A DNA stretch of 64,000 bases, taken from positions 1,116,001 to 1,180,000 of the forward strand of contig NZ_JQFA01000004.1 of NCBI RefSeq assembly GCF_000763385.1, read 5' to 3'. This document shows, piece by piece, positions 1 through 64,000 of this stretch. The position numbers and the translations under genes were made by a program. How positions within the stretch are numbered: the first letter of the stretch is position 1; each line of letters starts with the position of its first letter. The stretch is from Leptolyngbya sp. KIOST-1 (GTDB lineage: Bacteria; Cyanobacteriota; Cyanobacteriia; Phormidesmidales; Phormidesmidaceae). The notes below the pieces were generated by a model. It saw nothing but the letters and a program-made list of their open reading frames with translations, had not been told where the DNA came from and did not search any database.

Positions 1-356
1 AGCAGCTGTTCTACACGCTGGGGCACTATGCGCCCTACTGCGGCACGGGGCACAAAACCACCTTTGGTCTGGGGCAAACGCGCCTGGGCTGGCACCTGAA
101 CCAGGCGGAACCCCAGGCGGTACCTGTGGCCCAACGGCTACTGGCCGATCGCATTGACGAGCTGACGACCTATTTCATTAACCAAAAGAAGCGCACCGGG
201 GGCCACCGCGCCCAAGACTCGGCGGAAACCTGGGCAACGGTTTTGGCGCGGCGGGAGTTGGGGGACTCGCTCCAGGCGATCGCGGCAGACCTGGGCATTC
301 CCTACGAGACGGCGAAGACCTATAGCAAGCTGGCGCGGCGAGCGATCAAGGGTTAG
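1..356 (+). CDS. cas6: Cas6 crRNA-processing endoribonuclease, C-terminal part
   Basis: The 5' end lies outside the window; the open frame runs from base 3 without a start to the stop at 356. The first residues contain the glycine-rich Cas6 signature (GTGHKTTFGLGQTRLGW), the loop that contacts repeat RNA in the RAMP fold. It is followed by about 75 residues with a helix-turn-helix look (LGIPYETAKTYSKLARRAI), an extension that I recall as usual in cyanobacterial Cas6. Cas6 cuts pre-crRNA within the repeats, so this copy most likely serves the arrays that follow, although which of the two repeat classes it recognises cannot be read from sequence. The RAMP core with the catalytic residues is outside the window. 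Confidence 0.85.
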   Translation, partial: QLFYTLGHYAPYCGTGHKTTFGLGQTRLGWHLNQAEPQAVPVAQRLLADRIDELTTYFINQKKRTGGHRAQDSAETWATVLARRELGDSLQAIAADLGIPYETAKTYSKLARRAIKG

Positions 357-428
357 GTGAAGGGGTAGAGGTCGTTGGCTTTGGCTTCTGGCCTAAACTG
401 GGGACAGCATCATTCTGAGTTGTCTCCA

Positions 429-1205
429 ATGCCATCTCCTTTCCCAGGCATGGATCCATACCTTGAGCATCCCAGGGCGTGGCCAAACATTCACCACCGA
501 TTGATGACGGCGATCGCCGATGATCTGGCCCCAAAGCTGCTGCCCAAATACCAGGTGCTGATTGAGGAGCGGGTGTACCAGGTCGATGGTCAAGACTCCA
601 TTGTGGTTGGGGTGCCGGATGTTGCGGTGACCAAAGGGCGTCGCAACCAGAGCGCCAGTGCCCTGGCGACGGCACCGCGCCCCAGCGATGCTGTAACGGT
701 GACGCTGACGATTCCTGAAACGATTCGGCAGGGCTATTTAGAAATTCGAGAGATTGCGACCAGCCAGGTGGTAACCGTGGTGGAGGTGCTGTCGCCAACT
801 AACAAGCGCCCTGGCCGGGGACGGCTGGAGTACGAGACAAAACGGGCTACGCTGCTGGGCAGTCTCTGCAATTTTGTAGAAATTGACCTGCTGCGCCAGT
901 GGGCTCCGTTGGATATGCCGCAGGGGGTTAAACCTTCCGCCTATCGCATTTTGGTCAGCCCTCAAGACCTGCGGCCCCAGGCCAGTTGGTATGGGTTCAA
1001 TCTGGCGGACCCGATTCCCCTGTTTGATCTACCGCTGCAACCGGAGGATCAGATTCCGGTGGTGGATTTGAAAGGGCTGTTGGATGGTATCTACGATCGC
1101 TCGGGCTACGGCCTGGTGATTGACTATGCCCAAGACCCGGTGCCGCCGCTAGACCCAGAGGATGCAGCATGGGCGAGGGAGTGGTTGGTGAAGGATGAAG
1201 GATGA
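429..1205 (+). CDS. DUF4058 family protein
   Basis: About 258 residues beginning MPSPFPGMDPYLEHPRAWPN, the characteristic N-terminus of the DUF4058 family that is very common in filamentous cyanobacteria and has no established function. The frame is open upstream to 375, but the ATG at 429 matches the conserved family start, so I chose it. The middle holds an RNxS/LEIRE region followed by VVEVLSPTNKRPG, reminiscent of the PD-(D/E)xK-like core of Uma2-type proteins; that link is my inference. It lies 72 bases after cas6 on the same strand, but these genes are dispersed in cyanobacterial genomes and no role in CRISPR should be assumed. Confidence 0.8.
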   Translation: MPSPFPGMDPYLEHPRAWPNIHHRLMTAIADDLAPKLLPKYQVLIEERVYQVDGQDSIVVGVPDVAVTKGRRNQSASALATAPRPSDAVTVTLTIPETIRQGYLEIREIATSQVVTVVEVLSPTNKRPGRGRLEYETKRATLLGSLCNFVEIDLLRQWAPLDMPQGVKPSAYRILVSPQDLRPQASWYGFNLADPIPLFDLPLQPEDQIPVVDLKGLLDGIYDRSGYGLVIDYAQDPVPPLDPEDAAWAREWLVKDEG

Positions 1206-1217
1206 AGGCAGAGGGAG

Positions 1218-1574
1218 TTAGGTCGGTCTTTTTTGCTTGGCGTTTTTGACTAGGGTGACGAGAATTGCGGTCAATTCGTCTGCTTCCTGGGCGAGGGTAT
1301 TCAGGCGGTTGGCTTCAATCGTTTCGGATTCGGCTAATAGTTCTAGCCAGTAGGCAGTTTCTTCCAGCTCTTGCAGTCCACCATTAAGCTTGCTAATAAA
1401 CTCGGCGGATGATCTGGCGCGATGGGCTTCTCGGTAGTGGGCACCCACTGAGGTGCCGCTACGCAAGATTTGTTTGCCAAGCACCTGGGCCACCGTGGTG
1501 TTTGGCAGGGCGGAATACAGTCGTATGATTCGCAGGGCAAAAGCTTTGGTTCTTTCCTTGAGGTCGCTGGGCAT
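1218..1574 (-). CDS. Four-helix bundle protein (S23/TIGR02436 type)
   Basis: A 118-residue helical protein with the family signature LRSGTSVGAHYREA around residues 36-50 and GGLQELEETAYWLELL near 64-79. The family was named from proteins encoded in 23S rRNA intervening sequences and is related to the accessory protein Avd of diversity-generating retroelements; its biochemical role is not settled. This gene sits just past the leader-distal end of CRISPR array 1 and is read in the same direction as the array. A close paralogue (roughly 60% identical by eye) occupies the equivalent place next to array 3 at 29265-29630, which argues the position is not chance. Start is the first ATG of the conserved block. 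Confidence 0.8.
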   Translation of the reverse strand: MPSDLKERTKAFALRIIRLYSALPNTTVAQVLGKQILRSGTSVGAHYREAHRARSSAEFISKLNGGLQELEETAYWLELLAESETIEANRLNTLAQEADELTAILVTLVKNAKQKRPT

Positions 1575-1768
1575 AGATTTTGGGCAGTGTGGTCTCTGTT
1601 AGAGTGCCCTGGAGGAAGGACGAAGTAGGAAGGCAGAAGGATGAAGGGGACATTGGCTACGGGTGAGGAGAAGCGATGTGGGGCAGAAGGATGAACACCT
1701 GTCATCAAAATACCTGGCATCGGTAAAAGGCTTGGGTGGGGAAGCGACCCACCAGACTACCCACAGAC

Positions 1769-1811
1769 AACCTTTTCATCCTTCATCCTTCTGCCTTCAT
1801 CCTTGCTTGAG
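1769..1811. repeat. Leader-distal flank shared by arrays 1 and 2
   Basis: The approximately 30 bases before the first repeat unit (ending CTTCATCCTTGCTTGAG) are nearly identical to those before array 2 (8454-8496). Because the leaders are on the other side, these are the trailer ends. The sequence is also related to the polypyrimidine tracts (TTCATCCTTCTGCC and similar) scattered through the window. The gap 1575-1768 holds more of these tracts and no gene that I can support. Confidence 0.6.
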
Positions 1812-4800
1812 GTTTCCGTCCCCTTGCGGGGAAGTGGTTTGAAAGTTAGCGAATGGTTAGGGGATCTGAAGGAGCAAGTCTCGTTTCCGTCCCCTTGCGG
1901 GGAAGTGGTTTGAAAGTCGTACCCCTAGTTCGTCCTTGATGCCGTCGTAGGCGTGTTTCCGTCCCCTTGCGGGGAAGTGGTTTGAAAGCTAGGGATGAAT
2001 CTGCCCACGTTAATACTAACTATTGGATCGTTTCCGTCCCCTTGCGGGAAGTGGTTTGAAAGTTCTGTTACGGTTTCGGTTTGCATTCCTCGAACTGAAA
2101 CGTTTCCGTCCCCTTGCGGGGAAGTGGTTTGAAAGTAAATATAATTGATGGGTGCATCCGTTTTTACTTATGTTTCCGTCCCCTTGCGGGGAAGTGGTTT
2201 GAAAGGAGCGAACGCCTTGCCATCCATCGCCCATCGCTGTGGTTTCCGTCCCCTTGCGGGGAAGTGGTTTGAAAGATGGGGCTTTTGCCGCCTTCAAGCA
2301 TTGTTCCTGAGATTGGTTTCCGTCCCCTTGCGGGGAAGTGGTTTGAAAGCCCAAGGGCGGTATCCCCAAGCGAGGTCAGGTGTTCGAGTTTCCGTCCCCT
2401 TGCGGGGAAGTGGTTTGGAAGTTGGCGTTTACTAATGCCACCAAAGACGAATTAATGTTTCCGTCCCCTTGCGGGGAAGTGGCTTGAAAGCGAGGAAAGG
2501 CATCATCAGCGCCCTAGCCCAGGAGTTTCCGTCCCCTTGCGGGGAAGTGGTTTGAAAGCCTCGGGGGCGACTGCTGCGGCGTGGGGGTTCTGTTGTTTCC
2601 GTCCCCTTGCGGGGAAGTGGTTTGAAAGTCAAAAACCGTCCTATTAATTAAAAGGTAAATTAATGTTTCCGTCCCCTTGCGGGGAAGTGGTTTGAAAGCA
2701 GTGTAATCCCTGATGCTGGGTTCAGTCCCATTGGGTTTCCGTCCCCTTGCGGGGAAGTGGTTTGAAAGCGAGGAAAGGCATCATCAGCGCCCTAGCCCAG
2801 GAGTTTCCGTCCCCTTGCGGGGAAGTGGCTTGAAAGCGAGGAAAGGCATCATCAGCGCCCTAGCCCAGGAGTTTCCGTCCCCTTGCGGGGAAGTGGCTTG
2901 AAAGCGAGGAAAGGCATCATCAGCGCCCTAGCCCAGGAGTTTCCGTCCCCTTGCGGGGAAGTGGCTTGAAAGCGAGGAAAGGCATCATCAGCGCCCTAGC
3001 CCAGGAGTTTCCGTCCCCTTGCGGGGAAGTGGCTTGAAAGCGAGGAAAGGCATCATCAGCGCCCTAGCCCAGGAGTTTCCGTCCCCTTGCGGGGAAGTGG
3101 CTTGAAAGCGAGGAAAGGCATCATCAGCGCCCTAGCCCAGGAGTTTCCGTCCCCTTGCGGGGAAGTGGCTTGAAAGCGAGGAAAGGCATCATCAGCGCCC
3201 TAGCCCAGGAGTTTCCGTCCCCTTGCGGGGAAGTGGCTTGAAAGCGAGGAAAGGCATCATCAGCGCCCTAGCCCAGGAGTTTCCGTCCCCTTGCGGGGAA
3301 GTGGCTTGAAAGCGAGGAAAGGCATCATCAGCGCCCTAGCCCAGGAGTTTCCGTCCCCTTGCGGGGAAGTGGCTTGAAAGCGAGGAAAGGCATCATCAGC
3401 GCCCTAGCCCAGGAGTTTCCGTCCCCTTGCGGGGAAGTGGCTTGAAAGCGAGGAAAGGCATCATCAGCGCCCTAGCCCAGGAGTTTCCGTCCCCTTGCGG
3501 GGAAGTGGCTTGAAAGCGAGGAAAGGCATCATCAGCGCCCTAGCCCAGGAGTTTCCGTCCCCTTGCGGGGAAGTGGCTTGAAAGCGAGGAAAGGCATCAT
3601 CAGCGCCCTAGCCCAGGAGTTTCCGTCCCCTTGCGGGGAAGTGGCTTGAAAGCGAGGAAAGGCATCATCAGCGCCCTAGCCCAGGAGTTTCCGTCCCCTT
3701 GCGGGGAAGTGGCTTGAAAGCGAGGAAAGGCATCATCAGCGCCCTAGCCCAGGAGTTTCCGTCCCCTTGCGGGGAAGTGGTTTGAAAGCCTTCACTGAAG
3801 CCATGACTAAACCGCGCAGCCTTAGAGTTTCCGTCCCCTTGCGGGGAAGTGGTTTGAAAGCTACACATTTACCAACAATAGATAGACTCTTTCGAGGTTT
3901 CCGTCCCCTTGCGGGGAAGTGGTTTGAAAGAATGTACTTATCAATCTTCAAAAGGCAAAACTTACGTGGTTTCCGTCCCCTTGCGGGGAAGTGGTTTGAA
4001 AGAGGCATCTATGGAAGATCTGACCGCTATGCTGAACGACCTGGTTTCCGTCCCCTTGCGGGGAAGTGGTTTGAAAGTGAGTGACTTTGGGCGGACGTTT
4101 CGCGCTCGCTTGTTTCCGTCCCCTTGCGGGGAAGTGGTTTGAAAGATTAATGGATCTTACAGGTTTAGGTCACGCTATCAGCAGTTTCCGTCCCCTTGCG
4201 GGGAAGTGGTTTGAAAGACAAACATTGTCTCTCAGAGTTTCATACTTTTCACCATGTTTCCGTCCCCTTGCGGGGAAGTGGTTTGAAAGAGGTGGGGCCA
4301 GGTGATGTTGCTCGATCCGACGCGTTTCCGTCCCCTTGCGGGGAAGTGGTTTGAAAGCTTCGCTTGGTAATTCACCTATCAAAGCACCGCAGCATGTTTC
4401 CGTCCCCTTGCGGGGAAGTGGTTTGAAAGCCAGCATCTTTCAAGACCGACAGCAGTACCCCACGTTTCCGTCCCCTTGCGGGGAAGTGGTTTGAAAGGAA
4501 CCATTGGGCAGCAACCCCAACCTGGACCTTGACGAGTTGTTTCCGTCCCCTTGCGGGGAAGTGGTTTGAAAGTGGCAATTCCGACCATAGCGCCTGATTT
4601 AAATGCTCGACATGTTTCCGTCCCCTTGCGGGGAAGTGGTTTGAAAGAATCTAATCGGCCTCAGTCGAGGAATGTTGGGTTTCCGTCCCCTTGCGGGGAA
4701 GTGGTTTGAAAGTGGCCTGCACGAGTTTATGTGCGACCATCGGGTAAAGGTTTCCGTCCCCTTGCGGGGAAGTGGTTTGAAAGCCTCGTACCCAGGGCGG

Positions 4801-4930
4801 TGCAACACTCGAAAATCCATCGTTTGTTTCCGTCCCCTTGCGGGGAAGTGGTTTGAAAGGAAGAAATGGGATTCCCCGGTGTATCGAAAGTTGATTGTTT
4901 CCGTCCCCTTGCGGGGAAGTGGTTTGAAAG
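1812..4930 (-). CRISPR. CRISPR array 1: 45 repeats, 44 spacers
   Basis: A 34-bp repeat starting at 1812, 1883, 1955, 2030 and so on, with the last at 4897-4930. On the plus strand it begins GTTTCCGTCCCCTTGCGGGG; the minus strand ends GGGGACGGAAAC, the form of known cyanobacterial type III repeats such as those of Synechocystis pSYSA, with an 8-nt tag ACGGAAAC. Degenerate repeats (a one-base deletion in the copy at 2030, a changed 3' part at 2388) are at the low-coordinate end, and all high-coordinate repeats are perfect, so the leader is at 4931 onward and transcription is on the minus strand. Spacers are about 33-41 bp. Sixteen of the 44 are the same spacer, leaving 29 distinct. cas1 and cas2 lie immediately upstream in the transcription direction. 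Confidence 0.97.
2769..3754 (-). repeat. Tandem amplification of one repeat-spacer unit in array 1
   Basis: Fifteen consecutive identical 34-bp spacers (first at 2769-2802, last at 3721-3754) are separated by fourteen repeats that all carry the same T-to-C variant (GTGGCTTGAAAG instead of GTGGTTTGAAAG). The period is exactly 68 bp. A sixteenth copy of the spacer, next to the same variant repeat, lies at 2491-2524. Sharing of both spacer and variant repeat shows duplication of a unit within the array, not repeated acquisition. Confidence 0.97.
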
Positions 4931-5080
4931 TCACCTGTTCTGAAAACATTATTCAGAGCGGGTTTTAGAGGGGTAAAACCACGGAGGGGCAAACCTTGTC
5001 CTAATCTTACCCCACAAACCACAAAAATTGATCAAAAGAACAGCTTGTAACCCTTGCAGGCCAAGCTATCCACGGAAGTA

Positions 5081-5110
5081 AACGAAACTATGTAGTTTTC
5101 AAGGTGCGGC
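5081..5110 (-). promoter_or_regulatory. Array 1 leader with conserved promoter-like element
   Basis: The leader is 4931-5169. The element AACGAAACTATGTAGTTTTC followed by AAGGTGCGGC corresponds to 9529-9560 and 31610-31641 next to the other arrays and starts exactly 151 bp beyond the last repeat in all three cases. On the minus strand it reads as a TTGAAAAC block followed by a CATAGT/CATTAT block, compatible with a promoter whose transcript would run about 140 nt before the first repeat. A binding site for integration host factor or another adaptation protein is an alternative. Confidence 0.6.
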
Positions 5111-5169
5111 CCACCTGCGTGGAGTTATCCCACACTGTAACCACAAGCTCGGCCGCTGTCGAGCCTTGG

Positions 5170-5445
5170 TTAAAAAATGTACGACGACGGCGGCGGCTCC
5201 GGCCTGGCGCTACCGATCGTCTTCGTCTTCGCCACCGCCTTCGGCGGAATCCAATAGATTCTCACATTGTCTTCCGCATGGTTGAGCCGCCCCGCCATCT
5301 GCTGATACAGCCGCTCCATCTCCGCCTGACTCAAAAAGCACTCAAACACACTCTCCTGCACCCGCCGCCCGTGACCCTCCAGCAGCTTAGAGAGCCGGTA
5401 GCGACGGCGATTGTCGGGAATGTCGTAGACGATGAGGACGAGCAT
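5170..5445 (-). CDS. cas2: CRISPR-associated endonuclease Cas2
   Basis: A 91-residue protein beginning MLVLIVYDIPDNRRRYRLSK, with the Cas2 beta-strand and conserved Asp (YDIPD, residue 8) and the QESVFECFLS block. Cas2 dimers bridge two Cas1 dimers in the spacer-integration complex. It follows cas1 on the same strand and precedes the leader of array 1, forming cas1-cas2-leader-array, all read leftward. The last 20 residues, rich in Pro, Ser and Arg, are longer than usual and look like a low-complexity tail. Confidence 0.95.
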   Translation of the reverse strand: MLVLIVYDIPDNRRRYRLSKLLEGHGRRVQESVFECFLSQAEMERLYQQMAGRLNHAEDNVRIYWIPPKAVAKTKTIGSARPEPPPSSYIF

Positions 5446-5581
5446 GGGGGGGAAGAAATAGTGAAGAATGAAAATGGAAGAACGAAAAAAGAAGGCAGAC
5501 AGGGGGAGAGGAGGAGTGGATGGGTGGAGTGCTATCTAATTTCACTCTTCGTTTTTCGTTCTTCGTTTTTTGTTTTTAACG
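5446..5581. repeat. Polypurine/polypyrimidine inverted tract between cas1 and cas2
   Basis: A purine-rich stretch (GAAGAACGAAAAAAGAAGG near 5490) is followed about 50 bases on by its pyrimidine counterpart (CTTCGTTTTTCGTTCTTCG near 5546), so the transcript could form a long imperfect hairpin. The same kind of tract recurs at 6716, 7277, 8350, 29230, 29670-29780, 32845-32950, 35640, 35775, 35915 and 37405, nearly always at gene borders. Confidence 0.6.
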
Positions 5582-6598
5582 CTACGTTTCACGGCGGAAA
5601 GGCTCATAGGGCGCATCGTCGAGCAGGCAGGCTTTGTAGCGGCGAATCTGGAGCTGGATGATGCGGCGGTAGGGGACTGGGTCGCGGGCATCGGGGTGGT
5701 GGAGGGTGGTCATGATGCGGTCTTCAAAGGCTTGCAGGTAGCGGCGGCGGGCGTCGTCGGTGAGGTAGACGGCTCCGTTGGCCTTGGGCGGTAGAAAGGC
5801 ATCGGGCTTGAGCACCTGCTGGTTTAGCAGCGTCAGCACCAGCGTATCGACGATGGGCGAGCGAAATTCTTCCATCAGGTCAAAGGCCAGGTGGGCTTCG
5901 TGGCGATCATTTCGGTGCAGGTTGCCTAGGTAGGGGTTGAGCCCCTCCAGGTGCAACAGACTGAGCACATTGTTAAACAGCAGCGTGTAGCCAAAGCTCA
6001 GCAGGGCGTTGACCGGGTCGGTGGGCGGACGGCGCACGCGGGTGGTAAGGCTAAAGTCGGGGTTGGCGATTAGCTGGCCTAGGGCAGGGAAGTAGTAGGC
6101 AGCGATCGCCCCTTCGTGGCCCCGCAGCTGGTCGAGGCCCGTATCTGTGGCGCTGAGTTGGTCAATGGCGGCCAGGTCGCGATCGATACGGCTAATGGCC
6201 AGGGCAACGGTGTCGAGCTGGCGGCGGCGGTTCAGCTTGAGCAAGAGCTGCTTCGAGTTCCAGGCTTTGCCCCGCACGATCGCTTGGGCCACGGCCCACT
6301 GAAAGGTAAGGTCGTCGCGGTGGGCAAACTGGGCGGCGACGGCGCGGTGGTCGTCGTACTCGGCGCTCCACAGGTGGCCGCGATAGGTGCCGCTCTGCGA
6401 CAAAAACACCACCGGAATCTGACGACTGAGACAGGCGGCCATGGTGGGGGTGGTGAGGGAGATATTGCCAAACACCATCACCTGTTCCACTTCGGTCATG
6501 GGAATGGCAACATCGGTGCGATCGGGACGCGACAGCACAAAGCGCCCATGCTCTTTTTGCAGCCGAGTCCCCTGCTGGGTGAGATACAGTAGCGACAT
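5582..6598 (-). CDS. cas1: CRISPR-associated endonuclease Cas1 (stand-alone)
   Basis: A 338-residue Cas1 beginning MSLLYLTQQGTRLQKEHG, the full length for the family. The catalytic residues are visible: Glu in LRGHEGAIAAYYFPAL (about residue 162), His in PYLGNLHRND and Glu in AFDLMEEFRSPIVD. Cas1 integrates new spacers at the leader-repeat junction together with Cas2. It is read toward cas2 and array 1. It has no reverse-transcriptase domain, unlike the second Cas1 of this locus (33670-35637), and shares with it the RRPPTDPVNxLLSxGYTLL motif. It probably serves array 1, whose repeat differs from that of arrays 2 and 3; this pairing is inferred from position. The gap 6599-6839 contains a short polypurine tract and no gene that I can support. 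Confidence 0.97.
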   Translation of the reverse strand: MSLLYLTQQGTRLQKEHGRFVLSRPDRTDVAIPMTEVEQVMVFGNISLTTPTMAACLSRQIPVVFLSQSGTYRGHLWSAEYDDHRAVAAQFAHRDDLTFQWAVAQAIVRGKAWNSKQLLLKLNRRRQLDTVALAISRIDRDLAAIDQLSATDTGLDQLRGHEGAIAAYYFPALGQLIANPDFSLTTRVRRPPTDPVNALLSFGYTLLFNNVLSLLHLEGLNPYLGNLHRNDRHEAHLAFDLMEEFRSPIVDTLVLTLLNQQVLKPDAFLPPKANGAVYLTDDARRRYLQAFEDRIMTTLHHPDARDPVPYRRIIQLQIRRYKACLLDDAPYEPFRRET

Positions 6599-6839
6599 TT
6601 TCAGGTCTCCTGGTGACGGCAGCGTTCTACTTCACCTTTCCCGCTGCGAGGGTAGAGAACTGGTCAGCAAAAGTACCGAACTTTTCCGTAAGGGTACTGA
6701 TGATCCTGGGGGAAAGCAGGGAAAGAACGAAGCGCGAAGAAAAGTAGGGTGTGTTAGGCCCAAGGTAGGTTTGGCAAGTGCCCCAATCTGAGTCTGGGCC
6801 GTAACGCACCGCGCGAGCACGCACCACAAAAGGAAGTTG

Positions 6840-7073
6840 TCAGGTATTAGGGTCTTGCTGGTTGGTGGCATTCACCAGGTCTTGAAACGAGCAACCCAAA
6901 ACTTCCATCAGCTGTTGAATTTCAGCAAAGGTTAATCGGGGGTCTACAACTCCCCGCTCCCAAGCGCTTACAGACTTTACCGTGACACCCATAGCATCAG
7001 CGAGTTGCCGTTGGGTCAGCCCTGCCCGTTTTCGTAAATCGGCAAAGGTCAATTGATCATTCCCATCGGACAT
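6840..7073 (-). CDS. Small XRE/Cro-CI family transcriptional regulator
   Basis: A protein of about 77 residues made almost entirely of a helix-turn-helix: FADLRKRAGLTQRQLADAMG then VSAWERGVVDP and LTFAEIQQLMEVLG. I chose the ATG at 7073 (MSDGNDQL); a GTG at 7094 in the same frame would add seven residues but would overlap the palindrome at 7085-7096. It lies upstream of cas1 on the same strand with a 240-bp gap, so it could regulate the adaptation genes, but nothing in the sequence proves that. The palindromes just upstream suggest autoregulation. Confidence 0.8.
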   Translation of the reverse strand: MSDGNDQLTFADLRKRAGLTQRQLADAMGVTVKSVSAWERGVVDPRLTFAEIQQLMEVLGCSFQDLVNATNQQDPNT

Positions 7074-7084
7074 ACTATACTTTG

Positions 7085-7125
7085 AGGTGTACACCTAGAA
7101 GTTTATTCTTGGCCTAAGGTATACC
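7085..7125. promoter_or_regulatory. Palindromic operator candidates upstream of the XRE gene
   Basis: AGGTGTACACCT at 7085-7096 is a perfect 12-bp palindrome ending 12 bases before the chosen start of the XRE gene, and GGTATACC at 7118-7125 is a second perfect palindrome. Paired GTATAC/TGTACA palindromes next to a Cro/CI-like gene are typical of autoregulatory operators. Function is inferred. Confidence 0.45.
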
Positions 7126-7323
7126 GAAGCAAGCGCCCAAAAAGCCAGCAATTTGGGCTGTTGCCTTGGGTGTCTGTTTCGTTCGACCTGTCTTTAGTCT
7201 CTCATCAAATTTCCCTGAAACGGCTGCCTCAGGCCGTCAATTCGTGCTGCCAATTATTACGACAGCCCATCTCCTGCCTTTCGTTCTTCCCTTTTCGTTC
7301 TTCGTTCTTCCTTCTTCCTCCCC

Positions 7324-7548
7324 ATGTCCTACCGCACTCTCCTCTACCCCTGGTGCATTGTGCGCCTGCTGCCCCAACTCCAGCGGGTAACCGTGGCCCG
7401 GTTCCGCAACCGCAGCCAGGCCGAAAACCATCTCAAGGTTCTGCGACGGCTGATGCCCACCGCCGCCTTTGTAATTGTGTTTGACCCGCCTGCGCCAGTA
7501 CCCGCTTTGACCAGGCCAGAGCAGATAACCCCATCAACGCCTTCTTAG
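7324..7548 (+). CDS. Small conserved cyanobacterial protein of unknown function
   Basis: A 74-residue ORF starting MSYRTLLYPWCIVRLLPQLQ, with RVTVARFRNRSQAENHLKVLRRLMP and FVIVFDPP. I recall similar short proteins from other cyanobacteria (an LLYPWCIVRLLP start and a FVIVFD end), without function. The ATG follows a polypyrimidine tract of the dispersed type. The last codons overlap the end of the convergent HNH gene by 4 bases. The arrangement of alternating hydrophobic strand and charged helix looks like a small alpha/beta domain. Confidence 0.6.
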   Translation: MSYRTLLYPWCIVRLLPQLQRVTVARFRNRSQAENHLKVLRRLMPTAAFVIVFDPPAPVPALTRPEQITPSTPS

Positions 7549-7958
7549 CAGTCATCATCCACTCTATTCGCGGCGGCTCGCTGTCGTTCAGCCATGCGAT
7601 CGTCACTATTGAGCTGTAGTAGGTGGACGGTTGTACGACCTTCGGGAGTGAGGCCATTTACGCGATCGCCCTGCAACTGAAAATGTTCGGCCCAGGTCTG
7701 TTCGCGAGGGTTGAAGAGAAAGCTAAATCCTCCGGTTTCAGGATCAAATGAGCCCAGGTCTGTTCCTTTAAAGCGGTTACAGCGCCAACAGGCATAGGCC
7801 AGATTTTGGGGATCCGTCTTACCACCGTGTTTCAGGGCCACGATGTGATCGACTTCGTGGGGAAAAAAACTCACGGCGGCAGGCAGCAGACAATATTCGC
7901 AACGACCATTAGCGCGGCTTTCTACCAACCGCCGAATTGATGCAGGAATGGCTGTCAC
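7545..7958 (-). CDS. HNH endonuclease
   Basis: A 137-residue HNH nuclease. Residues 20-24 give CEYC, residues 36-40 EVDHI with the catalytic His, and YACWRCNRFKG the second zinc-binding CxxC and the terminal Asn/His element, so the beta-beta-alpha-metal fold looks complete. It starts inside the stop of the upstream gene (7955-7958, ATGA overlap), so the two are translationally coupled. A second, frameshifted copy of the same two-gene arrangement is at 55276-56106. Such dispersed HNH genes are frequent in cyanobacteria; whether they act in defence or as parts of mobile elements is unknown. Confidence 0.85.
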   Translation of the reverse strand: MTAIPASIRRLVESRANGRCEYCLLPAAVSFFPHEVDHIVALKHGGKTDPQNLAYACWRCNRFKGTDLGSFDPETGGFSFLFNPREQTWAEHFQLQGDRVNGLTPEGRTTVHLLQLNSDDRMAERQRAAANRVDDDC

Positions 7959-8308
7959 GATGTGGGTGAGGCTGTCAGATAAGGCAAATTGCCTAGCTTA
8001 ATCATCACCATGACATGCTCGATACGTTCATACTCAGCTAACTCTTCGGCTTCTGAGGCAGACAAATCGCCCTCTTTGGCCTTCATGACTAGCTCTTTCA
8101 ACCGAGCCTGCATGTCTTCTGTGGGCCTAAAGTTGGCGATATCGGCTGGCGTAGGCTGGCTGGCCAAAAAGCTCAGCACATAGCGATAAACCCTGGCAGG
8201 TAAAGGGGGCTGCTGCAAGCACTGCTGCAAGAGCTGAGGCAGGCGATCGCCCAATTGCTGCAACTGCTCTGACAACTCATCCGGCACGTCGATGGTAATG
8301 GTGGCCAT
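7955..8308 (-). CDS. Antitoxin-like partner of the HNH gene
   Basis: A 117-residue protein starting MATITIDVPDELSEQLQQLG, a ribbon-helix-helix-like N-terminus seen in many plasmid and antitoxin regulators, followed by a helical C-terminal half rich in Glu (SASEAEELAEYERIEHVMVMIK). The frame is open upstream to 8398, but the ATG at 8308 fits the family-like start. It overlaps the HNH gene by 4 bases. The homologous pair at 55276 starts MTATVTLDIPEHIHQRL, so the pairing is conserved. The function as antitoxin or repressor of the HNH nuclease is inferred only. Confidence 0.65.
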   Translation of the reverse strand: MATITIDVPDELSEQLQQLGDRLPQLLQQCLQQPPLPARVYRYVLSFLASQPTPADIANFRPTEDMQARLKELVMKAKEGDLSASEAEELAEYERIEHVMVMIKLGNLPYLTASPTS

Positions 8309-8453
8309 GGGCTTTGAGGTGGATAGTGTCTCTGTGGCTATTGTAGTGCCTGGGGGAAAGGGAGAAGGCAGAAGGCAGAAGACCTGAAATCGAGACATCG
8401 AGAATCAGCAAAAGGCTTTGATAGCAAAGCGCCTCATCTGGTTACTTACAGGC

Positions 8454-8496
8454 ACCCCTTTCATCCTTCCTCCTTCTGCCTTCATCCTTGCTTGAG
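8454..8496. repeat. Leader-distal flank of array 2
   Basis: Matches the flank of array 1 (1769-1811) almost base for base over the last 30 positions before the repeat, and the preceding 60 bases show weaker similarity. This indicates that arrays 1 and 2 share an origin at their trailer ends although their repeats differ in the 3' part. Confidence 0.6.
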
Positions 8497-9378
8497 GTTT
8501 CCGTCCCCTTGCGGGGTAATGAGATTTGAACAAGACCCCCCGAGCCCGGGCTGCATAACCCTTGACTAGTTTCCGTTCCCTTGCGGGGTAATGAGATTTG
8601 AACTTTCTCTATGCATGAGCATGAGCTAGAAGCCATCTAGGTTTCCGTCCCCTTGCGGGGTAATGAGATTTGAACAGCTAAAAGCAAAGGAGTCCAGATT
8701 TCAAACTGAAACGTTTCCGTCCCCTTGCGGGGTAATGAGATTTGAACCTTTTCCGAGGCGCTCCCGGCGGGAACCGTGATGGTTTCCGTCCCCTTGCGGG
8801 GTAATGAGATTTGAACGCAGCATTACGGGATGCTTGTGACCGCATGGGGTTTCCGTCCCCTTGCGGGGTAATGAGATTTGAACCGGCCGTGAAGGTCAGC
8901 TTGCTGATATTCGTGCGGTTTCCGTCCCCTTGCGGGGTAATGAGATTTGAACATGATTTCTCTAAAAGCCTGTGGCTGTATCTGTCGGGTTTCCGTCCCC
9001 TTGCGGGGTAATGAGATTTGAACACCCACCTACCGGGAGTATATCACCCAATCCACTATATGTTTCCGTCCCCTTGCGGGGTAATGAGATTTGAACTCAT
9101 TGGCAACATGTCTTCTGGGTCTGTTATCATCACGTTTCCGTCCCCTTGCGGGGTAATGAGATTTGAACGTTGGGTCTGATCCCGTCGAGGCAGTGGCTCC
9201 TCAACGTTTCCGTCCCCTTGCGGGGTAATGAGATTTGAACTGGTAACGTTCCTCGGCCCCGGCCGAGGACTCTAGTTTCCGTCCCCTTGCGGGGTAATGA
9301 GATTTGAACGAGTAGGGAATTTTAGCAACGGTCGGGTGTCCTTGTTTCCGTCCCCTTGCGGGGTAATGAGATTTGAAC
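8497..9378 (-). CRISPR. CRISPR array 2: 13 repeats, 12 spacers
   Basis: A 35-bp repeat with first copy 8497-8531 and last 9344-9378. On the plus strand it begins like array 1 (GTTTCCGTCCCCTTGCGGGG) but ends TAATGAGATTTGAAC; on the minus strand it ends GGGGACGGAAAC. The only visibly mutated repeat (8569, GTTCCC for GTCCCC) is at the low end, placing the leader at 9379 onward and transcription on the minus strand. The repeat is identical to that of array 3. No cas1 is directly upstream: the leader is divergent from the cas10 operon. Confidence 0.97.
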
Positions 9379-9528
9379 CCCCTCGATCTAGAACCCTTGC
9401 AGGGCAAGGCTTTCAACACCCCAAATCTGAGGGGGTCAACCAAGAGGGCAAATACTTGAGAATTGCTGTCAATAACCCACCCTCAGAAAGGGCTGAAACC
9501 CTTATACGGAAAGGCATCTGAGGAGGTC

Positions 9529-9560
9529 AACGAGATAATGCGGTTTTCGAGGTTCGGCAG
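9529..9560 (-). promoter_or_regulatory. Array 2 leader element and divergent cas10 promoter region
   Basis: The 403 bases 9379-9781 separate array 2 from cas10. The element AACGAGATAATG followed by CGGTTTTCGAGGTTCGGCAG starts 151 bp from the array and is almost identical to that of array 3. Other leader blocks are shared with array 3 as well (GAATTGCTGTCAA; TCTAGAACCCTT next to the repeat). The rest of the interval must hold the promoter for cas10 in the other direction; I could not single it out. Confidence 0.6.
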
Positions 9561-9781
9561 CCCCCCTCAGGAAGGGGTGTTGTTGAGGCCATACTACTCA
9601 ACCTTATAGCGATTTGCCAAGAAAAATCAGAAATTTCTCCATAATTTCCGTAATTGGGGTTGGCGAAGACGTAAAGAGAAGTTAACATCCTCTGGGTTTT
9701 CTCGTAGGTCGAGGTTAACGTCGAGGGAGCTAAGCAGCCCAAGGGCTGTAACCAGCACACGCGAGAAGGTTTTGGCTTGGT

Positions 9782-12118
9782 ATGAACGATTTGCGTCAAC
9801 AGGTTGCAGGGGCGATCGCCCAATGCCTCACATGGAACACCACCCTTGACCTCGAAGTCATCCTTACCAACCTACAAGCTGCTACGGCTAACCTACAGAC
9901 TCCCTTCGATGCGATTCAAACAATTGCTGACCTAAAGCGACTGGTCCAAGATCACCCCGTTCTGTGGAACCAAAAAATTGGCTTGGTCTATGGCGGCGCA
10001 ACCAAAATCAAACAGTATGTGTTCGAGTCTGCCGACCTGCAAGAGATTCGCGGCGCTTCGGCCCTACTCGATCGCATCAACCTGATCGATCTGCCTGCCT
10101 TTTTTGGTAGAGAGCAAGACGGCGATCGCTTCCCCCAGTGCCAGCAGGCCGCCAGCTATTGTGAACGGGTGCGGTCTGAGTGGTTGCAGCAACATTTCCC
10201 CAAGTTGGTCGGGGCGCTCACCCCAGAGATGGTGATTTACTCCACCGGGGGTAACATTCTGGCCTTTTGCCCGGCAGAGTTAGTAGACGATTTGGCTGAT
10301 GCGATCGAAAAGCGCTACACCGTTGAAACGCTGACCGCCAATGCCTGCGCTGTGGGGGATAGCTTCTACCCATTAGAAATTTATCTAGGCTTGCTGAAAG
10401 ACCCCATTGGCAACACGTTCTGGTTAGATGCGGTGCAAGCAAACCGGGACAATTTTGCAGTGCAAGCTTACTTTGGGTTTGAGCAAAGTGCCGATACCCA
10501 AGCGGTTGCAGCAGCTTTTCGACAGCGCAAAGGCTTTAGCGAACTGGTGGGCAAGCTAGCGAACCAGTTCAACCAGCGCCGTAGCGGCTACGATACCCCC
10601 GGCTCGTCACGGCCTAGTCGGCGCTACCCACCCATGTTTGAAACCCATCCCTACGTGATGCGAGATGACAGCGACCGACGATCGGCGGTGGTTAGAGTTG
10701 AGGCAGCACATCTTCCAGATGCACCAAAATTCTCTGAACCTACTGCTCGTAAGCGCCGAGTTGGCCAGCTTACAAAGCGGGAAGAAACCGAACGGCAGCA
10801 GTGGTATACCAACTACGGATTTAATCAATACTGGGACGCCACCACCGCTGATGATTCACTGGGAAGCTGGGTTGAAAAGTTTGAGCAGTTTCTTCGAGAT
10901 TCCCAACTGGTTGAGCAGTACGATCCACGCCTGGAGCTTTTGGATAGTGCTGGTCAGCCTAGGGAGCGTCATCGCCGAGAGGCGCGATCGCTGACTGAAA
11001 TCGGTGCTGCCAGCGATGGCTTTGTGGCCTACATCTACGCCGACGGCAACAACATGGGAGCTTACATCCGCGACCAGATCAAAACCCCCGAGCATTATCA
11101 GCAATTTAGTCAAGATGTTTTTGAGGCAACAGAGCAATCAGTTTACTGGGCCTTAGCTCATTTACATCCCTATCACTACACCCCCGACGCCAAGTCCTCT
11201 CGCAATAACAAAAGTCCGGTGTGGATTCATCCTTTCGAGATCATTACCATTGGCGGGGATGATGTGCTGTTAGTTGTTCCCGCCAACACCGCTTTAGAGG
11301 TCGCTAAAGCCATTGGCGATAAATTTGAAAAGATATTAGCGCAAACCGGGCGCTACGACTTGGCACCTGATGCCACAAAAGACCCTACTGCCTGTCACCG
11401 TTATAGTTCCAGCACGGCCTCGCCCTCAAAGAGTCAACTGAGCATCTCTAGCGGGGTGCTGATTACAGCGGCCAATACCCCCATTTACTACGCCGACAAA
11501 CTGGTCTCGCAATTGCTGAAGTCTGCGAAGAAAAAGGCGAAGACGCTCAAAGGCAAAGGTTATTCTGGCGGCACCGTAGATTTTCTCACTCTCAAGGCCG
11601 TCACCATGATTTCCTCCAATATCGATGCCTTCCGCCAGGAGGGGTTGACAGCGCGGTTTCGACAAGATCAAGAGCAGCCGCAGAGAGAGCAGTGGCTCAA
11701 GTTGTATGCCGCACCCTACACCCTCCACGAGCTGGGCGGACTGATCGAAACTGTGAGAGCAGTGAAGCGGGCAAAGTTTCCGCGATCGCAACTCTACCAA
11801 ATCCGCAGTTTGCTAGAGCGGGGTCGCCGCACCGCCATTCTGAACTACCGCTACTTTCGGATACGGCTGAGCCAAGATAACCAGCGCCCCTTAATTGAAG
11901 ACTTTGAAGAAGCCTGGTGTGAGGCTGCGACCAACAACGGCAACCTGGCCCCTTGGCTTCCCCCCATTCGCACAGAGAATAGAACAATCTACGAAACCCT
12001 ATGGCGCGAACTGGTGGAGTTGTACCCCTTCATTGTGCTGCCTGAAGGAGATGAGCCTGCCCCAGAGCGATTGCCAGAGATGCCGCAGTCAGCCAGTACC
12101 GGGGAGGCAGCACGATGA
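9782..12118 (+). CDS. cas10: Cas10, type III-D CRISPR large subunit
   Basis: A 778-residue Cas10. The first palm-like segment contains AYIYADGNNMG (about residue 415-425) and the second palm has the GGDD motif in ITIGGDDVLLVV (about residues 491-494), so cyclic oligoadenylate synthesis should be possible. I find no N-terminal HD nuclease motif, which fits type III-D. The N-terminal block IGLVYGGATKIKQYVFESAD is typical of cyanobacterial Cas10. The gene starts the effector operon, and its TGA overlaps the next ATG (12115). A working GGDD implies a cyclic-nucleotide effector nearby; the only candidate in the window, the CARF-HEPN gene from 18749, is disrupted. Confidence 0.95.
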   Translation: MNDLRQQVAGAIAQCLTWNTTLDLEVILTNLQAATANLQTPFDAIQTIADLKRLVQDHPVLWNQKIGLVYGGATKIKQYVFESADLQEIRGASALLDRINLIDLPAFFGREQDGDRFPQCQQAASYCERVRSEWLQQHFPKLVGALTPEMVIYSTGGNILAFCPAELVDDLADAIEKRYTVETLTANACAVGDSFYPLEIYLGLLKDPIGNTFWLDAVQANRDNFAVQAYFGFEQSADTQAVAAAFRQRKGFSELVGKLANQFNQRRSGYDTPGSSRPSRRYPPMFETHPYVMRDDSDRRSAVVRVEAAHLPDAPKFSEPTARKRRVGQLTKREETERQQWYTNYGFNQYWDATTADDSLGSWVEKFEQFLRDSQLVEQYDPRLELLDSAGQPRERHRREARSLTEIGAASDGFVAYIYADGNNMGAYIRDQIKTPEHYQQFSQDVFEATEQSVYWALAHLHPYHYTPDAKSSRNNKSPVWIHPFEIITIGGDDVLLVVPANTALEVAKAIGDKFEKILAQTGRYDLAPDATKDPTACHRYSSSTASPSKSQLSISSGVLITAANTPIYYADKLVSQLLKSAKKKAKTLKGKGYSGGTVDFLTLKAVTMISSNIDAFRQEGLTARFRQDQEQPQREQWLKLYAAPYTLHELGGLIETVRAVKRAKFPRSQLYQIRSLLERGRRTAILNYRYFRIRLSQDNQRPLIEDFEEAWCEAATNNGNLAPWLPPIRTENRTIYETLWRELVELYPFIVLPEGDEPAPERLPEMPQSASTGEAAR

Positions 12119-12921
12119 TTCAGCTCAGCACCGTCAATCAGCAGCTTGCCCAGGCAAATCAGTCTGACACTATTGATCTCACAGCCGTCATCGACACAGC
12201 TCTCTGCGTGGGTGCGGGCGGCTCTTCTGGTTCCCTGGCCGACAAACCCATGCTCAAAGCTGCCGATGGCCGCCTGGTAATTCCGGCATCACAGCTTAAG
12301 GGGCGGCTCCGCCACGAGTGCGAAAAACTAGCGCGGGCCTTGGGCTGGCCCACCTGTACATCTCCAGTGGCGCAAACCATGTGCCCCCAAGTAGGCTTGA
12401 GTAATCCTGCGTTTCAGATAGAGGACTATGCCCTCGACCTAACCTTTGCAGATAATCGCCCCCAGCATCATTGCCTGACTTGCCAACTGTTTGGCAACCC
12501 TGCTTTACCCGCCCGGCTGCAATTTAGCGACCTGGTCTGCACCACCCCGCCCGAAGACATTCCCGAAGTGCTGCGGCCCGGTGTCAGCATCAACCGCCGC
12601 CGCCGCACCGCTGAAGATCAGAAGCTCTACTTCTTAGAGACCTCCCCTGCTAACGCCGCTCTAGAGTTTTCAGGTGTGCTAGCCCTAAATCCAGCTCTGG
12701 TTCAGAATCGACCCGATTTCGCCAAAGCTCTTATTCTGGCGGGGCTGCGCCACATCCATGCTCTGGGAGGCGGCAAATCCACTGGGCTGGGCTGGCTCCA
12801 CTGGCAGTCAACCGCCTTTGACCACCCTGGTATAGACCCAGCCGTCTGGGATTTTCTCGGCAAGAAAAAGCCAGACCGAGCAGCGGCTCAGCCCAGCGAG
12901 ACAAGGGAGGCGGCCGCATGA
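12115..12921 (+). CDS. RAMP-superfamily Cas7-type subunit (first)
   Basis: 268 residues with RAMP hallmarks: a glycine-rich early loop (CVGAGGSSGSLADKP), the VIPASQLKGRLRHECE helix that contacts the crRNA in Csm3-type proteins, and the C-terminal glycine-rich loop ALGGGKSTGLGWLHW. Several Cys pairs in the middle (CTSPVAQTMC, HHCLTCQLFG) suggest a zinc-binding insertion as known for Csm3. In type III-D complexes such subunits form the backbone along the crRNA. ATGA overlap with cas10 and with the following gene shows tight co-translation. Confidence 0.85.
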   Translation: MIQLSTVNQQLAQANQSDTIDLTAVIDTALCVGAGGSSGSLADKPMLKAADGRLVIPASQLKGRLRHECEKLARALGWPTCTSPVAQTMCPQVGLSNPAFQIEDYALDLTFADNRPQHHCLTCQLFGNPALPARLQFSDLVCTTPPEDIPEVLRPGVSINRRRRTAEDQKLYFLETSPANAALEFSGVLALNPALVQNRPDFAKALILAGLRHIHALGGGKSTGLGWLHWQSTAFDHPGIDPAVWDFLGKKKPDRAAAQPSETREAAA

Positions 12922-14159
12922 AGCAGATTACCCTTACCATTACAGCCCACTCCCCCTTAGCGATCGGCCAGCGCAAGCCGGGTGGCTCCGTCAGCGAAGC
13001 GATGGACTACATCCCCGGTACGGTGATTCGCGGTGCGATCGCAGGCCAGATTTTACGCCAGACCCAGGAGACACCCGAGACGGGGGATGATTTTCATCGG
13101 TTGTTTGTCGATGAACAGGCCGCTGTGTTTCGCAACGGCTACCCGGCGGTCGCCAGGGTAAATGACGATACCTACGAACTTAGAGCCGAAGCCATCTCTG
13201 TCTTGCCCGTCACGGCGCTGAGTTCTAAAACTGACGGTGGCTTCAAGCCCGGCAAAGCAGGCGTGTTTGACTCGCTCATCGACAGCTACTGCGCTAAAGA
13301 GCATGGCTTGTTTTATGAACCTAATGACATAACGGGCAATCGCGTAGAACCCTTTAGCGGTTTCTACAGCAAATCGGGCACCTCCCACGCTACCCACTCG
13401 GTTAACAAGCGCCTGTTGACACGGGTAGGCATCAACCGCCAACGGGCCACCGCCCAAGATGAAATTCTCTACAGCCTGGAGGTGTTGAATGAAACCCAGG
13501 GAAAACAGCAGCCAGTGCCCTCGGTCTACCGCAGCACCATTTTGGTGAATGACGATGCGCTGGCTGAGCAACTGTTGGCGTTTATTCAGGGCAATGGCGA
13601 CCGCATTCGGCTGGGCGGCTCCGCCTCACGGGGGCTGGGTCAGGTAAGCATTGCAGCAACTCTTGCTGAAGAACCAGCAAACTCTCTGCCCCATAGGGTT
13701 ACGGCCTTTAATACCAAGTTACAAGAGCGCTGGGCGCTATGGAATACCTTTGGTAGTCTTGATCCCGACCCTCTGCAAGATCGCCTCTTTTTCACCATTG
13801 ACTTTCAGGCTGATGCGATTCTTACCGAACACTGGCGACGCACGATGGTGTTGTCTGAAGCCATGCTGAAACAGTCTGCCGATCTTGCCAGCAGTGAGAT
13901 TAGGTTAGAGATGGCCTACAGCAGCTATGACTACCGCTCGGGATGGAATGCCGCCTGGGGGCTACCCAAGGATGTGGAATTAGTGACCAAGATTGGGAGT
14001 GTGTTTTTGTACAGCATTCCAATGTCGGAGGGCGACGGTTGGTATGAGTGCCTGGCTCAGCTAGAACGCTGGGGTGTGGGCGATCGTGCCAGCGAAGGCT
14101 TTGGCCAAGTTCGAGTCTGTAATGAGTTTCACCAGGTTATGCGAGAGGCGTCGGTATAA
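12918..14159 (+). CDS. csx10: Csx10-type RAMP (Cas5 subunit of type III-D)
   Basis: 413 residues beginning MKQITLTITAHSPLAIGQRK, with YIPGTVIRGAIAGQIL and a glycine-rich LGGSASRGLGQV near residue 235. These match the Csx10 family, which takes the Cas5 place and caps the crRNA 5' tag in type III-D effectors. The C-terminal half (about 270-413) has another RAMP-like loop, ASEGFGQV. Csx10 is the main marker for assigning the operon to subtype III-D. The start overlaps the previous stop by 4 bases. Confidence 0.85.
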   Translation: MKQITLTITAHSPLAIGQRKPGGSVSEAMDYIPGTVIRGAIAGQILRQTQETPETGDDFHRLFVDEQAAVFRNGYPAVARVNDDTYELRAEAISVLPVTALSSKTDGGFKPGKAGVFDSLIDSYCAKEHGLFYEPNDITGNRVEPFSGFYSKSGTSHATHSVNKRLLTRVGINRQRATAQDEILYSLEVLNETQGKQQPVPSVYRSTILVNDDALAEQLLAFIQGNGDRIRLGGSASRGLGQVSIAATLAEEPANSLPHRVTAFNTKLQERWALWNTFGSLDPDPLQDRLFFTIDFQADAILTEHWRRTMVLSEAMLKQSADLASSEIRLEMAYSSYDYRSGWNAAWGLPKDVELVTKIGSVFLYSIPMSEGDGWYECLAQLERWGVGDRASEGFGQVRVCNEFHQVMREASV

Positions 14160-14161
14160 AT

Positions 14162-14656
14162 ATGGATGCTAATGATCAGAAAATCAAGCTCAAAATTCAA
14201 AAGGAAATCCTTCAATCTGAAGATGATCTGGTGAATTGGATCGAATCAGCTCTGGAAAAGTGCAAGTATGGTCGGCCTAATACTCGAAATGAGCTAGAAG
14301 AAGCTCAATTTCGTAATCTAGTTAGGGTTGCAGACTCAACAGAAAGTCCTGCGGTGATCAAAAACTTCTTGAGATATCAAGTAGGTCGAGACGAAAAATG
14401 GGGCCGGGGAAAAGACTCACTAGCTGAACAAATTATTTTAGACATTGATGGAAACCTAAGGCTAGAAGCAGGAAAAATCGCCAATAAGGCATCTAGCACA
14501 GACACGAAGATAATTCAGATCGAACTAATTCGTCGCTATCTTGGTTATGGTTCTCGTTATCTTAAGTATCTCAAGGTGGAAGACAAAAACAAGCAAGGAA
14601 ATGTTGCCAAAGAAAACAAGACAGGCAATTCAGAAGTGATTAAAAAGCGAACTTGA
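14162..14656 (+). CDS. Small helical protein, candidate Cas11-type subunit
   Basis: 164 residues, mainly helical and lysine-rich, with no domain I can name. The size, all-helical appearance and position between csx10 and the Cas7 genes fit a Csm2/Cas11-like small subunit, which binds target RNA along the filament; this is inference from context. The conserved-looking core is LRYQVGRDEKWGRGKDSLAEQ. Base composition is clearly more AT-rich than that of cas10 or csx10. It begins 3 bases after the csx10 stop. Confidence 0.55.
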   Translation: MDANDQKIKLKIQKEILQSEDDLVNWIESALEKCKYGRPNTRNELEEAQFRNLVRVADSTESPAVIKNFLRYQVGRDEKWGRGKDSLAEQIILDIDGNLRLEAGKIANKASSTDTKIIQIELIRRYLGYGSRYLKYLKVEDKNKQGNVAKENKTGNSEVIKKRT

Positions 14657-14710
14657 TGACTCCACCCCTCCCACGGCTAAATCCTTGATCAACTCTCTAG
14701 TTCTTCCAGT

Positions 14711-15559
14711 ATGTTTCACATATTCAAAAATCGCCTTGAGATAACTGGCACCCTCACAACCATTACGGCCCTGCGTATCAGCCAAGGGCGCTCTACAGAG
14801 CCGATTGGGTCAGACCTGCCGGTTGTCAAAGATTCCTTAGGCAGACCCCTGATACCAGGATCAAGCTTTAAAGGAGCTATGCGATCCCGCCTTGAAGCGT
14901 TTATGCGGGGCATTGATCCGACTCTTGCTAAGGAACCCTCTGAGCTAGTGAGTCAGGCGATGAACTCCCATGTCAAAACCCTTAAAGAGCAACATAAGGA
15001 TGATGATCAAGCGCTGACCAAAGCTTTAGATAATTTGACGGATGAGGTTTCTAAAGTATTTGGCACTCCTTGGCAAGCCAGTAAATTTCAGGTGCAAGAC
15101 CTGATGGTAGAGGCTGATACCTGGTTTGGCCAGTACCAAGAGCGCGATGGGGTTGCCATTGACCGCGACACCGAAACCGCTTCCGATGGCAAACTCTACG
15201 ACTTTCAAGTAGTGCCTGCGGGTACGTCCTTTGAGTTCAAAGCCGTGGTCGAGAATGCCGACCCCTGGGAACTGGGTTTGCTGATGGTGGGCTTGCACCA
15301 GTTTGAAGCTCAGCAGATCCCTTTAGGGGGCGGTAAGTCGAGGGGATTAGGTGTTGTCAGTCTAGAACTCGATGAAATGATTTGGGTAAATCCAGATGGT
15401 TCTGAGGCACTAGTTAAGTACTTAGAGCACTTAGTTAATAATCAGCTCCAGTCTTACAACAAAACAGCACACGAGATTCAGTCTCTTAAACGGGAGTGGT
15501 CTACAGCGCTCATTCACAAGCTAACCCAGGCCGTATCAGCGGAGAAAGCCCATGCATAA
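14711..15559 (+). CDS. RAMP-superfamily Csm3-type subunit (second)
   Basis: 282 residues. The order of motifs is that of Csm3: SDLPVVKDSLGRPLIPGSSF (residues 34-53) followed by FKGAMRSRLEAF, an RDGVAIDRDTETASDGKLYD loop near 145-165, and the C-terminal glycine loop PLGGGKSRGLGVV. In Csm3 an Asp in the first loop cuts target RNA every six bases; Asp36 here is a candidate. A 54-bp gap separates it from the previous gene, the longest inside the operon, and its end overlaps the next gene by 8 bases. Confidence 0.85.
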   Translation: MFHIFKNRLEITGTLTTITALRISQGRSTEPIGSDLPVVKDSLGRPLIPGSSFKGAMRSRLEAFMRGIDPTLAKEPSELVSQAMNSHVKTLKEQHKDDDQALTKALDNLTDEVSKVFGTPWQASKFQVQDLMVEADTWFGQYQERDGVAIDRDTETASDGKLYDFQVVPAGTSFEFKAVVENADPWELGLLMVGLHQFEAQQIPLGGGKSRGLGVVSLELDEMIWVNPDGSEALVKYLEHLVNNQLQSYNKTAHEIQSLKREWSTALIHKLTQAVSAEKAHA

Positions 15560-16559
15560 GCGCTTTGTAAACCACTGCACTATCAACCTGACGATTTCTC
15601 CCCGTGGGCCGGTGCTGATTAAATCTGGCAAAGAGGGAGCTGATCCCACCAAGCCCGATATGGAATTTGTAGAAACGTATCACGGCGGGGGGCGCTCTAT
15701 TTACTTGCCAGGTAGCTCTCTCAAAGGGGCTTTGCGTGCCCACGCCGAGCGCATTGTGCGCACCATTGGTAGCGATCGCTTTCCTCCAGACTTACCAAAC
15801 TTAGATCCCCAAGATGATCTGCCTATACCTCTATGGGCAACAGATCCATTGAATCAAAAAAGTTACAAGTATCTAGAGACGCCGCAAAAAGAGAAAGATA
15901 CGCAAACCATTTATCGATGGTCATCGTTTACCGACCAGCTGTTTGGCAGTGTGGCGATCGCCGCTCGCTTGCGCATAGAAGACGCCTACCCAGACCCAGA
16001 GCAACCCAAGCCCCGGCTTGAAGAACGTAATGGGGTAGCCATCGATCGCGTCTTTGGATCGGTAGCAGTGGGGCCGTTTAACTACCAAGTCTGCACTGAA
16101 GGAGCATTTCGCACCAAAATTCACCTCAAAAACTTCACTCTAGAGCAGCTGGGGCTGCTGGGGCTGGTGTTGCGTGACCTGCGAGAGGGATGGTTTGGGC
16201 TGGGTTTTGCCAAGTCGCGGGGCATGGGCCTAGTAGATGTCAAACTTAACGACGCCAGGATTGAGTATCCCGGCTGTGTGCTGGAAGGTGGGCAGATCTA
16301 CACCCTGGGCAGCCAGACCCCGTGGGAGGCCGTTGCCCTCAAAGGATCTGGAGCATTTTTGCCTGAGGCAGAGCGCCAAAACTACGGATTTCCCAAAAAA
16401 GATGTGCAACCACTCGATGCCTCAAAGGCAGAATTCATCCTTGAGGAGATGGACTACGGATTGGGAGTACGGCTTAGTTGGTCTGACAACCAGATTGATG
16501 ACCTGTTTCGGATGGCGGTAGCAGCCTGGCGCAAACGGCTGCAGGAGGTAGCCGCGTGA
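15552..16559 (+). CDS. RAMP-superfamily Csm3-type subunit (third)
   Basis: 335 residues, related to the preceding gene: an early loop LIKSGKEGADPTKPDMEFV with Asp residues, YLPGSSLKGALRAHAERIV near 52-70, the ERNGVAIDRVFGSVAVGPF loop near 170, and a C-terminal GFAKSRGMGLVDV glycine loop. A longer C-terminal tail of about 90 residues follows. Together with 14711 and 12115 it would form the Cas7 backbone. It starts inside the previous gene and its stop overlaps the GTG start of csx19. Confidence 0.85.
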   Translation: MHKRFVNHCTINLTISPRGPVLIKSGKEGADPTKPDMEFVETYHGGGRSIYLPGSSLKGALRAHAERIVRTIGSDRFPPDLPNLDPQDDLPIPLWATDPLNQKSYKYLETPQKEKDTQTIYRWSSFTDQLFGSVAIAARLRIEDAYPDPEQPKPRLEERNGVAIDRVFGSVAVGPFNYQVCTEGAFRTKIHLKNFTLEQLGLLGLVLRDLREGWFGLGFAKSRGMGLVDVKLNDARIEYPGCVLEGGQIYTLGSQTPWEAVALKGSGAFLPEAERQNYGFPKKDVQPLDASKAEFILEEMDYGLGVRLSWSDNQIDDLFRMAVAAWRKRLQEVAA

Positions 16560-17044
16560 CCCAGGCACAAGAGCAAAACACTACCGATCGCCCCTTTGTC
16601 GGTGACAATGCCATTCCGCTAGACACCACCGCACTGGTAGCTCTAATCAAGCATTACGTGGCAGAGCCTATATGGCACTGCCTGCGTTGGCCTCACACCA
16701 TTTCTCTCGGGGCAGGGTTGCCCAGTACCACGGTCCTTGATTGCCCAGAGGGACAGGTATTTAATCGCGATCGCGAGCTGCGCTGGAGACGGCGACAAGA
16801 TACCTACACGGTGCTGCTACTCTCTAGCACCCCAGTTCCTGATACCGACCTGAGAGCACTAGTGAATCCTCAGCACCAGCGACAAACCTGGCAGATTCGC
16901 AACCTAAATGCTCAGTTTTATCCCACCACCGAAACCCGGTTTCCGCAGGGGATTACCTATCCTGACCGGCTCGACATCGGGCAGCGATACTTTATTGATG
17001 AGCAAACTGGCATTGTGCAATTTGTGGCATTGAGGGCTTTATAA
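16556..17044 (+). CDS. csx19: Csx19-like accessory protein of type III-D
   Basis: 162 residues starting at a GTG that overlaps the previous stop. It fits my recollection of Csx19 (TIGR03984): a short alpha/beta protein with a conserved FNRDRELRWRRR block (about residues 70-82) and an R-x-D-I-G-Q-R-Y-F element near the C-terminus. Csx19 occurs in type III-D operons and its function was not established as far as I know. Assignment rests on the ELRW motif, the length and the operon position. Confidence 0.65.
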   Translation: MTQAQEQNTTDRPFVGDNAIPLDTTALVALIKHYVAEPIWHCLRWPHTISLGAGLPSTTVLDCPEGQVFNRDRELRWRRRQDTYTVLLLSSTPVPDTDLRALVNPQHQRQTWQIRNLNAQFYPTTETRFPQGITYPDRLDIGQRYFIDEQTGIVQFVALRAL

Positions 17045-17045
17045 C

Positions 17046-18083
17046 ATGACCGCAAATCGACCTAGCAAGCCTATCCGGCGATCGCCCCAATCTGATGAAG
17101 GGCCAGATAAGCCCTATGCTCTGGTGTCATTTCCTCGGGAAAAGCCGTTTCTTAAACCCCCAGTAGGGCACCATCGCTACAGAGCAGACGCTTACCACGG
17201 CACCCTATTTTTGACCCTCAAGGTATTGACGGCCCTGTATGTCTCGACCGGGGTGACAGCTTTGGGTAGTGATATGGGTAGTCGAGTACCGCTCGTTAAA
17301 ACTATGGTGCAGGGCAGGCAGCAGCAATTGCTGATTCAGGGCAGTTCGCTGAAGGGCTGTGTGCGTGCCATCTATGAGGCCATTACCAACAGCACCCTGG
17401 CAGTCATCACCAACCGCTATCGGCAAAAAATGCCAAAAGAGCGTCTGCCCTGCCGCAGCAAAGATAGTCTATGCCCTGCCAGCCAAGTATTTGGAGCACT
17501 CGATTGGCAGGGGCTAGTTCACTTTACCGACGCCACTTGTACCTCAGCCAAGTCAGTGACGGGGTTTATGCCCTCGCTCTACCGTCCTCGACCCGAGGAG
17601 CGAGATGCCTACTATGACCGAGAGTATGCGGCGGGGCGCAAGTTTTATCGCCATGCGGTGAAGGCAGTAGATAAGGGCGATCGCGGTATTCCAGTGCAGC
17701 AAGCAGGTACAGAGTACGTATTTAAAACCCAGCTGCACTTTAGAAACCTGACTGAGGCGCAACTGGGGACGTTGCTAATTGCCCTGGGACAGGATTCGCA
17801 GTACCCCATAGCGCTAAAGCTAGGTGGCGGTAAGCCAGTGGGCATGGGGACAGTGCAGGTGTCGGTGCCGACCCTGGAAGTGACGCAAGACGTGCGCGAT
17901 CGCTATGCTAACTACGACCCACCCGAAGCCGAAACCCTGACCGGCGAAGCGGTAACACTGTTTATTCAAAAAATGACCCAGGCCGCTAAGTCGAACCAAC
18001 TGGTGGAGCTACCCCAGCTAGAGGAACTGGCGGAGATTTTGCGCTGGCCCACTGACCGCACTGCACCGGAGGGAATGTACTAA
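17046..18083 (+). CDS. RAMP-superfamily protein of TIGR03986 type (fourth Cas7-like)
   Basis: 345 residues. YRADAYHGTLFLTLKVLTAL is an N-terminal RAMP strand pattern; QGSSLKGCVRAIYEAITNS (about residues 98-116) is the crRNA-contacting helix and KLGGGKPVGMGTVQV the glycine loop. Cys residues in LPCRSKDSLCPASQVFG may bind zinc. It resembles the TIGR03986 group of large Csm5-like RAMPs that often sit beside csx19, and may cap the 3' end of the complex; that is inferred. It starts 1 base after csx19 and its TAA shares a base with the next ATG. Confidence 0.75.
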   Translation: MTANRPSKPIRRSPQSDEGPDKPYALVSFPREKPFLKPPVGHHRYRADAYHGTLFLTLKVLTALYVSTGVTALGSDMGSRVPLVKTMVQGRQQQLLIQGSSLKGCVRAIYEAITNSTLAVITNRYRQKMPKERLPCRSKDSLCPASQVFGALDWQGLVHFTDATCTSAKSVTGFMPSLYRPRPEERDAYYDREYAAGRKFYRHAVKAVDKGDRGIPVQQAGTEYVFKTQLHFRNLTEAQLGTLLIALGQDSQYPIALKLGGGKPVGMGTVQVSVPTLEVTQDVRDRYANYDPPEAETLTGEAVTLFIQKMTQAAKSNQLVELPQLEELAEILRWPTDRTAPEGMY

Positions 18084-18712
18084 TGCTGGCAACCGAAGAA
18101 CTCACTGAGGCCCAGTGGCAGATTGCCGATGCGATCGCCCGGCAGCTAGTGATTGAAGGTACAGATGTGAATGAGTTCCGCAAAGCGATTAGCTATTTGC
18201 GCGATCGCCAGGATGAGTCAGACGCTGGCAAGAAGTTTTTTGACTATTTGAAGACACTGGCGCGTCATGGCAATGCGATTGGCCACAGCAAGCGAACACA
18301 GGGCTACTACCAAAGCCTAGATGCAGTGTGTAGTCAGTTTTTAGAGAACTATAAAGATGATGCCCCCAGAACGCTGCACATTTTGAGCTGGGCGGCTCGC
18401 CTGGTGCAGTACTACGACAAAGGAGTACCGACTGGGGAAATCGAGAAGCCCACTGTTTTTGTGTCAGAGCGAGAAGCAGAGATTAAGGCTATAACCGAAG
18501 CTCACAAATTTGAAGTAGGGCAGGAACTTGAAGCAGTTGTCACAACTATAAAGAACAGTAAAGTAACCTATGAAATTTTGGGGAGCATTAAGCTTACTCA
18601 AAGAGAGCCAAAAATAGCAGATAAGGTACATGAAGGGCAAGCTCTTAAGGTAGCGGTTGCTGAGCTGAAGGAAAATGGATCAATCAAAAAAGTGAAAGCT
18701 GCTATAAACTAG
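18083..18712 (+). CDS. Type III operon protein of unknown function (helical plus OB/TRAM-like domain)
   Basis: 209 residues, not a family I can name with certainty. The N-terminal 130 residues are helical (YLRDRQDESDAGKKFFDYLK, HILSWAARLVQYY). The last 70 form a beta-rich segment beginning FEVGQELEAVVTTIKNSKVT and ending LKENGSIKKVKAAI, which reads like a TRAM/OB nucleic-acid-binding domain. I recall such proteins in other cyanobacterial type III clusters. Translation is coupled to the RAMP upstream (TAATG). It may be a second small subunit or an RNA-binding accessory. Confidence 0.6.
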   Translation: MLATEELTEAQWQIADAIARQLVIEGTDVNEFRKAISYLRDRQDESDAGKKFFDYLKTLARHGNAIGHSKRTQGYYQSLDAVCSQFLENYKDDAPRTLHILSWAARLVQYYDKGVPTGEIEKPTVFVSEREAEIKAITEAHKFEVGQELEAVVTTIKNSKVTYEILGSIKLTQREPKIADKVHEGQALKVAVAELKENGSIKKVKAAIN

Positions 18713-18748
18713 CTTTGAACGACTTCACAACAGCATGAAAACATAAAA

Positions 18749-18930
18749 ATGCAGCTAATAATCTCGGGCAATCCCAACATAAAATCAATTCAAAAGGTAG
18801 TGTATCTGGCAAACAAATTTTATTCTATGAAAATCACAAACGTGCTTTTCATAGACAATGTTTCTTCTGTAGAAGATGAAGAAGGAAATCAAGTTCGTCA
18901 AGGATCTATTTTCGATCAGCAAGGTAATTC
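18749..18930 (+). pseudogene. CARF-HEPN ribonuclease gene (Csm6/Csx1-like), segment 1 of 3: CARF N-terminus
   Basis: Segment 1 of a gene interrupted by two transposons. It starts with ATG 36 bases after the III-D operon and encodes MQLIISGNPNIKSIQKVVYL, a first beta-strand and helix of CARF type. At 18930 it meets an IS66-type end; the 8 bases GGTAATTC (18923-18930) are repeated at 21083-21090 on the other side. Joining 18749-18930, 21091-21847 and 25794-25901 gives one open frame of 348 residues plus stop: a CARF domain (about 1-150, with VVDLTNGDKYISSTLY near 110) and a C-terminal HEPN domain with RNISSH. Such proteins are ribonucleases switched on by cyclic oligoadenylate from Cas10. The segment is much richer in AT than cas10, suggesting separate acquisition. 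Confidence 0.8.
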
Positions 18931-18953
18931 GTAAGCGTCCCTCATCGAACTTT

Positions 18954-19530
18954 CTAAGCTAGAGAGAGAGGCTGACCATGAGCCTCCAGAGAGTCCTCCT
19001 GCTCGGGCTCAAATTGAGGAAGTAAAGATGGCGCGGGCCGGTTCAACCGAGCGGCGGCACAGGTTTGACTGAGGAAGGCCAAGACATTGCGATGCTGAGC
19101 CTTCAAGGAGGTGACCACCGTCAGCATGCGCGAGACAAACTGACTTCCTCCATGAGACTGGGAGCCAAAACTGGTGCGCCGCCAGATCACCGCTGGACGC
19201 AACGCCCGCTCAGCAGCATTGTTGGTCGGCTCCACCCCTGGGGTCTGCACAAACGTCCAAAGGGCGGGTTCTACCTGTAAGAGTTGCTGGCAGGTGCGGA
19301 TGGTTTTAGCTAGCGGCGTCTTTTCGGCGATGGCGATAGGCAGGGCTGTCGCCGCAACGAGTTCAGCCTTAAAGCCAGCCCGCAAGGGTTTGACGAACTC
19401 GATAAAGTCGGAGCGTACCAAGGTGCCATCACGCACCCGGTGCCACCAGCGAAATAATCGCCGCTGCCGCCTCAGCAGCGCCCCAATCAGGGTTGTTGCT
19501 GTTGGGTGAAAGGCAGGGTTCACCCAACCT
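18954..19530 (-). pseudogene. IS66 family transposase, C-terminal fragment
   Basis: About 190 residues with the C-terminal IS66 signature VEPTNNAAERALRPAVIWRR then TSFGSQSHGGSQFVSRMLTV, including the last catalytic Glu (NNAAER). An intact protein has about 500 residues; the N-terminal zinc-binding and DDE-core portions are missing and no start is recognisable. The coding end is 23 bases from the element end, as in complete IS66 copies. The inverted repeat GTTGGGTGAA / TTCACCCAAC at 19501-19528 lies near the break. Confidence 0.85.
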
Positions 19531-19535
19531 CCGAG

Positions 19536-19553
19536 AGCCCAAATTTTTGGGCT
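19536..19553 (-). terminator. Terminator-like hairpin after the 95-residue gene
   Basis: AGCCCAAA-TT-TTTGGGCT is a perfect 8-bp stem located 20 bases after the stop of the minus-strand gene 19574-19861. The U tract after the stem is weak, so the strength is uncertain. Confidence 0.45.
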
Positions 19554-19573
19554 TGACGCTGCCCTAGATAAAA

Positions 19574-19861
19574 CTACTTGCCGCCGTAGAAATAGGCGAT
19601 CTCTTTGTCTTTGAGAGGGGCAAAGTCGGCGGCAGCCAGCATGGCGTTCAGCTCATCCTGGGAAAAATGCTTGGCCCCAATTCGCACAATCCGCGATCGC
19701 ATGGAGTTGGAGACACCGCTGCGCTGCCGCCCGGCTTCTTTCGCCATTACCTGGTGGTAGAGGTCGAGCTTGGCAGGGGGAATGGGGGTGCCGTCGAGAT
19801 CGATGCCGGCTGCGATCGCGGCATCAACGGCATCGGCCCCGGTGGTGGGAGTCTGAGACAT
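19574..19861 (-). CDS. Small conserved hypothetical protein (passenger)
   Basis: 95 residues starting MSQTPTTGADAVDAAIAAGI, with repeated Ala/Asp helical content and a conserved-looking end FAPLKDKEIAYFYGGK. The composition and HIP1 content are like the host chromosome, unlike the AT-rich gene into which the element inserted, so it appears to be a captured chromosomal gene. I do not recognise the family. Confidence 0.6.
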   Translation of the reverse strand: MSQTPTTGADAVDAAIAAGIDLDGTPIPPAKLDLYHQVMAKEAGRQRSGVSNSMRSRIVRIGAKHFSQDELNAMLAAADFAPLKDKEIAYFYGGK

Positions 19862-19917
19862 GGCGGTTTCTGCTAGGTGAATCGTCTCAAGATCCTACCA
19901 GACCGCGATCCCCGTCG

Positions 19918-20625
19918 TCAGGACGGAACCGCCGCAACCGGCTGATGGCCCTCAATTTCTTTGACCACGCGGGTTTTGCTGGCCCGCAGGTGCTGGGTGA
20001 TGGCGCTGACGGCCACCTCCGAGTTGCGGCTGAGGATGGCCTCGTAGATCTGGCGGTGCTCCAGGCGAATATCGAGCACGTTGGGGTTTTGCTGGAGGGT
20101 CTGGATCCGCAGCAGGGCCATGGCGTCAAACAGTGAATCGAGCAGCGACACCAGCCGCCGATTGCCCGAGCTTTCGGCAATCAGGTGGTGAAACTGGTAG
20201 TCCACGTTGAGCAGCCCTTCGGGGGAGAGGCTGCCGTGGCTGTTGGCGGTGGCCCCCTCGGCCTGGGCCACGCAGAGGGCAATTGCCTCCAGCTGCTCCG
20301 CTGTGGCGTGGGTACAGGCCCCGGCCACCGCCAGGGCCTCCAGGGCCAGCCGACAGTCGTAGAGTTCTTCGGCATCGGCGGCAGTAATGGTGGTCCCCCG
20401 CAGCCCGCCGCTGACATCGGCGGTAACCAGCCCGTCCTGCTGGAGCTGGCGCAGCGCCTCGCGCAGGGGGGTGCGGCTCACCTGCAGCCACTCGGCCAAC
20501 TGGGTTTCAACCAGGCGATCGCCTGGGGAGAGGTCGCCGGTCAAAATCGCCGAACGCAGCGCGTGGTACACCTGCTCGTAGAGCGACTTGCTGCGGTTGA
20601 TGATCGGTGAAGAGGATAGAATCAC
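19918..20625 (-). CDS. GntR family (FCD/FadR-type) transcriptional regulator, passenger
   Basis: 235 residues. The N-terminal winged helix is clear: SLYEQVYHALRSAILTGDLS, GDRLVETQLAEWLQVSRTPL and REALRQLQQDGLV (residues 14-70). The C-terminal helical FCD effector domain carries RLALEALAVAGAC and FHHLIAESSGNRRLVSLLDS with metal-binding His. It looks complete and in frame. It sits inside an IS66-type element, away from any metabolic operon it might control, so its target cannot be guessed. The intact reading frame suggests recent capture or retained function. Confidence 0.85.
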   Translation of the reverse strand: MILSSSPIINRSKSLYEQVYHALRSAILTGDLSPGDRLVETQLAEWLQVSRTPLREALRQLQQDGLVTADVSGGLRGTTITAADAEELYDCRLALEALAVAGACTHATAEQLEAIALCVAQAEGATANSHGSLSPEGLLNVDYQFHHLIAESSGNRRLVSLLDSLFDAMALLRIQTLQQNPNVLDIRLEHRQIYEAILSRNSEVAVSAITQHLRASKTRVVKEIEGHQPVAAVPS

Positions 20626-20741
20626 AGGGGGTTTAACCTCTGGCGCAGGTGGAACACTGGCCGATGCCAGTGTACTGAATTTCTATAGACACCCAACCCT
20701 TCTTGCGCTATCCCCAGGGCATGGTGCCTGGGGCTAAGGCG

Positions 20742-20957
20742 CTATGCGGCGACTTCAATGTAGGCGGAGGTGGTAGAAGGTTGCGGAACGTCTAAGCCTT
20801 CTAGCTTGAGGCTTTCGAGATGAAACTCGATCGCTTCACGCATGTTGCTTTCTACCTCAGCCCGAGTCGTCCCAGTCGAAATACAGCCCGGTAAATCGGG
20901 GGAATAGGCCGAAAAGCCTGTCTCAGTTGGTTCAATGACGATCAAATATTGAGTCAC
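20742..20957 (-). CDS. hicB: HicB family antitoxin
   Basis: 71 residues starting at GTG (MTQYLIVIEPTETGFSAYSP), with DLPGCISTGTTRAEVESNMR and EAIEFHLESL, the degraded RNase H fold of short HicB proteins. HicB normally neutralises the mRNA interferase HicA. No hicA is next to it: upstream, toward the element end, only about 125 bp remain. The GTG overlaps a TGA in another frame, which hints at a translationally coupled upstream gene that has been lost. Confidence 0.8.
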   Translation of the reverse strand: MTQYLIVIEPTETGFSAYSPDLPGCISTGTTRAEVESNMREAIEFHLESLKLEGLDVPQPSTTSAYIEVAA

Positions 20958-21090
20958 GACTTAATTCCCGGTTGTTGCAAACTCGGATTCCAGCTATCTC
21001 GATCTCGTCGCTCATCGCTTCACCTTACCGGGACTCCTAGCCCAAAATCCCTAAGCCTTCGTTAAATTCCTGGGACGGTTACGGTAATTC

Positions 21091-21847
21091 TATTGAGGGA
21101 GAGCGCAATGAGATAGTAAGACATTATATAGATAGTGTTTCTATTGAGTCAACGCTGGTAGAAAGGAATGAACTACACCAAGCAATCCCTAGAATTCTGA
21201 GCGAAAAGTTGAAGTTTTATAATCGATCACAAATAGTTGTTGATCTAACCAATGGAGACAAATATATTTCAAGCACTCTGTATGCATCTGCAAGTTTGTC
21301 CCAGATAGAGAACTTGTTTTTCTTGGTTGTGAATCGGGATAAATTTAATACTCCACCGGAAGAGCTCTCTGACAATGATTACAGAATCGACGTTATTTCT
21401 CCACTGAGCAACTTGGAAAGCATCGGGAAATACACTTTTTTTGAAATTTTTTACTACAAAGAAAAAATTTCTGAGTTGACGGCGAAATTCAGTGATGTAG
21501 AATTCAAGAGTAGTTTCTTGAGGAATCAGCTAAAGTTGCAATTAGAAAGCTGTATTGACAGCTATTTTCTAGAGCAATATCCTGATGCTATTGCTAAAAT
21601 CAGCCAAATAATCGAAGAAATTTCTCTTGAAATTCCTGATCAAATAAAGCAGATCGCTGCAGGGGAGATAAAAGAGAAGACCTCCCTTAAGACTTTGGAT
21701 GACTCCATTAAATGGCTAAGGAGTTATTTTTGTGAACCTCTTCGAGGCAAGCGAAATAAAAGCCTTTCTGAATATGAGCAGCAATTGAAAGAACTGCAAA
21801 CCTGTGACAAACTTATGGATCTGGTCAGGGTACACAGAAACATAAGC
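21091..21847 (+). pseudogene. CARF-HEPN ribonuclease gene, segment 2 of 3
   Basis: Encodes the end of the CARF domain (VVDLTNGDKYISSTLYASAS, the beta-strand and ligand-binding Thr/Lys region), a linker, and most of the HEPN helices up to VRVHRNIS, where the second element interrupts. The first codon is completed by the last two bases of segment 1 (Q-G-N-S-I-E-G). The natural ORF read from a TTG at 21209 to 21907 runs into transposon sequence at its end, so its last 20 residues are not genuine. GC content is low compared with both flanking inserts. Confidence 0.8.
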
Positions 21848-21918
21848 GGGAGCATGTCAGGTTTGCAAGGTCGGCTGAAACAGGTGAGGATGCAAGTGTT
21901 GACCTAAAGGCCTAACTG

Positions 21919-22020
21919 ATGACCCCTGAGAAAGCCACCCAACTCAAAACTCATCTCGCAGCAATCGCTCAATTGCTCTACGAGGAGAGCGATCCGGCTG
22001 ACATGCAGACTCTAGAAATC
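21919..22020 (+). pseudogene. ISKra4 family transposase, N-terminal fragment
   Basis: Starts MTPEKATQLKTHLAAIAQLL and continues YEESDPADMQTLE before the reading frame enters metI sequence. The start resembles ISKra4 transposases of cyanobacteria (MTPE...ILYE...). It lies 71 bases inside the left end of the element, a normal distance. The matching C-terminus is at 25563-25775. Confidence 0.65.
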
Positions 22021-22205
22021 ACCACGGTGAACAGCATCACCCGCGTATCAAAGCGCTGAAAGCCGTAGCGAATGGCCAGATCGCCCAGCCCGCCGCCGCC
22101 GACTACCCCCGCCATGGCTGAGTTGCCAATCAGGCTGATCACCATCAGGGTGAGGCCCAGCACCAGGGCGGGCAGCGACTCTGGAATCAGCACATTGCGG
22201 ACGAC
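22021..22205 (-). pseudogene. metI: Methionine ABC transporter permease (metI), internal fragment
   Basis: Encodes VVRNVLIPESLPALVLGLTL then MVISLIGNSAMAGVVGGGGL and IRYGFQRFDTRVML, the EAA loop and last membrane helices of MetI-type permeases for D-methionine. Both ends are missing: the N-terminal two thirds toward 22205 and the last residues at 22020. It is fused out of frame to the porin gene. Confidence 0.8.
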
Positions 22206-22215
22206 TGGCAGTGGG

Positions 22216-23493
22216 TAGTTGACCACCGTACACGCCAAATCTTGCGCCTTCCACCAGGAAGTTGTTGATCCCGAGACCCGCCGTCCAGCTAAAGTCGTCT
22301 CCCCCGGTGAACGAGGTAAACGCCCCGTGGCCAGCGATAAAGAACCCGCCAAAGTTGAGGTTCACCAGCCCTGCAAAGGTATCGGTGGCGGTGGGAACCG
22401 CAAAGCCAGCGGCCGCACCATCACTGTGCAGATAGGCCGCCGCTAAATTGAGAATTCCAGCGTTGACCAGATTAAGCTGAGCGATGTAGCTCTGGTTTCG
22501 GGCAGCGGCAATACCAACGGCAGGGTTGGTAGCACCGCCAGGATTCGAAGCGGTGTAGCCCAAGTCCAGAATCAGGTTGTCGGTGAAGGCGATGTTCAGG
22601 CCAACGCCAGCACCGTTAGACGTGCTGCCAAAGGTGTCATAGAACTGAACGCGACCCGCGTTGGCCACGGAAGGGCCATCGAAGGGGCGGGTAGCGGGGT
22701 TTACCCAGTCCCTGCCAGCGTTGCCTCGCGCAGAAACAGTAGCATTGATGCGGTTGCCGAGGGGAAAGCTGTAGGCGAAGGTGGTGACATCGACGTTAAA
22801 GCCACCGCCAGCAGCGGTAGCTAGACCGCCCAGAGGGTTGCCGGGGCCACCCGTGATAGCGTTACCATCCCCGGCCTGTAGACGAATGCGCAGGCGATCG
22901 CGACCGGAAAAACTCGTGTCAAAGTTCAGACGAGCCCGAGAGGCAACACTGGTGCTGGTTTCGGGAGCCAGGGTGTCAAAGGGCGTGATTAAGTTGAATA
23001 CCGCCTCACCGCGCAGTTTGGTGGTAGTCGAGAACTGCTGAGCCCGCAGGGTCGCGGTTTCGGCTTCCAGAGCATCGACACGACCGCGCAGGGTGGCCAA
23101 TTCGGCTTGGAACTCTTGCTGTAGGCGGCGGATGGCAGCCAAATCTTCGGGGTCAATGCCCGATTGGGCAATCAGGGTAGCGATCACATCCAGGCAGGCG
23201 TTCAGACCGGCAGCAAACTCAAAGCGGGTCAGGGCACGCTGACCCCGGAAGGTGCGATCGGGATAACCCTGGATGCAGCCATAGTTCTCCACTAGGCTTT
23301 GCAGCGCTTGGAAGGCCCAGTCCGAGGGCAGCACGTCGGTCAGTTCCGACACGCTGGTGATCTGAGCCAGTTGAATCGGCTCTTGATCGAAGCTGCCGAC
23401 CTGGAGGGGCTGGGACTCGGCTGCGATCGCCGCACCCGACACCGCCACAGCAGCAGGCACCGCCAGCAGCGATTGCCACAGTAATTTAACCAT
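22216..23493 (-). pseudogene. SLH-domain OprB-type outer-membrane porin, C-terminally truncated
   Basis: About 420 residues of a cyanobacterial porin: signal peptide (LLWQSLLAVPAAVAVSGAAI AAES), SLH domain around 50-110 (VSELTDVLPSDWAFQALQSL then YPDRTFRGQRALTRFEFAAG), a coiled coil near 115-150, and beta-barrel strands. Intact proteins of the family end with an aromatic C-terminus after about 500-550 residues; here the barrel stops after FLVEGARFGVYGG and the frame continues into metI DNA. The 200 bp upstream (23494-23694) are non-coding and AT-rich, probably its native promoter. A truncated barrel is unlikely to insert in the outer membrane. Confidence 0.8.
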
Positions 23494-23694
23494 TCGTTTT
23501 CCTCACACCATAGATAGATACGTTGGCGGGGCAAATATGCCCTGAATCAAATTCAAATAGATTGCAAATAAAATAGAAATATCTGGAGATACAAATACAA
23601 GCAATTTAGTTGCAAACCTCCCCAACCTGCGGGCTGCCCTTAGAGCGCGCTGCCTCCAGAACACCCCCCACCCCTACCCCATCACGCCAGTCCC

Positions 23695-24280
23695 TCAGTA
23701 AAGACCGACCAGCAACTCCTCCGTAGCGGCCCGCAGGGCAGTGGCGGCTCCGGCACTCATGTCGCGGGGGGCGCAGATGCGGTTGCGCAGGTAGGCATAG
23801 GTCATGGCTCCGATCGCGGCGATCGCCACCGCCTGGGGCGTCGATGTCTCTGCCCCCCCGGTGGCACCGCCGATGACGGGTTCATCCCCTCGCAGCAAGT
23901 GGGCGGCCAGGTGGCGCAGGTGGGTATCGACAATGTCGCCCAGGGCCAGATCGGTGATGGCCAGGGCCTGTACCCCAGAATTTTTGAGGATGTCGGCGAT
24001 CGCCGCCTCGCGGTTGTCGGCCAGTCGCTCCGCCGCCTCCGCCCGGTAGGCCAAGTCGGCGCTGTCTTCGGGGTGGAGGGGCAGGGGTTGCCCCGTGGGT
24101 TCCAGGCCAAAGCGACGGCGCAGCAGCAGCACATTAGTGGTGTCGTCGGAGCGCACCCGGTGGTAGGCAGGGCGGCGGCGCAGGGCCGTAAACCAGGCAT
24201 TGAGGCGCGGGTAGCGGGGGTTGCCCCTGAGGCTGTAGCCCCGGTAGACTGGCCCGCACGCCGCCAGCGCCCGCCGTGCG
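23695..24280 (-). pseudogene. Glutathione S-transferase family protein, C-terminal fragment
   Basis: About 190 residues including YRGYSLRGNPRYPRLNAWFT and ALRRRPAYHRVRSDDTTNVL, the C-terminal helical domain of a large cyanobacterial GST, and a helical extension to the natural stop at 23695. The thioredoxin-like N-terminal domain that binds glutathione is absent. The break near 24280 joins it directly to the CHASE2 gene, in a GC-rich stretch where short shared sequence could have guided joining. Confidence 0.7.
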
Positions 24281-24284
24281 GGTC

Positions 24285-25562
24285 TGGCCCTGGGCACCGT
24301 AGGGGGTTGACCAGTAGTCGCCGCCGCTGGGGGCGGTGACGCCGATGAGGATAATGCGATCGCGCAGCCGCTCCAGATTCACCTGCCCATTCAAAAGCTG
24401 CTGGAGAGTAACCGTCGCCGCGATCTGGTCGGGAGCCGCCAGGGCGCGGTAGTTGAGCAATAGCTGGTTGCCGCCGTTGTCGATCCGTTGCAGCCCACCC
24501 GTACGCTGGTTGAGCCGGGGAAACACCACATCGCCAATGTGCAAATTGCCCTGGGCTGTGAAGCCGGGCGATAGTCCAGCCTGGTTGAGGTAGTGAATGG
24601 CCACCAAGGCTGCAAACCCATAGGACGACTGACAGGGCGAAACCGGATCGGGGGTCAGCGTTAGCAGCTGCCGCCTGACCAGGCCGTCAGATTCTTCAAC
24701 AAAGTCGCTGAAGCCGACCTGGGCGAGGGGTAGCTCTGGCGGCGGACTGATGCCGACCGAGCCTGCGATCGCATCCCGGCTTTTGCACAGCCCCACCAGA
24801 TTGGGCTGCTCCAGCGCTGCCACCAGGGCCGGGTCGCTGGCCGGAAAGTCACGGTACAGGTCAAGGCCAACGATTCGGGGCTCACTGTTGGCCAGGATGG
24901 TCAGAGCCTGGTGCAGGGTCGCATCGGCCACCGAACCCCGTCGATTTGGGGCGGTTTGAGATTGAATGTCGTTTTCATCCACCGTCACCACCACCAGGCG
25001 AGGGTCAGGGGTCTCGGCTGGGCGCGATCGCATTAAGGCGTCGTAGGCCCACAGTTCGGCAGGTTGCAGAAGGCCGACCCAGCGCAGGGCTAAAACCGTG
25101 GCGGTGAGGGCCAGGGTTCTCCATACAGTTCGACGCTGGGCGGGTTTTAGTGGAGGCCGCGTCATCGGAGCGGGCTTCACGGGCTGACCCGCTAGCTGGG
25201 GCCAGGTGGGGGGCACCTCCGCCGGATTTTGCACAATCACCGGCAGCCAGGCGGCGCAGCTGCCCAGCTCACTCAGCCCATGGAGCTTTTCGCGGGCTTC
25301 GCGCACGGCGCTGTAGAGCGGTGTGCCCTGGGCGAATGCGGCTAGAAACCCTTTGAGGAATTGGTGGGCGATCGCATCGGGTACCGGCTCCCGCATCACA
25401 ATGGTTTGGGGCAGGTGCAGATCGGCCAGATCCCAGGCCAGCCCCAGCCCGTCGCAGGAGTTCAAAATCGCTAGCTGTAAGCCATTAGTGATGGTGCGTT
25501 GCAGGGCGTATTTGAGCTGCTCAATGGTCAGTGATTCAGTGGGGTTGACCTGGATTTGTAAT
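24285..25562 (-). pseudogene. CHAT-CHASE2 sensor protein, fragment lacking both ends
   Basis: The fragment begins (at 25562, minus strand) inside a CHAT protease-like domain: LAILNSCDGLGLAWDLADLH with the catalytic-Cys element NSCDG, then VPDAIAHQFLKGFLAAFAQG. A membrane helix (LALTATVLALRWVGLL) and a CHASE2 extracellular sensor domain follow (DPRLVVVTVDENDIQSQ; IILIGVTAPSGGDYWSTPYG). The N-terminal part of CHAT and the C-terminal CHASE2 helices are missing. The intact gene would code for a membrane sensor of about 700-800 residues. Confidence 0.75.
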
Positions 25563-25775
25563 TACCTCCGCAAGCATCGCCACCGCATTGTCAATTATGA
25601 CTATTATCAACGCGAGCAAATCTGCTCGATTGGCTCAGGGGCGGTTGAATCGGCTATCAAGCAAATCAGCCGCAGAGTCAAAATCTCAGGGGCCCAGTGG
25701 AATGAGGACAATGTTCCCCAGGTGCTGGCCCATCGTTGTGCTTATCTCAATGGAGCCATTGGGTTACAAAGGTGA
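25563..25775 (+). pseudogene. ISKra4 family transposase, C-terminal fragment
   Basis: Encodes YLRKHRHRIVNYDYYQREQI then CSIGSGAVESAIKQISRRVK and ISGAQWNEDNVPQVLAHRCA, the conserved end of ISKra4-type transposases with the catalytic Glu in GSGAVES. The stop at 25775 lies 9 bases from the element end. The N-terminal part at 21919 would restore a transposase only if about 3.5 kb of intervening DNA were absent and the missing centre were present. Confidence 0.8.
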
Positions 25776-25793
25776 CATGCTCCCAACATAAGC

Positions 25794-25901
25794 TCTCATC
25801 CCTATGATTTTCTGAGAGGAAAGGATGAAGCGAGATTAGTTATTAATACATCACTATACGTTCTTGAACGAGTCGAAAAAACTAGGATTTTCTCCGAATG
25901 A
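25794..25901 (+). pseudogene. CARF-HEPN ribonuclease gene, segment 3 of 3: end of HEPN
   Basis: Starting right after the second copy of AACATAAGC, the frame continues SSHPYDFLRGKDEARLVINT and SLYVLERVEKTRIFSE to a TGA at 25899-25901. Joined to segment 2 it completes the motif R-N-I-S-S-H, the R-x4-H catalytic motif of HEPN ribonucleases. The TGA overlaps the ATG of the mCpol gene (ATGA at 25898), showing the two genes were translationally coupled. Confidence 0.8.
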
Positions 25902-26275
25902 AATATGTCGGCATTGATGGCGATGACGTAGGGGCAAGGCTTGAGCTTGGATTTCTGAAAAATAGAGAAGAAGATGTTAGACTGCTTAGCAAAGAAGTAG
26001 ATAAGTCTATTTTGATTATGAGTGAAAATCTTCAGTCTTTAGGCATGGAAGTCATTTTCTTCTCGGGAGATAGTCTTTTGTGCAAAGGAGAAGACTTGGA
26101 CACGAATATGTTGGTTGAATTGATTGAGTCTCAGTCAATTACATTCAATTTTTCGGCGGGCATTGGAAACACGTTAAGAGACACCTATCTTGCTTTAAAG
26201 TATGCAAAGACATCTGGGAAAAGCAGAGTCGTGATATTTGAAGATTCAGAATACAAAGTCTTGAAAATTAATTGA
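25898..26275 (+). CDS. mCpol: standalone minimal CRISPR polymerase (Cas10-palm-like)
   Basis: A complete 125-residue protein: MKYVGIDGDDVGARLELGFL, with Asp7 and Asp9-Asp10 at the first metal-binding strand; FFSGDSLLC (SGDS at 56-59) where Cas10 and GGDEF enzymes have GGDD/GGDE; and FSAGIGNTLRDTYLALKYAK then TSGKSR, the last palm helix. This is the pattern of mCpol, described as a minimal relative of the Cas10 polymerase predicted to make cyclic nucleotides; recent work on Panoptes defence pairs an mCpol with a membrane effector kept off by the product. Here the coupled upstream gene was instead a CARF-HEPN RNase, now broken by insertions. Without its own upstream promoter region it may now depend on transcription from the inserted element. 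Confidence 0.75.
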   Translation: MKYVGIDGDDVGARLELGFLKNREEDVRLLSKEVDKSILIMSENLQSLGMEVIFFSGDSLLCKGEDLDTNMLVELIESQSITFNFSAGIGNTLRDTYLALKYAKTSGKSRVVIFEDSEYKVLKIN

Positions 26276-26330
26276 GTTTATTGATATTTTCGGAAGTATT
26301 GATGCGGTTTTCAGCCTGAATAAGATTTTT

Positions 26331-26978
26331 TCAATTCTCTATTTTCCCTCTCACCCACTGCCGAAATGATCGCATCGCCCGATTCCGCCCCTCCACCTGG
26401 CTCTGGGCCACATAGGTAGGAATTGCCGCTTGCAGCGACCAACCCGGAAACGTAGGGCTGTTGTCTACCTCCACATACTGGCCATCCAAAAGCTGATAAA
26501 TCCGAATGGTTTTTCCGACCCGCCGCCAAAGCTCAGGTACGCCCAAAGCCGCATAGGTATCTGGATGCGTGCGGGAGGTAATATCCACCTCCAGAACCAG
26601 ATCCGGCGGTGGGTCTACAGTCAAATCTAGCCGGTTTTTGCCGCGCACCGCTGCTTCATTTTGAATGTAAAAGCACTGATCAGGCTCAATACCCTTCAAC
26701 ATGGTGGCGTTCTTAAAGGTCGTTGAGCCTAGACTGCGAAACTCAATGTCGAGCTCTTCTAGCAACGCTTTTATCAAATCGCCAATGATTTCCTTGTCCG
26801 ACTCATGTTCCGGCAATGGGGCCATAATCTCTAGCAAACCGTTGGCATAGGCAATGCGAGAGCCGCGCTGTTCCCCCAGTTCGGCCAAAATCGCCTCAAA
26901 CTCATCCCAGCTCACATCGTGGAGCAGCAATCGCTGCCCTGGGGGCACATCTAGCTGGCGTAGCTGTAGAGTAACCAT
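26331..26978 (-). CDS. Uma2 family (DUF820) endonuclease-like protein
   Basis: 215 residues with the Uma2 layout: VSWDEFEAILAELGEQRGSR, YANGLLEIMAPLPEHE, and the PD-(D/E)xK-type core PPPDLVLEVDITSRTHPDTY followed by YAALGVPELWRR and IRIYQLLDGQYVEV. The family is massively expanded in cyanobacteria and its biological role is unclear. The ATG is preceded by a polypurine tract. It is convergent with mCpol and ends 55 bases from it. Confidence 0.85.
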   Translation of the reverse strand: MVTLQLRQLDVPPGQRLLLHDVSWDEFEAILAELGEQRGSRIAYANGLLEIMAPLPEHESDKEIIGDLIKALLEELDIEFRSLGSTTFKNATMLKGIEPDQCFYIQNEAAVRGKNRLDLTVDPPPDLVLEVDITSRTHPDTYAALGVPELWRRVGKTIRIYQLLDGQYVEVDNSPTFPGWSLQAAIPTYVAQSQVEGRNRAMRSFRQWVRGKIEN

Positions 26979-27087
26979 GGGCAGACATCACAAGAGTGAA
27001 AAAGGAAAAATGAAAAAAGTAGGGCATAGCCCGTGCGAAGCAGAACGACCTTCGAACTTACCTTAATCTTATCTCCCCCACTTCCCC

Positions 27088-29229
27088 TCACTCCCCTTCC
27101 CAAGGCAAACCCAGCTCAGTAGCTAGAGCCATCGCCCGCTCAAACGCCGCTCCCGCCTTTTCTCGATCGCCCATCGCCTCATACAGCAACCCCAAATATT
27201 TATAGGCCGATGCCTCCAGCGATCGCGCCCCTTGCTCTTGGAGGATGCTGATCCCAGCTTGCAGATTGGCCAGGGCAGCATCGTATTGACCCACCTTCGT
27301 CAAGGTTTCGCCCAGGTTCGCCAGGGTCAACCCCTCGCTTAACGGAGCGCCAATCTGCTGCGCAATCGCCAGGGTCTGCCCGTAGTGCTCTACCGCCTGC
27401 TCATACTGGCCCAGCTCACTCTCAGCATTGGCCAGGTTCAGGTTGCCCAGGGCGGCAGCTTCAGCTCGCTTTTCGCCAATCTGACGCGCGATCGCCAGAT
27501 CCTGCCGGTGGTAAATCGCGGCCTGACTGTAGTCGTGTAACTCGTCGTAGACGTTGCCGATACTGCCCAGGGCTGCACCTTCCCCAGCGATATCGCCCAT
27601 GGCTCTGACCAGAGCTAAGTTTTGCTCGTGATATTCCAGGGCCAGCTCGTAGTTGCCCATCTGCATGTAGGTATTGCCTAACCCCTGCAGGGCGCGGCTA
27701 ACCCCTGGCCGATCGCCCAGGACTTTGGCTAGCTCCAAATGCTGCTGATGGTAATCGAGCGCGGCCTGAAACTGTCCCTGTCCGTGGTGAAGGTTACCCA
27801 GGTAGCCCAGTGCGTTGGCCTCACCCTGGCGATCGCCCACCTGTTGCGCGATCGCGATCGCTGCTTCGTAGCACTGCACCGCCTGAGAATTGTTACCCAC
27901 AGCGCTGTAGGTGTTGCCCAAGTTGCTCAGCGTCTGCCCCTCGCGGGTGCGATCGCCCATCTCTCGCACAATCGCTAACTGCTGCTGCAACGCCTCAAAT
28001 GCCTCGCCGTAGTCACCCAATGCGTGGGCCACCACCCCTAAATTGCCGAGGGCTAATCCCATTCCTAGCTGGTCACCAATGGCTTTGGCAAGCGTCATCT
28101 GCTGCCGGTAGCAGTCCGCTGCCTGGGGATATTGGCCAGTAACGCTGTAGACATTGCCCAGGTTCCCCAAAGCGTGCAAAGTGCTCTGGGAATGCGCCAG
28201 GCTTTGGGCGATCGCTAGATGCTGACGGTGGTAGGCCAGTGCCTGCTCAAAGTCGCCGGTAGCGAAACAGACGTTGCCCAGACCGCCAAAGGCATTGCCT
28301 TCGCCCATGCGATCGCCGATCTCCCGGGCAATTTGTCGCTGCTGATCAAAATAGTGGGTTGCCAGGTCATACTCCCCCAGGCTATAGCAGGCGCTGCCCA
28401 GTCCGCCCAGGGCGTTGCTCTCCCCCTGGCGATGGCCAATTTTCTGCGCTAGGGCCAGGTGTTGCTGGTGACAGGTCTTAGCCTGGACGTACTGGCTCAG
28501 GGCGTGGTAGCAACTGCCCATATTGCCCAGGGCCGATCCCTCCAGCTCCAGATCGCCCTCCGCACGGGCCAGGGCCAGATGTTGCCGATGGTACTCCAGT
28601 GCAGTCGCGTAGTCGCCCTGGGACTCGTAGATATTGCCCAGGCTGCCCAGGGCAATGCCCTCGCCACTGCGTAGGCCAGCTTCACGGGCAATGGTGAGCC
28701 ATTGCTGTTGGTAGTCAATGGCGGCGGCGTAGTCGCCCTGGGCGTAACGAATTTCGCCCAGGTGGCTCAGCACCATACCTCGATCTACGGGGCCGCCGAC
28801 GGTTTGGAAAATGGCCAGGCTGCGATCGCAATACTCCTGGGCCTGCCCATAGTTACCCTGGGCCTGGTGCACCGCCGCCAAAAATTGCAGCAAGCGCCCT
28901 TGCCACACCGGCTCTACACAGTCCACCAGCGCCTCATACAGCTCCCTTTGCTCTGGCAGGTAGCCCCATAGCTTGAGCTGGTAGTGCAGCTGCGCCTGGG
29001 TGGGGGTATCCAGTTCGTGCAGCATCAGGCTCAGCGCCCGCTGCCATTCTTCAATTTCGCAGAGGTGATGAAAGGCTTCCAGGTAGCCCTGCACCTGTTC
29101 TAGGTTTGAGCCCGTCGCGGGGGGTTGGTAGCGGGTCAGCCAGTTGACAATCGCCTGCCAGTGGGTGCGGCGGGTGCGGGGTTGCACGTGGCGAATGCGG
29201 GCCGGGTCAATGCCGAGGGCGGAGAGCAC
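27088..29229 (-). CDS. Large tetratricopeptide-repeat protein
   Basis: 713 residues starting at GTG. The N-terminal 130 residues (RTHWQAIVNWLTRYQPPATG, then GYLEAFHHLCEIEEWQRALS) match the linker that follows NB-ARC domains in large cyanobacterial HTH-NB-ARC-TPR proteins. The rest is about 13 tandem TPR units of 40 residues with the recurring G-x-A-L-G-N-L-G-x-x-Y pattern. No NTPase or effector domain is present here, so it is a TPR-only relative or a remnant of such a STAND protein. A separate HTH-NB-ARC protein without TPRs is at 35956. The repeats probably bind peptides or proteins. Confidence 0.85.
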   Translation of the reverse strand: MLSALGIDPARIRHVQPRTRRTHWQAIVNWLTRYQPPATGSNLEQVQGYLEAFHHLCEIEEWQRALSLMLHELDTPTQAQLHYQLKLWGYLPEQRELYEALVDCVEPVWQGRLLQFLAAVHQAQGNYGQAQEYCDRSLAIFQTVGGPVDRGMVLSHLGEIRYAQGDYAAAIDYQQQWLTIAREAGLRSGEGIALGSLGNIYESQGDYATALEYHRQHLALARAEGDLELEGSALGNMGSCYHALSQYVQAKTCHQQHLALAQKIGHRQGESNALGGLGSACYSLGEYDLATHYFDQQRQIAREIGDRMGEGNAFGGLGNVCFATGDFEQALAYHRQHLAIAQSLAHSQSTLHALGNLGNVYSVTGQYPQAADCYRQQMTLAKAIGDQLGMGLALGNLGVVAHALGDYGEAFEALQQQLAIVREMGDRTREGQTLSNLGNTYSAVGNNSQAVQCYEAAIAIAQQVGDRQGEANALGYLGNLHHGQGQFQAALDYHQQHLELAKVLGDRPGVSRALQGLGNTYMQMGNYELALEYHEQNLALVRAMGDIAGEGAALGSIGNVYDELHDYSQAAIYHRQDLAIARQIGEKRAEAAALGNLNLANAESELGQYEQAVEHYGQTLAIAQQIGAPLSEGLTLANLGETLTKVGQYDAALANLQAGISILQEQGARSLEASAYKYLGLLYEAMGDREKAGAAFERAMALATELGLPWEGE

Positions 29230-29264
29230 GTAGAAAGAGGGAAAAACGAAGAACGAAAATAAGA

Positions 29265-29630
29265 TTAAGCTTTGGCGCGGTTGGAGAGAGTGACGAAAAT
29301 AGCGATTAGTTCGTTGGCCTCATCTGTTAAGCTAGTCAACTTCTGAGGTGCTACGAGATTAGCATCGGCAAGCAGTTCTAGCCAGTACACAGACTCTTCT
29401 AGCTCTTGGAGTCCGCCACCTACTTTGCTGATGTACTCAGCTTTGGAGCGCGATCGCACAGCTTCTCGGTAATGTGCCCCTACGGAGGTACCACTCCGTA
29501 GAAGCTGTTTACCCAAAATCTGAGCCTCGGTGCTTTTCGGCAATGAGCCATAAAGCTTGATGATCCGTAGGGCAAATGTCTTCGTTCGCTGCCGCAAGTC
29601 TTCCGGTTGAGGATTTTGGCTAACGGGCAT
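29265..29630 (-). CDS. Four-helix bundle protein (S23/TIGR02436 type), array 3 side
   Basis: 121 residues from the ATG at 29630 (MPVSQNPQPEDLRQRTKTFA), a close paralogue of 1218-1574: LRSGTSVGAHYREAVRSRSK and GGGLQELEESVYWLELLA. The frame is open further upstream into the first repeat of array 3, but that part is polypurine tract and repeat. It lies 150 bp beyond the leader-distal end of array 3, in the direction of array transcription, as the paralogue does for array 1. Run-off transcription from the arrays could reach it. Confidence 0.8.
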   Translation of the reverse strand: MPVSQNPQPEDLRQRTKTFALRIIKLYGSLPKSTEAQILGKQLLRSGTSVGAHYREAVRSRSKAEYISKVGGGLQELEESVYWLELLADANLVAPQKLTSLTDEANELIAIFVTLSNRAKA

Positions 29631-29780
29631 TTCTAACAGGTAGTTCAGCTTGCCTAGAGTACCCAGAGGGGAGAAAGAGAGAAAAAGGAAGAACGAATAA
29701 CGAAAAGGTTTGGCCAACATGCTTGAAGTTGACAGAGGGTTTTCTCTTTTCGTTTTTCCCTCTTCGTTTTTTTTAGTTCC

Positions 29781-31459
29781 GTTTCCGTCCCCTTGCGGGG
29801 TAATGAGATTTGAACGCGCCAATCAGACTGGCCTAAACTTTGGCTTTTTTGGCAAGGTTTCCGTCCCCTTGCGGGGTAATGAGATTTGAACCTTCGACCC
29901 TCGCCGCTACCATCCTGCTGTTTGGCGTGTTTCCGTCCCCTTGCGGGGTAATGAGATTTGAACCTTCATCGACCAACAACACAGTGGTCGCAAAATTTAC
30001 ATTGTTTCCGTCCCCTTGCGGGGTAATGAGATTTGAACCTTCAGAAGGTATGAGCTGGAACGACGTCATGTTGTACGTTTCCGTCCCCTTGCGGGGTAAT
30101 GAGATTTGAACCGCAGTAACCAACGCTCCCGAGCCTACTCCTGCTCGTTTCCGTCCCCTTGCGGGGTAATGAGATTTGAACACTACCACGACTACTGTGT
30201 TTGGCCTTGTTTCTGTGTTTCCGTCCCCTTGCGGGGTAATGAGATTTGAACGAGTGCTATTCGTGTGGGTGGCCTGCAGCAGAGGAGGGTTTCCGTCCCC
30301 TTGCGGGGTAATGAGATTTGAACTTGCCCTTGGGCATACCCGGTACCCAACCCAGGGGTTTCCGTCCCCTTGCGGGGTAATGAGATTTGAACCTGGGTCT
30401 ACTTTCGGCAATATCTCGGGCTTTGCGTTTCCGTCCCCTTGCGGGGTAATGAGATTTGAACCCTACGGGTCAGACCACGCGCACGTGACAGGCTTGAAAA
30501 TGTTTCCGTCCCCTTGCGGGGTAATGAGATTTGAACTGGAGTATATCCGGAATTACAATAAGGTTTGGACCCTGTTTCCGTCCCCTTGCGGGGTAATGAG
30601 ATTTGAACAAGATGAAATCCCCGTAAATTTTGATGTAACCTCCTCGTTTCCGTCCCCTTGCGGGGTAATGAGATTTGAACCAATATAACACAGTGGTTAT
30701 CGGAAACGAGCAGTATGAAGTTTCCGTCCCCTTGCGGGGTAATGAGATTTGAACGCTTTTAAATAAGCGTTATCAGGGAGCTCAATACCAGTTTCCGTCC
30801 CCTTGCGGGGTAATGAGATTTGAACACACAAATGTTGGTGAATTCACATCAGCTGTGATGGTTTCCGTCCCCTTGCGGGGTAATGAGATTTGAACGGGAC
30901 AAAGACCAAAGCGTCCCCTGCCCCAACGGGTTTCCGTCCCCTTGCGGGGTAATGAGATTTGAACCACAATTCGGTATACCTTCAACGGTCAGCCAATTAG
31001 TTTCCGTCCCCTTGCGGGGTAATGAGATTTGAACAAAAGGTCAGGCCCAGTTTCAAACGCTCCTGGAAGTTTCCGTCCCCTTGCGGGGTAATGAGATTTG
31101 AACAGCACGTCAAGAACTGCAAGAAGCTCGCCAACAAGTTTCCGTCCCCTTGCGGGGTAATGAGATTTGAACGAGACACATGGATGATGCGACATGAGAT
31201 TAGCTGGTTTCCGTCCCCTTGCGGGGTAATGAGATTTGAACAGGTGGTCCGGGCTACTGCCCGACCATCGGAACCTGTTTCCGTCCCCTTGCGGGGTAAT
31301 GAGATTTGAACATTCGACGGTGAAGTATCCTCTTTTGAGGAACTGCAGAGCGTTTCCGTCCCCTTGCGGGGTAATGAGATTTGAACCTCAGAGGAGCTCG
31401 CAGAGAACGAGGTTGAGACTGAGGGTTTCCGTCCCCTTGCGGGGTAATGAGATTTGAAC
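29781..31459 (-). CRISPR. CRISPR array 3: 24 repeats, 23 spacers
   Basis: 35-bp repeats identical to those of array 2, first at 29781-29815, last at 31425-31459. Spacers are about 34-41 bp and all differ. All repeats look perfect, so the array gives no internal polarity, but the flank after 31459 matches the leader of array 2 over about 180 bp and contains the conserved element at the same distance. The transcript is therefore minus strand, with repeats ending GGGGACGGAAAC. The RT-cas1 module lies upstream of the leader on the same strand. Confidence 0.97.
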
Positions 31460-31609
31460 CCCCGGCCTCTAGAACCCTTACGGGACAAGGGTTCTAGATA
31501 GCCATTTTCGTGGGGGTCTAACGGAAGGTGAAATTATTGCGAATTGCTGTCAACAGACACCCTGAGAAATAGGCTGAAAGCCTTACAGGGTAAGTGATTC
31601 GCGGGGGTC

Positions 31610-31641
31610 AACGAAATAATGCGGTTTTCAAGGTTCGGCAG
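31610..31641 (-). promoter_or_regulatory. Array 3 leader element
   Basis: AACGAAATAATGCGGTTTTC followed by AAGGTTCGGCAG, starting 151 bp from the last repeat exactly as at arrays 1 and 2. The leader is 31460-31709. Next to the repeat there is an inverted pair, TCTAGAACCCTT and AAGGGTTCTAGA (31468-31496), able to form a stable hairpin in the leader transcript. Confidence 0.65.
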
Positions 31642-31709
31642 ACCCTAACGAAAGAGTCAGCTATACAGCGATATTAGCCAAATAATTTGCCATTGCCAAC
31701 AGAAACCAA

Positions 31710-32441
31710 TCATTTCTCAATATTTTGACGATTGACGTGCATCAAAATGTCGCGGAGAACACCGCTTTTGCCGTGGCAGTTCAGCAACACGACCTCTCCG
31801 TTAAGCGCTCCTGAGGCTTGCAGGCTATAAATGGCGCGGGTTAGAGGGTGGCTCATGTAATCGGCAATGATGACGATCAGGGTGCAGCAGCTAAGCTTTT
31901 TCTTGAGTTTGCCCTTGCGGATGCTGGCCTCTCGCAGCGGCGGAATCGTGACCCAGTGTTTGAGCCCGTAATGGGTGGTGAGTTCTTTGATCACGCTCCG
32001 CCGGGTGGCGGGGTGCCCACCCACCAGACCTAGGACGATTAGAGATAAATCTGGCGTCGGGGCTTCTGGGGCGGCATGGAGCGCTGGACAGGGCACCACG
32101 CTTTGGAGTTGGACGGGGTTGCCATGGGCTTGAGCCAGGTAGCCCATGAGTTCTTGAAGCTGCTGTTCAAGTTCCCAGACCTGCAGTTGCAGGTCGTCGC
32201 GTTCGTCTTCGGCCTGCTTCTTGAGCGCTGCTAGGCCCCGTATTTCTAGATTGGCCAGTCGTTGATTTTCTGCGGACTCTTGCTGCATAAGGTTTTGCTC
32301 GGCTTGTAGGGTCGAGAGGTGTTTCATCAGTCGTCGTTTGTCTCGGCGGTCTTTGCCCGACACTCCGTCAATTAAGGGCTGCAGCCTGGCCTGCGACGCT
32401 AGATAGCCTTGCCCAAGCCAGTTGAGGATGAGGTTTAGCAT
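31710..32441 (-). CDS. Coiled-coil protein with DUF2325-like C-terminal domain
   Basis: 243 residues. Residues about 35-125 are a charged coiled coil (KRRLMKHLSTLQAEQNLMQQ; ERDDLQLQVWELEQQLQELM). The C-terminal 100 residues form an alpha/beta domain: LIVLGLVGGHPATRRSVIKE, CTLIVIIADYMSHPLTRAIY, VVLLNCHGKSGVLRDILMHV. The GG...R start, the middle D-x-x-S-H and the last strand fit DUF2325, a family with no established activity that I know. Its TGA/ATG spacing to the next gene is 4 bases, so it belongs to the RT-cas1 operon, of which it is the last gene before the leader of array 3. A role in adaptation or regulation is inferred from position. Confidence 0.65.
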   Translation of the reverse strand: MLNLILNWLGQGYLASQARLQPLIDGVSGKDRRDKRRLMKHLSTLQAEQNLMQQESAENQRLANLEIRGLAALKKQAEDERDDLQLQVWELEQQLQELMGYLAQAHGNPVQLQSVVPCPALHAAPEAPTPDLSLIVLGLVGGHPATRRSVIKELTTHYGLKHWVTIPPLREASIRKGKLKKKLSCCTLIVIIADYMSHPLTRAIYSLQASGALNGEVVLLNCHGKSGVLRDILMHVNRQNIEK

Positions 32442-32445
32442 AGGC

Positions 32446-32832
32446 TTACTCCAGAGGTTTGACCCAAACAGAAGCGTTGTCGGCTAACCGCTCCAGGGCG
32501 GCAAAAATGGTTCGATAGTGGCCAAATAGCTCTTGTCCGGCTTCAGTGTCTAAATACCCGCACCGAATAGCGACCTGCACCCAGGTCTGCATCTCTGCCG
32601 CCTCCGCTTGGGCATCGCTGAGCTTAGCCACAAAAGCCTTACGGTAGCGACGCTTGCCCCAGGCCTCGGCAATGCTGGCACACACCGATCGCGATGCCGT
32701 CAGCGACTGCCGGGTCAGCAGGTCTTTCTCTTCCTCCGGAAACCCTCGCGAGAGGCGGTAAATATCCATCGAGCAGTTGAATGCCAGTTGATAAACCTGA
32801 AGCTCTTGGTAGCTGTGAATGAAGTCGTGCAT
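32446..32832 (-). CDS. Four-helix bundle protein (Avd/S23-like), second in RT-cas1 operon
   Basis: 128 residues: FIHSYQELQVYQLAFNCSMD (first helix with the LxVYQxA signature), SLTASRSVCASIAEAWGKRR, and AEAAEMQTWVQVAIRCGYL. These are features of the S23/bAvd-like four-helix family. It is a tandem paralogue of 32958-33377. In diversity-generating retroelements the homologous Avd protein binds the reverse transcriptase; here the neighbour is an RT-Cas1 fusion, so a similar partnership is a reasonable hypothesis. The intergenic 32833-32957 is a polypurine-polypyrimidine inverted tract. Confidence 0.8.
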   Translation of the reverse strand: MHDFIHSYQELQVYQLAFNCSMDIYRLSRGFPEEEKDLLTRQSLTASRSVCASIAEAWGKRRYRKAFVAKLSDAQAEAAEMQTWVQVAIRCGYLDTEAGQELFGHYRTIFAALERLADNASVWVKPLE

Positions 32833-32957
32833 GGTGGTTGTCCCTTTAAAAGTGAAGATAGAAAAGGGAAAAACGAAAAGGAAAGAGAGGAAAATTCATC
32901 CTGCTGTTTACGAATTACGCCTTTCGTTCTTCGTTTTTCGTTTTTCCCTCTTTCCCA

Positions 32958-33377
32958 TCAGGCCGTCGCCCGCCAAATCGCCCCCCGGCTCCCCTGCCGC
33001 CGCTTGGCCGTCGCCATCGCGCTCGCCATCAGCTGATCGAGGGCCACATAAATGCAGCGATAGCGGTCATACAAGCCTTGCCCCACGTCAGCCGTGAGAT
33101 ACCCAGCACCAGTAGCCGCTTCAATCCAAATTTGCATCTCGGCTGCCTCCAGCTGAGCCGTGCTGAGATGGCCGATCAAGGCTTCCAAATTGCGTCGTTT
33201 ACCCCAGGCCGCAGCAATATTGGCGCGCACCGCCCGAGATGTCGATAGGAGCTTTGCCGCCAGGTACGTATCGAAACCCTGAGGAAATTGTTGGATCAGG
33301 CGATATAAATCAACCGAGCCTTCAAAGGCCAACTGATAGACCTGAAGGTCTCGAAAGCTGTGAACAAAGTTCTGCAT
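32958..33377 (-). CDS. Four-helix bundle protein (Avd/S23-like), first in RT-cas1 operon
   Basis: 139 residues: FVHSFRDLQVYQLAFEGSVD, LLSTSRAVRANIAAAWGKRR and EAAEMQIWIEAATGAGYLTA, aligned throughout with the next gene downstream (about 45-50% identical by eye), plus a basic C-terminal tail (ATAKRRQGSRG). It starts 14 bases after the stop of cas2. The basic helix surface would suit nucleic acid or RT binding. Function is inferred from family and position. Confidence 0.8.
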   Translation of the reverse strand: MQNFVHSFRDLQVYQLAFEGSVDLYRLIQQFPQGFDTYLAAKLLSTSRAVRANIAAAWGKRRNLEALIGHLSTAQLEAAEMQIWIEAATGAGYLTADVGQGLYDRYRCIYVALDQLMASAMATAKRRQGSRGAIWRATA

Positions 33378-33391
33378 GATGATTTCTCCGG

Positions 33392-33670
33392 TCAGACAAT
33401 AAAGGCCACGTCGTCAACTTCTCGCTGGGGCTGTAGCCCCAGAACGAGCACTTTTTTGCGATAGCGAGGTGAAAGTGGATAAAAGCGCACCTGGTCTTCT
33501 TCGGGCTTGATGTAGCGGCTGAGCTTGCGTTGCAACATCTCCCGCTGATCGGGGGTCAGCACACACTCAAACACCGACTTCTGCACCCGCATGCCGTAGC
33601 CTTCGAGGATGTGCGCTACCTTGTTGCGGCGGCGATCGAGCACGATGTCGTAGGTGACGAGGTAGAACAT
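33392..33670 (-). CDS. cas2: CRISPR-associated endonuclease Cas2 (RT-Cas1 module)
   Basis: 92 residues: MFYLVTYDIVLDRRRNKVAH then GYGMRVQKSVFECVLTPDQ, a typical Cas2 with Asp8 in YDIVLD. Its start overlaps the last base of the RT-cas1 stop, so the two proteins are co-translated. It differs clearly from the first Cas2 (5170-5445), consistent with two independently maintained adaptation modules. Confidence 0.95.
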   Translation of the reverse strand: MFYLVTYDIVLDRRRNKVAHILEGYGMRVQKSVFECVLTPDQREMLQRKLSRYIKPEEDQVRFYPLSPRYRKKVLVLGLQPQREVDDVAFIV

Positions 33671-35637
33671 TACTTCTCCATCCTCATGGGTCGATACACC
33701 GGCTGCTCACCCATCAAACAGGCCACATATTCCCAGACCTGCAACTCTAAACAGCGCCGATAGCTGACCTTGTAGCCCGTATGGGGATGGGTTACGCTCT
33801 GCTGCAGCTTCTCCTCCCAATGCTTGAGAAAGCGCTTCATCGCATCGGGGTGTAGGTAAACTCCGCCGCGTTCATCGGGGGGCGTAAAGTCGTCCGGCTT
33901 GAAAATGTTGGAGTTGATCAGGTAGGCCACCAAAGAATCCACCGCAATGGCGCGAAACTCTTCCACCAGGTCGCACACCAGGGAGGGCCGGTTGGCCTGG
34001 GGCTTGTGTAGATTGCCAAAATGGGTGTGCAAGCCCACCCCCTCGACCATGGCATGCACGTTCTGCGATAGCAGCGTGTAGCCCAGGCTCAGCAGGCTGT
34101 TGACTGGGTCGGTGGGCGGGCGGCGGGTGCGCTTCTCAAACTCAAATTTGCCCTTCAGCAGCGAGGCATAGGCCTGAAAATACTGGTTGGCCCCAGTGCC
34201 TTCGTAGCCCAGCATGGCCTCCACCGAATCGGCGGTGGGCACCGTTTCCATTAGCTCCGCCAGGGTGGCTATGGCCTGGGTCGCCCTCTCGGTCTTGCGC
34301 CGTCGGTTCAACCGCAGCAGCAAAATCCGCGAGTTGTGCAGCTTGCCGACAATGGTGCTGGCCGCCTGGGTGCGAATAAAGTCTGGGTCTTGAGACTTGT
34401 AAACCTGCTGGGTCAGATACTCCAGCTTGGCCTGCCCGGTGGTCTGCAAACGGCCAAAATAGCGGCCCTTATTCGACAGGTATAGCAGCGGAATGCGCCG
34501 TTGTAGAGCCAGCCGCACCGCCCCGTGCGACACGGTGCAGGCTCCAAATAACACCACATGGCTAATCTGGCTGGCAGGTACTGAGCAGCGCAGCTCCTGC
34601 TGATGAAATACTTGAAACTGCTGCTGCTTGACCCGTAAATAGGCTCCCTGGTCGGTCACGTACAGAGTGGTCATGCCGTCCCTCCAATATTCGTCAGTGG
34701 ATGATTTCGCTATGGGCTGGGGACTTTTCACGATGCTGCACACCTTCGGCGGCCCCCACACCGCCTTGGCCGTTTTCTGCTTTTTGCTTGCTACCTTTTG
34801 CCTTTCTGGCGGTTCCACATCACCCCCTTGAAACCGATGCCCCAAAAACACAAACTCCTGATCAGGCGGAATGATCTGGGTCTTCTCGGGATGCAGGGTG
34901 AGGTAGAGGTCTTCAATCCAGTCCTGCATAAGGGCCAGGGATCGGCTGGCTTCGAGGTAGCTCTGGCACACGGCCACGCAGTCGTCGCCGTAGCGCACCA
35001 GGGTGATATCGGCCTCTAGGCAGCGGCAGTCAAAGTCGTTCAAATACAGGTTGGCCAGCGCCCCAGACAAAATGCTGCCCTGCAATACTCCCTGGTTGGG
35101 GCGATAGAAATGGCCATTGATCACCATCCCCGCCTTGAGCTGATGCTCAATCCACCGCACCCACAGGGGCGGCAAGCCTAGCTGATCGAGCTGGTGCAGC
35201 AGCACCGGCCAAGATAGAGTGTCAAAAAACTGCTGAATATCAACCTTAATCACCCAGGCCGGGGAGTGACGATAGCGCTCCATCACCCGATCGACAGCGG
35301 TATAGATCGAGAGGCCGGGGCGATAGGCAAAAGCCGCATCGCTAAAGGCATCCTCCAGCTTGGGATAGATGCTTTGCAGCAGATAGCGCTGCACAATCCG
35401 ATCCTTCACCGTAGGGATGCCAATCAGGCGATTTCCCCCACTCTTTTTGGGCAGGTAAAAGCCCTTGGCTGGGCTGGCGACATAGCGCTCCTGCCGCATC
35501 TGCTGATGCAGCAGCCGAATTTGCTCCTGGGCAATGCCCCTAAACAAATCCACCGTCATGCCATCTACCCCAGCGGCCTGGCTGCCCCGTTCGACCAGGT
35601 GCCAGGCGGTGGCGAGTTGTTCTCGATAGAGGTTCAT
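33670..35637 (-). CDS. cas1: Reverse transcriptase-Cas1 fusion protein
   Basis: 655 residues. Residues 1-270 are a group II intron-like RT: YLPKKSGGNRLIGIPTVKDR (RT2), AFAYRPGLS, KVDIQQFFDTLSW (RT3), NQGVLQGSILSGALANLYL (RT4), the catalytic YGDD at 216-219, and FLGHRFQGGD (RT7). After a linker of about 50 residues rich in Lys and Pro, Cas1 starts near 322 (MTTLYVTDQGAYLRVKQQQF), with YEGTGANQYFQAY, HFGNLHKPQANRPSLVCDLV and EEFRAIAVD carrying the catalytic Glu, His and Glu. No Cas6 domain is fused. Such proteins allow spacers to be taken from RNA in type III systems. It heads an operon of five genes ending at the leader of array 3. Confidence 0.97.
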   Translation of the reverse strand: MNLYREQLATAWHLVERGSQAAGVDGMTVDLFRGIAQEQIRLLHQQMRQERYVASPAKGFYLPKKSGGNRLIGIPTVKDRIVQRYLLQSIYPKLEDAFSDAAFAYRPGLSIYTAVDRVMERYRHSPAWVIKVDIQQFFDTLSWPVLLHQLDQLGLPPLWVRWIEHQLKAGMVINGHFYRPNQGVLQGSILSGALANLYLNDFDCRCLEADITLVRYGDDCVAVCQSYLEASRSLALMQDWIEDLYLTLHPEKTQIIPPDQEFVFLGHRFQGGDVEPPERQKVASKKQKTAKAVWGPPKVCSIVKSPQPIAKSSTDEYWRDGMTTLYVTDQGAYLRVKQQQFQVFHQQELRCSVPASQISHVVLFGACTVSHGAVRLALQRRIPLLYLSNKGRYFGRLQTTGQAKLEYLTQQVYKSQDPDFIRTQAASTIVGKLHNSRILLLRLNRRRKTERATQAIATLAELMETVPTADSVEAMLGYEGTGANQYFQAYASLLKGKFEFEKRTRRPPTDPVNSLLSLGYTLLSQNVHAMVEGVGLHTHFGNLHKPQANRPSLVCDLVEEFRAIAVDSLVAYLINSNIFKPDDFTPPDERGGVYLHPDAMKRFLKHWEEKLQQSVTHPHTGYKVSYRRCLELQVWEYVACLMGEQPVYRPMRMEK

Positions 35638-35955
35638 AGGAAGAAAGAAGAATGAAAAACGAAGAACGAAGAAGGTGATTGGGTTGGGCCAGTGGCCTCC
35701 TCTGGTTCACAGGGTCATCCTCGCAAGGGGGTATCTGAACTCAGCCCTGAGTTGGGACTGAGTTTGGGACTGAGTTCATGCCTGAAGAACGAAGAACGAA
35801 AAAAGAAGAACGGAGATTGGTGGGTTGCCGATTCCACAGAGCTAATAGCCAACAGGTCTGCCTATTGAGAGCACAGCCAAAAGGAAAGATAAAATTGAGC
35901 CACATCCGCCTTTTCCCTTTTCGTTCTTCGTTCTTCCCTTTTCCCTCTTTCCCCC
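35638..35955. other. Divergent intergenic region between RT-cas1 and STAND gene
   Basis: 318 bp without a gene. It holds three purine/pyrimidine tracts of the dispersed type (35640-35672, 35775-35820, 35912-35952) and a short direct repeat, GGGACTGAGTT twice at about 35753-35775. The promoters of both divergent genes must lie here, but I could not identify them. Confidence 0.5.
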
Positions 35956-37395
35956 ATGCCCCGCTCCGTTGCTGTTCACCCCCATCACAGGCAAGCTGTG
36001 GCGATCGCCCTAGAGCGCAACGGCTTTCTCACCCAGGGCGATCTGGCGGCTCATTTGGAAATTGCGCTTTCTACGGTGAGCAACTTTTGCCGGGGGGTAA
36101 AGGTATCGATCGCCAAGTTTGAGGAGATTGCTGAAGCCCTGGGCTTGGAACCGAGAGAGCTGATTTTGGCTCCAGGAGAGACTCAGGCAGCTGCGTTGGC
36201 GAAGCCTCTCGGGACGAGAATCGCTGAGGGGTCAGCATCACCGATGACCTTCTATGCCTATGACAAGGGCTGGGTAGGTCGAGAGGCGCTGATAGCGGAG
36301 TTGACGGCTCAGGTGCAGGATCGCTGTCGTCTGCTGATGATCACAGGCATTGTTGGGGTGGGCAAAACGTCTCTGGCCGAGCGGCTTTCGCTGGAATTAT
36401 CGGCATTCGGAGTGCCCCTGAGAGAGACCGTGGAGGCCCAGGAGCAGGTGCCCGACTTTGGCAGCTTTGCGGCGCGGATGCTGGAAAAGCTGGGGGAGGC
36501 CGTCACCCCAAGCGATCGCACCGACCGACCCCAGCTTTTGGCCCGCCTGGTGCAGGCGCTCCAGACCCGTCGCCAGCTACTGCTAATCGACTCTTTGGAA
36601 GAATGGCTCCAGGGCAACGAGCAGGAGGGCTGGAGCGAATTTAAGGATGAGGGGTTTTTGCAGTTTTTTCAGCAGGTGCTAGCCGCTGACAGCTTCCAGA
36701 GCCGCATCATTCTCACCTCGCAGGAGTTGCCGAGCCAGTTGCTGGCCCTTGGCACTCGCTACCGCAACCACTGGGCTACCCAACTACTCACGGGGCTATC
36801 AGCCTCCGAACAACTGGCCCTATTCGACAAGACCGGGCTAGCCGCATCCCTTGATGCTGAGGGATACACCTACCTGGCGCGCATGGGCCATGCCTACGAA
36901 GGACACCCCCTGGCCCTGCGGGTGATCGCTGGCGAGATCGGCAGTCGGCCCTACTTTGGCAATGTGGTGGCCTACTGGCAGCGCTACGGTCGAGAGATTG
37001 AGGCGGTGGAGGGTGCGATCGCCGCTGCTACCGCTGGCCAAGCCGTTGGTGCCGATGACCGCTGGCAGCTCGATCGCTTTACCCAAACCCTACGCCGCAA
37101 CGTGCGCCAGCGCCTAGAACACACCTTTCAGCGCCTCCGCCAAGAGGCCAAATTTGCCTACATTTTGCTCTGCGAGGCAGCGGTCTACCGCTGTGCCGTA
37201 CCCGAAGACTGGTGGCTCAGCCATCTAGACTACTGGGACTGCGCCCCAGAAAAAGCGTCACTGGCCTTGGATGCCCTGCGCGATCGCTTTTTGGTCGAAG
37301 ATGCGATTGAGTCAGAGCGCTACACCCTGCGACAGCACAGCCTGATTCGCAGCGTTGCCCTGGAGCATTTCAAGCACCTGGATGAACTGGTCTAA
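35956..37395 (+). CDS. HTH-NB-ARC STAND ATPase
   Basis: 479 residues. An XRE-type helix-turn-helix (NGFLTQGDLAAHLEIALSTV; residues 20-70) is followed by WVGREALIAEL, the Walker A GIVGVGKTSLAERL (131-144) and Walker B RRQLLLIDSLEEW (206-217) of an NB-ARC/AP-ATPase module, and a winged-helix end (YTLRQHSLIRSVALEHF). STAND ATPases of this kind act as signalling switches and many are anti-phage sensors. There is no attached TPR or effector domain; the next gene (membrane protein) or the TPR protein 27088-29229 could supply those. Located beside the CRISPR adaptation operon and divergent from it. Confidence 0.85.
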   Translation: MPRSVAVHPHHRQAVAIALERNGFLTQGDLAAHLEIALSTVSNFCRGVKVSIAKFEEIAEALGLEPRELILAPGETQAAALAKPLGTRIAEGSASPMTFYAYDKGWVGREALIAELTAQVQDRCRLLMITGIVGVGKTSLAERLSLELSAFGVPLRETVEAQEQVPDFGSFAARMLEKLGEAVTPSDRTDRPQLLARLVQALQTRRQLLLIDSLEEWLQGNEQEGWSEFKDEGFLQFFQQVLAADSFQSRIILTSQELPSQLLALGTRYRNHWATQLLTGLSASEQLALFDKTGLAASLDAEGYTYLARMGHAYEGHPLALRVIAGEIGSRPYFGNVVAYWQRYGREIEAVEGAIAAATAGQAVGADDRWQLDRFTQTLRRNVRQRLEHTFQRLRQEAKFAYILLCEAAVYRCAVPEDWWLSHLDYWDCAPEKASLALDALRDRFLVEDAIESERYTLRQHSLIRSVALEHFKHLDELV

Positions 37396-37481
37396 AACTT
37401 TCCTTTTCGTTCTTTGCTTTTCGTTCTTCGCTCTTCCTCCATCCTGCTATATCCTGAGTCAGCCCTCAAAACGCCATTCCC

Positions 37482-38255
37482 ATGAGTACAGTGTCTCTGG
37501 TTGACTTTGCTCTGCCGCTACTGGCCCAAGCTCCAACCCCCTCACCTACCGCTGAGGTCGAGCTGCTGAAAAGCCAGCTAGAGTTTGTCTTACAGTTGAA
37601 CACCGTTTTCCTGGGCTTTTTGGCGCTGCTGGGTGGGTTGCTCACCTGGTTCTTCAAGAGCAATCTAGACGATGCCCGAGAAATGGCCACCCGTATGGTG
37701 CGCCAGGAGCTATCTGACCACATCGAACCGCTGATTCAAGCTGAGGCGCGCAACATTCAGCGCACCTTCCGCACCGAGCAAATTATCAGCAACACCGTGG
37801 TGGACTACTACGTCCCTGCCCCACCCAGTAAAGAGCCCTTGGAATACGCCCTGCTGACTGGACGGGGTTTCTCGGATGTGCGCCTGTGGCACCCAAATCA
37901 AAAACCTCAGGGGCGATTGGGCAGCGTTCTAGTGATTGATTTTGTCAACTGCGAAATTTTAGCAGTCCCCGAGATTGCTTCCCCCGACGCGGCGGTACGA
38001 GAGGACGGCTATAAAAAACGCGATGCTCTGGTTAACGAGTTAATCCAGGGGCTGATCGAGCTTAGGATTGGTCGCCCAATTTTAGTTGTCTATGTGCGCC
38101 CCGGCCAGGGACGCATTGGGGCAATCGACCTGCTTAGCCAAACCTTCCCAGAGGATGTGAAATACTACTCCTCAGCAAATACCCCAGTAGCCCTGATGGG
38201 GGCCGTGGTGGATTCAGCTTATGTGGCTTATAGCGATCGCCAAGTGGTCCCTTAA
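37482..38255 (+). CDS. Membrane protein with unidentified C-terminal domain
   Basis: 257 residues. One clear membrane helix at about 35-58 (LQLNTVFLGFLALLGGLLTW), a short helical linker, then a soluble alpha/beta domain of about 150 residues: LEYALLTGRGFSDVRLWHPN, LGSVLVIDFVNCEILAVPEI, RPILVVYVRPGQGRIGAIDL and TPVALMGAVVDSAYVAYSD. I cannot name it. It follows the STAND gene by 86 bp on the same strand with a pyrimidine tract between, so the two may be a sensor-effector pair; that is a hypothesis. Confidence 0.65.
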   Translation: MSTVSLVDFALPLLAQAPTPSPTAEVELLKSQLEFVLQLNTVFLGFLALLGGLLTWFFKSNLDDAREMATRMVRQELSDHIEPLIQAEARNIQRTFRTEQIISNTVVDYYVPAPPSKEPLEYALLTGRGFSDVRLWHPNQKPQGRLGSVLVIDFVNCEILAVPEIASPDAAVREDGYKKRDALVNELIQGLIELRIGRPILVVYVRPGQGRIGAIDLLSQTFPEDVKYYSSANTPVALMGAVVDSAYVAYSDRQVVP

Positions 38256-38359
38256 GCATGCCATCCAACAAATACAGTCACCTGTGTTGATAGGACAAAA
38301 TAGTGGGCCACTACATCTCCACTTCGGTGGCCTTGTTGTTCACTGGGGACACCCTACCT

Positions 38360-39480
38360 CCTAGATCTCGCTGCATAGCTGCGATCGCCTTCTCCGAAAG
38401 CGGCTGTCCTTTCGCTACTTCCTTTTCTCCGAAAGCGGCTGTCCTTTCGCTACTTCCTTCGCCACCTCCGTTATCCGCCCCAAATACCCCTCTGGTCTTC
38501 CCAGCGCCACGGCTGTCCATGCCATCCCCAGAGTTGCCCCAACTCCGGGCGGCTCTGCTGCCACCCATTGCCGCCGCCCTCCGGATTGACCAGCATCTCA
38601 TTCCAGTCCTTCCCCTGGTTCGGTGTCAGCCGCTCAATCCCCGGCACCTGCTGCGCCACCCGTCAGGCCATAGTCTCCCCCGCCCCATCCGCATCAAACC
38701 CCGCCGCCACCACCCCCCCACTCCGCAGCACCGTCTTCAGTGCCTCAACCGGCACCCCTCCAGAACCATCCGTTGAAAGGTAAATCGACACCCCCTCCGG
38801 CCCCCGCTGCGCCCGATCCAGCACCGCCAGCGACATCGCATCAATTGGCGACTCCACCAGCAGCACCCGGTTCACCGGCCCCTGCCCCGTGCCAATCCAA
38901 AACTATCCCTGGTCACGGGCCGAGCCTGGCGCTAACCCATGAAAGTGGTTGCTCTCTCCCCAGGTACCGCGCAAGCTGGCCCCCAAAACCTTCCCCCGCT
39001 GCCAGGATTGCGCTTGCAGGCTGTGGCGCACAAACGCAGCATTCTGGTACGCGCATCACCAGGGCGATCGCGCCCCACCCCCCAGCATCCGCTAACCAAT
39101 CCATAAACAGCGGCCCGCTGATGCTATCGCTTATCCTCCGGTTCTTGCGGGGACACTTCGGGCTCTGCCTGGGCCTGAAGCTGAGCTTGGGCGGCTTCCG
39201 CGAACCCTTGCTGAACAATGTTTTTGGAGAAGATCTCAGCAAAACGCGATGGCCCTTTGGGCCGGTCCTGTGACCATCGGGCAGCCGCGACTCCCCACCC
39301 CGCGCAATCTGCACCGCCGTCTCCTTAAACTCGATGTGCCCCTCCCCCCGCACCCGAAATACCATCTCCGAGTCGATGAACATATCGCCGTTCTGGGTCA
39401 GGTAGTGGGTCAGGTACAGCTCATCCCCCTGCCGCTCCACCACCAGCGGTATAAACGACTCATTCTCGATCCGTAGATGA
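38360..39480 (-). pseudogene. Decayed plasmid-type protein with TOPRIM domain
   Basis: The minus strand contains successive fragments in different frames: VVERQGDELYLTHYLTQNGD and MVFRVRGEGHIEFKETAVQI (39443-39300), PLFMDWLADAGGWGAIALV, then NRVLLVESPIDAMSLAVLDR and SGGVVAAGFDADGAGETMA (38875-38660), a TOPRIM fold with ESPIDA and DxDxxG motifs, and VPGIERLTPNQGKDWNEMLV. This order is found in DUF3991/TOPRIM primase-like proteins of cyanobacterial plasmids and integrated elements. Several frameshifts and stops make it a pseudogene. Similar decay of a second plasmid-like gene is seen at 52747-53400. Confidence 0.7.
38391..38460. repeat. 35-bp tandem duplication
   Basis: A 35-bp unit starting TCTCCGAAAGCGGCTGTCCT occurs twice head to tail (38391-38425 and 38426-38460). 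It lies in the decayed TOPRIM gene region and is not part of a CRISPR array. Confidence 0.85.
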
Positions 39481-39699
39481 AACTCCTAGGAGGTCTTGAC
39501 CTCCTGCTCAATTCCGGCATTCCTCAAAAACCGCAGAATCCACTTTTTAAGTTGGCCCATTGGGGGCACCAAGCCCTGCGCGACGAGGTCAAAATCGGCA
39601 TCGAAGCTGCCGAAGGACTAAAGACAAACAACAAGACCATGGCGTCCTTGGCCTGGGTGGTGGATAGGCAATATATCCCACTCATCTGAGCTGTATATC

Positions 39700-39719
39700 A
39701 ACCCGTAGCATCACGGGTT
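39700..39719. terminator. Hairpin before the sulfonate ABC operon
   Basis: AACCCGT-AGCATC-ACGGGTT followed by TTTT on the plus strand; a 7-bp stem with a 6-base loop. It would insulate the operon starting at 39886 from plus-strand transcription upstream. Otherwise 39481-39885 contains no gene that I can support. Confidence 0.45.
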
Positions 39720-39885
39720 TTCCATCTAATCGAGTTAGGAAATATGGTCTATAAGCGATTTGAATGAAGCCAGAAAAAAGAATGATGAGTTAAGCCGCTG
39801 TATAAACCAGGATGTATCTCGGTTTACAGTCTCTATCTAAGGTTGATGAATAAATGAGCCTCAGATGAGTTGATGCAGGAAAAAT

Positions 39886-41403
39886 ATGCGCTACTTTCTA
39901 GGTTGGTCTCGAAAAAAAATTGCGTCGGGTTTGTTGGTAACCTCGGTTCTTTTTGTGGGAGCTTGCTCATCAGGTGAAGTGGGTTCTAACGGAGGTAGTT
40001 CGGGGTCAGGAAGCAATTCAGGGCAAGTCATTCGAATTGCCATTGGCACCCAAGATCAGGTCATTAATACAGCGGTTGGTGGGGCAACGGTGCGTGAGCT
40101 AGAACTGCTAGAGAAACATTTGCCCACCGATGGTAAATACGAAGGCGTTAGGTACGAAATTGAGTGGTCAAGCTACACCTCTGGTCCCCCAATTACCAAC
40201 AAAATGCTGGCCAATCAGCTCGATATCGGTTTGATGGGCGACTTCCCAGCGGTAATTAATTTAATTAAGTTTCAGCAAGAAGCTAAAGATGCAAATTCAG
40301 TTTTTGTGGGTACTTTAGCCTACAGTCCTACGGGTGCTGGTAATGCGGTGGTAGTTCCTAAGGACAGCACTGCTACATCCCTGGCCGATCTCAAGGGCGG
40401 CACCGTTTCAGTTCCCTTTGGCTCAGCCGCCCATGGCATGTTGCTCAATGCACTGGCCGATGCTGGTCTTGATCCAGAAACCGATGTGGAGCTCATTAGT
40501 CAGGCTCCAGAGGTCGGTGGTGCGAGTTTGCGCACGGGTCAAATTGATGCCCATGCTGATTTTGTTCCCTTTGGTGAATTGTTCCCCTTTCGCGGTTTTG
40601 CGAGGAAGATTTTTGACGGAGCCCAAACTGGTGTGCCAACTCTCCACGGAATTGTGGTGCGAACAGATTTCGCCGAAGAACACCCTGAAATTGTGGTGGC
40701 TTATCTGAAAGCAATTTTAGAAGCGAACCAGATGTTTCGCGAAGATCCTGAAGGTATTTCGGCACAGATTCAAGAGTGGTCTGGGGTCGATAAAGAGGTA
40801 GTCTATATGTTTCTAGGTCCCTCTGGTCTTCAGCCCCTTAACCCTACCATTGGCGAGGTGCAAGTTAACTCGCTCAAAAACAGCATCGCCACATTGACCA
40901 AATTGGGCCGCCTCGACAATCCCGTAGACCCGGCAGAGGTGACTAACTGGATTGATGAAAGCTACTTGCTCCAGGCGATGGAGGAAATGGGATTAGACTA
41001 CGATGAGGTGGTTGCTACAGCAGAGGGTTACCAAATTAGCGGCGAAGATGCCCTCACTGGCGAGGCCATAACTGATCCCAAACAAGCAGCCCAGTTTTGG
41101 GTCCAGGGAGAAGAGACGGTCAGAAGCTTTGCCTCTATTGGCAACATGGTCAAGGCCCTGGTTGAGCTTCAGGCCGAGGGGCAGGCGGCCAATGTGATGT
41201 TTGTCCATGACCACAACAACGGCTGGAAACTGTTTGCAGAAAACTCTTACTTTGTCAGCAATGGGGATCAGGTGGCCGCCTTTTTAATTGAGGCCGATGC
41301 TCAAACCTATGCCGCGTCTAACGGAGGACAGATTACTGCATTCAGAGGACTGCAAGATCTCTATGCAGCCCGCCTTCCCCTGTTGGCGGGTGCCCAGCGC
41401 TAA
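39886..41403 (+). CDS. Sulfonate/taurine-type ABC transporter substrate-binding lipoprotein
   Basis: 505 residues. A lipoprotein signal (SGLLVTSVLFVGACSSGE, Cys27) and a Ser/Gly linker precede the binding domain: IRIAIGTQDQVINTAVGGAT, NQLDIGLMGDFPAVINLIKF, VSVPFGSAAHGMLLNALADA and GVPTLHGIVVRTDFAEEHPE. The fold is that of SsuA/TauA/NrtA proteins. It is longer than usual (about 330-350): an extra C-terminal block of about 120 residues follows. It delivers substrate to the permease and ATPase encoded downstream. The same fold, including GSAAHGM and T-x-HG-x-VIR, is found fused to the LysR regulator 43674-45719, which probably senses the same ligand. The exact substrate is not determinable from sequence. 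Confidence 0.85.
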   Translation: MRYFLGWSRKKIASGLLVTSVLFVGACSSGEVGSNGGSSGSGSNSGQVIRIAIGTQDQVINTAVGGATVRELELLEKHLPTDGKYEGVRYEIEWSSYTSGPPITNKMLANQLDIGLMGDFPAVINLIKFQQEAKDANSVFVGTLAYSPTGAGNAVVVPKDSTATSLADLKGGTVSVPFGSAAHGMLLNALADAGLDPETDVELISQAPEVGGASLRTGQIDAHADFVPFGELFPFRGFARKIFDGAQTGVPTLHGIVVRTDFAEEHPEIVVAYLKAILEANQMFREDPEGISAQIQEWSGVDKEVVYMFLGPSGLQPLNPTIGEVQVNSLKNSIATLTKLGRLDNPVDPAEVTNWIDESYLLQAMEEMGLDYDEVVATAEGYQISGEDALTGEAITDPKQAAQFWVQGEETVRSFASIGNMVKALVELQAEGQAANVMFVHDHNNGWKLFAENSYFVSNGDQVAAFLIEADAQTYAASNGGQITAFRGLQDLYAARLPLLAGAQR

Positions 41404-41738
41404 CCACCTAGGGCTTAGCACTGGGCCGCTACAACAGCTATAGGGGCAGTAGATTCCTGGCGCCAATGACCTGTAAAGAGATTAGACACCTTTGGACGGC
41501 GTCACATAGTGGGGCGGCAATGTAGACGACAGCCGCCTCCATACCTCTTTTCAAGCTGGCTTAACCCATGGGTGCTCGCTAAATACATGCTTAAACAGCA
41601 GGTAGCGTGATGGGTAAAACAGGTTGCGCTACTGCATCTGAGGGGGTTTTGTGCAGGTCGTAGGGAACAGAATGGTTCGATCGCTTGCTCTACCGTAGCT
41701 TTCAACTTACACACTTTGCTGTCATTAAGAGGCAAACC
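41404..41738. other. Intergenic region within the ABC operon
   Basis: 335 bp between the binding-protein and permease genes. I see no ORF of merit, no strong terminator and no tRNA. A purine-rich ribosome-binding site (AAGAGG) stands 7 bases before the permease ATG at 41739. Confidence 0.4.
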
Positions 41739-42593
41739 ATGACGGTTTCGGTTTCACGGGTAGGCTATCCGCACTGGCTTGGGCAGATAATCAATGTTCT
41801 AAATGTTTTGTTTCTGGCCAAGCGACCGGTACGAAGACTGCTGGCTCTGATCCTGTTTTTTAGTATTTGGCAGGTTCTATGTACGATCAACTTCAACATC
41901 TTTATTGATTTCCAATTTGTACCTTCTCCCGTTGAAGTGCTCAAGGCAACGCTAACTTTTTTCGCAAAAAACCCATGGGTTCATTTCCGTTCTAGTATTG
42001 TGCGGGTGCTGTGGGGTTATACAATCGCGGCGGGGCTGGGGATATTACTTGGGGTGCTGATTGGATGGTTCGCAGTGGTCGAAGATCTATTACTACCCCC
42101 CTTAGAACTATTGCGTCCGATTCCAGCGGTAGCCTGGATTCCTCTGGCCATTTTAATGTTTCCGACTGCGGAGAGCGGTATGGTTTTCATCACCTTTGTA
42201 GGAGCATTTTTCCCTGTTCTGATAAGTACAATCAAAGGCGTAGAAAGCACCCTCAGCGATACGGTACTGATTCGCGTAGGTCAGTGTCTGGGTGCAAAGC
42301 CCTGGCATATTTTCAAAGACATTGTGGTGCCGGGGGCGATGCCCAGCATCGCGAGCGGTTTGGTGATTGGCATGGGTAATGCTTGGTTTTGTCTCGTGAC
42401 TGCCGAAATCCTGGCGGGTCGCTACGGCATTGGCTATATCACCTGGGAGTCCTACGTAACCTCGAACTATCCACCCATTGTGATGGGGATGCTGTTAATT
42501 GGTCTGATGGGAGCGTTTAGTTCCTGGGCAGTGAGCCGAGTCATGGAGATGTTAATGCCCTGGCGGGTGATTAAGAAACAGGGCAGTATTTAG
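41739..42593 (+). CDS. Sulfonate/taurine-type ABC transporter permease
   Basis: About 284 residues from the ATG at 41739 (MTVSVSRVGYPHWLGQI), chosen because AAGAGG precedes it; the frame is open to 41685. It has six membrane segments (LLALILFFSIWQVLC; VLWGYTIAAGLGILLGVLIG; etc.) and the EAA-type loop GQCLGAKPWHIFKDIVVPGA that docks on the ATPase. Typical SsuC/TauC/NrtB family protein. It forms the membrane channel for the substrate bound by the 39886 protein. Confidence 0.9.
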   Translation: MTVSVSRVGYPHWLGQIINVLNVLFLAKRPVRRLLALILFFSIWQVLCTINFNIFIDFQFVPSPVEVLKATLTFFAKNPWVHFRSSIVRVLWGYTIAAGLGILLGVLIGWFAVVEDLLLPPLELLRPIPAVAWIPLAILMFPTAESGMVFITFVGAFFPVLISTIKGVESTLSDTVLIRVGQCLGAKPWHIFKDIVVPGAMPSIASGLVIGMGNAWFCLVTAEILAGRYGIGYITWESYVTSNYPPIVMGMLLIGLMGAFSSWAVSRVMEMLMPWRVIKKQGSI

Positions 42594-42752
42594 GGGTTGG
42601 GTGAGTTTTGAATTCCGAGGTTTGAATTTTAATTCTCAATTTGTAAGGTGGGCACTGCCACCACTATTACTCAGTCACCAACCTTAACTCCTGATCAGCC
42701 AAGACTTTTTTGATGCAACTTAATTTAATGCTACTCAAGGGGATACATCAAC

Positions 42753-43571
42753 GTGATGATGACGCAGCTAGAGCAACGACAGACCACTAAGGGAGCCGTT
42801 CAGGTCGAGGGGCTATCGGTTGCCTTTCGCCATCGAGGTCACGAAACCCTCGTCCTTGATTCAATTCAAATGGGGATTAAACCGGGAGAATTTGTCTGTT
42901 TGCTGGGCCCCTCAGGCTGTGGCAAATCGACGCTGCTAAATGTAATTGCTGGCTTTATTAGGCCTACAGCGGGCTATGTAATGCTTGATCAGGCACCCAT
43001 TAGCCGTCCCGGGGCCGATCGCGGTTTTGTGTTTCAGCAGTACTCGCTGCTGCCTTGGAAGACGGCGTTTCAAAACATTGAGCTAGGTCTCAAAATCCGG
43101 GGTATGGCCAAGGGCGATCGCACTGAGCTCGTCCACGACTACCTCAACCGGGTGGGGCTCTACAAACACCGCAACAGCTACCCCCACCAAATGTCGGGGG
43201 GGATGCAGCAGCGGGCCAGCATTGTGCGGGCGCTGGTCAACTCGCCCTCGGTGCTGCTGATGGATGAGCCTTTTGCGGCCCTCGATGCCCAAACCCGCCA
43301 CATGATGCAGGAGTTGCTGCTAGACATTTGGGATGACTTGAAAACGACGGTGATCTTTGTCACCCACGACATCGAGGAGGCGATCTTTTTGGGCGATCGC
43401 ATCTGCATTATGGGTGTGCAACCGGGACATATCAAGGCCGAGCTGCCGATCGGGCTGCGCCGCCCCCGCCACTTTGACGACACTCTCTCGGCGGAGTTTG
43501 TCAATCTGCATCGCCAAGTCTTCGAGTGCATCCGCGAAGAGACGATGAAAAGCATGGAGGGCTGCCTGTAG
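42753..43571 (+). CDS. Sulfonate/taurine-type ABC transporter ATP-binding protein
   Basis: 272 residues: Walker A LLGPSGCGKSTLLNVIAGFI (about residues 50-70), Q-loop FQQYSLLPWKTAFQN, signature QMSGGMQQRASIVRALVNS, Walker B VLLMDEPFAALDAQTR and the switch His in VIFVTHDIEEAIFL. The pattern is that of SsuB/TauB/NrtC ATPases. A 159-bp gap separates it from the permease. With 39886 and 41739 it completes the importer. Confidence 0.92.
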   Translation: MMMTQLEQRQTTKGAVQVEGLSVAFRHRGHETLVLDSIQMGIKPGEFVCLLGPSGCGKSTLLNVIAGFIRPTAGYVMLDQAPISRPGADRGFVFQQYSLLPWKTAFQNIELGLKIRGMAKGDRTELVHDYLNRVGLYKHRNSYPHQMSGGMQQRASIVRALVNSPSVLLMDEPFAALDAQTRHMMQELLLDIWDDLKTTVIFVTHDIEEAIFLGDRICIMGVQPGHIKAELPIGLRRPRHFDDTLSAEFVNLHRQVFECIREETMKSMEGCL

Positions 43572-43592
43572 GGGCAAACGCCGTTTGCCCTG
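43572..43592. terminator. Hairpin immediately after the ATPase gene
   Basis: GGGCAAACG-C-CGTTTGCCC, a near-perfect palindrome starting right after the stop of the ATPase gene. Sequences of this sort (GGGGCAAACGCCGTTTGCCC) occur repeatedly in cyanobacterial intergenic DNA. Confidence 0.5.
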
Positions 43593-43624
43593 CCCTATTG
43601 AGGATGAAGAGACAAATTCCAAGA

Positions 43625-43650
43625 GGGTGCATCGCTGCGCGGATGCACCC
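43625..43650. terminator. Bidirectional hairpin between convergent genes
   Basis: GGGTGCATC-GCTGCGCG-GATGCACCC, a 9-bp perfect stem with an 8-base loop between the ends of the ABC operon (plus) and the LysR-SBP gene (minus). Placement between convergent genes supports a terminator, although no long U tract follows. Confidence 0.5.
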
Positions 43651-43673
43651 TGCGATTGGTAATAAAATTGGCA

Positions 43674-45719
43674 TCAAAAAGATGCGATCGCCCGCTCCAA
43701 AAATTCTGGCTGCATCCAACGGTCGAGGTTAATTTGCCCAAGATGTTCTTGCCCTGCGATCTGTCCCAGCTGCTGGATATGCGCCTGGAGCCAGTCGGTG
43801 CGCAACTGCGTTTCGGGGAGGTAGACCACATTGGCCTGGTCGCTGGCGCTAGAGCGCAGGGTCTTAGTCACAATCGCCGCATCCATCTTCACCCAGCGAC
43901 TGACCAGGGTGGTGGCCATGGGCTGAGTGGCATACCAATATTGGGCGGCCAGCAGCGATCGCAGGTAGGCCACGGCAATTTCGGGATATTGCTCGGCCAG
44001 GGCGGCGCGAATCACGACGCCGTGGAAGGTGGGCAAGCCATCGAGGTTTTCGTGCAGCAGGCGGCGAAACTGGCCCTTGTGCCTGGCAATTTCGTGGAAA
44101 GGGGCGAAGTAGGCGTAGCCATCCACCGGGGCCGAGCTGCGGCCCGAGCGCTGGGGGCCAGCGCTGTCGATGGAGGTTAGGGTGACATCGTTGAGAATTT
44201 GGCGGTGGTGGAGCGATCGCATCACCATACCGTGGGCGGCCGAGCCAAAGGGCACCGCAATCACCCGCCCCGCCAAATCGTCGATGCAATCAAGGGTCGA
44301 GTGCTGCGGCACGATGATGTCATTGCCGGTGCCGTCTAAATTGCTGGCCACAAAGCTGATCAGCCGAGTGCCCGCCGCCGGAGCGGTACTGTCCCCCGCT
44401 GCCGCACTGAGCAGCAGCGGGTAATCCCCCAGCACCCCAATGTCGATCTGCTGAGCCTCTAGCCCAGCCACAATCGGTGCCCCAGAATCGTAGTCAGCCC
44501 AGCGCAGCCGATACTGCACCCCGCTGTAGCGACCCTCGCGGGGCAAGAAATGCTCCAACAAACCCAGCCGCTGAATAATCAGCCCGGCCGTTACGGTTTG
44601 AATCGTGCGGTTTTGGGTGCCAATGGTGAGGTTGATCGTCTCGGTGCCGCTGGTACCACCAGAGCGCACCAAAAAGTTAGGAGCCTGGAACCGGGGCACT
44701 TTCTCTGGAGTTTCAGCTGATGGTGCCGTCAATGGGCTGGGGAAAGACGAACCTTTGGCAAGCAGACCCTGGGCAACGCCGGGCTGGCCCTGCACCATGG
44801 CCAAAAACTGGCGAATCGGCTCTAGACCTAGTCCACTCCGACTAGCGGGCTGCCCCGTTAGTCCCAGGGCACGGCCCAGGCGCTTGGCCATCAGCAAAAA
44901 CAGTGGCGTGCCGAGGGCAAATTCTTCGAGGGGAATGCGACGCAGCAGCCCAGCCTCGCACTCCATTTGAAACTCAAAGTCAGAGACAAACCCCAGGTAG
45001 TGGCCCTGGAGTAGATAGGTGCGCATTAAACTGGCGGCATCGACAACTTCGAGTTGAGCAAAATCGGTTAAATTTAGCCCCAATTCTTGCATCCGCTTTT
45101 GCAGCATAATGCGACTGGGTACGCCCTCTGGGGGCAAGACCCAGGCATGGTCAGCTAGCTCTTTTAGGCTCAGCCAGGGCCGCTGAGCGAGCTGATGGCT
45201 GCTGGACACGATCAGCGAGTAGTGAACGGAGCCAATTGCTAGCCCCAACATTTCATCAAAAGTCGAAAAACTTAGATCTGAGACAGCAATATCGACCTCG
45301 CCAGTCTTAATGGCGCGATACAGCGGTTCAACGGCGTCAAACTGCAAACACTTGGTTTGTACATCGGGATAAATCCGGCGATATTTGTATAGTACCGATG
45401 GCAGCCAGTTGCTCAGCACGTCGGGCATGCAGCCAACTTTTAAGGTGCTAAATTTCCCCTGCTTAATTTCTTCAATTTCAGCCACCAGGCGGCTTTCTAA
45501 ATCCACCAGACCGGGGCCTTCTTCGAGCAGGTATTCTCCTGCCTGAGTCAGCTCTATGCGCCGCCCTAAGCGCCTGAATAAAGGAGTTTCAAGCTCAGAC
45601 TCTAGACATTTAATTTTGGCGCTGACCGCAGGCTGGGTTAAATTTAGGGTGTCTGCTGCTTCAGTAAAACTGAGACAGCGAGCGACTTCTAAAAATACTT
45701 TTAACTGGTAAATTTCCAT
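43674..45719 (-). CDS. LysR-type regulator fused to a sulfonate-type substrate-binding domain
   Basis: 681 residues in one frame. Residues 1-60 are a LysR helix-turn-helix (MEIYQLKVFLEVARCLSFTE, then AADTLNLTQPAVSAKIKCLE); 90-300 the LysR co-inducer domain (GEVDIAVSDLSFSTFDEML). After a linker of about 60 residues, 365-681 is an ABC-type binding domain homologous to the lipoprotein at 39886: INLTIGTQNRTIQTVTAGLI, QQIDIGVLGDYPLLLSAAAG, IAVPFGSAAHGMVMRSLHH, GLPTFHGVVIRAALAEQYP. Ordinary LysR regulators have about 300 residues. The fusion probably lets the regulator read the transported compound directly. It faces the flavoprotein gene across a divergent intergenic region and probably controls both sides of the island. 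Confidence 0.85.
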   Translation of the reverse strand: MEIYQLKVFLEVARCLSFTEAADTLNLTQPAVSAKIKCLESELETPLFRRLGRRIELTQAGEYLLEEGPGLVDLESRLVAEIEEIKQGKFSTLKVGCMPDVLSNWLPSVLYKYRRIYPDVQTKCLQFDAVEPLYRAIKTGEVDIAVSDLSFSTFDEMLGLAIGSVHYSLIVSSSHQLAQRPWLSLKELADHAWVLPPEGVPSRIMLQKRMQELGLNLTDFAQLEVVDAASLMRTYLLQGHYLGFVSDFEFQMECEAGLLRRIPLEEFALGTPLFLLMAKRLGRALGLTGQPASRSGLGLEPIRQFLAMVQGQPGVAQGLLAKGSSFPSPLTAPSAETPEKVPRFQAPNFLVRSGGTSGTETINLTIGTQNRTIQTVTAGLIIQRLGLLEHFLPREGRYSGVQYRLRWADYDSGAPIVAGLEAQQIDIGVLGDYPLLLSAAAGDSTAPAAGTRLISFVASNLDGTGNDIIVPQHSTLDCIDDLAGRVIAVPFGSAAHGMVMRSLHHRQILNDVTLTSIDSAGPQRSGRSSAPVDGYAYFAPFHEIARHKGQFRRLLHENLDGLPTFHGVVIRAALAEQYPEIAVAYLRSLLAAQYWYATQPMATTLVSRWVKMDAAIVTKTLRSSASDQANVVYLPETQLRTDWLQAHIQQLGQIAGQEHLGQINLDRWMQPEFLERAIASF

Positions 45720-45927
45720 GTCGCCTGGCTCACCTAAAATTGTTGTTTAGAAATAGACTAAATTTTGCAATCGCCCCTCATTCAATCATATTCTTTACTG
45801 AATCTGTTACAGGAAAAAGCAATGCCAAAACCTTGTCCAAAAATGCTTTTTGGGTATCCAATGGAGCCAACAGTTTTATCTCATTTAGTTTTTTGATGAG
45901 TGTATAGAAGGCTGTGATGGGCAAACC

Positions 45928-45941
45928 GTAGCTATTGCTAC
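45928..45941. promoter_or_regulatory. Palindrome in the LysR-flavoprotein intergenic region
   Basis: GTAGC-TATT-GCTAC is a perfect inverted repeat in the 363-bp region 45720-46082 between the divergent genes. It could be the operator of the LysR fusion. It also satisfies the NtcA consensus GTA-N8-TAC, but I see no suitably spaced -10 box. No other feature stands out in this interval. Confidence 0.4.
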
Positions 45942-46082
45942 AAACTACATTGATTGACTTTGAGGATCTCCTTTAAGCTAGGGTGCGAAGGCCCAGAAGC
46001 CAAGGATTAGCTATCAATCTTTAAGCATTAGCTAATCCCCAACAATTTGATTCACTGCCGTTTAAACCGAGGACGTGGTTAC

Positions 46083-47786
46083 GTGAACATTCAGTATCTT
46101 AAAACTGATTTTCTAGTTGTTGGCGGTGGTACCGCTGGCACGATGGCAGGCATTAAGGCCAAGCAGGCCAGCCCCGAGAGCGACGTGCTGATTTTAGAAA
46201 AAGCCAACATTCGCCGCAGCGGGGCGATCGCCATGGGCATGGACGGGGTCAACACCGCCGTCATCCCTGGCAACTCTACCCCCGAGCAGTACGTGCGCGA
46301 AATCACCATCGCCAACGATGGCATCGTCAACCAGAAAGCTGTTTACGAAACCGGCCGGTTGGGCTTCGAGGTGATTCAAGAGTTGGAGAGCTGGGGCGTC
46401 AAGTTTCAAAAAGACCACGAGGGCAACTACGACCTCAAGCAGGTGCACCGGGTGGGCAAGTACGTGCTGCCCATGCCCGAGGGCAAAGACCTGAAGAAAA
46501 TTTTGGCCCGCCAGGTGAAGCGTCACAAGGTCAACGTCACCAACCGGGTGATGGCCACCCGCGTCATGGTGCAGAACGGTCGCGTCACCGGGGCCGTGGG
46601 TCTGGACGTACGCAACGGCAATATGGTGGTGATTCAGGCCAAAGCGGTGGTGCTGTGTACTGGAGCCTGCGGTCGTCTGGGGCTGCCCGCCTCGGGCTAC
46701 CTCTACGGCACCTACGAAAACCCCACCAACGCGGGCGACGGCTATTCCATGGCCTACCACGCCGGGGCCGAGCTGACCAACATCGAGTGCTTCCAGATCA
46801 ACCCGCTGATCAAAGACTACAACGGCCCCGCCTGCGCCTACGTGGCCAGCCCCTTTGGCGCTTACACCGCCAACGCCGAGGGCCACCGCTTCATCAACTG
46901 CGACTACTGGAGCGGCCAGATGATGCTGGAGGTCTACAAAGAGCTGCACTCGGGCAAAGGTCCGGTACACCTGAAGATGTACCACCTCGACGACGACACC
47001 ATCAACGAAATCGAAACCATTCTGTGGGACAACGAGCGCCCCAGCCGGGGCCGCTTCCACGCCGGGCGGGGCGAAAGCTACCGCACCCACGGCGTCGAGA
47101 TGAATATTTCTGAAATTGGCCTGTGCAGCGGCCACAGCGCCTCGGGCGTCTGGGTGAATGAGCGAGCTGAAACGACAGTCCCCGGCCTCTACGCCGCGGG
47201 CGACATGGCCAGCGTGCCCCACAACTACATGATCGGAGCCTTCGTCTACGGCCGGATTGCTGGTGAAAACGCCATGGACTACGTGCGCGACCTGGAGCAT
47301 GTGGAACCTGACGCCGACTTTCTCGCCGCCGAGCAGACCCGCATCTACGCCCCGCTCCAGCAGCCCGACGGCGTGCCCCACACCCAGATTGAGTACAAAC
47401 TACGCCGCCTGGTGAACGACTACCTGCAGCCGCCCAAGTCGCCCAACAACATGGATATCGGCCTGCAAAAATTCGTCGCCTACGAAGAAACCCTCGGCCT
47501 GATGGGTGCCCGCGACCCCCACGAGCTGATGCGCTGCATGGAGGTGCACTTCATCCGTGACTGCGCCGAAATGGCCGCCCGCGCCTCCCTGTTCCGCAAA
47601 GAGACCCGCTGGGGCCTCTACCACTACCGCCTCGACTACCCCGAAAAGAACAACGAAGAGTGGTTCTGCCACGTCAACCTGAAGAAGGGTGAAACCGGCC
47701 ACATGGAGCTGTTTAAGCGCCCGGTTGAGCCATACATCGTCGATGTCGATCTGGTGGAAGAAGTCTACGACGTCGCGGTTCGGTAG
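46083..47786 (+). CDS. AprA-like/fumarate reductase-type flavoprotein
   Basis: About 568 residues from the GTG at 46083, chosen because GAGGA precedes it and the FAD-binding strand follows at once (FLVVGGGTAGTMAGIKAKQA). Further motifs are RRSGAIAMGMDGVN, VVLCTGACGRLGLPASGY and VPGLYAAGDMASVPHNYMIG, with the flavin-contacting glycines. The pattern is closer to adenylylsulfate reductase alpha subunits (RSGA-x-AxG) than to SdhA/FrdA. With the small ferredoxin at 48026 it would form an AprAB-like enzyme. Given the neighbouring sulfonate importer and sulfite/sulfate exporters, a role in oxidising or reducing a sulfur compound is likely, but the substrate is unknown. Confidence 0.75.
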   Translation: MNIQYLKTDFLVVGGGTAGTMAGIKAKQASPESDVLILEKANIRRSGAIAMGMDGVNTAVIPGNSTPEQYVREITIANDGIVNQKAVYETGRLGFEVIQELESWGVKFQKDHEGNYDLKQVHRVGKYVLPMPEGKDLKKILARQVKRHKVNVTNRVMATRVMVQNGRVTGAVGLDVRNGNMVVIQAKAVVLCTGACGRLGLPASGYLYGTYENPTNAGDGYSMAYHAGAELTNIECFQINPLIKDYNGPACAYVASPFGAYTANAEGHRFINCDYWSGQMMLEVYKELHSGKGPVHLKMYHLDDDTINEIETILWDNERPSRGRFHAGRGESYRTHGVEMNISEIGLCSGHSASGVWVNERAETTVPGLYAAGDMASVPHNYMIGAFVYGRIAGENAMDYVRDLEHVEPDADFLAAEQTRIYAPLQQPDGVPHTQIEYKLRRLVNDYLQPPKSPNNMDIGLQKFVAYEETLGLMGARDPHELMRCMEVHFIRDCAEMAARASLFRKETRWGLYHYRLDYPEKNNEEWFCHVNLKKGETGHMELFKRPVEPYIVDVDLVEEVYDVAVR

Positions 47787-47805
47787 GGTGGGCACCGCCC
47801 ACCCT
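47785..47805 (+). terminator. Hairpin at the end of the flavoprotein gene
   Basis: AGGGTGGGC-ACC-GCCCACCCT, a 9-bp stem that overlaps the stop codon. No U tract follows. It belongs to a dispersed GTAGGGTGGGCA-type repeat family known from many bacterial genomes. Confidence 0.45.
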
Positions 47806-47830
47806 CCGCCTGTGCTGCACCCATACCCCC

Positions 47831-47985
47831 GTAGGTTGGGTGAAACGAAGTGCAACCCAACGCCAATTCCCGCTGTTGGGTTCTGCTAGCGCTCCACCCA
47901 ACCTACACTTCGACTTCAAATCTTTGTCTCCTGAAGACCTGGGCTAAAGAACATATCTGGTGAGGGCGCACCACCGTGCGCCCCT
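47831..47985. repeat. Dispersed REP-like inverted repeats
   Basis: GTAGGTTGGGTG at 47831 and CACCCAACCTAC ending at 47906 bracket two internal copies of AACCCAAC/GTTGGGTT, giving a large palindromic unit of about 76 bp. A second unit, GGGCGCAC-CACC-GTGCGCCC, is at 47966-47985. These look like REP or MITE-type units between the flavoprotein and ferredoxin genes; together they fill the 239-bp gap. Confidence 0.65.
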
Positions 47986-48025
47986 ACGAAACCCTAATCC
48001 CTGACAATTGATTTAACGAAAAATT

Positions 48026-48253
48026 ATGGCCTTAACTACCCAACGCGTCGACGTACCCGTCATTGTCGATGAATCGAAGTGCCTCGAAAAATGCAACGCC
48101 TGCATTGAGGTCTGCCCCCTGGACGTGCTGGTGAAAAACCCTGAAACCGGCAAAGCCTATATGAAGTACGACGAGTGCTGGTTCTGCCTGCCCTGCGAGA
48201 AGGAATGCCCGACGGGGGCGATTACGGTGCAGATTCCGTTCTTGCTGAGATAA
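48026..48253 (+). CDS. 2x[4Fe-4S] ferredoxin, AprB-like partner of the flavoprotein
   Basis: 75 residues with eight Cys in two clusters: CLEKCNACIEVCP and CWFCLPCEKECPTGA. The first has the order C-x3-C-x2-C-x3-CP and the second C-x2-C-x2-C-x3-CP, typical of two [4Fe-4S] centres. The chain resembles the N-terminal half of AprB (about 150 residues) without its C-terminal extension. It follows the flavoprotein on the same strand, separated by REP-like repeats, and probably carries its electrons. Confidence 0.88.
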   Translation: MALTTQRVDVPVIVDESKCLEKCNACIEVCPLDVLVKNPETGKAYMKYDECWFCLPCEKECPTGAITVQIPFLLR

Positions 48254-48369
48254 GGGGGCGCGGTAAACGGTAAGCGGTGGACGGTGTAAGAAAAAGCCAT
48301 AACCGCAGACCGCAAACTGTATACCGTAAACCCCTCCCCTCCCCTGCCGTCGTTAAGGAAACTCGCTTT

Positions 48370-49347
48370 ATGTACACCGCCGATATGGATCCCGAAGTAG
48401 CCCAGTGGGTTGAGATGCTGCGATCGCCCGATCTAGACAACCGCCTAGTCGCTGTCAAAACCCTGCAACACCTGGGCGATGAGGATGCGATCGAACCCTT
48501 AATTGGGGCGCTTTACGACGAAAACCCCACCGTACAGGAGATCGCCATCACCACCCTGTGGGAGTTTGCTAACCCGGTGGCCATCAACCCGCTGATCGAG
48601 TGCCTCAGTTCGCCCCACGAGAACGTGCGCAGCGAAGCGCTGTCCGCCCTGAAGGAGCTAGTCTCCACCAATGACCTGATGCGGCTGCTGGATGTGTTGC
48701 AGGTGGGCAATGTTCACGCTCAGCTCAACGCCCTGGTGCTGCTGCGCAAAATCCACGATGCTCAGGCGCTGCCGTTTATTCTGCCCTTCTTTGAGGCGGA
48801 GAACCCCGAGCTGCGGGAGGCGGCGGTGATTACCCTGCGCTACCTGAACCAGGTGGTACGCTGCGAACCGGCCCTAGCCCTGGCCAAGGATCCGGTGGAG
48901 GCGGTGCGGCGGGCGACGGCGCTCACCCTGGGCCACCTCAGCGATGCGGCGGTGGTGCCGTTGCTCTGCGACCTGCTAGCTAGCGACCCTGACTGGCAAG
49001 TGCGGCGCAATGCGGCCCAGTCGCTGGATATTCTGGCTGACCCGGCGGCCGTTCCGGCCCTGGTAGCGGCTATGAATGACCCCGAATGGCAGGTGCGTAA
49101 GTTCACCGCTCGGGCGTTGCAGAAAACCCCGGACGTGCAGGCTTTGCCGGTGCTGATCAAGGCTCTGGCCGACGAATACTCCGACGTACGCCGCGATGCG
49201 GCCACCGCCCTGGGCAAACTGGCCGACGCCAACGCCCTGCCCGCCCTGCAACAGACCCTCAACGACCCCGACATGGACGTGCGAATTTTTTCCCAGCGCG
49301 CGATCGATGCCATCCAGAAGTCTCAGCCAGAAACCTCCCATGTCTAG
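48370..49347 (+). CDS. HEAT-repeat protein
   Basis: About 325 residues from the ATG at 48370, preceded by AAGGA. Tandem HEAT repeats of about 31 residues (DNRLVAVKTLQHLGDEDAIE; VRRATALTLGHLSDAAVVPL; VRRDAATALGKLADANALPA) fill the whole chain. Relatives include phycobilisome lyase-type proteins and chaperone-like scaffolds. Between the AprA/B-like genes and an Mrp ATPase, it may be a maturation scaffold for the flavin or iron-sulfur enzyme; this is inference. It overlaps the next gene by 8 bases. Confidence 0.85.
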   Translation: MYTADMDPEVAQWVEMLRSPDLDNRLVAVKTLQHLGDEDAIEPLIGALYDENPTVQEIAITTLWEFANPVAINPLIECLSSPHENVRSEALSALKELVSTNDLMRLLDVLQVGNVHAQLNALVLLRKIHDAQALPFILPFFEAENPELREAAVITLRYLNQVVRCEPALALAKDPVEAVRRATALTLGHLSDAAVVPLLCDLLASDPDWQVRRNAAQSLDILADPAAVPALVAAMNDPEWQVRKFTARALQKTPDVQALPVLIKALADEYSDVRRDAATALGKLADANALPALQQTLNDPDMDVRIFSQRAIDAIQKSQPETSHV

Positions 49348-50452
49348 CCATTCCTCTCCGTTCCACCGCGCCAGTACCGATCGCGCCAGTGCGGCCCCCG
49401 CCGAAGTAGCTCCCAGTGCTGAAGCGATCGCCCGCAAAGCCGAGGTCATCGCCCAGCTCAAAACCCTGCGCGAGCCCACCCTGGGCAATGACCTGGTTAG
49501 CCTGGGCATGGTGCGCAATCTGCAAGTGGTCGATGACTACGTCTACCTGCGGCTCTACGTGGGGCGTCATCAGCTGGGCCTGCAAGACCAGGTGCAAGCC
49601 ACCCTGGGGCAATTGCCCTGGTGCAAAAAAGCCTACGCCCAGCTCTGCACCATTCCTGGGGTGCGCACCACCTTGGCGGTGTCGAGCGGCAAGGGCGGCG
49701 TCGGCAAATCGACCACCGCCGTGAATCTGGCGGCGGCCCTGGCCCAAACCGGGGCCAGAGTGGGGCTACTGGATGCCGACATCTACGGTCCTAACCTGCC
49801 TCAAATGCTGGGGTTAGGCCATTCGGACGTGCGGGTGATCGACACCCCCGAGGGCCAGCGGTTTGTGCCCCTAGAGGCCCACGGCATCAAGCTGATGTCG
49901 GTGGGGCTGCTGGCTGAGGGCGACCACCCCCTGGCCTGGCGCGGGCCGGTGCTGCACAAAATTCTCACCCAGTTTCTCCATGAGGTGGTCTGGGGCGAGC
50001 TGGACTACCTGCTGATCGACCTGCCCCCCGGCACAGGCGACGCCCAGATCACCATCGTGCAGGAGAGCCCAATCTGCGGCGTGGTAATGGTGACGACCCC
50101 CCAGCAGGTGGCCGTCTCCGACGTGCGCCGCAGCGTCCATATGTTTCGCCAGGTGGGGGTACCCGTGCTGGGCCTGGTCGAAAATATGAGCTACCTGCTC
50201 TGCGGCCACTGCGGCGAACCTACGCCCATCTTCGGCAGCGGCGGTGGTGCCCAGATCGCCACCGAACTCTCGGTGCCCCTGTGGGGCCAGGTGCCCATCG
50301 ATCCCCGCATCTGCGAACAGGGCGATGCGGGCGTGCCCCTGCCGCTGAAGCTGCCCGACGCCCCCCTAAGCCAGATTTTTGGCCAGATTGCCCTGGGGTT
50401 GAATGCGACCTTTGGGGTGGCGACGGTGGCGGAAGTGGCGATGGTTTTTTGA
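49340..50452 (+). CDS. Mrp/ApbC-type iron-sulfur carrier P-loop ATPase
   Basis: 370 residues from the ATG at 49340 (MSSHSSPFHRASTDRAS). An N-terminal MIP18/DUF59 domain (LKTLREPTLGNDLVSLGMVR) precedes a deviant Walker A SSGKGGVGKSTTAVNLAAAL (about 117-136), DADIYGPNLPQMLG, DYLLIDLPPGTGDAQITI and the CxxC pair LLCGHCGEPTPIFG for the bridging [4Fe-4S] cluster. Mrp proteins deliver clusters to apo-enzymes. Its overlap with the HEAT gene and closeness to a two-cluster ferredoxin suggest that it matures the AprAB-like enzyme. The long N-terminal Ala/Ser/Pro tail is unusual. Confidence 0.9.
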   Translation: MSSHSSPFHRASTDRASAAPAEVAPSAEAIARKAEVIAQLKTLREPTLGNDLVSLGMVRNLQVVDDYVYLRLYVGRHQLGLQDQVQATLGQLPWCKKAYAQLCTIPGVRTTLAVSSGKGGVGKSTTAVNLAAALAQTGARVGLLDADIYGPNLPQMLGLGHSDVRVIDTPEGQRFVPLEAHGIKLMSVGLLAEGDHPLAWRGPVLHKILTQFLHEVVWGELDYLLIDLPPGTGDAQITIVQESPICGVVMVTTPQQVAVSDVRRSVHMFRQVGVPVLGLVENMSYLLCGHCGEPTPIFGSGGGAQIATELSVPLWGQVPIDPRICEQGDAGVPLPLKLPDAPLSQIFGQIALGLNATFGVATVAEVAMVF

Positions 50453-50615
50453 CAACCTACCATGGGGCAGGGAAAACGCCGTTTACCCCTACGACCTATC
50501 TACCCACCCATCTACTCATCCACCTCTTTCGGATCCCCACCGATAACCTCACTCCTGACTTAACCCGTCAACTGGGGATCCTTTTCTACTATTTGTACTG
50601 GCAGGATACGCGCCC

Positions 50616-51338
50616 ATGGGCATTGAGATCTGGCTAATAAGTCTGGGGGTGGTGGCGATCGCAGGCTTTACCCGAGGCTTCTCTGGTTTTGGCTCGGGGT
50701 TAATTCTGGCTCCGGCCCTGAGTTTACTGTTCGACCCACAGTTGGTCGTCGCCACCGTTGTGCTGCTAGAAATGGCGGCTGGGGCTGGATTGGTACTCGA
50801 AGCCGTTCAAAAAACCCGGTGGAAAGAGGTCTTGCCCCTGGTGCTTAGCGCCATAGTGATGGTGCCGGTGGGGGCACATTTTTTGGCCCTGCTAGAGCCA
50901 ACCCTGATGCGGCGCATTATTGGCGGGCTGATTTTGGGCTTTGTGCTGCTACTGCTGACCGGCAAAGGCCGCTATACTCGCCCCCACCTGGCCTTTGCGT
51001 CTGGAGTCGGTGCTCTGAGCGGTTTTTTAACTGGCCTGGCCGGCATTGGTGGCCCGCCCATTGTGCTCTACCAAATGTCGAGCAGCAACCCCGCCGCTGC
51101 TAACCGGGCCAACTTCATCGTATTTTTCGCGTTAACTCAGCTTGTGGCCCTGGGAGCTTATTGGGTCAGTGGCATGATGTCGGCAGCGGTGGGTCTGCTG
51201 TTCCTTCGCTTTGTACCCGCGTTTGCCGGGGGCCTCTTGCTGGGGCAGCTGTGCTTTAAGCGGGTTGATGAAATACTTTTTCGCCGCTTTGTCATGGGTC
51301 TTTTGCTCACGGTGGCGGTACTGGCGCTGGTGGCCTGA
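50616..51338 (+). CDS. TauE/SafE family sulfite/organosulfur exporter
   Basis: 240 residues, seven to eight membrane helices, with the TSUP repeat motifs GFTRGFSGFGSGLILAPALS (first half) and GFLTGLAGIGGPPIVLYQMS (second half). The family exports sulfite, sulfolactate or similar anions, or takes up acetate in a few cases. In the context of a sulfonate importer and an AprAB-like enzyme, sulfite export is the most likely role. The ATG at 50616 follows a pyrimidine-rich region. Confidence 0.9.
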   Translation: MGIEIWLISLGVVAIAGFTRGFSGFGSGLILAPALSLLFDPQLVVATVVLLEMAAGAGLVLEAVQKTRWKEVLPLVLSAIVMVPVGAHFLALLEPTLMRRIIGGLILGFVLLLLTGKGRYTRPHLAFASGVGALSGFLTGLAGIGGPPIVLYQMSSSNPAAANRANFIVFFALTQLVALGAYWVSGMMSAAVGLLFLRFVPAFAGGLLLGQLCFKRVDEILFRRFVMGLLLTVAVLALVA

Positions 51339-51361
51339 TACCAAATAAACGGTTTTTACCT

Positions 51362-52411
51362 ATGAAACTATCGTCTAAGCCTGAGCCTGGGGTGTCTTGT
51401 CTGGGCCTGGTCACTGCTGATTGGAAAACTCAATGCCTGTCGATTGGGCCAGGTCTGCTACTGACTACCCTGATTGCTGGAATGGCCCTGGGGTTAGATC
51501 GGCTGACTGATCTCCATACCCTCAATCCACTGCTGCTTGCCGTGCTCTTGGGCATCGGCTGGCGACAGTGGGGAGCTGTCCCTGCGACCTATCGCCCCGG
51601 CATCAAATTTGCGATGAAGCGGGTGCTGCGCCTGGCAGTAATCTTGCTCGGTTTGCGGCTAAGTCTGGCGGAAGTGGTGGCAGTGGGGCCAGGGGGGCTG
51701 GGTCTGGTGACTGTGGGCACAGTCAGCACCTTTTACCTGACCTGCTGGTTAGGCAAGCGGTTGGGCGTTAACCCCCGTTTGACCCAACTGATTGCGGCGG
51801 GTACTTCGATCTGTGGGGCTTCAGCAGTCGTGGCCACCAATGCCGTAGTAGAAGGTTCTGAGGAGGATATGACCTACGCGATCGCCACCATTACCGGCTT
51901 TGGCACCCTGGCTATGCTGATCTACCCCCTGGTGGGTACGCTGCTACAGCTGAGCCCCCAAGCCTTTGGCATCTGGTGCGGTGCCTCGGTGCATGAGGTA
52001 GCCCAGGTGATTGCCACCGCCTTTCAAAACGGCGATCTCAGTGGTGAGATCGCCACTATTACTAAACTATCGCGGGTGCTGCTAATAGTACCTATTATTG
52101 TCGGTCTGGGCTGGCAAACCAATCGCCTTGGCCAACCAGGACAACCCTCTCGGCCCGTTGCCGTTCCCTGGTTTGTTCTATTCTTTTGTGTTTTGGTAGT
52201 GGTTAATAGTCTAGATCTGATGGCACCAGCCCTCAAGGTCATAGTTCTCAACAGCAATCAGTTTCTGCTGTGCCTATCTTTGGCCGCCATGGGGCTAGAA
52301 ACCAACCTTACCAGCCTGAACCAGCTAGGCCCCAAACCAATATACTTGGCCGGACTATCCTGGTTGTTTTTAGCTTTGTTCAGCTTGGTGATGATTTTTC
52401 AAATCAACTGA
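51362..52411 (+). CDS. YeiH/UPF0324 family putative sulfate exporter
   Basis: 349 residues, about ten membrane helices. Family motifs: LNPLLLAVLLGIGWRQWG, RVLRLAVILLGLRLSLAEV, AAGTSICGASAVVATNAVV (the conserved ICG-x-SA), and GIWCGASVHEVAQVIATAFQ. YeiH-type proteins are annotated as sulfate exporters and are often near sulfur metabolism or LysR genes. It lies 23 bases after the TauE/SafE gene and probably shares its transcript; together they would dispose of inorganic sulfur released from organosulfur compounds. Confidence 0.9.
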   Translation: MKLSSKPEPGVSCLGLVTADWKTQCLSIGPGLLLTTLIAGMALGLDRLTDLHTLNPLLLAVLLGIGWRQWGAVPATYRPGIKFAMKRVLRLAVILLGLRLSLAEVVAVGPGGLGLVTVGTVSTFYLTCWLGKRLGVNPRLTQLIAAGTSICGASAVVATNAVVEGSEEDMTYAIATITGFGTLAMLIYPLVGTLLQLSPQAFGIWCGASVHEVAQVIATAFQNGDLSGEIATITKLSRVLLIVPIIVGLGWQTNRLGQPGQPSRPVAVPWFVLFFCVLVVVNSLDLMAPALKVIVLNSNQFLLCLSLAAMGLETNLTSLNQLGPKPIYLAGLSWLFLALFSLVMIFQIN

Positions 52412-53500
52412 TCAATACTCTGGTCTATTGGGAGAAGTTTGATGAGTCATGGAAGGCCTTTGATGTGCTGCAGGACATCGACCCGGACTACCGCATCGAT
52501 CTGCTTAGGTTTCAGCCCAAGTGGCTCACGGTAGATCAGCTGTGGCAAATTGAGCAGCATCTGGTGGAGTAATGACCAATCAGGACGATACTGCGTTGGG
52601 GTCCGCCGTTCGGTGGACGCCCAGATATCGCGCTTGTGCTGGGGGCCATATGGGAAACAGGTCAATCTGATCGGCAAATCGCTAGTAAGTCTGTGTGCAG
52701 GTGCAGAACTCCGCCAGCGTCTAATACTTCCCTAATCGTCGTTCAATCATTCACTACGTTCCCATACCCCTGGTGCAAGTCGGTATCCGCCTCGACTGCC
52801 CCACCTGGAGCGCCTGGATTGCCTGCACCTGGGCCCCCGTCCCTCGGGCATACTGCTCAATCGTGGGGGGGCCACCCCCTGCAAATCTTGCTGAAACCGG
52901 GCATACCGCCCCTGGTGCAGCAGTGCCGCCACAGCCTCCCTCGATTCCCCCGCTCCCAGTGCCACCGCCGTCACCTTCTGATCAAGCTGAATTGCGGTCA
53001 GATCGCTGCTCACATAGTCCCGGTAGAGGTCGGGGTAGCTCTAGATTTTCCCCGTCACAGAGCAGGCGTATTCCAGATACCGCTGCTGCTGAAGGCTGTC
53101 CACTGTCTTCTGAGCGTACTGGAGCAGCTTGAGCAGGGCCTCTTTCTTCTCCGCGTCAGACAATCCCAAAATCTGCTGTTGAGTAAATGGCCCTTGGGCC
53201 AGCAGTTGAATCACCTATCGGGGAGCCTTACCAGTCTGTAGCGCGGACCTAGCCACCTCCTGATCCAATCCCTGGGCAGACGTTGGGTTGTCGCTGTAAC
53301 GGGTGTAGAGGGTCTCGTAGTCCTTAGCATCCTTGAGCGAAGCCTCCGCCAGTGCCAGGTACTGCTGGCACATCAACCATCTGCCTCGGAATAATTGCCG
53401 GAGTGTCGGTAGTGGCTTAAGAACTGACCTCAGGAACCATTTGTAAATTAGCTACCTTCAGGAGGCAGTCTTAACCGAATCCAACTCTTGGGTTTGAATG
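52412..53500 (-). pseudogene. Debris of a plasmid/mobile-element protein
   Basis: The minus strand carries QYLALAEASLKDAKDYETLY (near 53370), LSDAEKKEALLKLLQYAQKT (near 53130) and DLTAIQLDQKVTAVALGAGE followed by SREAVAALLHQGRYARFQQD (53013-52880), separated by stops. These look like one decayed protein of the kind carried on cyanobacterial plasmids. On the plus strand a short end fragment (YWEKFDESWKAFDVLQDIDP; stop at 52572) is a different remnant. No intact gene exists between 52412 and 53852. Confidence 0.5.
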
Positions 53501-53651
53501 ACTCTAGAGTATGGGCCTTCGCCTGATAGATGCAGCCATGTCTAATCTTGTCCATCAATAGCCGAAGTAACCCAATTTATTGGCCATTGGGGGAATATTG
53601 GGGGAATCGTCCAAAGAAAAGCCTGAAACCCTTGCACAGCAAGCATCTGTT

Positions 53652-53698
53652 GAGGACTGAAAATCCTCGTGTCGGCGGTTCAAGTCCGCCTCCTGGCA
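53652..53698 (+). tRNA. 3'-half of tRNA-Phe (GAA), probable attachment-site remnant
   Basis: GAGGA-CTGAAAA-TCCTC is a complete anticodon arm with anticodon GAA, followed by a variable loop, a T arm (GGCGGTTCAAGTCCGCC) and the acceptor 3' strand TCCTGGCA. The 5' half (acceptor strand and D arm) is absent: the preceding bases do not pair with TCCTGGCA. Such 3'-half copies are produced when an element integrates into the 3' end of a tRNA gene. From the orientation the intact tRNA-Phe should lie to the left, outside the window. Confidence 0.8.
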
Positions 53699-53852
53699 TA
53701 CATTGTAGCGATTGCCCCGTGCAAGCACACAGGGCAATTGTTACATTGTTTCTCCAATGGAGAGGGTTATAAAATTGTTGAGGCCGTAGGAACGGATAAA
53801 GAAACCCACCAGCGGCAACTGGTGGGAGAGTTAAATCGAATTAGAGAAGCAT

Positions 53853-54044
53853 TTACTTCTTCTTGCGTTTCTCGCGCTGAGACAGCGCTGATCCAGCAGC
53901 AGACCGCTCTGCCTTGCTGGATTTTTTGTCCCTAAGGACTTTCGATGCATTTGAAGCCGCTTGGCGGCCTGTCACCTTTTTAGCCACAGGAATTTTCTCC
54001 TTAATAAACTTGGCTACGAACTGACCACGATACCTTTGAGCCAT
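53853..54044 (-). CDS. Small basic protein of unknown function
   Basis: 63 residues: MAQRYRGQFVAKFIKEKIPV then KKVTGRQAASNASKVLRDKK and AGSALSQREKRKKK. I recall similar short basic proteins with a KVLRD...SAAGSALSQ core in various bacteria and phages, without known function. Very rich in Lys and Arg, possibly nucleic-acid binding. It overlaps the next small ORF by 44 bases in another frame. Confidence 0.6.
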   Translation of the reverse strand: MAQRYRGQFVAKFIKEKIPVAKKVTGRQAASNASKVLRDKKSSKAERSAAGSALSQREKRKKK

Positions 54045-54198
54045 TTCGCTGGGTTGTCGTGGTTGTCCTGATCCGTACCGGGATCAGGCGACCGCCTACG
54101 CGAACGTAGCTGGTCTTAGTCTGAACGCGACTTGAATAGTCATCGTTAGTGCTCCTAAAGAAAGAACGAGTTGCCTGCCTTGTAGCAGACGCTGCCAT
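54001..54198 (-). CDS. Small protein of unknown function
   Basis: 65 residues: MAASATRQATRSFFRSTNDD then YVRVGGRLIPVRIRTTTTTQ and RNGSKVSWSVRSQVY. A strand-rich, basic chain with no family I can name. Its last 44 bases overlap the start of the 53853 gene, in a different frame; both may be read from one transcript. It is divergent from the MerR-like gene. Confidence 0.45.
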   Translation of the reverse strand: MAASATRQATRSFFRSTNDDYSSRVQTKTSYVRVGGRLIPVRIRTTTTTQRNGSKVSWSVRSQVY

Positions 54199-54343
54199 TG
54201 CAGCCTAACGTTCTCCAAATGGAGCATATTGGAGAACTCACTACTTCAAAACAAGTATTTAGAATTATTACGTTTTTGAGCACAGTTGTTCCAGTGCTAC
54301 AATAGTAAGGTTTAAAGATAGCCGTAAGAGTGTGTGAGGCTTT

Positions 54344-54859
54344 ATGGCTAGGCGAGATATTGGGCTTAATGGTTTTACCCGACAAGAAACCCTAAAACTG
54401 ACTCAGTGCACTTCAAGTCGGCTGTCTTACCTTGAAAAAGTGGGGCTTGTTATCCCTGAGCGGATAGGTATCAGCAGAAAGCCAGTCGTTATATTTTCCT
54501 GGGAGCAACTGCTTGAGATAAAGGCGATTAAGAATCTCAGGGAAGATAATGTGTCGCTTCAAACTGTCAGAAAGATAGTTGAGTTTTTGAATCAATCTGG
54601 CTACGATGACTGCCTCAAGGATAAGAAGCTAGTTGTGGTCGATAACGAAGTATTTTGGGTCAGATCGGATATGACCGATCTAGGACAGCACATTGCGGCA
54701 TTGACTGTTGCTAGCAAGACAGGCCAGGCAGGTCAGTTTGCATTAATTGTGATTCCTGCCCTTGTAGATATCGTCAATGAGATCTGGGAAACGGCTCAGA
54801 ATTCAAACGTAATTGATTTTGAAAGCTTTAAGGTTAGGGCTAAAGCGAAGCCAGCTTGA
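54344..54859 (+). CDS. MerR-like DNA-binding regulator
   Basis: 171 residues. The N-terminal part (FTRQETLKLTQCTSSRLSYL then EKVGLVIPERIGISRKPVVI and FSWEQLLEIKAIKNLRE) has the MerR-type winged helix layout, in which the YLE-x-x-GL motif takes the place of the usual Y...GL. The C-terminal 70 residues resemble no metal-binding effector domain I know. The gene is divergent from two small ORFs with a 145-bp AT-rich space between them (54199-54343), so it may regulate them. Confidence 0.65.
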   Translation: MARRDIGLNGFTRQETLKLTQCTSSRLSYLEKVGLVIPERIGISRKPVVIFSWEQLLEIKAIKNLREDNVSLQTVRKIVEFLNQSGYDDCLKDKKLVVVDNEVFWVRSDMTDLGQHIAALTVASKTGQAGQFALIVIPALVDIVNEIWETAQNSNVIDFESFKVRAKAKPA

Positions 54860-55275
54860 CTTCTATGGGCACAAGTTCTTTTCGGATCATTGAAACTTTT
54901 AATACACATGTACCAGCGAAATCTCCTGGCATAGTTGCGTGGGACGGCAACCATTCACTACGCCCTAGGGAGGCTCAGAACCTGTATGACCGGGGTTAAG
55001 TCGGTTCCCATTCTCCAATGGGGCTGGGGCTGCACTACAGCAGACTTCGAGGTTTTGCCTGTGTGCCAGTTGGGGGAATTAGGTCGTTTTTGGTCCAGGA
55101 CAGCCGCTGGACAGGCACCAGCGCTAAGATGATCGACAAGCACTACGGGGCTACCAATTTCACAAATTTGAGGCCCCCCTAATCTCACCTAATGTGCTCC
55201 CTCGTCCAGCTCTAGTTAAAATTGGAATCTTCCCGTTCGGATCCGAGCTTAAGCCTCTCATAGTTCAGCGCACCG
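54860..55275. other. Intergenic region without recognisable gene
   Basis: About 415 bp. Short ORFs on both strands (for example 54935-55132 and 54958-55188) overlap each other and show no recognisable motif. I see no strong hairpin with a U tract and no tRNA. Confidence 0.4.
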
Positions 55276-55680
55276 ATGACAGCTACCGTCACCCTTGATA
55301 TTCCAGAGCATATTCACCAGCGACTGGTAAATACTGCTGAGGCAACGCAGCGCCCTCTGAACGAAATTATCCTCAGGGCACTGCAAATTGGTAGCCCACC
55401 CCCTTGGGATGATGTGCCACCGGAGTTTCAATCTGCATTAGCTGCCCTAGATCGGCTGGATGATGATGCGCTGTGGAGGGTTGCCCGTAGCCAACGATCT
55501 GAAGCCGAACTAGAGCGGTACGACGAACTGCTGGATCGCAATCAGAACGACAGTCTGACAGCGGCTGACCAAAACGAGCTAACCGCTCTGAGGAAAGGGG
55601 CAGAGCAATTTATGCTCTGCAAGGCCCAAGCAGCGGTTTTGCTGCGCTGGCGCGGGCATTCGATTTTGCCAGAAGCTTGA
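55276..55680 (+). CDS. Antitoxin-like partner of a broken HNH gene
   Basis: 134 residues: MTATVTLDIPEHIHQRLVNT, AEATQRPLNEIILRALQIGS, a ribbon-helix-helix-like start followed by a Glu-rich helical part (RSEAELERYDELLDRNQNDS). It corresponds to the first gene of the pair at 7545-8308. The HNH gene begins at the next base after its stop (55681). Confidence 0.65.
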   Translation: MTATVTLDIPEHIHQRLVNTAEATQRPLNEIILRALQIGSPPPWDDVPPEFQSALAALDRLDDDALWRVARSQRSEAELERYDELLDRNQNDSLTAADQNELTALRKGAEQFMLCKAQAAVLLRWRGHSILPEA

Positions 55681-56106
55681 TGGCCAGCTATATTTCTGTA
55701 GACCTGCGAAATCGGGTTCGAGCGTGCGATCGCGATCGTTGCTGCTATTGCAAAACCAGCGAGGCCCTGAGCGGCATTCGGATGGCCTTTGATCACATCC
55801 ACCCCCCGCTCAAAAGGTGGCGAAACCTGCTTTGAAAATGTTTGCTTGGCCTGTCGATCCTGCAATGAATTCAAGGGCGATTCGACAACAGGCCAAGATT
55901 TACTTACCCAGCAAACCGAGCCACTTTTCAATCCCAGGCTTCAGGACTGGCACCAGCATTTTGCCTGGAGCGACGACGGCACTAGAGTCGAAGGCATTTC
56001 CACTGTAGGACGGGCTACGGTTTTGGCTTTGCAGATGAATAACGGAGCCATCCTAGCAGCCAGAAAACGCTGGGTTTCAGTGGGCTGGCATCCACCTAAA
56101 GATTGA
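55681..56106 (+). pseudogene. HNH endonuclease broken by a single-base frameshift
   Basis: The first frame from 55681 reads MASYISVDLRNRVRACDRDR then CCYCKTSEALSGIRMAFDHI, and ends at a stop soon after a run of six C (55801-55806). Removing one C continues into SKGGETCFENVCLACRSCNE, FKGDSTTGQDL and on to the stop at 56106, giving a complete HNH protein of about 141 residues. The change in a homopolymer may be a real inactivating mutation, phase variation, or a sequencing error. Confidence 0.85.
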
Positions 56107-56262
56107 GCCTGATACATCTTCTTGCCTTGCAAGGTTACAGAAGGGAATGTGAAAAATCGTTCTCTTTCCTGGCTTTTAACGCTTGTGCTGAAAATATCCC
56201 AAGTTCTTCGTGACACTTTGTATTGAAGCTGATCAAGGGCTGATGCTTCGATTTAGGATCAG

Positions 56263-56595
56263 GTGTATCAGGATGCTGCGCCCCTCTCGGGGGCTTCGCG
56301 GAGAGGCCACTTGGATAGAGTTGTCAATCAGCAGGAGTTCAGCCAAATGCTTTCTGGGCAAGCTCCGGACGGGCGATCGCTGATGGGGAAAGTGGTTGAC
56401 CCAAAAAAGCGGCGGGCGGCAACAGATTTTACGTTTAGTGCGCCCAAAAGCGCCAGCATTGCGGCTCTGGTGCAGCAGGACGAAGCAGGCCGCCCGGTGG
56501 GCATCACGGTAGAGCATTACAGCCAAACTGTGACCACTCCGGCTATAGAAGTCAGTTTGCCCGGTGAGCCAATGCAAGCAGCGGCAACGCCATAG
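56263..56595 (+). pseudogene. Relaxase (TrwC/MobF type) fragment
   Basis: About 100 residues: FSQMLSGQAPDGRSLMGKVV then DPKKRRAATDFTFSAPKSAS and IAALVQQDEAG, matching the RRA-x-D-x-TFSAPKS motif of TrwC-type conjugative relaxases. A full relaxase has 900 or more residues; the remaining domains, including the His triad region and helicase, are missing. It marks former conjugative DNA next to the tRNA remnant. Confidence 0.7.
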
Positions 56596-56698
56596 CCACA
56601 GCGCGATTATACTCTCATGTGGTGGTTTTACCCATGCGGGGGATGTTAACGCCAATACGTTAGTGAAGCTATCCGCAGGAAGCGCGACACCTTCCCAC

Positions 56699-57280
56699 TC
56701 ACTCAAAAATCGTTGCCGCCGTCAGCCCAAATTCTGGCACAACCGTAGATTGCAGCGGTTCTGCCCCGCTGTAAACCCGGTCTTCGTACTGCCCATTCAC
56801 CCACAGACACAGCGTCACCTGCCGAGTTTCTGGGTCAACAATCCAGTATTCTGCAATACCGCGCGCCGCATATTCCGTGTGTTTGTAGCGGTAGTCTCGT
56901 TCGCGATTGGCCTGGCCGGGGCTGACCACCTCCACCACCAGGGCCGGGGGCGGCATATCGCGGGTGATCGTGGCACGGGTCGCCCCCGCTACGGCGGCCT
57001 TCGACGCTTCGGTATGCACCAGCAAGTCTGGGATGCGGCCCGTGGCGCGGCGTCCGGTGACTTCAATCTCTGTATCTTTGTGGGCCAAGAGGGCGATGGA
57101 TATATGCTTCGCCAGTTCAAACAGCAGCTTTCGGCCAATGTCGTTGTTTTCTTCTGATTCTGGGGGCATTTCCACCAGCACTCCATTTACCAACTCGTAG
57201 CGGGTATCGGTACCATCGTCGTGGCGCAGATAGTCCTCAAAGGTCAAAAGCTGGGTTTCTGTCGAGAGGGCTTGGTTCAT
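56699..57280 (-). CDS. Uma2 family (DUF820) endonuclease-like protein
   Basis: 193 residues from the ATG at 57280 ([20 protein letters not shown]): [60 protein letters not shown] and [20 protein letters not shown], the full Uma2 motif set including the PD-(D/E)xK-type strand. A second, more distant family member is at 26331. Function unknown. Confidence 0.88.
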
Positions 57281-57299
57281 CGGTACGTGCTCCCGTTGA

Positions 57300-57845
57300 T
57301 TAGTAAGGCCCAAACATGGCGTTGGCCGGGTGGTTAGCATCATCGCTACAGCAAAAATCGCTGAAGTGCTGCAAAAACTCGACCTTGGTCAGCCAGCCAT
57401 CGCCATCGGTGTCGAGGGCTGGAAATACCAGGGGCGCGTAGACCGGCGACTCATTAAAGGCGGCCAGCAGCTGCCCCCATTCCTCCTGGTTAACTTTGCC
57501 GTCTTCGTCCTGGTCAAAGACATCGAAGATGGTTTCCATCAGGCTGAGAATGTCGTCTGCGCGGGGCTCGGTATCAGATAGGCTGTCGTCGTAATAGGCC
57601 AGCCATTCGTCGCGGGAAACTTGATGGTTGTGGGCGGTGTCGGCTTTTTTCTCTAGCCCCTGCCATTTTCGCATGAGCTTGTCTTGCAAGATTAGGCAGC
57701 GGGGCGATCGCAGCGACCAGTTGCGCAGGGTAGAGAGCTTTTTGAACATCAGCTCGAAGTCTTTTTTGACCAGCACTCCGGTGTAGTCAGAGTCGTACAT
57801 GCTAAAAAGCTTGGTCAATTTGCGCTGTTGCAAGTCGGTTAACAT
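57300..57845 (-). CDS. EF-hand calcium-binding protein
   Basis: 181 residues with canonical loops [12 protein letters not shown] (about residue 110) and [12 protein letters not shown] (about 145), and a degenerate loop near the N-terminus ([12 protein letters not shown]), in the spacing of calerythrin-like sarcoplasmic calcium-binding proteins. It probably buffers or senses calcium in the cytoplasm. It lies 19 bases upstream of the Uma2 gene on the same strand. Confidence 0.88.
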
Positions 57846-57904
57846 ACCTGTCCTTCCCTCTACCCTGCCAATGCCGCTACAGTCATAGCCTATAGCACTT
57901 TCAC

Positions 57905-59758
57905 CTACAAGTACCCCGCCGCTTGCATCGTAAACAAGCGGGCGTAGCGACCATCCTGATTGAGCAGGTCCTCATGGCTGCCCTGCTCGATCAGTCTGCC
58001 GTTGGCCAGCACGATGATGTTGTCGGCCCGCCGCACGGTCGAAAAGCGGTGGGAAATTAGAATCGCCATCTGGTTTTGGGTGGCCTCGCGGAATTGTTCA
58101 AACAGGCGGGTCTCGGCCTCGGCATCCATGGCGGAGGTGGGCTCGTCGAGCACCAGAATGTCGGCCTGGGTACGCATAAAAGCGCGGGAGAGGGCGATCT
58201 TCTGCCACTGGCCGCCGGAAAGTTCCTGGCCGCCAAAGAACCATTTACCCAACTGGGTGTCGTAGCCCTCCGGCAGGCTCTCGATGAACTCGGTGGCGGT
58301 GCCCTTGGCAGCGGCGGTCTGCCAGCGCTGGGCATCCTCAAAGTCGGAGACATCGCCGACACCGATGTTTTCCCCCACCTTGAACTGGTAGCGGACAAAG
58401 TCTTGGAAAATTACGCCGATGCGCCGCTGCAGCACCTCGCTGTCCCACTCCTGCAGGTCGCGCCCGTCCAGCAGAATGCGGCCCGTGCTGGGGCTGTACA
58501 GCCGGGTGAGCAGCTTGATTAGCGTCGTTTTGCCGGAGCCATTTTCCCCCACGATCGCCAGCTTTTGCCCCGGCTTGAGGTGAAAGGAGACCCCCTCCAG
58601 CGCCAGGCGATCGCTGCCGGGATAGGTAAATGACACCCCCTCAAACCTGAGCCCGTCGCCGGGGTCCAGACCGCGCACCGCTGTCCCCGTCTCGGCGGGC
58701 ACCGGCTGTTCCAAAAACTCGTAGAGGTTGGCCAGGTACAGCCCGTCTTCGTACATGCCGCCGATCGCCGTCAGGGAGCCGGCAAAGGTAGTCTGCCCCT
58801 GGCGAAACACCGTCAGGTACATAGTCAGTTCGCCCAGGGAAATGCGACCCGCGATCGCCTCCAGTACAATCCAGCCGTAGGCCAGGTAAAACGACGCCGT
58901 ACTCAGTAGCCCCAGCCCGTAGCTCCAGCCGCTGCGGCGCACCGTCAGGCTGCGGTCTTCGGCGTAGAGCCGGTGAAAAATATCCTCGTAGCGCTGCATC
59001 AGCAGCGGCCCCAGGCCAAACAGCTTCACCTCCTTGGCAAAGTCCTCTCGGGCCAGCAGTGCCTCCAGGTAGACCTGCTGGCGGGTTTCGGGCGATCGCC
59101 ACTTAAACAGGCGAAAGGCTTCCCCGGCAAACTGGGTCTCGGCAATAAAGGCGGGCAGGGTGGCCACGGCCAGCAGCGCCACCGCCCAGCCCGAAAATTG
59201 CAGCAGCAGCCCGCCAAAGGTGACCAGCGACAGCCCATCTTGCACAATGCCAAAGGTGCGCGTGACCATGCTCAGCGGTCGCTGGGAGGCCTCCCGCCGC
59301 GCCTGGGTCAGCTTGTCGTAGAACTCAGAATCTTCAAAGTAGGTCAGGGGCAGGGTCTGGGCCTTTTCCAGGATCATCACGTTGACCCGCTGGCCCAGCA
59401 GCACCCGCAGCAGCGACTGGCACAGCCCCAGCCCCTGGCGCGCCCCCGCCAACGCCGCCACCAGCCCCGCCTCCAGGGCCAGGTACAGCAGCGCCATCTG
59501 CCGATCCGCCGCCAGCCCCGACTGGGCCGCCACCACGACTGCATCGACGATTAGCTTGCCCACGTAGGCGATCGCCGCCGGGAGTAGCCCCGCCACCAGT
59601 GTCAGCAGTCCCAGGGCCACCGTTAACCGCCAGTCAGTTTGCCACACCAGCTGAATTGCCCGCTGCCCATAGCGGTACATCCCCAGCGATTCGCCCAAAT
59701 TGCGCCATGACGCCTTTTTCTTGGGGGGCGCAACCCGTTTTACCCGGTACTCACTCAT
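57905..59758 (-). CDS. ABC transporter, fused permease and ATPase (exporter type)
   Basis: 617 residues from the ATG at 59758 (MSEYRVKRVAPPKKKASWRN). The frame continues 210 bases upstream, but that stretch includes the octamer repeat. Six membrane helices (about 45-330) are followed by the ATPase: Walker A VGENGSGKTTLIKLLTRLYS, QRRIGVIFQDFVRYQFKVGE, signature LSGGQWQKIALSRAFMR, Walker B ILVLDEPTSAMDAEAET and ILISHRFSTVRRADN. The protein family exports lipids, peptides or drugs; the substrate is not evident. As a half transporter it would act as a homodimer. Confidence 0.9.
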   Translation of the reverse strand: MSEYRVKRVAPPKKKASWRNLGESLGMYRYGQRAIQLVWQTDWRLTVALGLLTLVAGLLPAAIAYVGKLIVDAVVVAAQSGLAADRQMALLYLALEAGLVAALAGARQGLGLCQSLLRVLLGQRVNVMILEKAQTLPLTYFEDSEFYDKLTQARREASQRPLSMVTRTFGIVQDGLSLVTFGGLLLQFSGWAVALLAVATLPAFIAETQFAGEAFRLFKWRSPETRQQVYLEALLAREDFAKEVKLFGLGPLLMQRYEDIFHRLYAEDRSLTVRRSGWSYGLGLLSTASFYLAYGWIVLEAIAGRISLGELTMYLTVFRQGQTTFAGSLTAIGGMYEDGLYLANLYEFLEQPVPAETGTAVRGLDPGDGLRFEGVSFTYPGSDRLALEGVSFHLKPGQKLAIVGENGSGKTTLIKLLTRLYSPSTGRILLDGRDLQEWDSEVLQRRIGVIFQDFVRYQFKVGENIGVGDVSDFEDAQRWQTAAAKGTATEFIESLPEGYDTQLGKWFFGGQELSGGQWQKIALSRAFMRTQADILVLDEPTSAMDAEAETRLFEQFREATQNQMAILISHRFSTVRRADNIIVLANGRLIEQGSHEDLLNQDGRYARLFTMQAAGYL

Positions 59759-59776
59759 TTTTCTACGATAGCGTTT

Positions 59777-59808
59777 GGTGAGTGGGTGAGTGGGTGAGTG
59801 GGTGAGTG
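59777..59808. repeat. Octanucleotide tandem repeat, four copies
   Basis: GGTGAGTG repeated four times without change, 19 bases upstream of the start of the ABC transporter gene, thus probably in its 5' leader. Copy-number change could alter translation. Short tandem repeats of 7-8 bp are common in cyanobacteria. Confidence 0.85.
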
Positions 59809-59996
59809 TGGAGGTGAAGGTGTTACTGCATGATTGGGGTAGGGACTTGCCCTGAAAACAACGGCCTATTTTGAGCAAAAACTGCTGGAGAGACCTGAAA
59901 TTCGGCGCGAATGGTGCGCTCTGGTTCTGCGGAATCCAAACAAAACAGTAGCTCAGCCCAATTGCCAAGGCTGCTTACGTTTCAAATTTTGGGTGG

Positions 59997-60911
59997 CTAA
60001 GGCAATGGCGGTACACCTATCCTGGTCGCAACAGCGACGGTGTCGTCCACAGAGGCAGCCTCGCCCCTTGGGTGCTCCGGCTGCACGCCGGTCAGGTACT
60101 CGGGGTGATTTAGCTCCCGCACTTTGAGCACAATTAAATACTCGTAAAACGCTTGGAGAGTACACCAGGCCAGCCCCGCCCGCCCGTCGCGCCAGCCGCC
60201 CAGGATAAACATCATATAGAGCCAGCGGGCCAGGGGCCGCAGGGGCAGCCGCAGCGAGAGATCTTTGAGGGCACGGCGGCGCTCGACTTCAGATTTGCCC
60301 CAAAGGAGGGCTTGCCAGTCCACCCTGCCGCTTTGCAACTGGCGCAGGGTTTCTGCCGCCTCGTCGGTGGAGTAGCGGTTGTGCTTGTCGATCCAGCGGC
60401 TGAGGCCTTTGCTGCAGGTGTAGTGGGGGTAGGTCTCGCGCAAAAAGTCGGTGGGGCCATCCACGACCTCGCGCTCAGTGTGGCCGTAGTCGTCAAACCA
60501 CACCCTGTCCCGGCGCAGCAGCCTCAGCTGGTAGCGGGGAAACTGGGTGCTGCGGCGAATCCAGCGGCCCATGAACATGACTCGTTCGGCCACGTAATAG
60601 CCCACCCGGTCGCCCTGGGCGATCGCCGCCAGGCACTCGGCAAATAGCTCCGGCGTCATGCGCTCGTCGGCTTCGAGAATGTAGGCCCAGTCGTGGCGGC
60701 AGGGCAGGTTTTGCAGCATCCAAGTGCGCTGCTGGCCGTGGCTGGCGAAGGGGTGCTCGACAAAACGCACCGGATACTGGGTGGCGATCGCGCGGGTGCG
60801 ATCGCTGCTGCAGGAGTCCACCACAATCACGTCATCGGAGAGCAGGGCCGACTCTATGCAGGCCGCGATATCCCGCTCTTCGTTGTGGGTCAGGATAAAA
60901 ATAGTGAACAT
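59997..60911 (-). CDS. Glycosyltransferase family 2
   Basis: 304 residues beginning MFTIFILTHNEERDIAACIE with the GT-A fold signature IVVDSCSSDRTRAIA and the DxD-like WAYILEADERMTPELFAE. The middle GHTEREVVDGPTDFLRETYP and HNRYSTDEAAETLRQLQSG resemble WaaE/KdtX-like sugar transferases of cell-envelope polysaccharides. C-terminal helices (LARWLYMMFILGGWRDGRAG) may attach it to the membrane. Encoded upstream of the ABC exporter on the same strand with a 238-bp gap. Confidence 0.9.
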   Translation of the reverse strand: MFTIFILTHNEERDIAACIESALLSDDVIVVDSCSSDRTRAIATQYPVRFVEHPFASHGQQRTWMLQNLPCRHDWAYILEADERMTPELFAECLAAIAQGDRVGYYVAERVMFMGRWIRRSTQFPRYQLRLLRRDRVWFDDYGHTEREVVDGPTDFLRETYPHYTCSKGLSRWIDKHNRYSTDEAAETLRQLQSGRVDWQALLWGKSEVERRRALKDLSLRLPLRPLARWLYMMFILGGWRDGRAGLAWCTLQAFYEYLIVLKVRELNHPEYLTGVQPEHPRGEAASVDDTVAVATRIGVPPLP

Positions 60912-61102
60912 AGGCGCGACACATCCCAGCGGTAGACAGGAACTCTCCCTGCTCTAGGGAACCCAACTCGGGTCTTTAAACTGAAATTTACCCAACCCCG
61001 CGATCGTCAACCATTGTGTCAGCAGATCTTTACGCAGCCCTTACGGCCGCTCAGTCCCTCTCAAATTCATGTCTCGATTCAGCCACGCCCAAGCATCGTG
61101 GA

Positions 61103-61127
61103 AAAAAAAGGCAGCCATCGGCTGCCC
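61103..61127 (-). terminator. Rho-independent terminator on the minus strand
   Basis: On the minus strand GGCAGCC-GAT-GGCTGCC is followed by eight U (A-run 61103-61110 on the plus strand). This is the clearest intrinsic terminator in the window. It lies 230 bp past the stop of the CsbD gene, with a GC-rich, structured interval between them. Confidence 0.85.
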
Positions 61128-61357
61128 TCTCGTGAGTGAGTAAGATTGATCCGTTGCTCAGTCGGTTAGCCTGCCTGTGCGGGTAGCCGTGACGGCTATC
61201 GTGCTCTAGGCAGGGCCAGGGGCTGTCATCAATCAGCTGCCAAACGCCCAGTAGTTAAGGGTCGCAACCCCTAGCCTGTCGTTTGGATGGGGCGTGGCAA
61301 AGCTTGATATACCGAGCTTTGGGCCACAATTGATGACATACTCTGGGGGACAGCGGT
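61128..61357 (-). ncRNA. Possible structured RNA upstream of the terminator
   Basis: 230 bp without ORF between the CsbD stop and the terminator. On the minus strand it contains several pairing segments (TAGCCGT-CACGGCTA near 61190; GGGGTTGCGACCC-type stem near 61265; GTTTGGCAGC/GCTTTGCCAC). It may be a long 3' UTR or an independent small RNA. I could not match it to 6S RNA, RNase P RNA or tmRNA. The remaining 60912-61102 shows nothing. Confidence 0.25.
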
Positions 61358-61540
61358 TTAGTCAATCGCGTCCTTCAGGGCGTCCTTGACGTCCTCTTTA
61401 GCGTGGGTGGCCTGGGCCTGGGCCTGCTTGGCCTCACCCTCGGCCTTGCCCCTGGTGTCGCCCGTCAGTTCAGCGGCAGCAGCCTGCATTTTGCCCTCAA
61501 TGTTCTGGGCGGTAGCTTTAGCGCGATCTTCGATAGCCAT
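61358..61540 (-). CDS. CsbD-like stress protein
   Basis: 60 residues: MAIEDRAKATAQNIEGKMQA then AAAELTGDTRGKAEGEAKQA, and QAQATHAKEDVKDALKDAID, the Lys/Glu/Ala-rich sequence of CsbD/YjbJ proteins. They are abundant during general stress; the molecular role is unclear. A good ribosome-binding site (AAGGAC reversed as GTCCTT) lies about 10 bases before the ATG. Confidence 0.9.
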   Translation of the reverse strand: MAIEDRAKATAQNIEGKMQAAAAELTGDTRGKAEGEAKQAQAQATHAKEDVKDALKDAID

Positions 61541-61738
61541 AGGAAAAAGTCCTTAAACGCAAATCCTCCCCTACCGTAGGGCTAGACCCATCTATCGAGC
61601 ACCTGCAGTGAGACCTAAGCCGGGCTCTGCTTTTGGGTAGAGATTCAGGTGGGGATATCCGCCTTGGGGGTGACCGCAAACCCGGCTCAATCCCGCGTTA
61701 CACTGTTAAAAACCCGTAATTTGGGCGTCTTCGGTCCT

Positions 61739-62422
61739 ATGAGTTTAGAGATTAAAGCCGTGCAGGCACCGTATGGCGATGCAATGTACCGCACGCCACC
61801 CCCAGACCTACCGTCGCTGCTGCTGAAGGAGCGGATTGTCTATCTGGGTCTGCCCCTGTTCTCGGGGGATGATATCAAGCAGCAGGTGGGCATCGACGTC
61901 ACCGAGCTGATCATCGCCCAGCTGCTCTTCTTGCAGTTTGACGACCCCGACAAGCCCATTTTCTTCTACATCAACTCCACCGGCACCTCCTGGTACGACG
62001 GCAACATGATCGGCTACGACACCGAAGCCTTTGCCATCTGCGACACCATGAACTACATCAAGCCCCCGGTGCACACCATTTGCATCGGTCAGGCCATGGG
62101 GTCGGCGGCGGTGATTCTGGCGGCGGGTACCAAGGGTTACCGGGCCAGTTTGCCCCACGCCCGCATCGTGCTCAACCAGCCCCGCAGTGGGGCCCAGGGC
62201 CAGGCCACCGACATCGAGATTCGGGCTAAGGAAGTGCTCGACAACAAGCGATCGATGATGGACATCCTCGCCAAGAGCACCGGCAAGAGCCTGGAGCAGG
62301 TGATGCGCGACTCCGATCGCATGTTCTACATGAACCCCGAAGAAGCCAAGGAGTACGGCATTATTGACCGCGTGTTGGCCAGCCGCAAAGAGCTGCCAGC
62401 CCCTGCCGGAGCTGGGGTCTAG
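61739..62422 (+). CDS. clpR: ClpR, catalytically inactive ClpP-like subunit
   Basis: 227 residues from the ATG at 61739 (MSLEIKAVQAPYGDAMYRTP), the conserved start of cyanobacterial ClpR; the frame is open to 61649. It aligns with ClpP throughout, but the active Ser is replaced (IGQAMGSAAV for [10 protein letters not shown], giving Gly121) and the catalytic His becomes Asn (RIVLNQP for RIMIHQP). ClpR forms mixed rings with ClpP3 in the essential ClpCP3/R protease. The clpP gene follows 110 bp downstream. Confidence 0.93.
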   Translation: MSLEIKAVQAPYGDAMYRTPPPDLPSLLLKERIVYLGLPLFSGDDIKQQVGIDVTELIIAQLLFLQFDDPDKPIFFYINSTGTSWYDGNMIGYDTEAFAICDTMNYIKPPVHTICIGQAMGSAAVILAAGTKGYRASLPHARIVLNQPRSGAQGQATDIEIRAKEVLDNKRSMMDILAKSTGKSLEQVMRDSDRMFYMNPEEAKEYGIIDRVLASRKELPAPAGAGV

Positions 62423-62532
62423 GGTTGACTCCAGGGGGCGCGATCGCCCCTGGTCCTGGCTCACCTGGTTCTGCCGTTTTCGTTTCAGGCAGGTTTCGTT
62501 TTTAGGTTATTCGTTTTAGGTAAAAGAGCACT

Positions 62533-63168
62533 ATGCCCATCGGTACTCCCAAAGTCCCCTATCGTCTCCCCGGTAGCCAGTACTCCCAGTGGGTCGATAT
62601 TTATACTCGCCTCAACCAGGAGCGAATTATCTTTCTCGGTCAGGAGGTGACCGACAGTCTGGCCAACTCCATTGTGGCGGCCATGCTGTACCTCGACTCC
62701 GATGACAACAGCAAGCCCATCTACCTCTACATCAACTCCCCCGGCGGGTCGGTGACGGCGGGAATGGCCATCTACGACACCATGCAGTACATCAAGTCTG
62801 ATGTGGTCACCATCTGCCTCGGCCTGGCCGCCTCTATGGGGGCGTTTTTGCTGGCGGCGGGCAGCAAGGGCAAGCGGGTGGCCCTGCCCCATTCGCGGAT
62901 TATGATTCACCAGCCCATGGGCGGTACCGGACGGCAGCGCCTCCAGGCCAGCGACATTGCGATCGAGGCCAAGGAGATTCTGCGGGTGCGTCAAGAACTC
63001 AACGAAATGATGTCTCGCCACACCGGGCGTTCGATTGAACAAATTCAAAAGGACACCGACCGCGACTACTTCATGTCGGCCGAGGAGGCCGTGGCCTACG
63101 GTCTAATCGACCGGGTGATTGAGGAGCGCACCCAGGAACTGGCGACCTCGGTGCCCTCGACCATCTAA
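62533..63168 (+). CDS. clpP: ATP-dependent Clp protease proteolytic subunit (ClpP3 type)
   Basis: 211 residues. The catalytic Ser101 is in [14 protein letters not shown] and His126 in [11 protein letters not shown], followed by [19 protein letters not shown] with the catalytic Asp. The start [20 protein letters not shown] is that of cyanobacterial ClpP3, the partner of ClpR in the order clpR-clpP3. The gene pair is chromosomal housekeeping and shows that the mobile part of the window has ended. Confidence 0.93.
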
Positions 63169-63243
63169 TTCGCTGCGCCATTTTCGTCCACAGTTGGCAG
63201 AATAGGGGCAGCACACGTACCTCTTGCTTAGAGTTGGCGAAAT

Positions 63244-63906
63244 ATGGCGCTGGCGCACTACTACCGCATCTTGGGTCTGAGAACCGGGGCCAGCTTTGGC
63301 GATGTCAAGCTGGCCTATCGCAATTTGGCCCGCCTCTACCACCCCGACACCAACCCGGGCGACCAGCTAGCCAAGGAAAAGTTTATTCAGGTCACCCAGG
63401 CCTACCAGGCCCTGGTGAATGCGCTGCCGCCCGAACCCGTCAAGGCCAGGCCCGCGCCCTCCCCCAGCCCGACTCCCGCCCCCCCAGCCGCTCCGCCCGT
63501 GTCACCCCCCGCTCCCCCGGTTCAGGCGGTGGAACCGGAGCAGCAGATCGAGCTGACGGTCAGCCCTACGCCAGGGGGCTCGGAGGCCGACCAGCAGCTC
63601 AAGGTGAACAGCTTCAAGCAGCTGCGATCGCTGCTCCAGGGGCAGCGCTTTCCCCGCGCGGTAGCCCTGGTGGAGGGGCTGGTGCAGCGCTTTCCCGAAG
63701 ACCCAGAAATTCGCCAGTGGCACGCCATTACCTACTACCGCTGGGGTCATGACCTGCTCAACAATGGCAACTTCAAAAAGGCCGAAGCCTGCCTGAAGAA
63801 GGCTCGCCGGGTAGACCCCCAAAACCGCTCGCTGCGGCAGGCGCTGCACCACGACTTTCAGCGCCTCGAGTATCTGCGGCAGCGGCCCCTGGCCCAGGCC
63901 CAGTAG
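63244..63906 (+). CDS. DnaJ-domain protein with C-terminal TPR
   Basis: 220 residues: a J domain (YYRILGLRTGASFGDVKLAY, LARLYHPDTNPGD with HPD at about 33-35, EKFIQVTQAYQAL), a Pro/Ala linker (residues 66-100), and a helical C-terminal part with a TPR motif (AITYYRWGHDLLNNGNFKKA). HPD stimulates Hsp70 ATPase, so this is a co-chaperone. It follows clpP by 75 bp on the same strand, as in other cyanobacteria. Confidence 0.9.
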   Translation: MALAHYYRILGLRTGASFGDVKLAYRNLARLYHPDTNPGDQLAKEKFIQVTQAYQALVNALPPEPVKARPAPSPSPTPAPPAAPPVSPPAPPVQAVEPEQQIELTVSPTPGGSEADQQLKVNSFKQLRSLLQGQRFPRAVALVEGLVQRFPEDPEIRQWHAITYYRWGHDLLNNGNFKKAEACLKKARRVDPQNRSLRQALHHDFQRLEYLRQRPLAQAQ

Positions 63907-63915
63907 GGTCTGCCG

Positions 63916-64000
63916 CTACCTCTCTAACGCTTGAATAATGCTCTCAAACCACTGCTCAAATCGAGCGGCCAGGGCGTCGAGGGAATAGTCAGTTTCGGCC
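63916..64000 (-). CDS. C-terminal end of a gene entering from the right (probably glycosyltransferase)
   Basis: 28 codons ending at 63916: AETDYSLDALAARFEQWFES then IIQALER. Ends of this kind (YSL-x-AL-x-x-RFE-x-W) occur in family 4 glycosyltransferases, but the fragment is too short to be sure. Convergent with the DnaJ gene. Confidence 0.4.
   Translation of the reverse strand, partial: AETDYSLDALAARFEQWFESIIQALER

Follow-up and report, generated by a model that had tools for sequence, protein, structure and literature searches.

RT-Cas1 type III adaptation modules, as described in the portions of Silas 2017 (PMC5513706) and Toro 2017 (PMC5541045) drawn on here, have in common an RT-Cas1 fusion, an adjoining cas2 gene and array, and a type III effector. 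The locus described here bears on how such integrases take up RNA efficiently: in the part of Wang et al. 2021 (PMC8102632) used here, full-site integration was seen with double-stranded DNA only, and extra host factors may be required for RNA integration. We describe one RT-Cas1 clade that carries its own conserved companions. Among described proteins associated with an RT, the accessory protein Avd of diversity-generating retroelements (DGRs) has a basic surface.

The locus lies in a 64,000-nucleotide stretch of Leptolyngbya sp. KIOST-1 DNA, the whole of which is referred to as the window. Its operon, leader and array are as follows:

33670..35637, minus strand: RT-cas1 fusion, 655 aa (RVT_1 4e-33, residues 63-269; Cas_Cas1 2.1e-89, residues 325-609)
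33392..33670, minus strand: cas2, 92 aa (CRISPR_Cas2 1.5e-26)
32958..33377, minus strand: IVP-A, S23/23S-rRNA-IVP four-helix protein, 139 aa (PF05635 8.9e-14, 52.0 bits)
32446..32832, minus strand: IVP-B, S23/23S-rRNA-IVP four-helix protein, 128 aa (PF05635 1.7e-25, 89.7 bits)
31710..32441, minus strand: DUF2325-like protein, 243 aa (DUF2325 E 0.0093, 16.6 bits; alignment; model)
31460..31709, minus strand: leader of array 3, 250 nt
29781..31459, minus strand: CRISPR array 3, 24 repeats GTTCAAATCTCATTACCCCGCAAGGGGACGGAAAC

This is an RT-Cas1 type III module: one 655-aa ORF holds both the RT and the Cas1 domain (a Pfam scan found no domain besides RVT_1 and Cas_Cas1), cas2, leader and array are adjacent, and type III-D effector genes lie within the window. 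All five genes named by a sequence-only reading of this DNA (RT-cas1, cas2, two four-helix genes and a DUF2325-like gene) are present at the coordinates that it gave, and they run co-directionally on the minus strand into the 250-nt leader and array 3. By coordinates, RT-cas1 and cas2 overlap by 1 base, and the spacing is 14 nt between cas2 and IVP-A, 125 nt between IVP-A and IVP-B, and 4 nt between IVP-B and the DUF2325-like gene; the description of the operon as running without interruption is therefore right apart from the 125-nt gap. Other elements of the window are:

29265..29630, minus strand: IVP-C, a basic GAHYREA-type S23/IVP at the far end of array 3 (PF05635 2e-18 in frame 29265-29822, 67.0 bits)
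9782..18712, plus strand: type III-D effector genes cas10, csm3-like, csx10/cas5, csm2, csm3-like, csx19, csx21
8497..9378, minus strand: array 2, with the repeat of array 3 (12 exact copies) and a leader whose boxes are of the other class (CTCAGA)
5170..6598, minus strand: a further cas1, stand-alone (5582-6598), with its cas2 (5170-5445); array 1 (about 1811-4930) follows
1218..1574, minus strand: GAHYREA-type IVP at the far end of array 1 (PF05635 2.7e-20, 73.0 bits)

The third and fourth IVPs (29265-29630 and 1218-1574) did not figure in the sequence-only reading. A counterpart of IVP-C also adjoins an array in Nodosilinea P-1105, and the genome has six IVPs in total, four of them inside the window.

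The word 'helix' is absent from the searched main texts of PMC5513706, PMC5541045 and PMC6013744, as is 'helix bundle' from that of PMC9048733, and RT-Cas1 together with a four helix bundle was not found in the open-licence literature. The legend to Fig. 6B of Altae-Tran et al. 2023 (PMC10910872) lists '23S rRNA IVP' and 'RVT' among adaptation-module-linked proteins; beyond this legend the searched main text mentions IVP nowhere, and 'S23' and 'DUF2325' are absent from it. The suggestion that an Avd-like helper for RNA-derived spacer acquisition was not known to be described thus needs qualifying, in that a link between IVPs and adaptation modules stands in that legend, possibly for a system other than this operon.

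The cassette across RT-Cas1 loci

A search with the RT-Cas1 protein returned 38 loci, several on short contigs; in 11 of them cas2 is followed by an IVP on the same strand, and 8 have a DUF2325-like gene as well. Across 63 genomes of the window's taxonomic order, a co-oriented IVP is present in all ten RT-Cas1 loci whose contig continues past cas2 (the window included); four further loci in this order end at contig ends, and for three of these the missing part is found at another contig end in the same genome (in Nodosilinea P-1105 the adjacency of cas2 and IVP-A is inferred across a contig gap). These genome surveys covered cyanobacteria, except that the scans of genome contigs and plasmids, for which RT-Cas1 and IVP-B of the window served as queries, reached more widely.

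In a tree of 45 RT-Cas1 rows, from which rows with fewer than about 500 aligned residues (L020, L029 and others) were excluded, the IVP-bearing loci form a single clade (support 100/99), with L014 and L015 (taken as G441:C31 and G420:C31) labelled IVP-bearing because other contig ends of genomes G441 and G420 carry IVP-DUF-array and IVP-ParE-array. This clade includes a locus on a Pseudanabaena plasmid (P. galeata), where RT-cas1-cas2-IVP-DUF2325 adjoins genes of a type III-A effector. At 29 tree rows no cassette was seen, 12 of these (from L063-L076) being labelled as without IVP from their 1.5-kb flanks, so the cassette is dispensable for RT-Cas1 in general. The 29 sampled operonic IVPs group as a single clade, apart from 34 free IVPs (support 100/100). 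Finite pairwise dN/dS values are 0.03-0.24, with saturated dS values (printed 0.00) excluded and the three comparisons without the window rough because the ORFs were aligned with upstream extensions. Frame changes break both RT-cas1 and the IVP in L029, and the RT-cas1 of G387:C1 contains a stop.

Taken together, these data show that the cassette belongs to one RT-Cas1 clade, that its IVPs are of single origin, that gene order is kept and the genes are constrained, and that, together with RT-cas1-cas2, it accompanies type III effectors of two kinds (III-D and III-A). The neighbourhood comparison proposed alongside the sequence-only reading supports it in part: co-occurrence in cyanobacteria is real, strand-consistent and kept across genera, so random association of IVPs with RT-cas1 fails within cyanobacteria (ten of ten loci, one clade, constrained genes).

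Family, fold and charge of IVP-A and IVP-B

All four window IVPs pass the PF05635 cut-off of 33.8 bits. The model of IVP-B (pLDDT 89.9) matches S23 structures (2gsc, Z 17.8, rmsd 2.2 over 115; 2rld, Z 17.6, rmsd 1.5 over 110) and Avd (8ub8_C, a chain of a DGR RT ribonucleoprotein that we take to be Avd, Z 16.0, rmsd 1.9 over 111; 8ub7_C, Z 15.8; 4dwl, Z 14.8). In profile comparisons, IVP-B scores 15.1 bits against the bAvd Pfam cut-off of 40, IVP-A has no bAvd Pfam match, and neither matches DivGenRetAVD at E <= 1; hhalign probabilities against cyanobacterial Avds are 0.4% for IVP-A and 18.9% for IVP-B, whereas two groups of free IVPs reach 97.1% and 77.4%. These cut-offs rule out membership of Avd for IVP-A and IVP-B, and we retain "same fold". 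Of the label "Avd-like", the fold common to the IVP-B model and Avd survives, whereas the sequence family is S23/IVP and the charge has moved away from that of Avd.

Specifically, after reduction of 129 IVP matches to 80 distinct sequences and removal of five fragments (three from L029, one from L147, one from L002), median net charge is -3 to -5 by group among operonic IVPs (n=29; 26 of them below 0) and +3.5 among free IVPs, a hand-picked sample of the 63-genome matches, while 13 cyanobacterial Avds have 0 to +11, in net rather than surface charge. Most operonic IVPs have thus become acidic, in contrast to the basic free IVPs and the mostly basic Avds. An exception is IVP-A of the window, at +4 (8 of 11 operonic IVP-A are negative); the window's IVP-B has a net charge of -2. 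IVPs were typed with a 1.5-kb limit and motif types set after the loci had been inspected, and one of the 38 stretches taken for this typing (L237), which has no IVP match, was left out. Two SRSV-type IVP genes lie about 2 kb from a three-copy repeat that was reported by the array finder and is unlike a CRISPR array.

The first 300 residues of RT-Cas1 have a net charge of +2 to +11 in 12 IVP-bearing loci versus -3 to +5 in 12 others, a difference that supports the cassette reading set out below, with the reservation that it amounts to one split in one tree.

The third gene and the leader boxes

The third gene product falls below the DUF2325 (PF10087) cut-off of 33.6 bits in the window (16.6), L134 (25.2) and L153 (20.5), and is therefore named DUF2325-like; for the window gene, the link to DUF2325 gains support from L142, a homologous copy on the chromosome that passes the cut-off (6.9e-11, 42.6 bits). 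Its model (pLDDT 80.7, pTM 0.43) has a long helix (residues 30-106), which is probably a coiled coil, and a Rossmann-like C-terminal domain. In the sister clade, the third gene encodes ParE_like (PF24732) and DUF7682 (PF24730) domains, both above cut-off in all four proteins scanned (L016, L017, L146, L147). The third gene is thus exchangeable, DUF2325-like or DUF7682-ParE_like, and has been swapped between near-identical operons, a finding that is new here. Known defence genes were rejected as candidates, with no PADLOC match for the window protein at E <= 0.1 or for those of L134, L153 and the ParE_like protein of L017 at E <= 0.01; so was a CARF-like ligand sensor, a Foldseek search with the DUF2325-like model giving no PDB match at E <= 0.001 (best, Argonaute MID, 5.6e-3). 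A TPR protein with a DUF2325-like domain adjoins DpdJ/DpdK-like defence genes. Among open-licence papers on DUF2325, judged by title and the start of the abstract, none is about CRISPR.

The leader of array 3 contains three boxes:

31641..31652, plus strand: leader box 1, in inverted orientation (TTCGTTAGGGTC on the minus strand)
31598..31609, minus strand: leader box 2, GACCCCCGCGAA
31507..31518, minus strand: leader box 3, GACCCCCACGAA

The boxes, whose patterns were drawn up after the sequences were viewed, occupy fixed positions across the compared leaders. With RT distance controlled for, box distance tracks that of DUF2325 (r 0.59, p 0.0016), as it does when both RT and the remaining leader are controlled for (r 0.43, p 0.004); with RT controlled for, it does not correlate with IVP-B distance (r -0.20, p 0.93). 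The remaining leader also tracks DUF distance once RT is controlled for (r 0.69, p 0.0002) and RT distance once DUF is controlled for (r 0.64), and G404 is a counterexample, its DUF being nearest a class-1 copy and its boxes class 2. With this one exception, and with linkage as a confound, box sequence appears to follow DUF2325 class, which is also new here; since the DUF2325 gene adjoins the leader, simple linkage may account for the two being swapped together. Two further observations count against the reading favoured below: comparable boxes are found in ParE-type operons, and the leader of the window's array 1 shows similar sites at the aligned positions although its cas1-cas2 has no neighbouring DUF2325-like or ParE_like gene.

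Possible roles of the cassette and comparison with known systems

The reading we favour, which we hold as quite plausible if short of probable, is that the genes form an accessory cassette of RNA-capable spacer acquisition in which the IVPs bind the RT-Cas1 complex and the third protein reads the leader. IVP-A and IVP-B, mostly acidic, would be part of the acquisition complex, docking on an RT domain that in the IVP-bearing clade is unusually basic, and once docked they could assist capture, reverse transcription or full integration of RNA or single-stranded protospacers; the basic charge of the window's IVP-A (+4) counts against this reading. More speculatively, the third protein (DUF2325-like, or DUF7682-ParE_like in the sister clade) might recognise the three leader boxes and steer integration to the first repeat, a role analogous to that of IHF elsewhere. 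We think it unlikely, though worth stating, that the whole is an exchangeable address system, in which the third protein, a specificity factor encoded in the operon, reads the three boxes at their fixed spacing from the first repeat, its swap together with the leader redirects the same integrase, and an acidic assembly of IVP-A and IVP-B clamps the basic RT domain and supplies the full-integration factor for RNA-derived spacers.

Regulatory or addiction modules typically feature ParE-like toxin domains and alleles that can be exchanged. The third gene, perhaps with the IVPs, might accordingly control or secure expression of the adaptation genes from outside the acquisition machine: DUF7682-ParE_like can stand where DUF2325 does, alleles have been swapped, L016 has two extra small genes between third gene and array that by eye resemble a ParD/ParE pair, and Altae-Tran et al. 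2023 (PMC10910872), in the part used here, report cas-linked toxin-antitoxin genes. The window's DUF2325-like protein, however, matches no toxin family of Pfam, NCBIfam or PADLOC, and operon order and single-origin IVPs suggest a stable partnership, so that we regard this as a serious but unlikely alternative. It is somewhat less likely still that the IVPs act as Avd does, a basic four-helix oligomer binding template RNA and RT and being obligatory for cDNA synthesis on protospacer RNA. The Avd fold, the adjacent RT and the basic window IVP-A are in keeping with such action, but the acidity of most operonic IVPs, a profile match to Avd below that of two free-IVP groups, and the many RT-Cas1 loci that show no IVP all speak against it.

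The cassette could also consist of accessory components for type III interference or signalling that lie in the adaptation operon by chance, given that the loci are type III where this is seen, that the DUF2325-like domain is Rossmann-like and that a TPR protein with this domain sits beside DpdJ/DpdK-like genes; we consider this improbable, as the cassette stays with RT-cas1-cas2 in both III-D and III-A contexts and the DUF2325-like model lacks a PDB match at the threshold given above. The least credible account is that S23/IVP genes, being common and perhaps mobile, have hitchhiked passively. IVP genes are indeed widespread (120 matches in 42 of the 63 genomes), and antisense IVPs lie inside or adjoin other cas1 loci (L007, L012, L041, L075, L155), but operonic IVPs are one clade, co-oriented, constrained, charge-shifted and present in all ten of the loci above whose contig continues past cas2, by which hitchhiking is largely refuted for IVP-A and IVP-B; it may hold for the antisense copies.

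If the cassette is indeed accessory to acquisition, the conserved companions of this RT-Cas1 clade are candidates for the missing helpers of writing RNA into CRISPR memory. Were the third protein to read the leader, this would explain how several arrays and integrases are kept separate within one genome, and would be useful to RT-Cas1-based RNA-recording tools.

Set against the RT-Cas1 type III modules in the covered parts of PMC5513706 and PMC5541045, the locus differs by its IVP-A/IVP-B/third-gene cassette, and with the adaptation-module associations of Altae-Tran et al. 2023, compared by legend only, it has 23S rRNA IVP and RVT in common. The operonic IVPs share fold and association with an RT with the DGR accessory protein Avd (PF22296; 4dwl, 8ub7/8ub8), for which that association is given in the section of the myRT paper (PMC8934634) used here; sequence family, charge and RT type differ, and the IVP/RT-Cas1 pairing shows no sign of being obligatory. 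With S23/23S rRNA intervening-sequence proteins (PF05635, TIGR02436; 2gsc, 2rld) they share family and fold, and they differ in being mostly acidic, often tandem, operonic and a separate clade. IHF is the leader-binding factor in type I-E acquisition, and what the third protein has in common with it is the proposed role alone, namely to recognise leader sequence upstream of the first repeat; the third protein is unrelated, array-specific and encoded in the operon.

An RT-cas1 operon with a conserved accessory cassette

The operon described in the sequence-only reading is real and lies where that reading had placed it, with RT-cas1, cas2, two genes for four-helix intervening-sequence proteins (IVP-A and IVP-B), a DUF2325-like gene, a leader and array 3 following one another on the minus strand. 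The features concerned are:

33670-35637, minus strand, RT-cas1
33392-33670, minus strand, cas2
32958-33377, minus strand, IVP-A
32446-32832, minus strand, IVP-B
31710-32441, minus strand, DUF2325-like gene
29781-31459, minus strand, array 3
29265-29630, IVP-C, a further IVP at the far end of array 3
about 1811-4930, array 1, with a stand-alone cas1-cas2
8497-9378, array 2, no cas1-cas2 of its own beside it
1218-1574, a further IVP at the far end of array 1

For PF05635 (23S rRNA intervening-sequence protein, 'S23'), both operon IVPs score above the Pfam threshold. The last operon gene matches DUF2325 weakly (16.6 bits, below the Pfam cut-off of 33.6), a cut-off passed by a homologous chromosomal copy from a related genome. 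The effector within the window is type III-D. A STAND-like helix-turn-helix/NTPase gene (35956-37395) is divergent from RT-cas1. In array 1, near-identical 68-nt repeat-spacer units form a run (2735-3791) in which one unit occurs 15 times exactly, a pattern suggesting either amplification of a single spacer or an assembly artefact.

The RT-Cas1 protein, used as the query, located 38 loci. In 11 of them (L008-L013, L016, L017, L020, L029 and L037) cas2 is immediately followed by an IVP in the same orientation, and eight of the 11 (L008-L013, L020 and L037) also have a DUF2325-like gene. At L007 and L041 the IVP is antisense instead, lying between RT-cas1 and cas2 in L007 and between cas1 and cas2 in L041, as also in L155; antisense IVPs adjoin the start of RT-cas1 in L012 and L075. 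Among 63 genomes of one family, all in the window's order, 13 carry RT-Cas1, at 14 places in total. Wherever the contig continues past cas2, which is so at ten places (G000, G427, G430, G444, G387 twice, G391, G397, G436 and G437), one or two IVPs follow in the same orientation; the remaining four are truncated by contig ends (G410, G441, G420 and G412), and for G410, G441 and G420 the remainder of the operon was found at another contig end. The 63 genomes together have 120 IVPs of any kind, roughly one per 3 Mb.

A strong DUF2325-like match (E < 1e-78) occurs in 11 of the 63 genomes. Ten of these have RT-Cas1; the other, G404, holds scattered remains (L134 and L216), one contig having cas2, IVP-A and IVP-B but no RT-cas1, and another a DUF2325-like gene that still adjoins an array. 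A phylum-wide set of 386 genomes yielded RT-Cas1 or Cas1 matches at E <= 1e-80 in 19 genomes and DUF2325-like matches at E <= 0.001 in 15, the latter reaching E < 1e-100 only in the window's own genome; three strong DUF2325-like matches, in G078, G101 and G185, are C-termini of long proteins, with TPRs in the one scanned. At L130, L131, L132 and L141 a TPR protein of about 735 aa with a C-terminal DUF2325-like domain adjoins a large helicase and a PLD-like protein, and at L130 these two neighbours match PADLOC DpdJ and DpdK. Solitary DUF2325-like paralogues of about 260-330 aa occupy two conserved chromosomal neighbourhoods (L135, L136, L138-L140 and L142-L145), and the operon gene may derive from them.

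Descent and constraint

The accessory cassette of this RT-Cas1-Cas2 acquisition operon is conserved and under constraint; its IVPs have a single origin, and it occurs alongside two effector subtypes. In an RT-Cas1 tree of 45 rows, the 16 IVP-bearing rows (two of them labelled so by inference) lie on one side of a branch with support 100/99, and in the IVP tree a branch with support 100/100 separates 29 IVPs of RT-cas1 operons (operonic) from 34 encoded elsewhere (free). The earliest split among IVP-bearing RT-Cas1 proteins, in the midpoint-rooted drawing, is that of a Pseudanabaena galeata plasmid, which carries RT-cas1, cas2, an IVP, a DUF2325-only protein and an array, with type III-A genes alongside. 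Seven loci without the cassette (L023, L024, L026, L027, L030, L031 and L036) have the order RT-cas1, array, second cas1-cas2. Finite dN/dS values are 0.03-0.24 overall and, relative to the window, 0.06-0.08 for RT-cas1, 0.06-0.11 for IVP-B, 0.08-0.24 for IVP-A, and 0.09 and 0.21 for the DUF2325-like gene. We read the cassette as having been recruited once and then changed.

IVP-C and the IVP at 1218-1574 are of a basic type with the motif GAHYREA, found at CRISPR array ends or adjoining cas1-cas2 without an RT. In a non-random sample, hand-picked from the IVP matches in the 63 genomes, six of seven GAHYREA genes from other genomes have an array or cas1-cas2 no more than 1.5 kb away (L220, L221, L223, L228, L230 and L233), as against 1 of 30 IVPs of other types (SRSV 0/12, IAEG 0/9, GANVEEA 0/3, unassigned 1/6); that single IVP adjoins a non-Cas RT fragment. 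At L231 (4677-5745) a gap of 35 nt separates an IVP from the non-Cas reverse transcriptase fragment downstream of it.

The third gene and the leader

The gene between the IVPs and the leader is exchangeable. At five loci (L016, L017, L146, L147 and L217) a different gene, with a product of about 148 aa in most, occupies the position of the DUF2325-like gene; all four proteins scanned (L016, L017, L146 and L147) combine a ParE_like domain with a zinc-binding DUF7682, and L217 was assigned by its own profile. This gene is a sister clade's replacement of the DUF2325-like gene, and the three labels on the RT-Cas1 tree take two changes in total, the minimum. Where an array was found the CRISPR repeat differs as well, its hairpin being CCCCGnnAGGGG in 12 of 12 arrays adjoining DUF2325-like genes and CTTCYTCGGAAG in 4 of 4 adjoining ParE_like genes, a difference that may follow descent. 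No ParE_like gene was found in the window, and the rest of its genome has one distant match. At L016, the DUF7682-ParE_like gene is separated from the array by two small genes (13255-13857) that by eye resemble a ParD/ParE pair.

Two classes of DUF2325-like protein can be told apart among the near relatives of the window, with 39-45% identity between and 56-77% within classes. The window and Nodosilinea P-1105 share 94% identity in RT-Cas1 and 92-95% in cas2, IVP-A, IVP-B and IVP-C, whereas their DUF2325-like proteins are 40-41% identical. At the DNA level, identity of about 90% stops near the end of IVP-B and resumes past the array; the DUF2325-like gene and leader (31460-32455, compared with the P-1105 locus, L148) thus differ strongly in otherwise similar operons, as after a swap.

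Leaders of 12 DUF2325 operons give a nearly gap-free alignment of about 190 nt. That of the window has three 12-nt boxes, 193 (inverted), 150 and 59 nt upstream of the first repeat, counted from its first base. Box patterns, which were composed after the sequences had been inspected, match no more than 1 nt from these positions in 8, 8 and 11 of the 12 leaders, respectively; the P. galeata leader matches at no position. Boxes are alike within one leader and different between leaders, one class having RACCCYMRCGAR or a relative and the other GACCCCCTCAGA. Array 2 (region 8497-9629) shares the repeat of array 3 and has leader boxes of the other class, in a genome with one DUF2325-like match.

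One reading of these boxes is that the third protein would read the leader, which we regard as possible but rather doubtful. In partial Mantel tests on 11 operons that control for RT distance, box distance tracks DUF2325 distance (r 0.59, p 0.0016), and does so when the rest of the leader is controlled for as well (r 0.43, p 0.004); it does not track IVP-B distance (r -0.20, p 0.93). The correlation could come from linkage alone because gene and leader are adjacent, and the remainder of the leader likewise tracks DUF distance (r 0.69), which counts against leader reading. G404 is a counterexample, with class-2 boxes yet a DUF protein closest to a class-1 copy. Also on the negative side are the third box type of P. 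galeata, comparable boxes in ParE-type leaders, and similar sites that array 1, with no third gene alongside, shows in the leader alignment. The longest exact repeats in single leaders exceed those of shuffles in several of 14 leaders, though not in every one; for the window, the inverted repeat alone does so (p 0.04), and this may be another hairpin.

The IVPs compared with Avd

No published account of the cassette was found in the open-licence literature. The legend of an adaptation-module association figure in Altae-Tran et al. 2023 (PMC10910872) abbreviates '23S rRNA IVP' and 'RVT', so that a link between IVPs and adaptation genes may already be in print as a drawing. The literature passages available to us make no mention of the single origin, the charge shift, the exchangeable third gene or the leader boxes.

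The cassette quite probably has a role in spacer acquisition. The IVPs would dock on RT-Cas1, a step that we propose tentatively, at slightly less than even chances. The RT part is more basic in IVP-bearing loci than in others, as would fit an acidic docking partner; the comparison rests on one split in one tree. Median net charges are -5 for IVP-A (n 11), -3 for IVP-B (n 14) and -4.5 for single operonic IVPs (n 4), as against +3.5 for free IVPs (n=46); the Mann-Whitney p of 1e-11 between operonic and free IVPs is only descriptive because the rows are related. Net charge is negative in 26 of 29 operonic IVPs; the three that depart from this are the IVP-A proteins of the window (+4), P-1105 (+3) and Kaiparowitsia (0).

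The sequence-only reading had called the IVPs Avd-like, after the accessory protein of diversity-generating retroelements (DGRs). This description holds for the fold, where the IVP-B model resembles 8ub8_C and 4dwl, and fails for the sequence in profile comparisons. The model (pLDDT 89.9) is closest to S23 proteins (2gsc, Z 17.8; 2rld, Z 17.6), followed by chains of DGR RT ribonucleoproteins (8ub8_C, Z 16.0), which we take to be Avd, and then by Avd alone (4dwl, Z 14.8). High scores are general for helical bundles, and the fold predicted to be common to Avd and IVP-B would be no proof of common function. In charge, most operonic IVPs have shifted in the direction opposite to that of Avd.
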